A DNA stretch of 64,000 bases from Anisus vortex (lineage: Eukaryota > Mollusca > Gastropoda > Planorbidae), in contig OX421495.1 of assembly GCA_949126835.1 (NCBI GenBank), positions 5,534,011-5,598,010 on the forward strand. The letters run 5' to 3'. The translations under genes were made by a program, and so were the position numbers. Under the pieces are notes generated by a model, which worked only from the letters and a program-made list of their open reading frames with translations, did not search any database and was not told the DNA's origin. Positions 1 through 64,000 of the stretch are shown piece by piece (position 1 is the stretch's first letter; each line of letters opens with the position of its first letter).

Positions 1-307
1 ATCATTTAAAAAAAGCTCGAGCCTATATGAAACTTTATTAATACAGCGGCCATATTTAATTGTACACCATTACTCAAAGTAAACACAAATCACGTGCTTT
101 TTGTCACGGGATTGCAAACGCCCTATTAGTAAAGTTATATCCCCTTATCTCATTAGAGGATTAAAAAATTATTAAAACGATTATCTTCTCATACTTCTTT
201 AGATAAAATAATAATCCCAACCTTAACGTAATGCTGTTGTTTTTATCTGTTTCAAGAGTCTAACTATAACAAATGAACCCTTATGTCTTCTACTAAAGAG
301 ATTTCAG
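1..307. other. AT-rich sequence upstream of the first recognised exon
   Basis: No gene is recognised here. It is probably the end of an intron of the plus-strand gene that follows. The stretch just before position 308 has a branch-point-like TACTAAAG at 291-298 and then ATTTCAG, a plausible acceptor. An alternative acceptor TTTCAAG ends at 256. Confidence 0.4.
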
Positions 308-3300
308 GTTGCGTTTCATTCCTGGACACACAGCTCAAGCCTGACGTCCTGTTGGTTATCCTGTCCAGTCGTGGTCAATGCGCTGACCCAACCCAATGGT
401 CATCTTTTACCTCGTTGTTCAGTCTTGTCAGCTACATCTCGGAGCTGTCACTGTCTTTGAAACACTGCCAACTAAATAGCACGCATGTAAGTGTGTAAGC
501 TTATACTATAGTCTGTCACGCCGCCACAGCTACTTATAATGAGTCACGTCCGAATGTCAAGCTAAAGGATGCCACAGATTCACAGAATCATTGGCTGTCA
601 AATCTATTCCAACATGTAGCACTTAAAAGTGTGTCACAATTTCCAATGTAGGCCAAATCTAATGGGCCATTCTAAAGTATGCCACAAGTATACCGGTAGG
701 TCACATATACTGTGTAGTAGAGATGGTAATCGAACCGAACTCAAACCGAACACTCCGAATTCGAAATTTGGTTACCGAAATTTGGAACCGAACCCGAACT
801 TTAAAAAGTCACGGACTCCGAACCTATATCAAAGTAACAGAACCAAACATATTTTAATCTTGCCACTAACAAGTAATTAAAAACTAATTTTTTTTTTTAT
901 TAAAATGCCTCATCAAACACCCTTTGACACACCGGCTTTCATGTTTGTAGAAATGCGCAGGAAAAAAGAAAAACAAAACTTTGCTTAAACAAACATCGTT
1001 CAATCGTAAACGCAAGTGACCTAAATAAATGTATCACAAAAGCCTCAGCCACATATATTGCTTTGATATTCTCTCATCTCATCATCTCCCCGCTTCCTCC
1101 CTGCTTTCCCCCAACAAAAATAATTAGCGTTTTTATTATAATAACAATGAGTGATAACACTTCTTGGCTTTTTTTAAAACATACGGGTCACGGAATAGAT
1201 GCATAAACATAACCGGGTTATCTCCCCTTATCTGCCAAAATAAACACTGAAAAAAAGAGGTTGGGGGGGGGGGGGCACATTCATTGTAGTAGCAAAGGAT
1301 TTTATTACAGCCTTGCCGCTAAAAACAGTAATCATTTTAAAATTAAACTGTTTTTAGTTTTGATATATTTTTTCTTAAGCTTTTTATTTTTAATTTTCAA
1401 TATGCATTTCAGGTCATTGTGACCGGCGATACAGCTCTGATTGCTGCCAACTTACTGTCCCACAAACTGGATGCAAAAAACAAACCAGAACAGTTGATAG
1501 CTGTTGATGGCGATAAGGTAAGACTGTTTTATATTCCATTCAACCTAGTGGTTTAACCAACAAGTACATCAAACAAACAACAAAAAAACAAAGATATCAA
1601 TGTTTATTTTATTTTCAAGTAGAAAACCATGGTGCCAGAAAATATAAACATTTCAATAACATTCAAACAGTTGTTTTTTTTTAATTTAGAAAAGCAATAA
1701 ATTGTTAGCAGTAAAACAGCACACTTAGCAGTTAGGTAATACATAATACTTTGAATGCATAGTATTGAATACTGTATATAAAGAGATTCCAATATTGAGT
1801 AATTTACCTGTGGAGTTTGGTAAAATAGAATATATTCAGAGGGCATGTGGGGTGATCAATGGTGGCGTTGTATGGCGCCATTGGGTCATCAAGCCACAAT
1901 TAAAAACAATGTCAGTGGGAGCATGGAGTAAGAGAATAAACAAAGATATTATCTAAATGATAATTTGTACACCTTTTGCTTATATCAATCTGCTGTACAG
2001 GTATAGTCTGGCATTTTGATAAGGGTTTTAAATAATGTTAAGTGGTTTCTTTTCCTGACTAGTTAAGACAACCCATTCCGTGCCCAAATGCCATTTGATT
2101 ATAAAAAGAAACTTGTATGATTTATCGAAGCAACAACCAGGATATAGGTTATAAGTGCGTGTTTTATATTTATAAAGTAGGCCAGGATGCTATATATAGA
2201 ACTGTATCATGACTTCACCAGGAACCTGCTGGATTCACAGACACACAGGCACGACCTCAGCATCTGGGCCGAATTCAAAGAATTAGTTCCAGAATTATGC
2301 AGTGGTGGATGGGCTGTAAGGTTAGTCAATAGACAGACTCAATAGACAGACTTGAAGGCAATAGACCGACTCTATAGACAGACTTGAAGGAAATAGACAG
2401 ACTCAATAGACAGACTTGAAGAATAAGTTGACTCCACATTAGCGGCTAGAACAACACATGGAAGAAACTTACTTGGTTATTAATTCAGGGCGGAATTTAA
2501 ATATGTGATACATTAAAATACATTAATTGAACAAAGTAATATATGAATAAATATATATATATAATATATTTATATATAAGAAATAGTGTACAGAGCTTAT
2601 ATTGAACACAAAAAAGTGCTTACTGATCAGTGGTTAGTGTATATTGAGTCATTAAACATGTAAAGAGATTTAAATATTCACAAAAATATGTTGTTTTTTT
2701 TTTAAATTAACATACAGTTGCCTTGGGAAATAATGTGTTGACACACATACATATAGATATATAATAGGTTGCATAGCCAAGGACATAAAAAAAATGACTC
2801 GTCTGCATCATATTTATGAAAATATTTAACATCCATAGAACTAGAATCAAACATATTCAACATTTATTAAAGACAATTATTGCATTATGGCAAGATGAGA
2901 TGTAGAGTATTCAGTGAGCAAGCAAGTGTATTATATTCATCTCTCACAGCTCACCCTGGGATTGGGTGGCCTATTACAAACGCTTAAGCTGTCTTTTGGA
3001 ATGGCCTTAGCCTATGTTTTGTACTGGGCATGGGAGCGGACTAGGGTATGACTTCTCTGGCTTTGGGCCAGTAGGCTACAAAGGTCAGAAGACCACATTG
3101 GTCAGTAGGCCTGCACTGGTCAGTAGACTGGAGTGGTCAGTAGACTGGGGTGGTCAGTATACCACAGTGGTCAGTATACCCCAGTGGTCAGTAGACCCCA
3201 GGGGTCAGTAGACCACAGTAACGGTCAGTAGACCTTCTCCCTCTTAAACACCCCCATTCATAAACCAATTTAAAAACAAAAATACATTTATAAACATTGC

Positions 3301-4155
3301 ATATAAAATAAAGGAATAAAACAAAACCTGAATGCTTTGCTAGTAGTTCAGCTACATGGAGGATCTACACAACATCATAGTGTACACATATCTTCATAGC
3401 TGCGCCCTAGCACCACAACCCCCCCAGTGATAAAACAAAACTTAGGCGGCTAAGACTATCAGAGACCATTGCATTCTTTAAGCAGGCCATTGAAAAAACA
3501 CTCTAATTTTGGGAAGCACTGATACTTCATAGCTCAACTTTGTCACATCTTTTAAGGTTTTAGTTCGCTCGAAAAAGATGGAATTTATTCATGCATCCCT
3601 TGTTTTATTTTTTTCTCCTGATATTTCAATGCGCAACAGAAAGGAAATGTGACGAACAAATTATTATTTCTAGCTAGAAGATTTTATACATAGAAATAAA
3701 TATGTTAACTAATAATTACATTACAAACAAAAATTAAAATGCCAATTTTAAAATAATTTTTGTATACCGTAATGTGAACCCAATTAATAATATACAAAGT
3801 TAATAAAAAATAATTAATTAAAAAATTTCAACAAATATAACAATTAGTTTTATACTTGACAAGAGAAGGCAACTTAATTTAAATAATAAAACTGTTTTGT
3901 GTTTCCCTCCAGAGTACTACCAAGACCTATCTCGGCAGTCAGTTTCTTGACCTGACTAAGTCAAGAGGAGCCAACTCAGGATACTTCTTCTCGACACCAG
4001 TTGAGTTAGACGGGCCCCAGAAATTTCACACCGGAAGTGAGCACTGTCCTGACCCAATGCATGTGGCACGCATCCTCGCTTCAAGCGAGCTGGTGCAAAA
4101 GATGGCGGGCCAAAAGCCAGACTGCACAGCGGAGGTCCAATTAGCCAAGCTTTGA
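308..4155 (+). CDS. Unrecognised protein, C-terminal four exons (5' partial)
   Basis: I do not recognise this gene. Four exons join in phase with consensus splice sites: 308(or 283)-486, 1413-1517, 2181-2315 and 3913-4155, ending in TGA. Donors are GTAAGT, GTAAGA and GTAAGG; the last three introns are phase 0. The product has at least about 220 residues with balanced composition and no signal peptide or membrane segment. It begins with a hydrophobic strand (PDVLLVILSSRG), then a second one (VIVTGDTALIAANLLSHKL), a helical acidic part (LYIELYHDFTRNLL) and a polar C-terminus ending EVQLAKL. The strand-loop pattern suggests a compact soluble domain, but no catalytic motif is evident. The ATG at 283 has an in-frame TGA at 274-276, so it could be a true start. 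A good acceptor ending at 307 (ATTTCAG) makes an internal exon equally likely, with the N-terminus outside the window. It runs head to tail away from TMEM260 on the other strand. Confidence 0.6.
722..830. repeat. CCGAAC-rich degenerate repeat in intron 1
   Basis: Closely spaced copies of ACCGAAC and CCGAACC with an internal inverted segment (GAATTCGAAATTTGG next to ACCGAAATTTGG) follow TAGAGATGGTAATCG. This looks like a fragment of a dispersed, possibly hAT-like, element. The class is a guess. Confidence 0.35.
2326..2425. repeat. Short tandem repeat, about 37-40 bp unit
   Basis: About two and a half degenerate copies built from AATAGACAGACT and GACTTGAAGG just downstream of exon 3 of the plus-strand gene. 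Confidence 0.6.
3079..3231. repeat. 17-bp minisatellite (TGGTCAGTAGACCACAG)
   Basis: About nine degenerate copies of TGGTCAGTAGACCACAG in intron 3 of the plus-strand gene. The unit has a dyad (GGTC...GACC), so each copy can fold on itself. Confidence 0.8.
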
Positions 4156-4562
4156 ACAAGGTTATAAATTTAAATTGGACGAGGACGGGTGATGGTGTTT
4201 ATCTATAAATAGCACAGCCAATAGCAAAGAAAGACTTTCCATTGATCAATTTATGTACAACTTACACTGCATCAGATAAAGGCGAGAAAGAAGGCTATAA
4301 ATAGTTCACATAACATCAAAAATCTAATCTATAAATAGCTTACACATGATTTTTTTTTTGTTTTCAAAAGGTTAGTCTCTAGGCTATATTGCTCACACAA
4401 GGAAAAGGCAATTGAATGAGTCTCAAAAGGAGATCAAGGCAACATACAACATTAGGCCAAGTAATGTACACCAGTAGAAAAAATAAATACACACATATTA
4501 TATATAGTTAGTGCTGCCATACTGATAGAGTTTGTGCTAAAATAATTATATCCACAAGTTCA

Positions 4563-6011
4563 GGATATTTGACAGAGTTTCAAAGAGACATCTATAAAAC
4601 AAATATTAGATATTTGACAGAGTTTCAAAGAGACATCTATAAAACAAATATTAGATATTTGACAGAGTTTCAAAGAGACATCTATAAAACAAATATTAGA
4701 TATTTGACAGAGTTTCAAAGAGACATCTATAAAACAAATATTAGATATTTGACAGAGTTTCAAAGAGACATCTATAAAACAAATATTAGATATTTGACAG
4801 AGTTTCAAAGAGACATCTATAAAACAAATATTAGATATTTGACAGAGTTTCAAAGAGACATCTATAAAACAAATATTAGATATTTGACAGAGTTTCAAAG
4901 AGACATCTATAAAACAAATATTAGATATTTGACAGAGTTTCAAAGAGACATCTATAAAACAAATATTAGATATTTGACAGAGTTTCAAAGAGACATCTAT
5001 AAAACAAATATTAGATATTTGACAGAGTTTCAAAGAGACATCTATAAAACAAATATTAGATATTTGACAGAGTTTCAAAGAGACATCTATAAAACAAATA
5101 TTAGATATTTGACAGAGTTTCAAAGAGACATCTATAAAACAAATATTAGATATTTGACAGAGTTTCAAAGAGACATCTATAAAACAAATATTAGATATTT
5201 GACAGAGTTTCAAAGAGACATCTATAAAACAAATATTAGATATTTGACAGAGTTTCAAAGAGACATCTATAAAACAAATATTAGATATTTGACAGAGTTT
5301 CAAAGAGACATCTATAAAACAAATATTAGATATTTGACAGAGTTTCAAAGAGACATCTATAAAACAAATATTAGATATTTGACAGAGTTTCAAAGAGACA
5401 TCTATAAAACAAATATTAGATATTTGACAGAGTTTCAAAGAGACATCTATAAAACAAATATTAGATATTTGACAGAGTTTCAAAGAGACATCTATAAAAC
5501 AAATATTAGATATTTGACAGAGTTTCAAAGAGACATCTATAAAACAAATATTAGATATTTGACTGAGTTTCAAAGAGACATCTATAAAACAAATATTAGA
5601 TATTTGACAGAGTTTCAAAGAGACATCTATAAAACAAATATTAGATATTTGACAGAGTTTCAAAGAGACATCTATAAAACAAATATTAGATATTTGACAG
5701 AGTTTCAAAGAGACATCTATAAAACAAATATTAGATATTTGACAGAGTTTCAAAGAGACATCTATAAAACAAATATTAGATATTTGACAGAGTTTCAAAG
5801 AGACATCTATAAAACAAATATTAGATATTTGACAGAGTTTCAAAGAGACATCTATAAAACAAATATTAGATATTTGACAGAGTTTCAAAGAGACATCTAT
5901 AAAACAAATATTAGATATTTGTCAGAGTTTCAAAGAGACATCTATAAAACAAATATTAGATATTTGACAGAGTTTCAAAGAAACATCTATAAAACAAATA
6001 TTAGAGATTTA
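4563..6011. repeat. 45-bp satellite array, about 32 near-identical copies
   Basis: A 45-bp unit starting TATTTGACAGAGTTTCAAAG and ending AACAAATATTAGA is repeated about 32 times with almost no variation. The only differences seen are A to T near 5563, CA to TC near 5922, G to A near 5982 and a decayed last unit. Because 45 is a multiple of three and the unit lacks stops in some frames, both strands show open frames of 440-495 codons. These are artefacts. The homogeneity implies recent expansion or ongoing homogenisation. It lies 400 bp after the stop of the left gene. Confidence 0.95.
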
Positions 6012-7521
6012 GATAAAGTGATAAAGTTTAAATTTCTTAAAAAAAAAAAAAAATAACCCATAAAAACCAAGTTTTTATTATACTCCCTTTCTTTGTAAAC
6101 ACAGTTTACCATCATGTAATTAAACAAATTTATAGACTACTGGAAATAAAACATACACGACACGAATGTAAACATAAATTTTTTCCCTTCATTCGCAAAG
6201 CTAGAGTGCAAAGTTTGATGACGTCGTAACAATCTCAGCGCATCCTGTCAGCGCATCCTTTTTTTTTTCTCTAGCTTTGTGACGAAAAACCATAAAAGTC
6301 GGACCAGCATTTTCAACGTAAAACCAAAACAAAGCGTAAAATTAAAAATAAAATCATAAATATAGTATAATGAAGTTTTTTTAACTAAAAATTTTATAGA
6401 ATGTATTGTTAGTCGCCACAAGTCTGCTGCCCAAGTTTCAGCTTGATTGGATGACGGGAACTGGTAATAAAAATCGATGCAAAGTTTTACAAGCACGCAG
6501 ACAGACAGAATGAGTTAAGAAAAAGGGAGTAAAAAAGAGATATTTTGATTAAAATACATCAATAAATACGAGATATTTAGATAAACTTTAAGTTTGCAAA
6601 AAACATCTTTAAATAAATATGAGATATTTTGATTAATTTTCATTTTTAAATAATAATAAAAACAACAATAACCCATAAATAAAAGTTGACTGAGGCATCC
6701 ATGTGAATTATTATATAGTTCATTGTGCCATTTTGTCTATTAAAAACACATCCGTTAAAAAAATATACATGTGTAAAAAACAACAATAACAAAACACAGA
6801 AATGCATAAATACAAATTGATTGCTTGACAATGGGTGCCAACTCCACACATGAAAAATAAAAGGAACACCAAAAATATCAACCGGAAAGTCACCAGTTCT
6901 TGTTCTGTAACTTGTGTTTTAAGCGACACTTACAATTTTTAACTTTAATAAGAAGTTCAAAGTTCATTTTGTATATGAATTTTGCAAACCACTGAAATAT
7001 ATTTCCAATTTTGCTCAGATTATATAGGCTAGTGATTTTACAATGATTTTTCCCAATAAGAAATAGTTTACTTTTTTTTTCAATAAAAAAAAAACTCTAG
7101 CCAGTAAAACTTAAAAAAACAAAGCCCACTAAATAAACATTTTCTCATTATTTAAACATATTTTTTTATATAATGCTTTTTTCCTAAACATTGCTACTAT
7201 TGTTTCATAGCAGTATGAAGTGATGGACGTTTTGTTCTGACATAGGCCAGCAAACTTTCTATGTGTTAAAAAAAAAAAACATAACGTCTACACCATCATC
7301 TTAGTTTCCAGAGGAAATTTTTGACGTAATACAAAAAGCAAAACTTTTTCATTTAATACTTTTCCTAGAGCGTCAAGAGCTAAAACAATAATGGCACAAT
7401 ATTCCTAGTGATATTTTTAAAACCTTGATTTACTAAGTAGCTGTTTTTTGCTGATGGATAAATTTTATCATTTGTCATCAAGTAAATGGGATTTCAATAA
7501 GTATGAAATTCTGAAGTCCAT
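6012..7521. other. Intergenic sequence and presumed TMEM260 3' UTR
   Basis: Apart from the transposon at 6081-6531, this AT-rich stretch holds no recognisable gene. The part next to 7522 should contain the 3' UTR of TMEM260 on the minus strand. No single polyadenylation signal can be chosen because AATAAA-like words are frequent. Confidence 0.5.
6081..6531. mobile_element. Non-autonomous DNA transposon, copy 1 (TIR TACTCCCTTTCTT)
   Basis: A 451-bp segment begins TACTCCCTTTCTTTG and ends AAGAAAAAGGGAGTA, an imperfect terminal inverted repeat that includes TA at both ends, as expected for a TA target. Its interior matches the segment at 17728-18247. Shared parts include the stretch around 6400-6500 with AGTCTGCTGCCCAAGTTTCA and the ACAGTTTACC/AAACTTTGTTTAC ends. 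No transposase is encoded. Tc1/mariner-like MITE is the likely class. Confidence 0.65.
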
Positions 7522-10069
7522 CTACTGTGATTTCTGATTTAGACTTGACCTGTAGATCTCTAAAGACGCTGTGGCTTTTCTTATACTGTCTGCGTCAGGG
7601 TCTGTGGGTTCCATGTCCAGAAACTCCTTGAAGTGGTGGATAGTTTTGTTCAGCATCAATGTGTGGTCCAGCGAGGTGTGGACGTGAATCAACCTCTCAC
7701 AAACTATGGCGTAGTTACGGTGCCAGTAACTGGGCACCAGCTCGTGGGCGCTGAATTCTTTGGTGTACAGCTGACAAAGGGAAACAAATTTCAAGACAAA
7801 ATATAACACCTTAAACATTATAGAGCAAATAGATTAAGGAATTTCAAATTGACTAATTTATAATTTCATTCAAATTACTTTGACCATAAATAATATAATA
7901 ATAAAGTAATAATGGTTGTTTATATAGCGCTTCTATCCATGCTATTTTAGCATGCTCAGTGCGCTCTAGAAGATTATTACATCTACTAGGCCCAAAAACT
8001 CCTGCAGGGCGACCGGGACAGAATCTGTTACGTGTCGGTTGACAGTCCGGTGAACTAATCACAGGACCAGCCGGCCTCACACATGCTATGAATGCCACCA
8101 AGTAAGACATGAACTTTTAACACTTTTACATAATTACACCAACAAGCCACTGGGCGTATATTTTTGATATGTTCAAAGGAAAGTCTATGACTTACCAAAC
8201 AAATTTTCATTCATTCTAATTTGGTTTTTCTCTATTTTTTAAATAAATACTGAAATTTTTCTTTGCATGCAAAATGAAAACCAAATAGGCTACTACACAT
8301 TTTTCCCAATGTTTAATGAACATGACAGAATTTAAACTTACATGGTAGGACTCCTGCAGTAAGTGGACGTATTCTGGGCTGTTCTCTGGTTGTGCCAGGG
8401 CTTCCTCCAGGTAGAACAATGCCGTCACTGTCCTGGCAGGGGAAATGCAGTTTGTCTTAATATTTTCAGATGAAGAAGATCATTACGTCTGCCATAATTA
8501 TATAGCTATTCTTCACATTCTGACTTTGTTATATTGTGACTTTGTTTTTCATTAGTTAAGATTAATTTAATACAAGAAATAAATAGAAAAAAATGAATTA
8601 TTTATTCTAACTTGGCTCTCCACATTTCTGAACTGGCCACATTCTCCCAGGATCCATCACTAAACCTACAGCAACAAAAAAAAACAACAAAAAAACAACA
8701 ACACATTAATAATTAGAAAGATATAATTCTATTATGGGATATTATTAAACTATCCAGTAAGGAAAAGGTAACTTACAGCTGGGAGAAAGAACTAAAAGTG
8801 ATATTAGATTTATATTTCTCTAGTTCTCTAGCAAAGGTATAAATTTTATGTTTAAACACACACAATAAAGTTGTAACCTTTCACAACGGTCTCAGGCAGA
8901 ATATTTGTTTGATAGAGAAGAAGTTTAAATTTATATTTTTATCGTTTTTATTGTTTTATATATATTTATATAAACATATTTTTTTGGTAAGGAACTGTAA
9001 ACTGTAAATTGTTGTGGGAAATGGCCAATAATTGCTGGGAGGTAGAGCTTGGGAATAGCAATGCAGCTCACAACGCAGCTCACAACGCAGCTCACAACGC
9101 AGCTCACAACGCAGCTCACAACGCAGCTCACAACGCAGCTCACAACGCAGCTCACAATGCAGCTCACAACGCAGCTCACAACGCAGCTCAATATCACAAG
9201 ACTAACTGTTTAGGAATTTAAAAACAACCAATCAACCATAAGAACACGTGGGGATAGATCATTTTAAAATGAGACAAAACTGACCTGTCCCATGGGTGGG
9301 TCCAGTCAGTGACTAGGTTGGCTGTGTAGTTAGTCCATGCTGCGGCGTCCAGCACTTTAGCCTTGTCGACCAGCTGGAAACAAACACCGTAAGGCCAAAG
9401 AACATAGGAAGACATCCAGGAGGGCTCATGGTTCTGTACTCCAATGCAGGCGAAGATTGGGTGTCTAGAATATTACAAACTATTGTGTGAATAGTGATTA
9501 AAGCTAAAAATAGAGTACAGAGAAAAATTAGTGTATGAATAGGGAATACAAATAAATGGAATATGAATAGTGTGGATAAATCATTTTGTAAACAGAGACT
9601 ACAGTGAAATAGTGAATGAATAGTGAATTTGGGTAAATTAATATGTGAACAGAGAATACAGGTACCGGAAAAATAGAGAATGAATAGTGAATTTAGTATA
9701 TGAATAAAATAACAAATACTGGAAAATATTGTATGAAAATCAAGTACAGTAGAAAGCACAATAAGTTATTCCTTCGACAAAGTAACCTTATTTTACCTGT
9801 AATAATTGGCATCAATCAAATCTTTAAAAGTGAAGGCTCTTCTCCCATCTTTAGTCACACCTGAGTACAGCTGGAGAAAATCTCCTGGAAAAATTATCCT
9901 TGGCCAGAACTTTTTCATCATAGGAAGTGACCATTCATAGGTCAAGACCTAAAAGTGGAATAGAGCTATCAGGTGTTCAAATAAACCAACGAGTTTGTTT
10001 ATATATTACTTTTTTTAAATATATTTTTTTTTATATATATTATATATATATATATATAGAATATATCAA

Positions 10070-10104
<35 letters not shown>

Positions 10105-13100
10105 TATATTATATATATAAAAATTAATAATTTTTTTATATTATAAGTATTAAAATAGTAGTCCACATGGTGTAGAGCAGTGAAGTTTCCTATTGCAGCT
10201 CAAATTTTACCACCCATAACCTTGTAGGAATTTGGATTTCTACATGACCAATCCACCCCTTAAAATAGCTACGTCCTGGAGGTAAGAGCTGGAAGTGTTT
10301 TCTTTTACACTTGCAAATCGATCAAATGGTCCAGCTCAGTTGTTTTTTTCTTCTGAAATCATTCTAAAATTCACTAAGTTTTAACAAAACTTTGCAAAAA
10401 AAACAACAACAATACATAGTCTAGGTAATCATCCATTAGCATAGTGTTAACCATGTTAGCCAGCAGTGTGTACAAGTAGTCTGAAATTGATTATTTTAGT
10501 TATGGATGTTTTTTTAAGTTACTCATAGAAACAGCTATAACATAATTAAAAAAAGAAATATGGCATCAGCCTAATAGGTGTTAAGTGCTCCTTAACAACT
10601 TGGACATTGATTAAACACAACTTTTTGTAGAATAGATACATTAGAATGGACTTAGCAGAGTAAAAAAATATCTATTCTACAAAAGTTTGTATCCTTCTGT
10701 ACGTACCTCTTGATCAAATATTGAAAGATCAGGTCGGACATTTTCACAAAGATGGAAATACCTAATGGAGAAGACAAGAAATATACACTTGTTAATGTGT
10801 GCACAGGGTTTTGTGTGCACAGGGTTTTGTGTGCACAGGGTTTTGTGTGCACAGGGTTTTGTCTGCAAAAGAAAAAAAAACCCATCTCAGCAGCCTCGTT
10901 AGAAGTAACAAAACAAACCAGCAGCCTTTACTTTACCCCAACTAATGTCAGGTACCCATCAGATCTGGGGTAGACTCGGGGACACCCTCCAGTCCCAGGA
11001 ACAATATCTTAGCCTTCATCAGAATTCGAACCCAGGACCTTCGGTATGCATGCCGAACACGCTGCACCTCGGCCACAGTGTCCCATGGAAGGGATATTTG
11101 ACCTACTAACCTACTTTAATTCTACACAAGACAAACGATACAAATGCGGGTTTACCTAAAACTGTTGGAAGGTAAATCTCCTTTAGTCAAGATGATGGAA
11201 TCTTTAGGGAATTTCTCCAGGCTCTGAATGGCAAAGTCACGAATAACAAAATTGTTACTTTGATCAGTCACTGACCAGCTTTGGAGCTAGAAAACATTAA
11301 AGACAATTAGAAAGACAATGATGGAAAACTGATATATTATATAAACTTTATTAAATAACTACTGAATAATGTATGAACTAAAAAAAATGTCAAAGTTTAA
11401 GGACCCGCATAAATATTTGCATTCTGTTTATTTGAGTGGATATGTGATATATATATATATATATATGTGATATATATTTGTGATATAGGCTTTGTGATAT
11501 AGGCTATATTTGTGATATATATTTGTGATTTAGGCTACATTTGTGATATATATTTGTGATATATATTTGTGATATAGGCTATATTTGTGATATATATTTG
11601 TGATTTAGGCTACATTTGTGATATATATTTGTGATATATATTTATGATTTAGGCTATATTTGTGGTATTTTTAATTTATAGTCACAGAATTAAGCTTTTA
11701 CAATAGATAGATGGGCTATTCATATAGTCACCATTACCATTACAATATGATTTGATCCTTTTAAAATTCACTTAATGCCTCAAGCAGCTTTGTATTACTG
11801 AGAGTTCAATTGCTTGGTGATATCATAAGTACAAAGAGCTTAGTAAGAAATGAAAAACAAAACTTACAATGTATGCTGAGACTAGAGGTAGAACTAGAAT
11901 AACATCAAAATTCATCTGGTAGGTGCCAACTTTAGTAGAGAAAAATCTGGGATCATAAAAAAACAACAAGCAAATGTGAATTCTGAAAACATACTTCAAT
12001 TGAATCTCTAACAACAAAAAAAAACACCAACAAACTATATAAAGCTATGAATGTAAGACAAGAAAATTATCTCAATAAAAGTACCTGCAGACGTCAGCAA
12101 ATGCCTGGCTGGCCAAGATCACAAAAATCAAATCACTCTGAATCCAGAACCTTTCAATCTGAGAAATAAAGTTTTTATCAAAATAAGTTTCAAGCAAAAT
12201 AGAAACAAATATAGCATTTAAAACCTTATTTAATGAAAAATGATAAGGATCTTAGAAACAATAGCTTGTCTAGACTGATAGCTTGGGAGTAGTTAGCACT
12301 GACTTGGTTAATATTCCTGTATGTCTAAACCATGGGTAGAAGAATCAGAGACAGACTGTATTGACTCTACTGTAATTTCTAAAGCATAAATAAATTTCTA
12401 TTGCTGCCCAGACAGTACTTGGGGATTTTTATAACGTCCCCATTAGTGCAAAAACAGAATTTTTCTCTCATCTCACCACTTTATAAAAGAGAGGGTTTTC
12501 AAGATCCAGATTGGCTCTCCAGCAGAAGAAAACCACATACATTACAAACGACAACAGAAGTACAAAAAGAACATGGCTGTTATTGGACTTCCATCTGTAG
12601 CAGAAAACAAGAAATACTGGTAAACATTTATTGTTATTGTTTTACATCATTAATAAATTATTTCATAGAAATTTTTTTTTTAGATGCTAACAACCGAAAT
12701 TTTATTAAGAGTTTCAAATATTGAAAGAAATAATCTGCTAATGAACAATTTAACTAAAGCTTACACATAAACAGTAAAAGAAAAGAATTGTTTAGAAATT
12801 AACATGAAATATTTGAATTAAAAAATGGCTTTTCAGACTATTTTCAGACGTGAGCCCGGCTGGTCCTGCGGTTAGTTCACCCGGCTGTCAACCAAAAAGC
12901 AATCAAAACATTGCAGGTTCTATCCCTGCCGCCCTGCAGGAGTTTTGGGCATAGAGGACTAATAATCTTCTAGAGCGCACTGAGCATGCTAAAATTGCAT
13001 GGATAGAAGAAGCGCTATATTAATAACAATTATTATTTTAAAATATTGGGTAATAAAATTTCATAAGTGTAAAAATGTTGTTTCAAATTTTTGTTTCTAG

Positions 13101-16100
13101 TTACCGGGTAGTTCTGTTTTAATATTTTAAATAGCGTCAAGTCTATTGTGATATGTTCAATCTTAAAACTTACATGCATTCCTTCCGTAATTTAAAAGTG
13201 TAATTTAAAACCAACCTGGAGTATATGGAATATATAGAGAACACTGCCAGGGCCAATACAAATGGTGAGATGTCTGTTATGATATGGTTATAATAGGCTC
13301 TGAAACATACATGCATAATACATTACAGTCTATAGTGTGGAGTTTTGTCTATTGGACTAAAGAGTTTAGTTTACTTATATAAAATTACAGATATAGAGAC
13401 TAGATAAACAGTGGCTTTGTACTCACATCAGACCAGAAAGAAATCCTTGACCAGTGTGACCATTTAACTGAAAACGAATTCCCATAAATAATGTTAAACA
13501 AAAAGCTAAAAAAATCATAAAAATAATCCTAACTTTGCTGCATTTAGTGAATAGAATTATTTTTGTGTTTTATCAAAATTGTGCCACTAAATGTTATCCA
13601 GTACATATTTTTAACAATGAAATAAATGAAATGAGGAAGGCAACCTTTTGCTAATAGTGTGCCAAACTCTGATTTGTAAATTATTCAGCGTGCCAACAAC
13701 CTGAAAGTCAACCTGATCTACGATATTTTAATTTTTTTTTTGTTATAAGACAATTTATTACGCTTCGTAGCAACACCAAGGCCAAAAGCAAAGGTCTTTA
13801 TACAAAAATATAGTTGTTATTTATTTAATTAAAAATATTAAAGTTTTTTTTGTTTTATCAAATATTATAATCATAATTGAACTTTCACATTAATGGTTAA
13901 TGTCTAAAAATGTAATATAATTGATTCTTGAACCTACTAAATATTAATTATATTTTAATCTCAGACTAACTGATATTTTTTGTAATATTTTAGAATAAAA
14001 TGACAGCAAAGAACATCTCAAATAATGGAATTGATGCATTATAATCATACAAAGTCGGTAGCTAAAGTAATGCTCACAAACGTACATATAAATTCTTCAC
14101 TTCTATGATATTTATATCATTTTTAACTATCTTTTTTTAAATAGTTTTAATATTTTGAAGCTATAATTGTAAGCTACTAATTTTGTTAACAAATGAAAAA
14201 TAATAACAATTTTGAAATATTAACTCAAATAAAAACAGGTTAATTATCTCCCTTTAATTAAATTAAATTTTCCAAGTTTGATTCTATATTAGTGATGCCA
14301 ACCAAATATGTTATGTTTTGTAATATAACTAATATTACTTATTAATTGTTATTTTTTTAAGTACCGGTATAAATCTAGCATTATATTTTTTAATTAAATT
14401 TTTTTTTAAATTAATAATTACAACAATGACATAATATAATGCTAGTATATAAGTTTCTTATATTTATTAAAATAATAAAACAAATATTTTTTTTTTAGAA
14501 TAAATTATATTTATGCTTAATTAAAGAAGACGAGCATAAAAACTCTTTTGCATGTAGCCTAATAAGTCTGTATCAATTATTGAGCACCTTGTCCTCGAAT
14601 GCTCTTCACTGGTTGTTCAATGTCAAATAAATATTTAGTTACTTCTGAGTGGTCAAGTGACAACTTTCATGTGCTACAAAAATCTGTTCACAGGTATAAA
14701 TTGAACCAAAGGCTGAAAGTAGAGTGAATGCCTAGCAATTGACAATGGTAGATGACTTTCCTAAGCAGCTTCCTTATAGATTTTTTTTTGCAAATTGGTA
14801 CATTTTGACGCCTAATTTTGGATGTTTAAAATTCCCATTGCTGCATTTTAAAATAGTCACTACATTACTATACAAAAAAAGGTTTCAGATCTAAGAAGTA
14901 GTATAATAAATCCAGTCAGTCTTGATGTGATATAAAAACATGAGTTCATACATTTGATAGTGTCTTGCATTTGTTTAGAAAACTCGGCATTGAGTGCTTC
15001 AATGTAATCTGAAAAAATCCCATCTATCTATCTTAATTTGCCTTATATAAGTGAAAAAGTTCAAATGTTTTGAAATTGATTTCACTGTAAGATGTGTCCA
15101 GTTTCAATGCAAATTCTTTTCAGCAAGTTCAACTCATTTAAATGTGCTGCTAAGTCATTCAATACCGGAACATTAAAAAAAATCTATATCATTAATTGCC
15201 TCCAGACATGAAAGGAATCTATCCAAAACTTAACCCTTACAGTCCCGGTCGCGTATTATTTCCTCCATCTATTTCTTTCCCTCAGTCCCAGACACTTATA
15301 TTTCCCTCCAAAAAAGAAATCCCATCAGTCCCGGCCACGTATATTTTCCTCAAGGAAGGGTGTCTAATTAAAGAACAAAATAAAGGATCTGAAATTTCAC
15401 CATAGTCTCGGGCAGAATATTTATTCGATAGCTGAATAGTTTAATTGTATTCTGCTTTTTAAATTATGAAAATTATCCAATTATTTAGTTTTTTTTTTTG
15501 TGAAAATGAATGTGTGGTCCTAATAGACGCTACCAAATTACCTTCCGTTATTATGGCGGTACATGTTCATGTGACTTTTTCTTATGGATTATTATTACGA
15601 ATGAATACAATTACTTTATGAATAGGTTATTCTAATAAAGTTTTATGGTTCTAGCAATTTACTCTCTTCGTGTTATCAATTTTTACCAACAAAAAAGTAA
15701 ACAAAATAATTTCGGAACCCTATCGATGTCTCAGCCATTCTGAAATAATGTCTGAGATGGAGGGAATAATTAGTAAAATAATGGCTGGGACTGAAGGTAT
15801 ACATTGCAAATAAGTAGGTGGGTACTTTAAGGGTTAATCTCGACTAAGGTAAAGAACAATGAGTACTTTAACAGCAGTACTTTTTATTCCTTATCAGCTG
15901 GGTTTTAGTTAATTAAAATTTGGCTTAAAAAACTGGGCAGGAAATAAACTGTATAAAAATTATTTTTTTTTCTTGTAACATGCATAGGTTGTAGTAAAAA
16001 CAGTAAAGGACAACATGAAGCTAAGTGGAAGATACACTCCTATTAATAACCTCTGTTGATTCGGATGACTCTCAGGAATGTTGTTCACTACTGTCACAGA

Positions 16101-19100
16101 TTACATGACATGGACAAACTTTGAAATTTCCCTGTTACTTTTTCTTTTTAATAATAATAATAATAATAATGACATTTGTATAGCGCTGCCAACAAACATA
16201 TTGTAAGCTCAGAGCGCATTTAACATAACAATTAAAGAACACAGGTACAATCTATAGGCCAAGAGATAAGAAAAACAACTAAATGATGATTCAAAACATT
16301 ACAAACATAGAACAAATCAAACAACTAAAACAAAAAAGCATTTTCTTTATATGTTGTGTATGAAACATTAGTACAATGTTTTTTATCATAATGTAAAAAA
16401 CATTTAAATAACAAACCACACTAACAAGATAGACTAAGCTCATTAGCCGCAGTATCGATCAATAGATTTTTGTTCAGCCATTATCTCACCAAGTCCCAAG
16501 TTCCATATTCTATGCGCAGCAAGTGAGTCAGGAATCCCTGGATGGTCTGAGAGTTTCCCCACGTCCACCTGGCCATGTGAAGCCAGGAGGACACTGGCAG
16601 GTAAATGTACGGGGACAAGCCCAGCAGGAAAAGTAAAGTCTGTTTCTGTAACAACTTGGCACTCAGCAGCTGGAAGCAAATTTTATCAACAACAAAAAAA
16701 ATCATAAAATATACCATGGCAACTTAACAAGGGGCAATGCTAAATATTAAATATGCCACCTATAACATAGAGGCAGCCTTTGGGGGTTGGAGTAGACACA
16801 ACTGCCCCATGTCCAGCACCAGTAAGGGCCCCCTCCTCCCTGATATGAGATTCAATTGACTCCAGCAAAAATTAATATTATCTAGTTTGTAAATTTTTGT
16901 TAGCACAAATTTTCTGATTCATCAATTAAGATAGTTAAAGGCCACTAAATCAATAGAAGAACAATTATCAATTACAATATATAGTTTAATCTAGAATAGA
17001 AGGCATAAAGCATTATAAGCAGACAAGTCTGTGAGTGTTGGCTTACGTAATATAGCCTGTTTGTACAGTACATAACACAGAGATTGTGGCCCCCGCATAG
17101 GACACTGGGTTTAGGGCATTTTAGGCTCCCATATAAGATTTGCTCAAGGCACTGCTTATAACACTCGACCCAGGTCCCCCACACTGCTTTACTGCTTAAA
17201 AGCCCCATCTCTATTACTGATTTGGGAGACACAAGCATTCCCTGAGCCAATCAACACTCCTGATACAGAATCTGCCAATACCCTGCCGAGTACAATCTCA
17301 TGTTGGCAGACTTGGTATGGAGGAAGAAGGAAACTGTTCGTTCATTTGTTCTTTAAGAACTTGTTCTTGCACTGAACTCTTCTTGCATGCTCATTATTTT
17401 GTTTCAATTCAAGTTTTTTTAAATGTTTTATTAAAGTTATATTTATATTACTGTATTTAAACATTTTAGGCTAGAAAAGTCTCATTTACAAAATACAAAT
17501 ATAGGTATATATGTATGCATATGTAAATATATGTATATGTGCCCTGAGCTTACATTATGTTTGTTGGCAGCGCTATACAAATATTATTATTATTTATTAT
17601 TCTCAATACTGTTAAATATGGAAAATTGTAGAACATATCTTGCATTGCTATTAAGTATCAAATCTGTAAAGAGCAAACCACAAAATTGTGAGGAATTACT
17701 GTCTATCATATATATATATATCATTTTTACTTCCTTTCTTTTAACTCGTACTGTCTGCTTGGATGCTTGAAAAACTTTGCATCCATTTTTCGACCACTTC
17801 CCGTCGTCTAATCGAGCTGAAACTTGGGTAGCAGACTTGTCCAGACTAACAATACATTCTATCAAATTTTCAGCATCGTAGCCTTTAGAATAGTCACTAA
17901 TACCTTCGAACAATTTGCGAATCGAGGAACATATTATACGGAAAAACATGGCTGCCTTTGACGGAAGTAACTAAAGTTTTCGGATATGTTCGTTTTTACA
18001 AAAAAGTACGAATAAAAACGATACAATGTAGCAGAAACAAAGCGAGTTATCTTTTTATGTTTTTTGCGAGCCAAAGCTATATAAAAAAAAGGATGCGCAA
18101 AAGCAAAGCCACGATCGTGGCTTCATGCATTAAGAAAAAAATGCGCAATCGTTATAAATAGATATGTATTTGCCGACATTACGATTCGAAATTTTAGTTT
18201 TGTAGTGAAGTGGAAATGGTAAACTTTGTTTACAAAGAAAGGGAGTATAATAAAAACTGTTTTTATGGTTTTCTTGTTTGTTTTTCAGTATTAGATTTGT
18301 AGGTTGTTTTTTTCCAAGCACTACATGTTGTACCTTAAGTTTCCAGAGAGTGTAAAAGACCCACACTGTGATTGGAGGCATGAAGAGGGCACTGGTATGC
18401 TGATTGGTTAAGCACAAGCCACACAGAAAGGAGCCTATCAATGACACCTGCAATAACAAATACACCAAACATACTTTAGTTAAACATAGGTTCAACCATT
18501 GTATGCTGATTGGTTAAACACAAGCCACACAGAAAGGAACCTATCAATGACACCTGCAATAACAAATACACCAAACATACTTTAGTTAAACCTAGATTTA
18601 ACCACATATGCTGATTGGTTAAACACAAGCCACACAGAAAGGAACCTATCAATGACACCTACAGTAACAAATAAACCAAACATACTTTAGTTAAACCTAG
18701 ATTCAACCATGTATGCTGATTGGTTAAACACAAGCCACACAGATAGGAGCCTATCAATGACACCTGCAATAACAAATACACCAAACATACTTTAGTTAAA
18801 CCTAGATTTAACCACATATGGTTAAACACAAGCCACACATAAAGGAACCTATCAATGACACCTGCAGTAACAAATAAACCAAACATACTTATATTAAAAT
18901 TCAGTTCAACCATGTCATAGCTAGAGAGCCTAGTGAAACATATTATTTTCTTAACTTACCTTATCTGTTTCAAATTTTTTTTTTAATTGAGTACATATCT
19001 ATTGATCATAGGACTGAAGAAGCAGCTTTCACCAGTCTCTTTTTTACGTCATACAAGGGGGTGTATGGCCAGCACAATCCTCAGCCGCCTTTACCCCAAC

Positions 19101-21046
19101 TAATGTCAGGTACCCATAAGAGCTGGGTAGACTCAGGGACACTCTCGAGTCCCATGAAAAAACCGTAGCCTTCACCAGGTTTCAAGCCCAGGACCTTCGG
19201 TACGCTCAGCCACAATACCCTCTATCATCATTTGGTCCGAAGGATACTTTTTTTTTAGATATCTATGTCTTTAAGATCTGTTTATATTTAGTTATAGTAG
19301 TTATTGCAAAAAAAAAAATGTTATGTCTATAGTAACTTTGTATCTCAATATTAACTGTTAAACTGTATATTAAACTTCATCTCTATATTACATTTTTGTC
19401 TATTTATTAACATTACACATGACCAAAAAGTTTGATTCATGTTGTTTTTTTCCCTCTGGTTTTATACTGACATAAGTGTAACCCTTGACCCTTACTTTCA
19501 CTGACGCCTCTTTGCTACATGAATCAAACACAACGGCCGCCAATATCAAGCTGGACAGAAGGAGGTTGTTGAGGCTAAACACTTCCGCAGCAAGTGACCA
19601 GTGGCACACAAGAGGAGAGAAGCTAAATATGGCTGAAGCAAACAGAGCCGCCCCATGAAATAAAGTTAGCCTGCAACAAAGAAGAAGAAGAAAAAATCAA
19701 ATCAATTTTCGCTCCCATAATATTCTGAGTATTCTTCTAAAATTTACAACCGCAATTAGCATACACTTAAATATATTAATAAAAATTTTTTATTATTAAA
19801 ATTATTTTTTTTATATTATGTGTCATAAGGGGTATTGTTGAGGGTGTGGGGTTGTGGATTACTGGGGTTAGTGGTGGCTGGTTGTCGTAGGGATATGTGG
19901 CAGCAATGCTGTAATCGCTCTGGAATAATGATTATGTCTCTCCTGGCTCGTTAGATGGTATAACGTACACAACAGACAGTTCTAAGTGGTATACAAGCAA
20001 GGCTCTGGTTACGGTTATGGTGTTTGTTTTCATTCAATAGTCCCACGGTGAAATATACATGAATTGACACAGGAATAGCTAGCATTTAGCATATGGTAAT
20101 GTCGTGTACTCTATCATTAAGGTACGCGGCTACACTAGGGAAAATCTATTACTAGTCGAATGTGAAATATACATGAATTGACACAGGAATAGCTAACACT
20201 TAGTGTATGGTAATGTCGTGTACTCTATCGTTAACGTACGCAGCTACACTAGGGAAAATCTATTACTAGTCGAAAGTACAAGTGTTTTCAGGCTGATGGC
20301 CAAACCAAGACTGACGCTAAGACTCTCAGTTTTTGCGCGCTCGCGTCCTAGTCTTCAAATCACGTGATCTACCTCAATTTGGTTGGCTAATTGCATTAAT
20401 TTAGATTTAGATAGGATTACGATTGGCCAGTTCGAAGATAGTTCTGTATAAAGGGATGACTCACTGGAGGGAGAAAGGGGGGGGTGTTTAGGCGGGGTGG
20501 GGGGGAATTAGATAAACGTAATTAATACAGTCAACAAGCTGGGTAGTAGGGGGAACAAGGGATAGGGGAATGATTCATCTTCCCTTCAAGGGGACTTAAT
20601 ATTAAGGTGTAAAGTGGTCAGTCGTCCGACTTCCCCGAGAATGTTATGCATGTGTGAAAGGATTAACTGGTCAATTCCTCAAGAGCGAGCATCTCAAAGA
20701 GATTAGCTAACTTGCCGCTGATTACTAGTGAGTTGGGTATGTGGAGGGGAGATAAGTGGTGGCGGGAAGAGCGTGGGAAGGGGGTGCAGGTGGGGATTAG
20801 CAGGGCGTCGGGTATTTAGGCCAACGAAGTAATGCCTAGTTCATATACATTAAAATAGCAACATGAATTAATACAAAGACATAATAATAATAATATAAAC
20901 ATTAAGGAATTCACATATCTGACACACATACTCATTCATTCAAGGTTGAGTACCATTTCCGTAGCATTAGTTAGTAAACTCTTGGGAAATAATAGACTGT
21001 AGTGAAGGTTGGGGAGAGGTGTTGAAAGGTGGCTAGAGAGTTACAG

Positions 21047-21078
<32 letters not shown>

Positions 21079-24000
21079 TAATGACGTCAGACTACTTTCC
21101 TCCTTTCTATCCTAACTTACGCTAAATCTATGATCTTACTTTCTACACTACTAACTATCTACATGTGCTAATAAGTCAAGGTTGCGTCCAGAACCGTGAC
21201 ATTATGTATATTGTTAAATGAGAAATAAATAATTATTCATTGGGTTATACTTTCGATGAAGCTAATTTTAGTAAAGTGTAATTATATTGAATAACGGCAT
21301 ACATTTTTGTTTGTATATTAACATTTTAAAACTGTTAACAAGTTGGCCCAGGATCGGGATACCTGGAGAATTCTTGTTGGCAGCCTATGTCCCAGGTAGG
21401 GCGAAAGGCATAAGTAAGTAAGTAACAAGTTAAGTTAATCTCACTTCCTTTATGTGCATTTTTCTGCACAAATCAACAAAGCATATTAAGTTAGAAGAGA
21501 TATTATTTCTTGCAAAGCTTTGAGTGATTAAGCTATTTGATGCACACACAAATAATAGTTTGTTCAGCTAGCTGAAAGCATGAATTTATTCATTAAAATA
21601 CACAGATGAGAACTGCAAGCTTTCAGAATTTGGGTCAGGTTTATAATGTAATAAACAACATATCCTTGAGCTTACCTGTGCACCAACACATATAAAACTG
21701 CAGAGCTGCAGGCAGCGCAGAGTGCAGACAGCAGATTGACCTTCCAGGCCACTGAGGAGCCCGGGACGATAGTGATGAACAATTTAGCCAGAAGAGTGAA
21801 CAGAGGATAACCTGGTGGGTGAGCAACCTGAAACAAAGATTCAAGAGGGTAACATGGTGGGTGAGCAACCTGAAACAAAGATTCAAGTGGATAACATCGT
21901 GGGTGAGCAACCTGAAACAAAGATTCAAGTGGATAACATCGTGGGTGAGCAACCTGAAACAAAGATTCAATTGGATAACATGGTGGGTGAGCGACCTGAA
22001 ACAAAGATTCAAGTGGATAACATCGTGGGTGAGCGACCTGAAACAAAGATTTAAGAGGATAACCTGGTGGGTGAGCAACCTGAAACAAAGATTCAAGAGG
22101 ATAACATGGTGGGTGAGCAACCTGAAACAAAGATTCAAGAGGATAACATGGTGGGTGAGCAACCTGAAACAAAGATTCAATTGGATAACATGGTGGGTGA
22201 GCAACCTGAAACAAAGATTCAAGTGGATAACATGGTGGGTGAGCAACCTGAAACAAAGATTCAAGAGGATAACATGGTGGGTGAGCAGCCTGAAACAAAG
22301 ATTCAATTGGATAACCTGGTGGGTGAGCAACCTGAAACAAAGATTCAATTGGATAACCTGGTGGGTGAGCAACCTGAAACAAAGATTCAAGAGGATAACA
22401 TGGTGGGTGAGCAACCTGAAACAAAGATTCAAGAGGATAACATGGTGGGTGAGCAACCTGAAACAAAGATTCAAGTGGATAACATGGTGGGTGAGCAACC
22501 TGAAACAAAGATTCAATTGGATAACATGGTGGGTGAGCAACCTGAAACAAAGATTCAAGTGGATAACATGGTGGGTGAGCAACCTGAAACAAAGATTCAA
22601 TTGGATAACATGGTGGGTGAGCAGCCTGAAACAAAGATTCAAGTGGATAACCTGGTGGGTGAGCAGCCTGAAACAAAGATTCAATTGGATAACATGGTGG
22701 GTGAGCAGCCTGAAACAAAGATTCAAGAGGATAACATGGTGGGTGAGCAACCTGAAACAAAGATTCAAGTGGATAACATGGTGGGTGAGCAACCTGAAAC
22801 AAAGATTCAATTGGATAACATGGTGGGTGAGCAGCCTGAAACAAAGATTCAATTGGATAACATGGTGGGTGAGCAACCTGAAACAAAGATTCAAGTGGAT
22901 AACATGGTGGGTGAGCAACCTGAAACAAAGATTCAAGAGGATAACCTGGTGGGTGAGCAGCCTGAAACAAAGATTCAATTGGATAACATGGTGGGTGAGC
23001 AACCTGAAACAAAGATTCAAGTGGATAACATGGTGGGTGAGCAGCCTGAAACAAAGATTCAATTGGATAACATGGTGGGTGAGCAACCTGAAACAAAGAT
23101 TCAAGTGGATAACATGGTGGGTGAGCAACCTGAAACAAAGATTCAAGTGGATAACATGGTGGGTGAGCAGCCTGAAACAAAGATTCAATTGGATAACATG
23201 GTGGGTGAGCAACCTGAAACAAAGATTCAAGTGGATAACATCGTGGGTGAGCGACCTGAAACAAAGATTCAAGAGGATAACCTGGTGGGTGAGCAACCTG
23301 AAACAAAGACTCAAGAGGATAACATGGTGGGTGAGCAACCTGAAACAAAGATTCAATTGGATAACATGGTGGGTGAGCAGCCTGAAACAAAGATTCAATT
23401 GGATAACATGGTGGGTGAGCAACCTGAAACAAAGATTCAATTGGATAACCTGGTGGGTGAGCAACCTGAAACAAAGATTCAAGAGGATAACATGGTGGGT
23501 GAGCAACCTGAAACAAAGATTCAAGAGGATAACATGGTGGGTGAGCAACCTGAAACAAAGATTCAATTGGATAACATGGTGGGTGAGCAACCTGAAACAA
23601 AGATTCAAGTGGATAACATGGTGGGTGAGCAACCTGAAACAAAGATTCAAGAGGATAACATGGTGGGTGAGCAGCCTGAAACAAAGATTCAATTGGATAA
23701 CCTGGTGGGTGAGCAACCTGAAACAAAGATTCAATTGGATAACCTGGTGGGTGAGCAACCTGAAACAAAGATTCAAGAGGATAACATGGTGGGTGAGCAA
23801 CCTGAAACAAAGATTCAATTGGATAACATGGTGGGTGAGCAACCTGAAACAAAGATTCAAGAGGATAACATGGTGGGTGAGCAACCTGAAACAAAGATTC
23901 AAGAGGATAACCTGGTGGGTGAGCAACCTGAAACAAAGATTCAATTGGATAACATGGTGGGTGAGCAACCTGAAACAAAGATTCAATTGGATAACATGGT

Positions 24001-27000
24001 GGGTGAGCAACCTGAAACAAAGATTCAAGTGGATAACATGGTGGGTGAGCAGCCTGAAACAAAGATTCAATTGGATAACATGGTGGGTGAGCAACCTGAA
24101 ACAAAGATTCAAGTGGATAACATGGTGGGTGAGCAACCTGAAACAAAGATTCAAGAGGATAACATGGTGGGTGAGCAACCTGAAACAAAGATTCAATTGG
24201 ATAACATGGTGGGTGAGCAACCTGAAACAAAGATTCAAGTGGATAACATGGTGGGTGAGCAACCTGAAACAAAGATTCAAGAGGATAACATGGTGGGTGA
24301 GCAGCCTGAAACAAAGATTCAATTGGATAACCTGGTGGGTGAGCAACCTGAAACAAAGATTCAATTGGATAACCTGGTGGGTGAGCAACCTGAAACAAAG
24401 ATTCAAGAGGATAACATGGTGGGTGAGCAACCTGAAACAAAGATTCAAGAGGATAACATGGTGGGTGAGCAACCTGAAACAAAGATTCAATTGGATAACA
24501 TGGTGGGTGAGCAACCTGAAACAAAGATTCAAGAGGATAACATGGTGGGTGAGCAACCTGAAACAAAGATTCAAGAGGATAACCTGGTGGGTGTGCAACC
24601 TGAAACAAAGATTCAATTGGATAACATGGTGGGTGAGCAACCTGAAACAAAGATTCAATTGGATAACATGGTGGGTGAGCAACCTGAAACAAAGATTCAA
24701 GTGGATAACATGGTGGGTGAGCAACCTGAAACAAAGATTCAATTGGATAACATGGTGGGTGAGCAACCTGAAACAAAGATTCAATTGGATAACATGGTGG
24801 GTGAGCAACCTGAAACAAAGATTCAATTGGATAACATGGTGGGTGAGCAACCTGAAACAAAGATTCAATTGGATAACATGGTGGGTGAGCAACCTGAAAC
24901 AAAGATTCAAGTGGATAACATGGTGGGTGAGCAACCTGAAACAAAGATTCAAGAGGATAACCTGGTGGGTGAGCAGCCTGAAACAAAGATTCAATTGGAT
25001 AACATGGTGGGTGAGCAACCTGAAACAAAGATTCAAGAGGATAACCTGGTGGGTGAGCAGCCTGAAACAAAGATTCAATTGGATAACATGGTGGGTGAGC
25101 AACCTGAAACAAAGATTCAAGTGGATAACATGGTGGGTGAGCAGCCTGAAACAAAGATTCAATTGGATAACATGGTGGGTGAGCAACCTGAAACAAAGAT
25201 TCAAGTGGATAACATGGTGGGTGAGCAACCTGAAACAAAGATTCAAGTGGATAACATGGTGGGTGAGCAGCCTGAAACAAAGATTCAATTGGATAACATG
25301 GTGGGTGAGCAACCTGAAACAAAGATTCAAGTGGATAACATCGTGGGTGAGCGACCTGAAACAAAGATTCAAGAGGATAACCTGGTGGGTGAGCAACCTG
25401 AAACAAAGACTCAAGAGGATAACATGGTGGGTGAGCAACCTGAAACAAAGATTCAATTGGATAACATGGTGGGTGAGCAGCCTGAAACAAAGATTCAATT
25501 GGATAACATGGTGGGTGAGCAACCTGAAACAAAGATTCAATTGGATAACCTGGTGGGTGAGCAACCTGAAACAAAGATTCAAGAGGATAACATGGTGGGT
25601 GAGCAACCTGAAACAAAGATTCAAGAGGATAACATGGTGGGTGAGCAACCTGAAACAAAGATTCAATTGGATAACATGGTGGGTGAGCAACCTGAAACAA
25701 AGATTCAAGTGGATAACATGGTGGGTGAGCAACCTGAAACAAAGATTCAATTGGATAACATGGTGGGTGAGCAACCTGAAACAAAGATTCAAGTGGATAA
25801 CATGGTGGGTGAGCAACCTGAAACAAAGATTCAATTGGATAACCTGGTGGGTGAGCAACCTGAAACAAAGATTCAAGAGGATAACATGGTGGGTGAGCAA
25901 CCTGAAACAAAGATTCAATTGGATAACATGGTGGGTGAGCAACCTGAAACAAAGATTCAAGAGGATAACATGGTGGGTGAGCAACCTGAAACAAAGATTC
26001 AAGAGGATAACCTGGTGGGTGAGCAACCTGAAACAAAGATTCAATTGGATAACATGGTGGGTGAGCAACCTGAAACAAAGATTCAATTGGATAACATGGT
26101 GGGTGAGCAACCTGAAACAAAGATTCAAGTGGATAACATGGTGGGTGAGCAGCCTGAAACAAAGATTCAATTGGATAACATGGTGGGTGAGCAACCTGAA
26201 ACAAAGATTCAAGTGGATAACATGGTGGGTGAGCAACCTGAAACAAAGATTCAAGAGGATAACCTGGTGGGTGAGCAGCCTGAAACAAAGATTCAATTGG
26301 ATAACATGGTGGGTGAGCAACCTGAAACAAAGATTCAAGTGGATAACATGGTGGGTGAGCAACCTGAAACAAAGATTCAATTGGATAACATGGTGGGTGA
26401 GCAACCTGAAACAAAGATTCAAGTGGATAACATGGTGGGTGAGCAACCTGAAACAAAGATTCAATTGGATAACATGGTGGGTGAGCAGCCTGAAACAAAG
26501 ATTCAAGTGGATAACCTGGTGGGTGAGCAGCCTGAAACAAAGATTCAATTGGATAACATGGTGGGTGAGCAGCCTGAAACAAAGATTCAAGAGGATAACA
26601 TGGTGGGTGAGCAACCTGAAACAAAGATTCAAGTGGATAACATGGTGGGTGAGCAGCCTGAAACAAAGATTCAAGTGGATAACCTGGTGGGTGAGCAGTC
26701 TGAAACAAAGATTCAAGTGGATAACATGGTGGGTGAGCAACCTGAAACAAAGATTCAAGTGGATAACATGGTGGGTGAGCAACCTGAAACAAAGATTCAA
26801 TTGGATAACATGGTGGGTGAGCAACCTGAAACAAAGATTCAAGTGGATAACATGGTGGGTGAGCAACCTGAAACAAAGATTCAATTGGATAACATGGTGG
26901 GTGAGCAGCCTGAAACAAAGATTCAATTGGATAACATGGTGGGTGAGCAACCTGAAACAAAGATTCAAGAGGATAACATGGTGGGTGAGCAACCTGAAAC

Positions 27001-27653
27001 AAAGATTCAAGAGGATAACCCGGTGGGTGAGCAACCTGAAACAAAGATTCAAGAGGATAACCTGGTGGGTCATTTGTTGGCCTAAAAAATTCTCAAAATA
27101 ATCTTGCATGTAGGCAAGTATGATAAAACAAATCGCTCAATAAAATATATTTTTACTCAGCCAGATAATTTTTCAATTTTTTTTTATTTTAATGTAATGC
27201 AATTATGAACTCAAAATTTTGAGTTTTAAAAAGTGGGAAAATCTATTGAAAAGTTGTCATATAAGGTCATTCGGTAATTTGTGAATGCTTCGCAACAAAA
27301 TTTTTGGGGGTGAAATCCCATTGAATAAAAAAAGAGTATTTGTAACTCTAATAACAAAAGGTATCAAATATATATATATAAAGAAACATTGTATTCTTAT
27401 TTTATTGTTTGCAACTCTTACTTTCTTTACATGGGTTACATGTAACAGTTGGAATAATAAATGCATTGGTTAAGTTAAAGTGTTGATTGATATTTTACTT
27501 GCTTTGACAACTTACCCCCAGTTCATGGGCAGCAGCTATCAATTCGCCCGAGTCCCCTCCTGGTAGAGATGGATGAAGTCGGGCTACATAGAGAATGAAG
27601 CTGAAGGCAAAAATAAATAACCCGACAGAGTACAAGCTTGGTGCATGAAACAT
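7522..27653 (-). CDS. TMEM260 homologue, ER protein O-mannosyltransferase (17 coding exons)
   Basis: Multi-pass membrane enzyme of the DUF2723 family. The human protein is an ER O-mannosyltransferase acting on IPT domains of plexins and the MET and RON receptors (established knowledge). Exons from the ATG: 27516-27653, 21676-21827, 19496-19670, 18334-18447, 16490-16669, 13427-13467, 13216-13299, 12477-12594, 12085-12158, 11868-11946, 11156-11286, 10707-10761, 9797-9948, 9285-9464, 8612-8665, 8342-8432, 7522-7770. All junctions are GT-AG and phases are compatible, giving 688 residues (human about 700). Family landmarks in order: GGDSGELIAAAHELG, HPPGYPLFTLLAKL, SLAAEVFSLNNLLL, CLTNQHTSALF, YLPVSSWLHMARWTWG, FLTHLLRIEYG, FCWRANLDLENPLF, TKGDLPSNSFRYFH, and a C-terminal YWHRNYAIVCERL. 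The acidic GGDSGE loop after the first membrane helix is the likely GT-C catalytic loop (inference). Introns 1 and 3 contain tandem copies of the next exon's 3' splice site. Confidence 0.93.
7905..8085 (-). mobile_element. SINE family B copy (tRNA-derived), intron 16 of TMEM260
   Basis: Reads on the minus strand from GGCTGGTCCTGTGATTAGTTC through a GTAACAGATTC B-box-like part to a tail with GCGCTCTAGAAGATTATT... and ATAGCGC. It matches the copies at 12849-13030 and 30236-30360. Confidence 0.7.
8876..8925. repeat. Short fragment shared with the piggyBac-like element
   Basis: The words GGCAGAATATTTGTTTGATAG and flanks resemble GGCAGAATATTTATTCGATAG at 15409-15429, inside the element at 15230-15837. 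It is probably a decayed related insertion. Confidence 0.4.
9063..9190. repeat. 12-bp minisatellite CAGCTCACAACG
   Basis: About ten and a half tandem copies with one substitution (AATG for AACG), in TMEM260 intron 14. Stop-free frames on both strands are artefacts of the 12-bp period. Confidence 0.92.
10020..10130. repeat. (TA)n microsatellite
   Basis: Interrupted TA dinucleotide tract in TMEM260 intron 12. Confidence 0.9.
10797..10863. repeat. 16-bp tandem repeat near exon 12 acceptor
   Basis: Four copies of GTGTGCACAGGGTTTT, the last one varied. The array starts 35 bp upstream (in gene sense) of the exon 12 acceptor at 10762, inside the region where the branch point should lie. Confidence 0.85.
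10924..11088 (-). mobile_element. SINE family A copy, 3'-truncated, intron 11 of TMEM260
   Basis: Minus-strand copy with the tRNA-like head at the right (GGTTCGAATTCTGATG, the B-box, and GTGGCCGAGGTGCAGCGTG, the A-box) and the conserved body GGTACCTGACATTAGTTGGG. Confidence 0.85.
11440..11668. repeat. Degenerate TTTGTGATATATA repeat
   Basis: Two dozen or so loosely tandem words (TTTGTGATATATA, TTTGTGATATAGGCTA, TTTGTGATTTAGGCTACA) in TMEM260 intron 10. Confidence 0.8.
12849..13030 (+). mobile_element. SINE family B copy (plus orientation), intron 7 of TMEM260
   Basis: Starts GAGCCCGGCTGGTCCTGCGG, an A-box-like tRNA head, has the B-box-like GGTTCTATCCCTGCC, and ends with GCGCACTGAGCATGC and an ATAACAATTATTATTT tail. 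It is the best-preserved copy of this family here. Confidence 0.8.
13468..15229. other. Long AT-rich part of TMEM260 intron 5
   Basis: Apart from the hAT-like fragment, I see no gene or clear repeat here. It is very AT-rich intronic sequence. Confidence 0.6.
13626..13705. mobile_element. hAT-like fragment
   Basis: Contains GGCAACCTTTTGCTAATAGT, GTGCCAA and CGTGCCAACAACCTG. These words resemble the termini of the hAT-like element at 42033-42238. Decayed; no boundaries assigned. Confidence 0.4.
15230..15837. mobile_element. piggyBac-like non-autonomous element (TTAA ends)
   Basis: The 608-bp segment starts TTAACCCTTACAGTCCC and ends GGTACTTTAAGGGTTAA. That gives TTAA at both ends with CCCTT-type terminal inverted repeats, the hallmark of piggyBac elements. 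No transposase frame is present. An internal degenerate repetition of CAGTCCC-rich sequence follows the left end. Confidence 0.65.
16150..16245 (+). mobile_element. SINE/LINE 3'-tail fragment with (AAT)n
   Basis: Sequence (AAT)n-GACATTTGTATAGCGCTGCC followed by a GTAAGCTCAGAGCGC part also occurs inverted at 17540-17605. It is the tail of a dispersed retroelement next to a trinucleotide repeat. Confidence 0.55.
17540..17605 (-). mobile_element. SINE/LINE 3'-tail fragment (inverse of 16150 copy)
   Basis: Contains CCCTGAGCTTAC...GGCAGCGCTATACAAATATT, then an ATT-rich tract: the reverse complement of the 16150-16245 copy. Confidence 0.55.
17728..18247. mobile_element. Non-autonomous DNA transposon, copy 2 (TIR TACTCCCTTTCTT)
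   Basis: 520-bp segment starting TACTTCCTTTCTTTT and ending AAAGAAAGGGAGTA, in opposite orientation to the copy at 6081-6531. It shares several interior blocks with that copy, including TGAAACTTGGGTAGCAGACT, and has no transposase. It lies in intron 4 of TMEM260, about 85 bp downstream (gene sense) of exon 4. Confidence 0.65.
18334..18447 (-). CDS. TMEM260 exon 4
   Basis: 114 bp, phase 0 to 0, encoding VSLIGSFLCGLCLTNQH and then TSALFMPPITVW, a membrane helix with the family's NQH motif. The 5' part of this exon and its acceptor are repeated upstream at 18448-18915. Only this copy continues into the full exon and ends in a donor (AAG before GTACAA). Confidence 0.85.
18448..18915 (-). repeat. 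105-bp tandem repeat of the TMEM260 exon 4 acceptor
   Basis: Additional copies of the exon 4 3' splice site plus its first 51 bp (VSLIGSFLCGLCLTNQH) and 54 bp of intron. Acceptor CTG words on the plus strand occur at 18448 (real exon), 18554, 18659 (mutated to CTA, so TAG), 18764 and 18862; spacings are 106, 105, 105 and 98 bp. The copy nearest the exon is out of frame with it by one base, so using upstream acceptors would not simply extend the exon. Confidence 0.93.
19009..19240 (-). mobile_element. SINE family A copy, intron 3 of TMEM260
   Basis: Minus-orientation copy with body GGTACCTGACATTAGTTGGG and a tRNA-like head with B-box-like GGCTTGAAACC at the right. Confidence 0.85.
20048..20275. 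repeat. 114-bp tandem duplication inside the solo LTR
   Basis: Two copies starting GTGAAATATACATGAATTG and ending near TATTACTAGTCGAA. Direct repeats of this kind are common in LTR U3 regions (general knowledge). Confidence 0.85.
21052..21079. repeat. (GA)n microsatellite
   Basis: About thirteen GA dinucleotides inside the solo LTR. Confidence 0.95.
21676..21827 (-). CDS. TMEM260 exon 2, minimal form (canonical acceptor)
   Basis: With the acceptor TTTGTTTCAG ending at 21828, the exon reads VAHPPGYPLFTLLAKLFI and continues through a membrane helix to LVHR, phase 2, before GTAAGC. This form gives a protein matching the family without insertion. Directly upstream, the same acceptor plus the first 26 bp of the exon is repeated 124 more times, so the 5' end of this exon is ambiguous in vivo. 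Confidence 0.85.
21828..27076 (-). repeat. 42-bp minisatellite made of the TMEM260 exon 2 splice acceptor
   Basis: The unit is 16 bp of intron end (TGAATCTTTGTTTCAG) plus the first 26 bp of exon 2 (GTTGCTCACCCACC onward). The AG-defining CTG on the plus strand recurs from 21828 to 27036, exactly 124 intervals of 42 bp, so there are 125 acceptors and no net length variation. Units differ at a few positions: GTTGCTC, GCTGCTC or GTCGCTC after the AG; CCAGGTTATCC or CCATGTTATCC; and TTGAATC variants. In the exon frame each unit encodes VAHPPGYPLESLFQ, or a variant with Cys for Gly, Ile for Leu and Ala or Thr for the first Val, with no stop. The distal edge decays into intron sequence after 27070. 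Confidence 0.97.
27516..27653 (-). CDS. TMEM260 exon 1: start codon, first membrane helix, GGDSGEL loop
   Basis: ATG at 27653 begins MFHAPSLYSVGLFIF, a hydrophobic first helix, followed by LPGGDSGELIAAAHELG. The exon ends in phase 0 with GGG before GTAAGT. The presumed 5' UTR of this exon begins after an AG at 27668, so at least one further untranslated exon is likely upstream. The conserved family sequence continues directly into exon 2 (V-A-H-P-P-G-Y-P), which fixes the splice partner. Confidence 0.9.
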
Positions 27654-27660
27654 TCTGTCA

Positions 27661-27730
27661 GAAATGTCTGAAAATAAAACATCAAGATGTTAGAAATGTC
27701 TGAAAATAAAACATTAAGATGTTAGAAATG
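27661..27730 (-). repeat. 32-bp duplication at the exon 1 acceptor of TMEM260
   Basis: A unit starting GAAATGTCTGAAAATAAAAC and ending AAGATGTTA (plus strand) is present twice, with a third partial copy. In gene sense each full unit carries TTATTTTCAG followed by ACATTTC, so the presumed 3' splice site of the 5' UTR part of exon 1 is doubled. Confidence 0.75.
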
Positions 27731-30172
27731 TTTGACTATTTAAATTAAAAGCTGAGAATTAATTTACAAATACTGAAGATATTGCGGTAAAAACTTGATG
27801 AAAAGCAAATTCAATGATCACTTTTCAAATCTGCATCCCGTGGTTAGAAAAATTAAACGTCATGTTTCCATCAAAAAATTAAAGTAGGCCTACATCTCAG
27901 ATGTTAAGGGACCTAATCTATTACTTTGAATTTTTAAAACTTCTCTTTTTTTAACACGGAGTGCTTTATGTAAGAGTGACAATTATGTACTTTAAGAAGT
28001 GGGTGAAATATTGTTTTAGCTTGTATTGAAACCCAGTAGGCATACTGTTTTGTAATCATAAAAAATTAACCTGTATCTTAACATAATTTAAAACACTAAT
28101 AGAAATGCAGGACTAGACTCTAACCACAAATGTGCATAGGATGCAATAATCTTCTTTATAGAAGGAGCATGATCTATAATGTATTTATATAAGGTAAGTT
28201 TAAAGAACCACAGCGTGAAACTTAAGTTATGTGTTGTTAAAAACTGATAATTAGAATTTAATTGTAAGATCTTACAATTTCACCAACCAATTCATTACAA
28301 ATACAATTCTTGTTCGGCAAGAAAAGGGTTACCTGTACTAATGGTAGACAGTTTAAGTTAGTATAACTTCATTTTAACATCATTAGTCTCATTAGACATC
28401 ACTTGCAGTCTAACCAGTTTTATCAGCATCAACAGGCAAACCACAGATTAGCATAGGGTGTAATATATTATTCCTAGACATTTCTAAATGACAAGAAGAT
28501 ATATATAGGCGTAGCTGATATACATCTCATAATTAATAATGTAATTTTTCAGTTGATCGTAGTTCATCATTTTAATTTTATATCTCTAAGCTCACAGACA
28601 TGGTAGGCTAAACTTTGAGTTAATTTTATGCAAAATATGAATTAAATATGCCTAAATATTCCTAATATGGAAGATGACCAGATCCATGATATATATATCA
28701 TCCAAATGAATGAATTTTTATTTAATACATTTTTCAATATTCTTGTTGACAAATCTTTATCACATTTTATTTAGCCTACTTAGAGACTTACGGTAGATCT
28801 TAATATAAATATAGGCCCTAGCCCTAATAGTAAATTAGAATCATCAGGATTTTATTTACTTTTAGCCACTTTATAAACTTTATTTATAGTCATAGTTATG
28901 AGTCATAGTATTTTATTTTATGGTTCAACAATCAACGCAGTTAACAATAGGCCTAACAGTATTAACAGTTACAATCAGTTAGTTAAGTTGACTGTCATAC
29001 ATACATAACTTTCATTTAAAAAGCTCATAACTCATAACTTACTCATAAGTCATAAGCCTAAGCCTAAGCCTGCCTAAGGCCCTACGCCTACGCCTAATTA
29101 AAAATATTTTAAGTCATAAGGATAAGGCATAATTTAAATAATTATGATAAATAGTTAAAATAGCCTATTGATAAGTAGATAAGTAAGGTTTGAAAGCGAC
29201 ATATCACCTATCGGATTCACAAATCACAAAAAAAAAAAAAAACATGCTAAAATTACTAAAAAATAATTTGATTGTGCAATGAGCCGAAGTTTTAAAACTA
29301 AAAGTAGGGATTGCAATAAAATTTGGTAATAGAAAAATTCCGTGAGGCAGTTAAACCAAAGTTTAGCCTAAAATTTCACCATTCAAATTTGCCAAATTAT
29401 TCTAATTTAAAATTGCAGAAGTCGTTACGTACCAACAAATATAATGTTTTATTTAGTTACCAGGTCTAATTAATTTGCACTTGTACTAGTAGTTTTAAAC
29501 TAGCATCTAGCAGTACAAAAATAAAACACATAATCACTGAACTCTATATTATTACATTATTGATATTTTATCTTACATGTTACAGACTAGGCCTACAGAC
29601 GCTCCTTTTATTTTAAGAAGATTATTCTGCCCAACTCGGTGATTTATTGATTGACTATGTGTTATGTCTACATTTTTAGCCACGTTTTTACCAGCTTACC
29701 CCCCTTCCATCCCCAATCAAGACAATTTTAATCAACTCACAAGTCAACAACTGTAACTGTCAAATTTTTAAGGGGCCCTTAATAACATTATACACTATTA
29801 TACAAAATTATGTAGCCTATAGGCTAAATTGTAAATTCCATCAAGGCCTATATCCAGTAGCGTCAAGGCTGGTGCAGTACGCAGCCTACGCCTCTGCCTT
29901 TATAGGCCAAATTAAAATGTAAAAAAAAAAGATTTTGAGCCTAATTTTAATTTTGTAATTGTTTTTGAAAACACTGTTAAATTTTGTTGTATGTTGTTAT
30001 ATTTGTCAGAAACCTTTTATAAAATCTAATGTCTTAACCTAATAAATCTTATTTTTATTTTATTATTACCAGTTTTTCAGTTTAAACACAAATATTGAGA
30101 GTCCATGATCCCTAGAGTTGATACTCATGCTGAAGCAAAATATGTTTTAAGTTGGCTATGCTTTGCTTTAGT
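27731..30172. other. Intergenic sequence upstream of TMEM260 exon 1
   Basis: AT-rich, with many short words such as TAGGCCTA and GCCTAAG (for example 29040-29100). No coding sequence or clear promoter was recognised. It should contain the TMEM260 promoter and a possible untranslated first exon on the minus strand. Confidence 0.4.
28075..28200 (+). mobile_element. LINE 3'-end fragment
   Basis: Shares AATGCAGGACTAGACTC and GCAATAATCTTCTTTATAGA with the copies at 44707 and 51310. Only the extreme 3' part is present. Confidence 0.6.
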
Positions 30173-30221
30173 TGGTGGGTGAGCAACCTGAAACAAAGAT
30201 TCAAAGCAATGCTTTAGTTTT
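30173..30221 (-). repeat. Dispersed single copy of the 42-bp TMEM260 unit
   Basis: About 32 bp identical to the array unit (GGTGGGTGAGCAACCTG through AAACAAAGATTCAA, plus strand) sits alone between two copies of GCTTTAGTT (30165-30173 and 30211-30219). It includes the whole TTTGTTTCAG acceptor. It lies about 3.1 kb from the array edge and upstream of exon 1. Confidence 0.85.
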
Positions 30222-30235
30222 AGTCATAGCCATTA

Positions 30236-30360
30236 TCAGTGAGATTGGCTGGTCCTGCGGTTAGTTCACCTGTAAAAACAACACCCTAACGCCGACCAAT
30301 CTATGCCAACTTGCAGGAGTTTTGGGCCTAGAGGGCGTAATAATCTTTTATTTAGAAGGA
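30236..30360 (+). mobile_element. SINE family B copy, decayed
   Basis: GGCTGGTCCTGCGGTTAGTTC head, then GCAGGAGTTTTGGGCCTAGA and AATAATCTTTTA, matching 12849-13030. Confidence 0.65.
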
Positions 30361-30737
30361 ACGTCTATAAACGTATAAGTCAATTGTATTATTATAATAG
30401 AACAATGCTGTTTTGTCTCTTTCCAAGGTTTGGCTCAAGCCAGCAATTTTTTCCTTTAATATTTCTATTGGAACAAAATTCTTTATTTTTTTTATACAAT
30501 TTGGCATTCATCTCTTATGACAATGCAGGCCTTAATATTGATGTCAGCCGTTTAGCAGATTCAGTAATAAATATATACCGGTATATATATCTAGTGAAAA
30601 AATGTGTTCAGGATGTTTAAACTCTGCAATTGAATATTAAATCTTACACTTTTTTTTTTTTTACCAGGGTTTGTTTTTTAAATTCAATACACATTTTGGT
30701 TTTTACTTGAATATTTAGGCTATGCTAAGAACACCAT

Positions 30738-31009
30738 ATGGGGCACGGTAGCCGAGCGGCAGCGCGTTCGACTGGCCTTCCGAGGGTCCTGGGTTCAAAT
30801 CCTGGTGAAGCCGGGATTTTTTTCCCAGGACTTGAGGGTGTCCCTGAGTCTACCCAGCTCTGATGGGTACCTGACATTAGTTGGGGTAAAGTAAAGGCGG
30901 CTGGGCATTGTGCTGGCCCCACATCCCCTAGTATGCCGTGGCCACAGAAACTGGTGAACGCTGCTTCACCAGCCCTATGATCACTTTGGTCCGAAGGGTA
31001 CTTTACTTT
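30738..31009 (+). mobile_element. SINE family A, full-length copy with target duplication
   Basis: A tRNA-like head GGGCACGGTAGCCGAGCGGC (A-box) and GGGTTCAAATCCTGG (B-box) is followed by a body with GGTACCTGACATTAGTTGGG and a tail CCGAAGGGTACTTTACTTT. It is flanked by AGAACACCAT at 30728-30737 and 31010-31019, a perfect target-site duplication. This is the only copy of the family in plus orientation in the window. RNA polymerase III transcription is inferred from the boxes. Confidence 0.92.
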
Positions 31010-32891
31010 AGAACACCATGATATGAACGTCCAGACATATTATAATAATCTATTGCTTCTCCTATTCTTCTAGTTCAAAATAAGCCAAAGATCTTTTATT
31101 GTCTAGTTTGTTTCTCATTAATTTGTTCTAGGCTTTAACTTTAATATTAAAAAAATATCTGCTAACAATTTGATAAACTGGGGGTGTGCCTACAGTGTCC
31201 TAGCATGTGACATATGACTAAAAATTACAAAGACAGCAACAAGCTACAAACAAAGACATACAAGTTGACTGAGAAAAAAACAACAACAACAAATCAACAA
31301 ACAGTTGCATTAATTTTATTTCTCCAGCAAATTGAAAGAAAAAGGAAAAAAAAAATCAATGATTTTTAGTGATGCACAAGTAAAAGAATGAAAAAGAAAT
31401 CCTACACAAAAAAAAGTGTCCAATCCTTTGTACAAGTCTACAACTGAATATGTGAAAGACACTAAAACATGTAGGTCATTTGACATGTTCAAAGGTATAC
31501 AAGGGAAACAATCCCTTCAGATAATTTCCACCCTTTTAAAAAAAAATTAATTAAAAAATGTTTTTGCCTACTATTCCCTTTAAAATTTAAATGTTGGGAT
31601 ATAATAGGAGAATGATATTATATTAAATACTTTTTATTTCAATAAAAAAAGACACCTAAACTGTTAATAAAGCTGTAATCAAGACAAATGTCCATTTGTT
31701 TGGATCAATAAAGAAATCTTATATGGAAAGAAATAATTTGTATTATACAGAAAAAGAAAAGTTCAACAAATAAAAACAATTAAATCTATGTGAACATTTT
31801 TGCACAGTTGAAAATATAAAAGTTACCAAAAATAAAATGAAAACATTTCGTATGATTTCATCTTTGGACATGAACAGAAAAAAACATACATTATTGTTCA
31901 TTGTGGACGACATAAAGCATAATTTTCCTCATGAGATGGAAACATACAAAGATTATGCAATGAAATAATCCAACTAGATCCAAATATATAAATTTATAAA
32001 CTGTTTGAGTATTAACAAATTCTAGTCAAATGCATGTTATAGTTTTATATCATCATTATTCTTTCAGGCAGAGGCCAAACATAGACCAGTTGCCCACATC
32101 ACAGAGAGCAGTTGTTGCCCCCAGAATTTTTTTTTTATTTATCGGCAACACTCTTTCCATTTTTGAGCAGCCCATTACTTATCACAATAAGATTGGAAGG
32201 GGTTTCGGGGGGAGGGAAAAAGGGGCAAGATACAATGCAGAAAAAAAAAAAAAAAAAAAAACTAATTGTTTTTTCAGAGAGATGAGATGGAAAACCAAAT
32301 AATTCAAATTGTACACATTTATTATTTACAAAAAAATGATTAACAAAAAACACAAAACATGTAAGCCTATAAATAATATTTTATCAAGTTTTGTGCTGAT
32401 AGACAAAAGTCTGGTGGCATGAATCTCATGTGGAAAAACACAATGAATGTCTCGATGATAAATCAGACCCAATGCATTGACACTTGTATAAAAAAAAAAA
32501 CATTTTGTTGTATTTTTCTCACCTCCAACAAAAAAGTCTTGCATTCTGTGAAAAATCTGGACACCATTTTCTGCATAAGTGGCTGGGCAGCAGACGTACA
32601 GCTGCAGTGTGTATTTACAGAAATATACAAAAAGAATCAGGGATTAGAAAACAAGGAAATTGTTATATAAAGTCATATATCAAATCTTTGTCTGCAACTT
32701 ATAAAAAAAAATGTTTTTCCAATTTATATTTCATATAAAATATGTTCAATATAATTAATTGTACTGTAATTTTTCATATTTAAAAAAAGCAAAAAATGGT
32801 TTATGAATTCAATGAAGCTGTGAAAAAAAAACAGAGCACAAAAAAATAACTAACAACTTCTTCATTGTAACTTGTCTTTCTTGTTATAACA

Positions 32892-33053
32892 TACCGTATA
32901 TACTCACGGATAAGTCGCACTTTTTATAACAGAAAAAGCAGGGGTGCGACTTATACGCGGGTCAATGACAACATATAAGAAAAATAAATCTTAAACTAGG
33001 GGTGCGACTTAACCACCAGTGCGACTTATACTTATATGCGAGTATATACGGTA
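32892..33053. mobile_element. Foldback MITE with CCGTATATACTC termini
   Basis: Starts TACCGTATATACTCACGG and ends GCGAGTATATACGGTA, an inverted repeat bounded by TA. Interior repeats of GTGCGACTTA and AAGTCGCAC add to the foldback structure. About 160 bp, non-coding. Confidence 0.75.
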
Positions 33054-33989
33054 ATCATATCTAATCTTTCCCATTCATAAAAGTATAACAAATAGACGCT
33101 GACTATAGATCTTACTAATACCACAGAATACTTAACCACTAAATAAGTTACTATGTTCGAGTCATTTTATTACCCAAGTGTCTATTGGTTTAAATAGTCC
33201 ACCATATTTGTATACTTTATATACTAACTGATAATAGGTGGAATTTTGTTTTATTTTTGACATATCTGCTTGACATCTTAAAATAAATGTTTTTTTCCAT
33301 TGAATCGTTTGATATCTAAACACTCTTTAAAAGTGCTGTTACTTTTTCTATTGAGGTGTGAATAACAATAATCAATATTGATTTTAGACTCCTCCCCATT
33401 TTGAGAATTCTTGGAATCAACTAACATTAGTTTTGGCTAGTTATATCAACACACAAAGCCTATGATCCTTTTCAAGTTTGCATCCCATAAGGCAATGTTG
33501 CTCTTATGCACAGCCCACTTAAATTAATGTCAATGTCATGTTTTGTATGTGTGTGTGCTACATTTTACTTGATTATGCAACAATAATAACACATATTAGT
33601 GACATTGGATGAACAGAAAATTTAATTTGAGGATAAATAAACCCACCTCAGCCCCCACTCCAAATATTCTACTATAACTTTTGACTAGCCTTATTTCTAA
33701 AATGTACACAAGTAAATGAAATAGATTTTTTTTTAAAGTAAAAATTTCTCTTTATTTAGTGTTAGTCAAGTTAGTGTTAAGTAAATCCTATAGGTCAGCA
33801 TTTTTTAAATACAATTTCCTGGGCCATTTTGTGGCAGAGGCACTCAAGGAAAACATTTTCATTTTATGAAAAAATGTCAAACTTTTATTCAATTTTTAAT
33901 TCATTCTTTTTTTATTTGTAAACATTTGAATGAACAAAAAAAAAAATGAAATAAATATTTGTTTTAAAGTACACAACTGACATTTTAAA

Positions 33990-34300
33990 AAAATTAATAA
34001 AGAGAAACATGAATGAAAAAATGAATGAGAATTGAATAAAACTTGAATGAAACATGAATGAAACATGAATGAAACTTGAATGAAACTTGAATGAAACATG
34101 AATGAAACTTGAATGAAATTTGAATGAAACATGAATAAATATTGAATGGAACATGAATGGAATATTAATGAAACATGAATGAAACTTGTATGAAACATGA
34201 ATGGAATATGAATGAAACTTGAATGAAACTTTGAAACATGAATAAAACTTGTATGAAACATGAATGAAACTTGTATGAAACATGAATGAAACCTGAGGGA
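33990..34300. repeat. 11-bp minisatellite, AATGAAACATG / AATGAAACTTG
   Basis: Around 28 degenerate copies. The minus strand gives stop-poor frames rich in FHSCFIQ words; these are artefacts. Confidence 0.9.
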
Positions 34301-34617
34301 GTCTTGAGATTTTTCTTAAGGTTATCATCCACACAAAACACAAACAATGACAAATAATACTTTCATGCATATATTTTATTTGCTGGCCATACATTGAAAA
34401 AGAAAATGTTCAGAAAATTCTGGCAAGTCAAAAATGTTCTTAGTTATTCTTTAAAAAAAAAATCTCACTGCTATACATATTTTATGTTTACAGTGGTGTG
34501 AGTAATCTATGATTTAAAAAAAAAAAGAATAAAATTTTGAGGATGTGATCCATGAAAAATAAAGAAATTTCAGAGAAGAGCAAAACAAATACATTGTTCC
34601 AATAACTCAATATATAA

Positions 34618-34877
34618 GTAAAGTACCCTTCTGACCAAACTGATCATAGCAGCGTTCACCAGTTTCTATGGCCACGGTATACGAGGGGATGTGTGGCCAG
34701 CACAATGCCCAGCCGCCTTTACTTTACCCCAACTAGTGTCAGGTACCCATCACAGCTAGGTAGACTCAGGGGCACCCTCAAGTCCTGGGAAAAAATCCTA
34801 GCCTGCACCAGGATTTGAACCGAGAACCCTCGGATCACCAGTCAAACGCACTGCCGCTCGGCCACCTTGCCCCACAG
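34618..34877 (-). mobile_element. SINE family A copy with target duplication
   Basis: Full-length minus-orientation copy, flanked by CTCAATATATAA at 34606-34617 and 34878-34889 (12 bp, perfect). Head at the right with GCCGAGCGGCAGTGCG and GGTTCAAATCCTGG. Confidence 0.92.
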
Positions 34878-35349
34878 CTCAATATATAAACAGAGAGAAA
34901 TGCTGATGGTCATTCTAAATATGTATTTTTTCATGACCACAAAATAAACTAAATAGTATATCACTCTACTTGTACACAACTTTAAATGGCAGGCAGATTA
35001 TTTTTGTCCCAACCAGGAATGGTTTCATTTTTTTTGTTTTTTTCTAATAGTTATGAGTTCTGTTTTATCCAGGACAGTTCCATACAACCCAACCTGGTAA
35101 CCTTATAAAAGTTTTTAAAGTGAAAACTGTCATGGACACTGGCCACCCATCCATGCTTAGGTCACAGAATTATATTTAACCCTATAGAACCCACAAATTT
35201 TTTGTTTACTTTAGCAACCTATTGGACCAGACCAGATTAATTGCAGGCCCTAACCCTATGACGATCCCAGAACTACTATACATCTCAAATCTATAACATA
35301 ATGAAATAATAATTAATAAGTAATTGAACCCTTTCGGGGGCCGAGTCTT

Positions 35350-35440
35350 GGTCAAGAAGATGAGTGAAGAAGCGATAACCAGTTTTCCGTGGCCACGGCA
35401 TATACGGAATTGTGTTGTTAGCACAATGCCCAGCCAAATG
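35350..35440 (-). mobile_element. SINE family A fragment
   Basis: Matches the 3' half of the family (TCCGTGGCCACGGCATA, GCACAATGCCCAGCC) only. Confidence 0.65.
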
Positions 35441-36620
35441 AAAACAAAAGTAATTAAAACTATACAAAAATCTTTGCAGAAAGAAAAAACAAAAAAGAGG
35501 GACTTTTGATTGATAGCAAGTACAAAACATAATGTCATAAAATAAAATGTTTTATGCATATATGATTGAGGAAAAGATAATAAATAACATAATGTTCACT
35601 GAAGGGGGAAGGGCTGGAATGACTGAAGAGGTTTAAGCAGACAATGGTGCTTTAACCAACAAGTTTAAAAATAGAACAGTCAGGGTGTATTGCATTCTCT
35701 CCCATGATGTCACAAGTGGGAAGTAAAGAAACAAAACCAAAAAATGTAATTAAAAAAACACTTTTAAAAAGACCTTGAACTATTGGAAACAAAAAAAAAT
35801 ACAAATAAATGATGATTTATAAGGTCAAAGTTCAATTCAACAACCAATCAAATTAAAAAACAAACTAAGAAAAAAAAAGTTTGAAGAGGGTAACGAAACA
35901 ATGTTTATGTTCATATTAAGTTTTGGCTTTAAAAAAAATTAGTGCTTTACTCTGATTGGATCATTGAAAAAAATAATTTAGGTCACCTTTTATAAGTTAC
36001 ACAAAAAAATATCGTATGAACGTTGCATAGTAAAAAATATCACATTATAGTTTTAAAATCCTATCTTTTTTGTTTTCATCCTAAGACCACAAAGAGTTTT
36101 TGAATCTGTTGACGCAGTTAAATTTCCCCCTTCACATAGTGGAAGATTCATGCAGATATTCTTAACATCAAATTTGGTTACGTGCAACAACGCAAGAAAC
36201 AACAGCTTGCAACTGCGAGAAGTGCTTTGACCTCAAGACTGATGGACGCATGCCTCCGACAAACAACACACTTGATTTTTTTTTTCCAGTTCAAGCTTTA
36301 CAAAAATTATGAATGTTGATGTGACCTTTATAATGTGCATATTTTAATTTGCCAAATACATCAAAAGTGTGCAAACAAGTTCAATTGTACGTAAGTGTTT
36401 TATTTTTACCCTTAACATAAACAGTTAATAACTTATTCGTCATAATAATTATTTTATGTTACTAAAAGAACAACAAAGAAAAAGAGTTAAAATTCACAAC
36501 CATAAAAAAAAATGATAGAAATTATGAATTGTTTCATGAAAAATTATAAATCTGTTAGAAAAAAACGAAACAATAATATTAAAGAGTTAAAAAAAAAATA
36601 ATTTTGATATTTTCTCCCAT

Positions 36621-39600
36621 CTACATGTTGGTCAGTTGCTCCTCACTGTTCACTTTCTCGATAAGGTCAGCGTCCTCCTCCAAGGCCTCGCCAGACTCCT
36701 CGTCACCGAAAGACCTGCTGTCCTTGCTGGGAGTGGTGACCGTGATTGTGGCCACGTGTGGACCCCTCTCCACTTCCCCGTTGGACACGTGAACATTGTC
36801 TTCGTCGTTGAAATACTCGTCTCCGCACACGCTGCCGAACTCTTCTTCCAATTTCTGAATACAGTCCTCAAACTCTCTTTTATATGTAAATAGAGCCTTA
36901 AAGGGAAAAAAATTATATGTCTTTTTTTATATGTGCTAAAAAAACAAAAGAAATAAAACAATGAATTATACATAAAAAAAATTAAGATTCTAACAAGACA
37001 GGGTTCCTTTTATACAGAAAATTATTGCGTCCTATGCTTGTAATATGTTTTGAGCTTATTCTTGCATTTTGAAGTGATGTTAAGTTGGTTTTCCTGGTTT
37101 AATTGGATAACCCATTATATGACTGAAGGCAAGACGAATAACGGAAATCTGATATTATATATCTTTGGTTTTTAAAGCCAGTGATATTTTCTTTCGTAAA
37201 GGTATGTTTTGAAATGTATTTATGGAAATGACCAAATCCGCAAAGCAAACAATTATAGTTTCAACATTGTATGTGAAACTCAAATTTTAATATCATGCAA
37301 CAACTTATTCAAATATTTTAATGCGCAAAACTATTTATAAAAGAATAAAAGGCATTTACGCTTTCATGATTTAAAACAATGTATTTTATTTTATCTGTCT
37401 ATGCTATTTTTTCAAAACCTTTGTTTTATGAATATACTTATTATGATTTTTTCTACTGTGATATTCTTTGAAACTATTTTATTTAAATTGGAAACATCTG
37501 CTAAAATTTTAATTTCATACCTCCTCTTTCTCCAGTTGGAAGTCTCTCTTGATGCCGAGCAGCTTGACATCCAGTTCATTCTGTCTTCTGTCTAAGATAT
37601 CTTTCAACTAAAAACAACAAAAAATATGAACAAATGTTTCAATACCTTAGCGGCAACAAACACACAGACTGGGACAGTCAGGAAATACTCTTACAACAGT
37701 AGTGAAATATTTCAAGGTGAAAACAAAATAAATAGTTTTTGTAGTTCACCATTGCACAACCCTTATACATTTTCACAGGTAACATTTGTAAAGTAATTTT
37801 TTTTTTGGAGCAATTTACCTTCTGCCTCTCTGTCACTGCTGTCTGAACATGCTTCTGCTGAGCCTCTCGTTTGATTCTGAAATACATTAAAATAAAAACA
37901 ACAACTGTAGGCATTCAGGTTTAGATTACAATTAAAGAATCCAATTAAAAATATTTGCACAAAAAAACAATTGTTTACAAATTAAACTTTTGTTTGCAAT
38001 TTACTTCATAATGATCTTTTCTTCACCCCTCTAATAGCCATCAACATTGCCTCCAGTAACAACGAGCCCCACAAAATTTATCACAACATGTATACAAATC
38101 ATTTAGGTCTATTGTATGATCAAATCATTTTTGATTAAATAGATCTGCAAGTGTGAAATTAGATAAGGTAATTTGTGAAATATTTGTTAACCTGGATAAT
38201 TCCTGCTTGTCCTTGTGTTTCTTGCCCAGCTGTTTCATGTGATCTCTGCTCTTGGCGTCCATCCTCTTCTTCAGCTCGTTCACCTCTCTGTCGTGGATCT
38301 CATCCAGGGACTTGGCGTGCTCCAAGTGGTTCTCACCCATCAGCCGGTTCAGGACATCGTAGATATGTCCGTGATGCTTGGTCTTCACATCCAACTCCAG
38401 CTGATAATGGTCTTTACACAGCTTCATCATGCTGCGGCTGTGGCTCGCCTTCATTTCACGGTGCTAGCCAAGAGAAAATATTTAAGATAATTTTTTTCAG
38501 TTCTTTAAAAATTAAGTTCTTTCATTACATATTTTGGTTTATTGAAGAGCTAATGCAGATCTTACACATTGCAAAGTGCCAAAGCTAACTAGTAATAAAA
38601 AATTTTTCTTGCATATATGTTGCAACATAGAATTTTTTGTAATGGCATATTTGTATTTATTTGTGTTTGAAAACAACTGCAGGAATTCACGATGGTTTGA
38701 ATGTACGGTGGTGTTTTTTATTTCATTGATTTTACCAAACACCAATAGTTGGTTGGACCTTATTTTACATCTGTCAAGGGCAGTTACTCTATATACTGCA
38801 ACTAAAGAAATAATTCATTGCTTAACAAATAAAAGAAATTATTTTTTACATAATAACTTCATTCCAGACTGGAGTTGACCAATAAACTTTGGATTAACGA
38901 CTCATAATATTTATAAAATACAGAGTACATAGTCAATAAAACCAGAGAAAATAAACTCACAGAGAACTCAAACAGTACTCACTTTGAGATCTTGGATTGT
39001 CAACAACTCCTGTAATTCTCCCTTCAGCTGGTTCTGTTTCTGCTCCACGTTCTTCCCTTCTTTGGCCACTTTCTTCAGGACTTTGGAATGGTTTTTTTCC
39101 ATTGAGATTCTGGTTTTGGTTTGATTTGAGATAAGTTTCCCTAGCAACAGCTGATGCTGTTCTTCCATCACCTCTCGAGCCTGTAATCAGTATAATTTTT
39201 TTAAAACACAGGTAGACCAACAATGGAACAATTTTAGACAACTATCCGGGTTCCACCTCATTTTAAATCATAAATTCAGATGTCAACACATTTTAATAAG
39301 ATTTCCAGAATTTTTCCCGCCCCCAACACACTCATTCTACAAATATATATTAAAATGAAAGAATAAATGATATTTCTCTAACAAAAACGGTTAAAACATT
39401 GGAAATATTACATTTGGCAATATTTACACATGAATAGAAAGGGAAAGATTAAATATGAAGGGGATGTGATGAAAACAAATATTAGCTTTGTACTAAGCAG
39501 ACCATCTATTTTCTTATGTAAAAATACATTTCACAAAATATTGTCCCGCACTTAATATGAAAACTTTGGACTTTTCCCCCAAGAATTTTGGCCAAAATTT

Positions 39601-42600
39601 AAAGATAACAATTTGATTCTCCATGCGGTCTTAATAATTCCAGTATACAAGGAATTGTTTTATTAAATAAACAAAGGGATTGACAAATAAATGTTTGATT
39701 TCAAAATAAATCACCCTCTCGTATTTGCGCCTGATGGCTTCCAACTCTTTGTCTCGTTTTGCTTCTGCTTTTAGGAATGACTTCAGTGTCTTCAGCTCCG
39801 AGAGTGGAGTGGGGTTGAGGATGGTCGTATCTGAGTGTCCAACATAAACACAGATCAGACAAAATTGGCATTTTGAAACACAGCACATAAACAATTCATC
39901 TCAAATTTATTTTTTACACTGTACTCAAATGTGGTAAATGTTAAATTAATTGATACAAAGCAATACAATTTATACAATATTTAAATGTGGATTATAAATC
40001 TGATTTAGGGAAATGAGATAATTTAAAGTCACAATTCAATACCTGACAAATCACACACGAGATTGTCTTTTAATGATAAATTTTAGACTTAAAATCTTTT
40101 AATTCAGCCTGAAAAAGAAGCTTTAAATTTGATCAGACTTTAGCAACTCTAGATAGCCGGTATATCAAGGCTTATAGTTAACAAAAGAAGTATTATAAAG
40201 GACATCGATGCAGTTGAAAACACAAAATATAAAGCAGCTGGCTGTATAAACGTGGCTGTAATTGCTAGATGTGTTGACACAACATTGAGTTCACATTAAG
40301 CATGTGCGCATTGTTTTCTTGTTTTAAAGATGGCTTGTTGCTTCCAAACTGTTCCAAGTCCAAATATTAGGTGGAGTGTTCTCCTCTCAACAGAATTAAA
40401 AGATTTTGCAGACTTGCTGAAAGTTAAATGCCAGGCTACAAAATAAAACAAAATATTTACCAGACAGTTTGGAGACCTGGAGTGCTACAGCAGCCGTGGC
40501 CCCGTTTTCCTGACCTAAAATTGTGGATGACATTCGTGTCATGGGTGCAGTGGCTGGTACAGACAGAAAATACCCACAATTCAACAGCGATACAAGTGAT
40601 CACATGAATCAGTTACATATAAAGAGATTTAATGACATAGTGCACAGGACTACTATAATGAATATGAAGGAAAATAAATGTAATACTTTTGTTTTTAGTC
40701 TCTGTCAGATTAATTATTTAGTCAACACTAAGATTAACATTTCTTTGTAACTAAATTATTGGATGATTAGAATTTAAGGGAAATGGAAATATTAAAAAGG
40801 GAAATGCATTTAATGACTTTGATATAATTTTTAAATTTTATAATTTTTTGGTATAGGAAGAATAAAGCAAGAATAAAAAAAATGGTAGGCAACTGCTTTA
40901 GTCAAATTTTATATAATCTGCTACATAAAATCTTTTTAAAAGATACAATTCAAAAAATCATTTTTTGGGCAATGTCATTATTTTGAAAATGTCACTTGTC
41001 AGTAGTTAGAATGACAGGGTACCAAAAAATTAAGGTGACAAGGAGTCAAAAATATATAAAGAGCTTTAAAAAAAATATTTATGTAACTGGGTGAAAGTTG
41101 GATGAAATAAATATTAAGATAAGAGAATGTCCAGTCGCAGAATGAGCTATATTCTTTCACTTATAAGGAAATGTGTCTAAACAGAGTAACAAAGTATATG
41201 TATGGTCTATAGCATAGTGCCCTTTTGAATACACAAAAAGCTGCTGTAGTATTCCATTAGCATAATATAAAGCAAAGACAATATCTTAGTAAGAGACACC
41301 CAAAGAATTAAAAGCTTTAATGAATGAATTAAAGAACAATACTTTTAAAAATTAAAAAGCAACAATAGATGTGTTGTGGAAATTCACACAGAAAATGTGT
41401 AGACAATGTCAATTTCTAATGTTTTCAGTTTGAAAGGCTGTTCTTATCACAAAAATAAATTGTGCATAGAATCCAATAAAGATTTTCCTAAATTTGTTAA
41501 TTTTAGATCAATTAATTTATTTTTTTTGAAATATTTTTGTACTCAAATAATGAAGTAGTTTTTGTTATTACACCGCCACCTTTATGCAATGAGTTAACTT
41601 TGATAAGCATTAAAATATAGAATGTTATTACGCCACCACCTTTATGCAATGAGTTAACTTTGATAAGCATTAAAATATAGAATGTTATTACGCCACCACC
41701 TTTTCGCAATGAGTTAACTTTGATAAGCATTAAAATATAGAATGTTATTTCGCCGCCACCTTTATGCAATGAGTTAACTTTGATAAGCATTAAAATATAG
41801 AATGTTATTGAAGGCAAAACACCAGGTTAGTGCAAATTTAGATTCTATTTCCAAAGAGAGAAATGAAAGCTTTTTTTTTTTGGTGGGGAATAAAAGAGTT
41901 AATTACATCTTTTGATCTGTTCAGTCTATACCATAGCAGAACACAGAAATACCTTTACACTAGCTTGTTCCATAGAACATCTTACACTACATTTTGTCCA
42001 ATAACACTTTTATATTGCAATGTTCTACAGACCAGCGTTCGGCAACCTATGGCATGCGTGCCAAACTTGGTGCGCAGAAAGATTTTCAATAGCATTCGGA
42101 AGACTCCCCAAAAGGCTATGTAAGGGTCTTCTACAAGAAATTGAGTGCTTAAGCAGGGTGACTCTTAGGCTGCTGGCACACTGAATGAATTAGAAATCCC
42201 ACTTTGGCACACTGTAACCAAAAGGTTGCCGACACCTGCTATAGACCATTCTTGCACTACAATTATGATCTAAATCTTATCTAAAGTACCTTATATTGTT
42301 CCATAGAACTATACTAAATTACCCATTAAACACCTCTACACCACACTACAGTATCCCATAGAACACCTCTACACTACATTGTTCTATTAGCACAATGTCT
42401 GCCAACTAAAAACAAACACATCTGGTGCTAAGAATCTAGGCTCTTTGTTTTTTTGTTGTCAAATTTTTGCTGTGCTCTAGTACAGTCAGTTGTGAACAAG
42501 AACAAAATAGTAAATAGGATATGGACCTATAATCTGTTGGACTACTTGGTTATTTGTAAGCCAAACCAAACCTTTCTTTGTTTCTTGGACCTGGGCTAGA

Positions 42601-45600
42601 AGAATGTAGTGAAAACACTGGTTAAAACCTCGACGCACCAAGCTGTTTTAATCAGTTTTAATGGTCACATGTTAGACTAAACAATGCCCCAGTCGCGCCT
42701 AGGTTTATTTTTTATTTTAAAAAACATGCTTTGGAAGTCTACCTAAGGGATTTGTCTAAAGGATATATGTTGCAAGTCAAAAATAGTGATGCCAGCATAC
42801 AGAACATCTCCGGCAATAGCTTTAACAACTCATTTGTTTGTTTTTTTGCATCATGAACGCAAATGCTTAGTTATGATTACGTTTACCTCAAGTTTTTTTA
42901 ATACTCACTATGCTAAATAATGTTTTAAGCTTTTGAATAAAATATTTTACAGCACAAATTTGAGTGAATATATTTATAGATATACCGGTATGTGTGAAAG
43001 TTCTGAATATAAACCAGTAGTATAAGTAAGAAGTACAATCAAACATTTTATCTGTAAATGTCTTTCAGTTCTCATTGAAACTTGTAAAAAATGTTTAAAA
43101 GTCTTCTTAATTTAATGACAATTTGTTTTAAAAGCTGCATTTTCCATTTTGCCAAAATTCACAAACATTCCGACACCTTGGTTCTTCTTTTTTTTTTTCA
43201 AAAACTTTCCCAAACTTGAAAAACAAAACAAAGACTTTTCCATAAAAAATCTCCACACCCAAATTAATACAGGCCTCAAATCACAAACAGCAAATATTCA
43301 ACTAAATGAGGTTGATGTTCATTAATTTTGTTCAAGAGATGAACACTGTGAAATGTATTGTTTGAGCGTTTGAGAAGTTCCATTCAAGGAAACAAAATGT
43401 TGTACTTACAAGAGCCGCTGCTGCCTTGAGAGTTCGCTGACTGGGAACTTTCCTGTTTGGTCACGGGGTTGTGGTTCAGGGAATTGGTTCGCTTTGACAG
43501 GGCAGGGTCTGAGGGCGGCAGCGGGGTTATGGTGACTAGGTTGCGCTGGCTGGTCACAGAGTTCTGGCGCTTGTTCCCGGTCTGGTCGGGCGTTGAGGCG
43601 CCGCCGATGCTGTTGGTCATACTGCCGCCCGCCAATGGGTCAACAGAATTCTGACTGATGGACTGCTTCACTACGTCCTCTCCCTAGAAATTAAATGCCC
43701 AACAATTTTTTCTTAATCTATAATATATTTTAAAATAACAATGTTCTTACTCTAAAATAATTTTGAAATTCCTGAATTAAAGAAAAAAAAATGTATGTGC
43801 AATATTTCAGAAATATCCCAATGTAAAGTCATTTATATAAGTAATCCAACAAATTTTTGTTTTCATTTAGTACCCCTAAAATAATTAAAGGAAATAGCTT
43901 GATAGGATTTAAGGAATTCTTAACTAAACTACATAGTGATTTACTTTTTTAAAATAAAATTTCACGCTTCTTTATCCATTTTACCAAAATCCACAAGCTT
44001 TCCCAAACAGTCTTTTTTCACCAACTTTTATAAACTATCCCAATCTGTATAAACCCTGATCAGTTGTTAACATTTCATTTTAGTTTAACACTATAAAAAA
44101 TTACGGTAATGTAAATGGAATATAATGTAATAACAACCTGGATAAAAAAATCATTCATTTTTGTAACTTATAAAATGTGACTTTTAAAAGACAATTTGTT
44201 TATCTGAATATCAATTCTTTTCAATTTATTATGTATGAGTATATATTTGTATTTTTTTTGCTTTGCTGTCAGGAACCACATCTACTTCTTAAAAACAAAA
44301 TAAGGCCAGAAATAAAACAGAGACACTGTTCTGGAACTTAAAGGGGAACAAATGTAATTTTTTAATTTATTTTTCCCAGATAAAGAAGATATATTTTGCA
44401 ATACAAGTTTTTACCAATGATTACTTTGGTATTAAGGCCATACAGCAATAACAATATAAGTGGTTTTTTTTTTTAGCTTACTCATGCATTGTTGCAAGAT
44501 TGTAAAGGAAAAAAAACCAACAACAATAACAAGCAGCAAAGATGTTGTTATCTTTGTAACTAAAAGTGACACACTAAGATAGATAAGAGAAATATTCATA
44601 TACAATGTTCTAGTTATCAAAGAAACAATAAACATGCTCCATCGAATGATTGGGGGTGGGGGGGAGGTATTTTCTTTAGAGGTAAACATTGAAACCTTTT
44701 CCCTCCCTAAAATGGCATCCAATGGCATTCGGGCATGGAATGGGTTGCCTGAACAAACCAGGAAAACGAGTAACTTAACATTATTTAAAACATTAATAAA
44801 AATGCAAGACTAGACTCGGACCATGAATGAGCGTAGGACGCAATAATCTTCTTTATAGAAGGATCGTCTGTAATATATAAGATAAGATGTCAAGACTCAA
44901 TACAATAAAGGGGAGATAACATGCACAAAACTAAAATGTGTGGAAAATAGAAATAAAGAAAATAATATATTACAAACTGGAAAGTAACAGAAAATGGAGA
45001 AAAAAAAAAGAGCTGTCCACATTTTAAAAACTATTAGAATCAATGCAGGCACTTGAACGTTAATTTTTAGCTCTCAAGTGAACAACATCCATTTTTAAGC
45101 CATATCTCTTTTATATAATTTTTTTTTTCTGCATGGCAAGACAATAACAATGCTGTTGGAGAAAGACATACAATATTGTAATAAACACACAAAGATTTGT
45201 ATTTTTTTTTCTCTTTTCAAGACCTGATTACTCTCAAGGAGTATCCACTGTAGTACAAAATAGAATTGGTTCCCCTTAAACACTCATGCACACAAAGAGT
45301 CTATCCAATGAGAATGGACAATGTGGCAAGTCATGCTCAACTTACAAAAGTATCCAATAAATCTGCCTCTTTTTCCTGAGGCAAGTCAAGTAGAAAGTAT
45401 TAAAAATATTAAAGAATGATGGCCAGATACAAACTAATGATGAATGCCAAGTAAAAAATAAAAAACAAACTTATTTTAAATTAAAAGAACAAAGTAATTG
45501 CTAAAATAAGGTAAAGATGGTATAAAAAATATATTGAAAAAAAAACAACACTAAAAACTATGACAACGAATATCAAAAACATGTGATGATGATTAAAAAA

Positions 45601-46394
45601 AACAACTATTTTAAATTAAAAGAACAAAGTAATTGCTAAAATAAGGTAAAGATGGTATAAAAAATATATTGAAAAAAAAAACAACACTAAAAACTATGAC
45701 AACGAATATCAAAAACATGTGATGATGATTAAAAAAAAAACTAAGATGAAATACTGGTATCAAAAAAAGCGTAAAATAGTTCTAACAAAAATTTTGTTGA
45801 CACAGAGAGAGAGAGAGGGGAAAAGAAGTCTATCCTTTAAATTTTGTTGGATGCCTAAATAGGGTTGTCCAGTTCGTACATTCAGGAATATATCAGCAAA
45901 ATTTTTCAAAGACCGGACAGGTTTAACAATGGACTCAATTTTCACACAGTTGTGGGAAGTATGGTGAAGGTGTCCAGTATTTTTGTAACGTAATCTACGG
46001 AATGTATGGCCAGCACAATGCCCAGCCACTTTACTTAACCCCAACTAATGTCAGCTGGGTAGACTCAGGGACACCCTCGAGTCCCAGGAAAAATTCCTAG
46101 CCTTCACCAGGATTCGAACACAGTACCTTAGGTACGCCAGCTGAACAAGCTGCCACTCGGCCACCATACCCTATACATTTATTTAGACCCTTCTGTGAAA
46201 ATTTAGAGTGATGTGCACACACATATAAAATGTCAAGTATATTCTTTCACAGACTGTATCCATGTGTGTAAGCATCAAACAACTTACTGCGTTTTCCTCG
46301 TTATATTCTTCTTCAAGTATCTCCAATTGTTGAGCATGTTTCTTCACCAGGTCAGATTGATAGGCGATTGGGTTAGACAAGGCGTCAGCATACT
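36621..46394 (-). CDS. PLCB exons: post-C2 linker and C-terminal coiled-coil domain
   Basis: Exon 46288-46394 ([20 protein letters not shown]) corresponds to the helix after C2. A 30-bp exon at 45346-45375 ([10 protein letters not shown]) and a Ser/Asn/Gln-rich exon 43410-43683 form the linker. Exons 40461-40514 to 36621-36896 form the basic, Lys/Glu-rich helical bundle that binds Gq and membranes ([56 protein letters not shown]). The last exon is acidic and ends EEQLTNM before the stop, a possible class I PDZ ligand. Confidence 0.88.
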
Positions 46395-49300
46395 CTGGGA
46401 AGGGGAATGGGAGGAGAATAGAACATTAGAACACATCTGTTAATTTATTTCCAAATAATGATCCAATGATCAATAATATTTTTTTTCAATGAATAAGTTA
46501 TTGTTTTGTTTTTCTAAATATTCTTGACGCGATTTAAAAAAACAACAATAAAATTTGTTACATTATTAAATATACAAAGGCAATTTCGCTCATAATTAAA
46601 GTAAAGGCAAGTATTCATCGGACCCAAATTGATCCATAGGGATAGTGAAGCAGCTTCACCAGTTTCTATGGCCATGGGATACTAGGGGATTGTGTTGCCA
46701 GCACAATGCCCAACCCCCTTTACTTTACCCCAACTAAAGTCAGGTACCCATCAGAGATGGGTAGACTCAGTCATTCATTAATATATAGGTGAACCAACAA
46801 AGGCTTTATCATATCCCTACATTAGCACTGTCTTATTCCAACAAGTGTTATGCCTAAAACAAATGAGTTATGCCTAAAACAAATGAGTTATGCCGCATTT
46901 CAACATATTTTGAGTTTACCGCCAAGTTTTTCCCTACCTGCTAGCCCGTCAGGCACGTAATCTTTAACAACAATGTGTACGAACAACGTGGGCATCAGCA
47001 ACGGCTGGTTGCACTCATTGCGCAGGGGAATGTGCCGGTAGCCAGGCCTGAGGGCCTCCACGGGTAGCACCCTATGGCCGAGCATGGACTTGCCCTGCTC
47101 ATCGTAGACAGCTATTCTGACTGTCGCAAGGTTGGGCAAAACCACCTGCAGAAACAAAGAAACAAAAACACAGTCAAACAAAAGGTTATTAAAACAAACA
47201 ACATTAAGGATGCCCAAAAAATGAAATATCCACCAGAATCAAAATTTAATTACAAGTTTATAAGCCAAACTCGCCAACACTGCCCATACCCGAATGAAAC
47301 TGAAAATTTCCAGACAAACCCTCATTCAGCACTGTTTACCAAATTTATTCAACCCATTTTATGTCAGAGCCTTAAAATTATTTAAAAGACCAAATTGAGC
47401 TACAGGGCTGGTAAAGCTGCATTCATCAGTTTCTGTGGCCATGGCATACTAGGGGATTGTGTGATAAGTACAATGCCCACCAGCCTTTACTTTACCCAAC
47501 TTAATGTCAGGTACCCATTAAAAAACACTACTAAACAAATTGCAAAGTTAACTAATTGCTACTTGACATAGGCTATGATAGCTCAGCAGGATGACTGGAA
47601 AAAGAAAATCCTCCCTTTTCAGTGGTTCATTGGCAGCAGATTACATGGGATAGTGTAGCCAGGAAGCCTTAAACAGCTCTTGTTGTTCACACCCATAAAA
47701 GATCAGAAGAATGGGGGAAGCCAATACTGGAATGTGGGACTTTCAAACTGGGCAAAGCCGTTTCAACTGTGTAGTCAGTTCTTTTGCTTTCAAACAAAAC
47801 ATTCTGGCTTACCAATATATAAAAACTAAAATTTTAAAAAGGTGCCAATTTCACCCCCCCCCCCCCTCCCCCCCTTCAGCACCATTATTCCTAATTACAG
47901 CCACTGGCTCTTACAAAGGTAATGGTATTCAAACTAAGATAAAAAGTACAAGTTAAAGACATGCTGAAGTTGTGAGTTCATAGGTCAGAAAATGTGACAG
48001 GCCAACCTTTTTAAAAACAAAAGGCTCCTCATCATAGACTGGGTTCAAACCGTTGTTCTGGACAGTTTTGGTCCTAAATTTCTTGCGTATAGTATCTGTT
48101 GGCAGCCCGTACATGTCCACTTCAACATACGTGCTGATTTTCTTGTCAGACAAAAACTGGCCTGAGATGATCTGAACATAAGAAGACATTTGTTAAAACA
48201 GTACAACAATGAACAATAAGGAGATAATGCAGTGAATAAACAAGAGTGTAATAGTTTGAATTAGAAAACTTTCGGTATAATATATAGTATTGACTAATAT
48301 ACAATACACTATCGTTTAAAATAATGTGTTGTAAAATAATAGAATTCAAGTATAATTATTCAGTTATATTGTCAATGTAAAATATATAACTCATGTAGAA
48401 TTATTCAGAAATATTGTCAACTGTAAACCGCTTACTTTAACTGAGACAGTTCCAGCAATGATGCCATCCACGGTGGACTCTGCGAATGGGTCAAAGTGCC
48501 GGTCACGCCGCCGCATGAAGTCTGGCTTCAAAATGTACCCGGTGCGGCCGTTGTACTCAAATATACCCAGGTTGACCTGCATGGCTAAGTCTGGGAAGTA
48601 ATATATAACTTTCTTATGAATTATACCATAACAAAACAACAAGTTGGTGATAACTTACATATAAAGTAGATGAAATACTGCCAGGGTAATGGTAGAAATA
48701 AATTCACCTAGAGATTGAAAGTTCAAGGCCACAAGCTGACACCCGGCATTCCAAAACACTTGCGGCATGAAATTGCTGGAATCCACCCTGGTGCCTCTTG
48801 GGTAAATTCTGCTCATTTGGCGTTTGTTATAACTTGGAGACGGTTAAGGCTTCTGAACATTTATTTATTTAACAAAGTCATACCAAAACTTGTACTTATA
48901 TAGACACCCCAATCTTTCTAGATGTGTCTTCTTTAGTCTGTGGAAAACTAGACAATCTATTTGCATAACTGTTACCAAAAGGATCCCCTCATGAACACAT
49001 GTGTATCTAAAGAAATTTTCCAGACTTCACCCAATGACTATTGTATTTAGAAATGTAAAGCCACTGACAGGTTGCAGGCTTTTACAAAATGACCATCAGT
49101 AAAATTTTCCTATAGTTAATTTTTGCCCATGGACCATAACTAAATTACAATTTAAAAAAAACAACTTTCTTTTATCTTTCTAATATTACTATAAACTGCA
49201 AAAAAAAGTTCTGTGCAAATGTCAACCCATCAAAGGAAGGATACTTGACGAATTCTACTGGAAATTCTTTAAGTAACGATGTTCCTTGAGTTTCTACAAA

Positions 49301-52300
49301 AGACGTGATCTCATAGCTTCTTTTCCTTTCTACAAAAAAACAAATCAACAAAATGGATGTCAAAAGTCATGATTAAATTAAATTCTAACACAACTAATTG
49401 CTTTGGCTTTTAATCAAAATTTTGCAGCATGGTGCTCATTCCAAAACAAGGCAATTGGCACCGCTGATGACTTGACTTACTCTCAGAAGCATCAAATGAA
49501 TGGAAATGAACCGGCTGAATGTAGTTGACCAGAAGAGACATCTCCATGGCAGCTGAAGCTTCCTTGCCTGCTGTACCCTGGCAACCAAAATAAATGGATT
49601 GATTAAAAAAAGTTGACAGGCATTATTGTCATTAGATTAGAAATAATTATTTGATTGATCAAAATACTGTAGATGGAAATATGGTTTAATTACAAAAAAG
49701 AAACATAAAAAAGTATTTAATTACTTTGTATATACAATACTTTGCTGTTGAAGCAGCGTTCACCAGTTTCTTTGCACCGGGCATACAAGGGGATTGTGTG
49801 GCCAGTACAATAACCATCCACCTTTACTTTACCCCAACTAAAGTCAGGTACCCATCAGAGCTGGGTAGACTCAGGGACACCCTCCAGACCCGGGAACAAA
49901 ACCTTGAGCTAGCGTTACTTCTATATTGTCTTGCCATTATACTGTCATAGGGTCTTGACCATGATTTCATACTTAAACCTTTCAAAGGTCCACACTATCA
50001 GTAAACACACCTGTTTAGCAGGGAGTTTGTGAATTCAGCAAGGTCATTGTTTGAGCTACTAGTTCACTAGTAGTTAACAGTAAGCAATTCAGCAAGATCA
50101 TTGTTTGAGCTACTAGTTCAATAGTAGTTAACAGTAAGCAATTCAGCAAGATCATTGTTTGAGCTACTAGTTCACTAGTAGTTAACAGTAAGCAATTCAG
50201 CAAGATCATTGTTTGAGCTACTAGTTCACTAGTAGTTAACAGTAAGCAATTCAGCAAGATCATTGTTTGAGCTACTAGTTCACTAGTAGTTAACAGTAAG
50301 CAATTCAGCAAGATCATTGTTTGAGCTACTAGTTCACTAGTAGTTAACAGTAAGCAATTCAGCAAGATCATTCTTCAATCTACCAGTTCTGTACTAGTTA
50401 ACTAGTTAACAAAAAGCTTTCTCAAAGAGTTTATAAATAAAGCTAAACATAATGGACAATTCAACTTTTAGATCAAAAGCTTGTTATATTCAATGTACCT
50501 TTTCTTTCTTCATTCGTTGCCGCCTCTTCTTTTCTTCTTCGGTTAAGATTTTCTTCTGCTTCTTTCTGCTGGTCTCTTTCTCGACATCTGCCGTCTCGTC
50601 GTCGTCGTCACTGTCACTGGATTCTGTGTCACTGTCCAAGTCATCACCGGGGTACTTGACCAGGTCCACTGTCTCTGTTGTTCCTTCACTAAACAACAAC
50701 AAAAACAACAACATGCAGACATCAGTTGTAATTGAATAAAAACCCTAAAAATGTGTACATCTGTTCTTAAAAAAATTTAGTAACAATCGTAACTACATTT
50801 TTTATTTACAAGCAAGGTTCCAACAAGAAGATGATGTCATGCTTACAGAAAAAGTTTTAAATTTCTTTTTCGCAGAAAAAAATTCCATAATTGAAAACAT
50901 TAACGAAAGTAAAAGTATCATGTGCTAGTGAAGTATCATTTAACCAGTATGGCCAGAATATACAAGTAGATTGCACTACCAGCACAATGCATAAAGCACA
51001 TTTTTGTATGCCTCAGTAATGTCATGTGACTTATTAGAGCTGGGTTTAACTCCAGAACACCTTCCAGGCTTGGGGAGACTAACCTGCTGGATTTGAACAC
51101 AAGATCTTTAGAATTTCAGAATTTTAGATATGTGGTTTTCTTTGTTTATATGCACACTTAGTCTGTAATGTTTGAGAGTGTCAGGAAACAAATATGTGCA
51201 TTCTATTAAAGTGTTGAAATGGCATTCAACAGTAACAAGCTATTGCCTATTGCTAAATCAAATGTAAGAAAGGACACAACATAAGGATAAAATCACTTTT
51301 CTTATCCCTTATGCGAAAACAAATGTATATGAGTTTTCCTTCTTCCCAAGTGGCATCCAGGCATGGAAAGGGTTGCCTGAACAAACCAGGAAAACCAGTA
51401 ACTTAACATCACTTAAAAAAACTATTCAAACTGCAAGTCTAGACTCAGACCCTGGATGAGCGTAGGACACAATAATCTTCTTTATAGAAGAAGCATTTGT
51501 AATATATAAGATAAGAATCAAGAAGCATTATAGTATAATATAGTAAAGTACCCTTTGGACCAAACTGATCATAGGCTGGTGAAGCAGCGTTCACCAGTTT
51601 CTGTGGCCACGGCAAACGAGGGGATGTGTAGCCAGCACAATGCCAAGTCGCCTTTACTTTACCCCAACTAGTGTCAGGTACCCATCAGAGCTGGATAGAC
51701 TCAGGGACATTCGGTAAAATTCCTAGCCTGCACCAGGATTCGAACCCAAAACTTATATCCTTTATGCCATCTTCATAATACTATAATGTAAAAAATTGTA
51801 CCTGGATATTGAAAGGTTTTTCTCCAGCGCTATTCTACTGGGAGACTTAGGCTCAGGCACAGGTAGACTGGCACCTGGGTCAAGGACAGTATCATCAAGG
51901 GGCGCCTCTACGCTCTCGGGTGTCGGAATGCTCATCTCAACGTCCTCTTCCACCTCGCTCAGCCTTACCTTGGCTGGCCCGTCTCCGGCAGATATGGAGT
52001 TGGTCTGTTTAGGGCGAACCCTCTTGGACATATTTTGAGCTATGAACAGCAGTAACAAAAATTGTTTGTCAACGTCAGAAAACTATTAAAGAACTCAACC
52101 AAGTCAAAGGCAAAATTTTATTTTATCCTATTCAGTTCAGTTTTTTAGCCTGTGTTAAATTTGACAATTAATTCCAACATATAGTTATGGCCAAGCTAAA
52201 CGAAGCTCAAATCATTTTTCATTATGCAACAATTAATGACATAAGGAAGTAAGCACAATCAAGAATCTTTTGCAAACCAATGAATAACATGGGTGGCCAT

Positions 52301-55300
52301 TACCAGATCCAAATAACTTTTAGTTTAGCGTTGACAGAAGAAATACCACTAAGTGTTTAAATCTCTATGTTTTCTTACATATAAAAAGAAAAGAAAAAAA
52401 GTTTCCTTGACTTCCATTAGATTTGAGTGATAAGCTAGACCCAGGATCGTAATATAAATATTTTTAAAAAAGCACACAATTTTAGATCCATTGTAAATAA
52501 ATGACTAATGGAAGTTTAGTTTTTACCTTTTAACTGTAAAGTATTTGTGAAACATTAACGTATCATAATAAAAAATTGCACAAAATAATAATTTAAATGA
52601 CGTCATACCTAAAATTAAACATATTATTATTCATAAAAATGTAAAAGAAAGATTAAAAAAAAGGAATTAGCCAAATGTTTCTTTGTTTTGATGTTAAAGA
52701 CAAAAAATGATTGAAAGGATTAAAAGGGTTAAGTTCATTGTACACATTAGGTATATTGTAAGTGTAGTATACAAGAATTTCATTTCTAGCTGCCAAAAGA
52801 AACAAAAACAAGAATAAGTTGCTTCAAGATAAAACATTATCATATGTTGATATATTATTTTATTCCACGCTCAACAGTTAATGAATCATGAGATAGATTA
52901 AAAAGTGCTGTTTAAAACAAAAAATGTGGTTAAAAAAAAATTTCAAACTAGAGGAAAGTCTTGTGTTAGTTGGATCAAACAGAAGCATTATCTTGGTAGA
53001 CAAGTTGGAGGAAAATTATTATTGCACAAAGTTAATTTCATAACAGTTTTCTGTCCTCCACCATTTAACTACCCCAGGTTTTTAATATAAATATTTGCTA
53101 ACTTTGCATATTTTGACCATTTCTTATTTATTTATGACGTCGTTGTGACTTCCTCCGCATATAAGTATGCGGAAATGATGACGTCGATTCGACGCCCACG
53201 GTATTTAAGGGGTTGGTTTTAAAAAAAAATGAAAGCTTTAATCTAGATTACAGTATGAAAAATAACATTTAAATACTTTTATCAAATTGTTCCAAAAGAA
53301 AAGAAATTGTAATATTATTTATATTTTAAAAATGAAAAAAAGAAATGTTATAATTAAATTGTGTGCAGCAAGTAGACATTTATTTCAATGGGAGAGGGAA
53401 AGGACGAGGGGTTGGGGGGAGAATGCCCAGAGAGAGTTCAATCAAAAAAGGATAAATGATTGTAAAACAAAACAAAACAAAAAAAAATGTCTAGATTTTG
53501 CAATTGAGCTCAACACTCACTTTTTTACCTTTCTTTTTGGCTGGAAATCAGGTCAAACAAAGTGTTAAGAGAAGTGCTTTAATAAACTTGACTAGCTTTA
53601 ACTAACATTCCCCCCCCCCCCGCACATTCAACTGGCCCATTTTTATATAATCTATTGTTTATGTTTTATGAACCGTTTCGGGCTTTAAATGAAAAACCTA
53701 ATTAAAGGATAGTATAAAGTAGTCTAAATAAAGAAATACAATTAATTACATATTTTTGGGGGGACCAATATTCTAAACTATAGAAAATGAAAGCTACATA
53801 TTATTATCTCATTTCTCTGAAAGAAAATATTTTGTAGCCAATTGTATCTGATTGGACAGATTCATGAATAACTCAGTGGAAATTTCCCCATGATAATTGT
53901 CTAATTAATTTCCTGTGGTCCGGGATGATTATTGTCATGGTTCGTGATAACTGTACAGTAGCCCGTGATAATTGTCAAATAGTAATTGGCAACCCCACAA
54001 TTATTTAAAAGTTTTAAACAAGGGCTATTACTCTAAGAAAAGTAACTGATAACAATAGGTGAAGATATTATCCTTACTTTGATAGTTTTACAAAGTGTTA
54101 AGTATTTAGATTTTTGAAAAAAAAAAACTGATCATCGCTATTTACCATAACATTTGGATACTTGCCCAAAGGTATACTTTTAAGATACAAGAGTTCAGGT
54201 ATTATTTTTAGTATGTACTCAGCATGCAGCAGAGTGACACATTCAAACTTGTCCAATCAGAATAGTCCCTAGCTGCAGCAAACCAACACAATAATTTTTT
54301 TTATATTTCTCATTGCTGTCTATCCATCCCCAGTCATTTATTCTTGTACAAGATTATTTCATGACAAGATTTCAGACAGCCACCACTTCAAAAGTAAAAA
54401 AATAACAAAAAGCCAGGAAAAACCATTACCAATGAGCTGTTTCCCCCAAAAAATATAAGAAAAAGGAAATGTTTTGACATGCAGGCAACAAGCAAAAACT
54501 TGTATCATGATTCACCACATTACCATCTCTAACCCCATTTGAAAAAATGATATAGAGGAGATTTACATGCAATACATAGATGCACAGTTCTTGGATATTG
54601 CAGACGACCAAAAGCCAAGAAACAAAAAACATTGTGTAACTAATAAATACACAGAGGTATAATCATATATGCATATATATGTATGTAACACACAGTAATA
54701 CTCCATTAAGCTGGACATGGTCTTGATAAAAAGAGATTCAGATTAAATTGATCATTTTACAAATGCGACAAATGCACAATTAGAATCAGAAAATTTTTTT
54801 TTATCGATTCGGTAAATTATATGATCAGCAGTTTTTATGCTACGATCTGGATGATTGGAGTCTGACTGTGTGCATACATAGATATGTATTTATGTAAAGA
54901 AACTGTATGGACCCTCAGAAAGTGTTGAGTGTCCATACAGCCGAAATAAAATGTTAAATCTTTTGTTAGCAACTAAACAAGGCATGCTTACCTCTGAACT
55001 TGCGAGAGGTTTTTTCTAAAAAATATTTTAACGGAGAACAACGAGGTGAGACTAAATAAGTGCGCAGTGACAACTGACATCTTTGCACTCTGTAAGCTGG
55101 CGTGCCGCCGGGGGAGCTATTCCCTGACAGTGCTAAAACGCTGACCTACGCATTTACATTTTCATGCACGAGGAATGCTAGCTTAAAAACTCAACGATTT
55201 ATCTGCTACTGAGAAAGGTACATTTAAACCGAATCTTTACACCAGTCTAAATGCTAGTTCTTTAATTCAATACAAAATACAATTTCCTATCATTGTTTTT

Positions 55301-58300
55301 AAACTCTAGCAATGATCTTCAGTGTAAAAGATAATTTACAAATATAATTTTTTTCTCAAAATTATAAGTTAGAGAAATTTTATTCAAAATAAAGGACTGT
55401 TATGGTTTCCATTATCCTTTATTTTAAAGTATACATTTGATTCAGCCCATTATTGACGTAGCTGTTTGCGCTTTACAGCTGTCAGACTTTTATTATTTCC
55501 CCTGGCGACACCACAGTCTTCTATTTTGACAACAAGTAGACATAATGTATTCTGAGGCTATTTGAACACTGTTTTTTTTTTTCCATTCTTGCAACTTCAC
55601 ACACCGCAAGTTAAAGAACTTCAAATGTCTATTACACAAAAAAATGAAACAAAACAATTTAAAATAAATTTGTCCAAATAGCCCCAAAAATTCATTCCAT
55701 GCATAAATCTTTTATAACAGATCAACAATTTCAGCTCTAATATTTATGAAGCCATGAGAAAAAACAAAATGAAATGAATCAACATTGACAATAACTTCTT
55801 TAAAAAAACAACCTAAATAAATCATTACAAGTAGTGCACACGTAAAGATACAGCCAGTGTACAGTAAAGACTTCAATGCAACAGCAAACAAAATACATTG
55901 CATGATACTCTGAGCAATCTCTTCAGCTTACTGCCAAGTATGTAATAAAAGGCTTTATGTTTTTTTGGATTACAAAATCCATTTATCATTTAGTATCATT
56001 GTCAAGCCTGCACAAATGTTATCTTTAAAAAAAAAAAGTTTGTTGTTTTTTTTGTTATGCATTCATGTGCATGAGATATAAATTTAAATGAATAACATAA
56101 AATAATGTATAAGAGATATTAAAATTTATTAGGCTGGAAAGTATTTGAATGTTTTTTATTAGTAAACTTTAAATCAAATAGCTATCAAATAACTTCAGCT
56201 GATATTTTGATATCAATTATGACCGGATTATTTCATTAATTTTTCTTTTCTTTTTTTTTTTTCTTACAAAAACTATAAAACTGTAATTTAATAATGCAAA
56301 GGAAAACTTCAAATCAACAGAGATAAAGTAAGATAAAGATACAATAAACAACATTCCAGAGAGACATTCAATGGTGACATATCTAAAGCCTTTGACTAAA
56401 TCTGCTTTCTTTGTCAGTGATAGACACATGCATGTTTCATGTTATTCTGGTTCACTGTACACACATTTTACTGCTGGAATCAGCCATTCAAAAGTAAAAT
56501 TGTAAAAGTAAAGTAAGTAAAGTATACCGTCTGACCAAATTGATCCTTAGAGATTGGTGAAGCGGCATTCACCAGTTTCAGTGGCCTACTAGGGGATTGT
56601 GTGTCCAGCACAATGCCCGGTTGCCTGTACTTTACCCCGACTGAAGCATCAGAGCTGGGTAAACTCAGGGGACACCCTCCAGACCCGGGAACAAATCCTA
56701 GCCTTCACCAGGATTCAAACCCAGTACCTTTGAGTACCCCAGCTAAATGTGCTGCAGCTTGGCCACTGATAGGACAGGTATATCATATAGCTATATAACT
56801 GTGAAATGACTTTGATATCGATCCAATTTTAATGGTCCTTCTGATAAAAATAAATAACCTAAGAGCAGACAATGCGAATCGTCTGTGTAAAGCTTATGTT
56901 GTTGTTTCTTTTACACATTGTGGTGACAGTGCCAAGCAAAACAGAAGGACACACACATGACAAATGACGATGCAAACAACAAGCGGTACACAAGGCAAGT
57001 GACCGCTATTGACCTTTAACTTCTTACCACGATGGAAGTGCTTCTTCTTATTCTTGATGATGATTTTACGCTTCAGTTGATTTGGGCTTGGCAATGGAAT
57101 ATCAGGCTTCAACTGTTCGTACAATGAAATGTGAATTAAAAAACATTAGTAGATAGTAAACAAACTATTTAGACTTTATACTATTTAGACAATTGAGACT
57201 TTAAATTTAGACTTTAGACTATTTAAACTTTAGACTATTTAGACATTTTAGGCTATGTAGATTTAAAGACAATTTAGACCTAACAATGCATTTTTTAAGA
57301 AAAATAGTTGGCAAGAAAAAAAAAAAAAATTTCCACCATCTGAAATTGTAATTCTATATTGACAAAATTAACAAATTAATGTTTTCAATTTTATACTGCA
57401 CCATTTCAACTTTTAATATTATTTTTTTATCATATCCTAGGAGGATGTCAATAATATACTATTTGTTAAACAATGAAAGCATCCATTTTGAAGCTTTGTA
57501 AACTGGTCTTGATTAGTACTTTGACTAAATATTGTAGACAAAAACAACCACTCAGAAGTAAGAAACAAGAATTTGTCAAATGTCTGCTTACTGGATGAGT
57601 GTCTAGAGGATTAATAAGCAGCAGGTCTCCAAATATAGTTCTGCAGTAGTTGGCCATTTTGGCTTGTTGCTTTGGGCTGTAAGGAGAAAGTATTGATGAA
57701 CAAGAAATTCTATTGGACACCATCTCCCAATTCTGCACAGTAAAATATCCTGTTTTAACTTCTAAATGTACCTGCAATGGTTCTCAAAAGACAAAATCAC
57801 AGGGAACTCTGATGTTTTGAATGCACTTTGGGCAATAGCCTCTATCACATCCTGTTAATAAATAGTAATCATTACAACAATCCAATGCATTAACATACAT
57901 TAACAAAATATATATAATTCATGTTTAATTTCTTTATCCAGAAAGTTATTTTAATATTTAAAATGTTAGTTGCTACACCAAGACTAAACTATAGTCTCCC
58001 TTTGAAAGCCAAGGGCTAACCTTTTTTGTTAAAGGCACAACTGATGTAAAATTAAAGTTGGGATTTTCTTTAAACCACTGAAGAAATTGGAACTTATATT
58101 TATTTATGTGCTGAGGGGTAGTGATGGAGGGGGATGGTTGCAGGATTTTTCTTTGAGAGAACCTTAATCTCAAAAGCTGCCGTGAAAAGCGTCCCCTTCT
58201 CCTAAGTAGTCATGCAACTTTTGAGAGAAAATAACACATGAATCTTTTCATGGACATCTTCAAATAGCTCATTCATTTTAATTGAAAATAACTCTAACAG

Positions 58301-61250
58301 TACAAAAACAACCTAACATAAAAGGTTCTGTAAAAGCTAAGGTTACTTTTTACTTAATCTTATCTGTTAAATTTACTTCTTCTATACAATTGGCTACCAC
58401 ACTTATCTGAGGTTTGAATCAAATCAAAAACCCTTGTTACGCTCTAGTGAAACAATCATCTTTTAACAAACCTTGAACAAGATCTCAGTACACATTGTGT
58501 ATCCGTGGGTGATGACCGGCTCCATATCCGAGTCTTTGCCGTCCCAGCAGTCGAGCTCCACACAGCGGCAGCCACTCAACAGGACCTGGTGGTACATCTC
58601 TACCGAAGACTTGCCCGTGAACTGGTGACCTTTATGAACAAACAAATCGACAGTGAAACTATCTGCCAGATGACATAAAAGAAAAGGTACAGGTACAGAT
58701 GTCATAATTGAGATGCTCAGCTCACCTGTCAGGTAGGTGTTGTGCGAAGAGTTGATGAAGTAATGAGCCAGGGGCTGGTCCATGTCCTCGCTCATGTCCA
58801 GTTTGTCCGGCGGGATCAGGTTGTTGTCCTCGCTCATGAGGAACTTCAGAAACCCATCCTGGGACAGATGACCTGCAAATGGAGGAGTGACCCGCTTTCA
58901 CATTTTGCATCAAAAAATGGCAAGGAGGGGATTGGATTTATTTTCAGATCCACTTTGAATGAAACAATCAAACTGAACAGGGCTTAACACTGCTAAATAT
59001 ATCTCCATCTATGTAGATTAAGCTAGAGACAGCTGTAATTCCGTCATGTTCTATATAACTTCCAATTATTAACCCCAATGACACTAAAGCATTATTTACT
59101 TATGTATTAATTGATTGGTTCTAAAACATAATCTATTTGATGCTAAACACTAGCAAAAATTTACAAATTAACTAACATCTGAAGAATCAAAATGGGATGT
59201 TTCTATCAATGATGTGATACATAATAAATTCTACATGCAACTACCACACTGGGGTTAGGGTGTTCTAATCAGCTAAATAAATATAAAAAATCAATCTTCA
59301 TGCATCAAACTCAACTAGAGTACATTAGATCCACTCACTGTCTTGTCTGTCTGTCTAATTAGGCTTTTCTCTCTTTCCTCCCCCTCACCATCAGCCCCCC
59401 CCCCCCCATCCCTCCCGCCTTATAAAGAGAAAAAAAAAACTAACAGCCATGCATGATGTTGTCTTATGCAGATATGTACCATACAACATAATTCCTTTGG
59501 CAGAAAGGTTTTTGTGGGCTTGTATTGGAATCTTGGTTATGTTTAACATTTCATCATAGAAATGAGGTCAACTAAATAGAGAAAAAACAACTAATTCTAA
59601 TTTCATTTTCCCATAATTTCCTTGAGTTGCAAAGGAACAGAGAACTTAATAACCTTGCAAGGGAGAGAATTTCTACTAATTTCCCCAACAATTTATATTC
59701 CATAAATTATAGCTTTCCCATAATCCAATCTGAGCTGCATGGGAAAAGATAGCTCAATAACGTTACGAGGGAGACAATTTCTACTCATTTTGCCGATAAT
59801 TTACATCCTTTATATTATGCCACACAATTGTAAGTTTTTTTTAGTCACAATACAACTATATAGTTTTGTTTCACTGAAACTTTCAGTTTTTAATTCCTTA
59901 AAGGTTCACTTTTCACCAAATAGTAAAGTAAGTTGAAGTAAAGTACCCTTCAAATTGATCATGGGTCATAGGCCGGTGAAGCAGCGTTAACCAGTTTCTG
60001 TGGCCATGGCATACTAGAGGATGTGTGGCCAGCACAATGCCCAGTCGCCTTTACTTTACCCTAACTAATGTCAGGCACCTATCAGAGCTGCATATACACA
60101 GGGACACCCTCCAGTCCCGGGAACAAATCTTAGAACCAGACCTAGGTAGTAAAGTTAAACTTATACTTGTGGTTTAGTTATTGCACGACTTTTATATTTT
60201 GAAAACAAAATTACTATAATTCAACTTGGACAATGATAAACTCACTGTTCATGGAAATCTCTTTGCATAATGGGACAGGAGTGTTTGTGTGAACAAAAAT
60301 TGTTAACTTTTTGGTAATTAGTCTAAGTTCTTAACATAAAAATATTAATGAAAAAATGAAAAAAAAAATGTGTATCTTTTTAAAATGAAATGTTTAAATA
60401 ATATGGATCACAGAAAACTGGAATTAAAAAATTTAAAAAAAAATTAAAACAACTAATGAAACTAAAATGGGAAGGATTTAAACATTAAATTTTATGGGGA
60501 AAATATAGAGTGCACAGTATTTGATACTAAATAGGGGAGAGAAAAAAACACATGCAAATTTTTTAAAATGTACACGTAATACTTTTCTAAACAACAGACT
60601 TGCAAAGGCAATCACCAAAGGTCAACTCGGTCATCATGCTGCCAACTTTACACACCTCAAAAGATTTTTCTAAAATAAGCCGCCAACTTTCAGGGATTTA
60701 AGCGGCTCTTGGATTATGGCATATGAATTACCGTTAAATCTCGGATATTATCCACAATTGTGAAAATAGAGCCAGCTGAGGTCGCTAATTAAGATTTGGA
60801 TTATGGTGCATAAGAACCATTAAATCTTGGATAACATCCAAATAGAGCCAGCTGAGGTCGCTCATTATGATTTGGATTATGGTGCGTGAACTACCATTAA
60901 ATCTCGGATAACATCCACAATCGTGGAAATTTAGCGCGATGAGGAGACTAAATGTGATAGATTGGAGAGATGTGCTTAAGAAATGATCATCTTCGTCACC
61001 ATCAACTGTCACACAATCAAACATTTCCCTGACGATTTCAATAGTGTCACTGTGTAATCAAATTTAAAAGAGAGAAAAAAAAAACGGGGAGGGGGGGGGG
61101 GCTAAAAAAAAAAGTAATAATCTAGCATCAACACCAGTCAGATATTTGGGTGAAACATTTGAAAACACAAGGTAATCCTTTCACCTGCTGGGGGGTTTCT
61201 CAACAGGTACACCTACATCTATTGCAAGCTATTTTTTGAAACATGTGCAT

Positions 61251-61306
<56 letters not shown>

Positions 61307-63266
61307 CCACATTGTCAAACTAAGACTATGTCTTTGATTATAGGACAAGTCATCATCCTTGCCATCATGCCACTGTACTTGATTAATAGAAAAAAACTTC
61401 ATGTCTGTTCCAAACAACAACTGGCATGCCTCTAAATATGCACTAAGTAATGCCTAGAGTTAATATGATTCACACACACAAAAAATTGATCCAATAAAAA
61501 AACAACAACTATGACCAATAAGGGAGGTGAGTGATTGGCCACAGCATTCAAAGGGAGTTAAGCCAATGAAATTTTGTATACAAAACAATTCCTCTTACCT
61601 TTGTCTGAAATTAAATCAGGAAAAGTTTTTATTAGGATTTTTTTTTTGTACAAACATTTCATATAAAATCAATAATATAATATGAACAGACATTGATGAA
61701 TTACTAGCAAACTAAGTTTCTATTGCAATTGAATTTCACATTCAGGACCCAGCCTTTTTAATTCATCTGGTGTAAGTTTTATGTGTGTTCAAACTCTAAT
61801 ATGTTTCTCTCCGTAATTAAAACACTTTAACGTAACAAAGCACCCACAAAAACTAAATAGACAACATGGACATAACTAAAAGACATCTAAAATGGTCAAG
61901 ACCAATAAACATTGACATAACATGTTTCTTTTATCTTTAAAACTTATTGGAGTTTCATAATAAAAAATTGTGCTGACTGAAAGAACTATTAGTTGGATGT
62001 GTTAAAATTGTTAATTATTTGTTACATTAAATTTCTTTGTCATCAAAAAATAGGTAAAGGTGGAGAAGGTTAAAAAAACAATCATTTCATAGGATGTGAA
62101 GTGGTGGTACATGTCCCAGTTTTTTTTTTTCTATTTTTGTGAACTCTAGACATTAAGCTGAGCTAATTGTGGTGATGGAATGTTGATATTCCCACTAATG
62201 GACTCCACTAAGTGGTATGGATGAAAAAAAAAACAGTGCTTAATGTAGGCAGCTGAAAATCATTAACAATGTTCATTTATTGAAAGCATAAGATGGGTTT
62301 TCAGCACAGTGAGGGCCATCTTGTTTCTGCTAAGAACCTAAAGAAAAAAAATGGTACAAAGAAAAGTTGCACCTGAAAATTAAAAAAAAAAATAAAAGGT
62401 CAAATAATTAGATGAAGCAATACAAATTTAATGAGAATGATTTATTGACAATTTATTTTGGATTGAATGAGACCTGGTTCCACAACAGCACCTAAACAAA
62501 TGAGGGGAAATCTATTAGTATATTTGTATAAATATCGTTGTAATAATTTACAAACAATTAACAGTATGTACAAAAACAAACACACACACACAAACATTGT
62601 CCTTTAACCATAAAGCTTCATTGTGTTTTGTCTACTGTGTTGTAACTTTCTTCGTTAAGATACAGAAATTAAACTCAACTTTCAATGGAACAGGTTGCAT
62701 AATACTTTTGCTATACAAAGTGGGGAATAAATGAAGTGAGGCTTAAAAAAAAAAATGTTTACAAAATAGTGATCTCCTAGATGTCTTGAAACACAACATT
62801 CATTCTAGCATTACAAATAATACTGGGTGTTTATTACTTTTTAGTCAAATAATCTCTAATTGCAGAAACTGTGGATTTGTATCAATTCATTCTAGCTTTA
62901 GATAACTACCCTTGGGCACATTTCCCACCTTTTTTATAAGTCCACAAACAATTTTAATTTGCCAAAAGTACAGACAGTGAAAAACATTAAACCTTTAAGC
63001 AGACGTAAATCTCTAGTTACTACCCATGGGAAAGTTCACACCTTTTTTTAACAAACAAATCATTTCAATCCAGCAGACGTAAATCTCTCCTAGCTTTACC
63101 TTTCTGAGCCATGCCAGTCTTATTTTCGTATTTGTGTATGAGCTGCTCCGCCTGCTTCACCGTGTAGTTTGGGTAGAGGATCTCGTTCAGCCGAGGATCT
63201 CTCTGCTGCTTGTTTAGAAAGTCACAGAACTGTTCCACTGTTAAATACGGCTTCTTCTTGGCTCCT
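36621..63266 (-). CDS. Phospholipase C beta, PLCB1 type (25 exons, 5' partial)
   Basis: Gq effector that cleaves PIP2 to IP3 and diacylglycerol at the plasma membrane (family knowledge). Exons: 63100-63266, 58726-58872, 58472-58629, 57772-57851, 57592-57676, 57028-57112, 54992-55015, 51802-52039, 50499-50688, 49481-49577, 49245-49329, 48708-48832, 48436-48590, 48007-48171, 46938-47145, 46288-46394, 45346-45375, 43410-43683, 40461-40514, 39715-39830, 38983-39180, 38192-38463, 37819-37876, 37521-37607, 36621-36896. All phases agree; about 1,160 residues lie in the window. Order: EF-hand end, X box, acidic X-Y linker, Y box, C2, serine-rich linker, basic coiled-coil C-terminal domain. The sequence is closer to PLCB1 ([36 protein letters not shown]) than to the norpA/PLCB4 type. 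The PH domain and first EF-hands must lie to the right of the window. Confidence 0.93.
41565..41810. repeat. 60-bp tandem repeat, four copies
   Basis: Unit starts GTTATTACGCCACCACCTTT and ends AAAATATAGAAT; a few substitutions between copies. In PLCB intron between exons 43410-43683 and 40461-40514. Confidence 0.95.
42033..42238. mobile_element. hAT-like MITE with 8-bp target duplication
   Basis: Starts CAGCGTTCGGCAACCTATGG and ends AAAGGTTGCCGACACCTG, inverted termini typical of hAT elements, with GGCATGCGTGCC and TTGGCACACTG subterminal pairs. Flanked by CTACAGAC (42025-42032) and CTATAGAC (42239-42246). No coding capacity. Confidence 0.85.
44707..44892 (+). mobile_element. LINE 3'-end fragment, antisense to PLCB
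   Basis: The plus strand encodes [22 protein letters not shown] residues, typical of the C-terminus of LINE reverse transcriptase ORFs. It is followed by the shared tail CAATAATCTTCTTTATAGAAGG and AATATATAAGATAAGATG. Confidence 0.7.
45346..45375 (-). CDS. PLCB 30-bp microexon
   Basis: CTCAG acceptor, GTAAGT donor, phase 0 on both sides, ten residues [10 protein letters not shown]. It fits between exons 46288-46394 and 43410-43683 but is optional for the frame. Confidence 0.55.
45474..45743. repeat. 135-bp tandem duplication
   Basis: Two nearly identical copies starting TTTTAAATTAAAAGAACAAAG and ending with ATGTGATGATGATTAAAAAA, in PLCB intronic sequence. Confidence 0.93.
46000..46172 (-). 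mobile_element. SINE family A copy
   Basis: Minus orientation, with GGTTCGAATCC-like B-box (CAGGATTCGAACAC on plus) and the A-box end GGTGGCCGAGTGGCAGC at the right. Confidence 0.85.
46605..46775 (-). mobile_element. SINE family A copy, head-truncated
   Basis: Body and tail (TTCACCAGTTTCTATGGCCA, CAATGCCCAACC, TCAGGTACCCATCAGAG) only. Confidence 0.8.
46938..48171 (-). CDS. PLCB exons: C2 domain
   Basis: Exons 48007-48171 ([53 protein letters not shown]) and 46938-47145 ([52 protein letters not shown]). Typical of PLC-beta. Confidence 0.93.
47390..47522 (-). mobile_element. SINE family A fragment
   Basis: Tail and body words (TCATCAGTTTCTGTGGCCAT, TAATGTCAGGTACCCATTA). Confidence 0.75.
48436..49577 (-). 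CDS. PLCB exons: Y box
   Basis: Exons 49481-49577, 49245-49329, 48708-48832 and 48436-48590. Conserved landmarks: [78 protein letters not shown]. This is the second half of the TIM-barrel, including the substrate-binding Ser/Arg of the KRQMSRIYP motif. Confidence 0.92.
49735..49912 (-). mobile_element. SINE family A copy, head-truncated
   Basis: Contains CAGCGTTCACCAGTTTC, CAACTAAAGTCAGGTACCC and AGACTCAGGGACACCCTCC. Confidence 0.85.
50040..50400. repeat. 54-bp tandem repeat with palindromic core
   Basis: About six and a half copies of a unit containing GAGCTACTAGTTCACTAGTA and AGCAATTCAGCAAGATCATT. The core ACTAGTTCACTAGT is dyad-symmetric. In a PLCB intron. Confidence 0.94.
50499..57112 (-). 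CDS. PLCB exons: X-Y linker, acidic, with a 24-bp microexon
   Basis: Exons 57028-57112 ([19 protein letters not shown]), 54992-55015 (24 bp, EKTSRKFR, phase 1 to 1), 51802-52039 (Ser/Pro/Glu-rich, [16 protein letters not shown]) and 50499-50688 ([20 protein letters not shown], then a Lys/Arg-rich end). The acidic linker is the known autoinhibitory segment of PLC-beta. The microexon can be skipped without changing the frame. Confidence 0.82.
51310..51512 (+). mobile_element. LINE 3'-end fragment, antisense to PLCB
   Basis: The plus strand reads [20 protein letters not shown], a typical end of LINE pol proteins, then the tail with CAATAATCTTCTTTATAGAAG. 5'-truncated. Confidence 0.75.
51541..51752 (-). 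mobile_element. SINE family A copy
   Basis: Minus orientation, directly followed on its right by sequence leading to the PLCB exon at 51802, 50 bp away. Contains CCAGGATTCGAACCC (B-box). Confidence 0.87.
52875..54990. other. PLCB intron, mostly unassigned
   Basis: AT-rich intronic sequence. The part near 53060-53225 has GACGTC words, a CCGCATATAAGTATGCGG hairpin and ends GTATTTAAGGGGTT, which resembles a piggyBac-type terminus. No gene seen. Confidence 0.4.
54992..55015 (-). CDS. PLCB 24-bp microexon in the X-Y linker
   Basis: Flanked by TTTTTTAG and GTAAGC. It fits the phase 1 to phase 1 gap between exons 57028-57112 and 51802-52039 and adds eight basic-rich residues (EKTSRKFR). It is in a poorly conserved part of the protein, so the call rests on splice signals and phase only. 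Confidence 0.55.
56512..56770 (-). mobile_element. SINE family A copy
   Basis: Near full-length, with internal deletions in the body; the tRNA-like head at the right contains TTGGCCACTGATAG. Confidence 0.82.
57165..57285. repeat. Degenerate TTTAGACTATTTAGAC repeat
   Basis: About eight loose copies of TTTAGACTA-like words in a PLCB intron. Confidence 0.7.
57592..58872 (-). CDS. PLCB exons: catalytic X box
   Basis: Four exons (58726-58872, 58472-58629, 57772-57851, 57592-57676). Catalytic elements by comparison with PLC-delta1: the HN of [11 protein letters not shown] (His311/Asn312), the E and D of [10 protein letters not shown] (Glu341/Asp343, calcium ligands), the H of VITHGYT (His356) and the E of ILSFENHC (Glu390). 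All are intact, so the enzyme should be active. Confidence 0.92.
59930..60135 (-). mobile_element. SINE family A copy, head-truncated
   Basis: Contains GCAGCGTTAACCAGTTTC, CTAATGTCAGGCACC and GACACCCTCCAGTCCCGGG. Confidence 0.85.
60700..60940. repeat. 76-bp tandem repeat, about three copies
   Basis: Units share GCCAGCTGAGGTCGCT, GATTTGGATTATGG and TAAATCTCGGATAACATCC; copies begin near 60771 and 60847, with a decayed first copy. Confidence 0.85.
61250..61303. repeat. (TA)n microsatellite
   Basis: Nearly pure TA dinucleotide run in a PLCB intron. Confidence 0.95.
63100..63266 (-). CDS. PLCB exon: EF-hand segment
   Basis: Encodes [20 protein letters not shown], then [14 protein letters not shown] and AEQLIHKYE, the last EF-hand pair of PLC-beta. 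Acceptor TACAG at 63267-63271; donor GTAAAG after phase 1. The matching upstream exon (PH domain side) was not found in the remaining 734 bp. Confidence 0.9.
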
Positions 63267-64000
63267 CTGTACAATTAAACAAAAACTTGTCAACAAATCG
63301 TAATCAAGTGATTCAAGCCAATATTGTAAAAAAAAAAAAAGAAGAAAAAAGAGAGGACAAGACATTTTGCAACAATAAATATAAATTCACACTAAAACAA
63401 TACCGCAAACAAAAAATGAATATATATAAAAGTGAAAAGTATTTCTGTTAAACCAAATTGATCCACAGGGTTGCAGATGGAGCATTTTTTAAATTCATTT
63501 TTTTAAGTTGAAAGATTCAGAGAGAGAAACATCTCTGACCTATGAACACCAATGAGCTCTTCAATGTGTTTTGATCTCAGTTTAACCGTTTCCTCCTTGA
63601 AGTCACCGCATGTCCCTTCTACTGGCAAGTCACTTGCAGTCGCCGTGCGACACCGATTACTAGTTGTTTTGCTTCTGATCCCTATGCGAGTTTTTAAATG
63701 CCTAATTGGCCGATTATAAACTTTTACAATGAGAACAATAGTGACATTATTTTTACATTTTTAATTTTATTTTTAGCGCAATCATTCGGTTGGAGGGATA
63801 GAAGGCTAGCATCTGAATAAGGGTGAAACGGCTATCCATCAAGCAGTAATGTATGACCACACCAGCCTAGCAGTAATGTATGACATGACAGCCTAGCAGT
63901 AATGTATGACGACACCAGCCTAGCAGTAATGTATGACCACACCAGCCTAGCAGTAATGTATGACATGACAGCCTAGCACAAATGTAAGACTGAGATCTAA
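63267..64000. other. Presumed PLCB intron at the right edge
   Basis: No PLCB exon could be recognised to the right of 63266. An open stretch at 63543-63690 (minus strand) ends in a donor-like GTCAGAG with fitting phase but does not resemble PLC-beta. Confidence 0.45.
63843..63985. repeat. 25-27-bp tandem repeat
   Basis: Five to six copies of AGTAATGTATGACCACACC followed by AGCCTAGC; some copies carry ATGACAGCC instead of ACACCAGCC. Confidence 0.92.

Follow-up and report, generated by a model that had tools for sequence, protein, structure and literature searches.

A 125-copy tandem array of splice acceptors in front of exon 2 of a snail TMEM260 gene, probably a mirage minisatellite

We analysed a window of 64,000 nucleotides from the gastropod Anisus vortex (contig OX421495.1; positions below count from the first letter of the window). 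Its minus strand carries a TMEM260 gene (Table 1). Exon 2 gave a Pfam TMEM260-like match (E 2.6e-13), and the gene and exon named in an earlier note on this DNA were borne out. There was no sign of a pseudogene, as the 688-aa coding sequence was intact over its 17 exons and ended in one terminal stop. Two protein searches with TMEM260, in both of which the length of the candidates was restricted, were evaluated on the best 120 of 1457 and the best 120 of 803 matches. The closest proteins among the best 120 of 1457 were TMEM260 of Biomphalaria glabrata (76%) and of Bulinus truncatus (75%), and alignment to these two gave 77% identity each; the search at shorter length had a top identity of 57% among its best 120 of 803. 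No protein or transcript-derived protein of the same species was among the matches listed in either search. Solved structures of a TMEM260 protein (9rql, 9rqm and 9rqn) were matched by sequence only. The other internal coding exons of the gene (n = 14) measured 41–180 nt, and 11 of its 16 introns were shorter than 800 nt. Upstream of TMEM260, the minus strand also carries a phospholipase C-beta gene (window 36600–63310), whose closest relative among the matches listed was that of Biomphalaria.

Table 1. Features of the TMEM260 locus (window coordinates; a slash marks the splice point).
Feature	Position	Strand	Remarks
TMEM260 gene	7522..27653	−	688 aa in 17 coding exons; one stop, at the end
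TMEM260 exon 1, coding part	27516..27653	−	from ATG to donor GGG/GTAAGT
TMEM260 exon 2	21676..21827	−	152 nt, donor CACAG/GTAAGC
Unique donor-proximal part of intron 1	27071..27515	−	
Tandem array over the intron 1/exon 2 acceptor	21805..27070	−	42 bp × 125.4, Tandem Repeats Finder
AG of donor-proximal array acceptor	27036..27037	−	intron of 480 nt if used (27515–27036)
AG of exon-proximal acceptor	21828..21829	−	joining here makes an intron of 5688 nt and the conserved protein
Solitary exact copy of the unit core	30173..30204	−	32 bp, TTGAATCTTTGTTTCAGGTTGCTCACCCACCA; outside the array
Second acceptor-spanning array, exon 4	18395..18898	−	105 bp × 4.9; junctions AG/GTGTCA
Third repeat, before the ATG	27656..27735	−	32 bp × 2.5; spans acceptor-like sites

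Tandem Repeats Finder reported a single array with a period of 42, 95% matches and 0% indels over the border of intron 1 and exon 2; as drawn by the program, it extends 23 nt into exon 2 proper. Between 21500 and 27800, TTTGTTTCAG followed by exon 2 sequence occurred 125 times on the minus strand, and the distance from one acceptor to the next was exactly 42 in 124/124 cases. The first exonic bases of these 125 acceptors run from 27035, nearest to the exon 1 donor, to 21827, at exon 2 proper. Each unit consists of 16 bp of intron end (TGAATCTTTGTTTCAG) and 26 bp of exon start. We distinguished 19 unit types, and unit positions 31–42, a 12-nt stretch of pyrimidine tract plus AG, were invariant in 124/124 units. 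The copy number, the make-up of the unit, the tract and AG kept in all copies and the intron of about 480 nt to the donor-proximal copy had all been described in the earlier note, and our counts agreed with it; the array that it had placed at 21828..27076 was recovered as well, except that it ends at about 27070 and starts, as drawn by the program, at 21805. A 21-mer spanning the junction (≤3 mismatches) had 126 matches in the window, compared with an average of 0.00 over 100 shuffles, so that chance is excluded. The 126th match (30177–30197), absent from the earlier note, lies outside the array in a solitary copy of the unit core, which has the same orientation and is separated from the array by 3.1 kb; the ATG exon lies 2.5 kb downstream of it. 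The solitary copy shows that the unit sequence can be copied to another place, by whatever route. The 9-bp direct repeats that flank this copy (ACTAAAGCA) were not significant, as sharing of this extent occurs in 10% of random flanks. RNA of about five units (24500–24710, minus strand, 211 nt) folded less than each of 200 shuffled versions (z +2.29), which argues against a hairpin model.

The unit types recur in blocks. The longest exact block comprised 17 units at a lag of 50 units, compared with at most 8 in 500 shuffles, and unit identity at lag 50 was 0.43 versus 0.09–0.22 at 13 other lags. Rare unit types accounted for six of the last eight units, at the exon end (P = 1e-4, for a window of eight chosen after looking), and for one of the first eight, at the intron end. 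The blocks and the rare types at the exon end fit unequal exchange with less homogenisation at the exon edge, and the block structure, seen in one haplotype, is consistent with length instability between haplotypes. Long arrays are often mis-sized, and the partly repeated block 50 units apart would suit a real array of wrong length or a mis-assembly. We consider such an artefact very unlikely, however: the 19 unit types follow no simple period, divergent units are found at the exon end, and TMEM260 holds two further acceptor-spanning repeats in a window with many other minisatellites. A precedent for the artefact is an amphioxus 'mirage', a repeat of the kind compared below, whose draft was thought aberrantly assembled by its authors in the passage cited (PMC3087553).

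To score the acceptors, we used a matrix trained on 35 other acceptors in the window, picked by hand: 16 from TMEM260 (with the probable 5'UTR acceptor included and that of exon 2 left out) and 19 from the phospholipase gene. The array acceptors scored 5.57–8.92, within the range of the 35 others, and their median of 7.74 was above 60% of these. The first and the last copy had an equal score of 7.74; therefore position, not local signal, must decide between them. A CTCAC match, which fully fits the branch-point pattern yUnAy, was located 34 nt before the AG in each of four unit types checked. The invariant tract plus AG might hint at use of the upstream copies, although the hint is weak: an invariant run of 12 had a P of 0.13 anywhere in the unit and of 0.008 at the positions observed.

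Joining exon 1 to any of the acceptors gave an uninterrupted in-frame coding sequence in 125/125 cases, with products of 688–2424 aa; a unit is 14 codons long and stop-free in the gene frame, a property absent from the earlier note. This open frame is not by itself evidence of selection, since a second frame is equally stop-free and the synonymous excess was not significant (6/12 variable unit positions synonymous in the gene frame, P = 0.09). The only competing AGs translated were 23 CACCCACCAG sites and the three best-scoring AGs in the unique part of intron 1. None of the 23 yielded a full coding sequence, and the three off-register AGs (27347, 27242 and 27081) led to stops at codons 72, 63 and 49, respectively.

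Which copy is used was an apt question of the earlier note, which had suggested that the copy first reached from the donor might be chosen. If the spliceosome committed to 27035, exon 2 would be 5360 nt long and the protein 2424 aa, with 124 repeats. This copy offers the shortest intron, is transcribed first and is equal in score to the last one; the gene frame stays open throughout, and the short introns of the gene (11/16 below 800 nt) make recognition across introns, favouring the first copy, also plausible. Such a commitment is nevertheless highly improbable in our judgement, because the exon would exceed every other internal coding exon of the gene more than 20-fold in length, 1736 residues would come between exon 1 and the invariant HPPGYP junction, the conserved Gly codon GGT is changed to TGT in 101/124 units, and the equivalent choice at exon 4 leads to a stop.

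The protein comparison bears directly on the junction. Residues G46, V47 and H49–P54 (the HPPGYP region) were invariant in 38/38 aligned proteins, and no insertion at the exon 1/exon 2 junction was present in 7/7 other snail and sea-slug proteins aligned, five of which read exactly GVAHPPGYPLFTL there. These results indicated that the conserved protein needs the acceptor at 21827; the choice of any upstream acceptor would split the G46-V47/H49–P54 motif. In the AlphaFold model of Biomphalaria TMEM260 (mean pLDDT 90.8), the motif lies in loop 44–53, between helices 35–43 and 54–66. Judged from this model, residues inserted at the junction would lengthen a loop, albeit one that is invariant.

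The array sites could also be considered as donors. The junction dinucleotides of the 125 sites were AG/GT in 100, AG/GC in 24 and AG/AC in one. Their median donor score was 3.01, below which only 2/33 mapped donors fell, and 570 of the 3437 GTs outside the array on the same strand scored at least as high as this median. If the acceptors were exchangeable and partly dual-specific at AG/GT, stochastic splicing would produce mRNAs with a variable number of 14-aa repeats, as in human UBC. We regard this as unlikely. It would draw on the frame being kept at all 125 acceptors, on AG/GT at 100 of them, on the above-average rank of the array acceptors and on the donor CAG/GTTGGT at 13216 in TMEM260, which is fixed by the reading frame and is one base from CAG/GTTGCT; in UBC, nine ubiquitin units split by AGGT sites give an RT-PCR ladder, and the sites tend to be weak there too, according to the passages cited (PMC10809524). 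However, the donors of the array are weak and 25/125 sites have no GT; the repeats would split a motif that is invariant in 38/38 proteins. The repeat motif occurred in none of 359 fetched proteins (the two TMEM260 searches, taken to the best 120 of 1457 and the best 120 of 803, supplied 239; none was from the same species); a second HPPG was found in four fetched proteins, but at other places in the protein. In addition, the amphioxus mirages are said in the passages cited not to disturb splicing (PMC3087553, PMC3902484). We hold the full form of such splicing, with 125 rungs, to be quite doubtful: its isoforms would carry anywhere from 0 to 124 additional 14-residue repeats in the conserved loop that connects the helix following the GGDSGEL motif with the next one, and the distribution of junctions would then reflect acceptor-choice kinetics and perhaps tune enzyme output.

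Two other repeats of TMEM260 lie on acceptors or acceptor-like sites. The acceptors of the exon 4 array are at 18861, 18763, 18658, 18553 and 18447; a full coding sequence resulted only from the last (18447), and the four upstream ones (4/5) led to early stops. Compared without gaps, these four copies were identical to the last at 36–43 of 45 intronic and 41–51 of 53 exonic positions. The exon 4 array suggests that upstream copies can decay freely. The 32-bp repeat before the ATG has acceptor-like sites with first following bases at 27699 and 27667, and we infer that this repeat holds a used 5'UTR acceptor. Additional acceptor copies upstream thus seem to be tolerated in TMEM260. No special cause has to be invoked for repeats falling on acceptors: with 30 repeats of period ≥10 placed at random, exons not being avoided, 3.3 would be expected on acceptors and 3 were observed (P = 0.70). 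None of the 33 mapped donors was inside a tandem repeat (3.1 repeats expected), nor was any of the 19 mapped phospholipase C-beta acceptors. Tandem repeats, merged to 33, cover 16% of the window. One of them, downstream of TMEM260, is a 45-bp × 32 array (window 4564–6010) that is 99% identical and open in a frame per strand; its near-perfect copies suggest a recent expansion. Similar translated pieces, recognized by eye, recur on both strands at 30728–31039, 34618–34815, 49827–49994, 51448–51714, 56483–56795 and 59916–60174; they are perhaps a dispersed repeat family, possibly SINE-like.

We favour, as a fairly probable explanation, that the array is a mirage minisatellite, in which exon 1 is mainly joined to the exon-proximal acceptor at 21827 and the rest is tolerated as intron. 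To judge from its structure, the array would have begun when 42 bp across the intron 1/exon 2 border were duplicated in tandem, and unequal or block-wise exchange would have enlarged it to 125 copies. The copy at 21827 and the exon 2 donor enclose an exon of normal length (152 nt), so exon definition would favour this acceptor; the size of the other internal exons suits such a mode of recognition. The other 124 copies would then leave with a 5.7-kb intron. Any leak to another copy would add only 14n residues, which may contribute to tolerance. The array would be tolerated because the last copy leaves exon 2 whole and the unit is 14 codons that are stop-free in the gene frame. As far as the sequence comparisons go, the exon 4 array and the invariance of the junction motif speak for use chiefly of the exon-proximal acceptor, and, taken together with the undisturbed splicing of the mirage papers, they weaken the idea that the donor-proximal copy is used instead of the conserved one. 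The counterweight is that all 125 acceptors are about equally strong and that the first copy has the shortest intron and is transcribed first.

Most likely, the array is a repeat of extreme size that does little harm. Its copy number, its complete frame safety and the presence of three cases in one gene are unusual. Within the open-licence PMC literature searched, with BflGb6 as the mirage compared for copy number, no larger set of equivalent acceptors was met, provided that the array is real. The 125 near-identical sites differ mainly in their distance to the two neighbouring exons, and product length, in steps of 42 nt, would reveal which copy is used; the array is therefore a natural test of acceptor choice, in which intron length and transcription order compete with distance to the downstream donor.

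The earlier note knew of no described array of this kind. The lack of precedent that it assumed fails in view of the amphioxus mirages and of the UBC, IFI6 and potato RdRp cases, all of which are compared here on the passages cited. Mirages are minisatellite-like repeats with a unit spanning an intron–exon boundary, and were described in amphioxus for Adh3 and the globins BflGb6 and BflGb9 (PMC3087553); troponin C and PGBD5 provided further examples (PMC3902484). The TMEM260 unit likewise holds an intron end and an exon start. The closest counterpart in position is the BflGb6 mirage, which comprises the 3' end of an intron plus the start of exon 2 and has 6 and 3 copies in two haplotypes (PMC3087553). 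Its inner units are homogenised and its boundary units are excluded from this, a pattern that the TMEM260 array shares at the exon end only. The repeats of a mirage keep splice signals, although not every one has to; the TMEM260 array keeps TTTGTTTCAG in 125/125 units. It differs from the amphioxus cases in belonging to a mollusc, in having 125 copies instead of the 6 and 3 of BflGb6, in a 42-bp unit whose length is divisible by 3 and which has no stop in the gene frame, and in sharing its gene with two more repeats of this type. For the amphioxus mirages, splicing is reported or thought to be undisturbed, and we infer the same for the TMEM260 array. Our results thus extend mirages from amphioxus to a mollusc, with three in one gene.

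Human UBC has nine in-frame units between AGGT sites, and its stochastic splicing produces a ladder in RT-PCR (PMC10809524). In UBC and VCX3A, AG/GT sites are regularly spaced, and, as in the TMEM260 array, the frame is kept whichever site is used (PMC10809524). The units of UBC, however, are nine functional coding monomers, whereas the TMEM260 unit is part intron, with AG/GT at 100/125 sites and low donor strength. A C. elegans intronic minisatellite (PMC4039745) and human DDX3Y (PMC3039753) were set aside as comparisons on the passages cited. In the donor minisatellite of IFI6, two more units of the repeat reportedly act as donors, so that three mRNAs arise. It also is a minisatellite that offers more than one equivalent splice site on the same side of an exon; these are donors, in contrast to the TMEM260 array on the acceptor side, in a window where 0/33 donors lie in a tandem repeat. 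In potato RdRp, a two-copy tandem duplication over the intron 1/exon 2 acceptor created a new intron, as supported by RNA reads (PMC4974935). There too the 3' end of the intron and the start of exon 2 were duplicated, and the copy inherited the branch site, the tract and the AG (PMC4974935). The potato case has two copies and an RNA-supported intron; the anatomy of the TMEM260 array is compatible with an intron gain of this kind.
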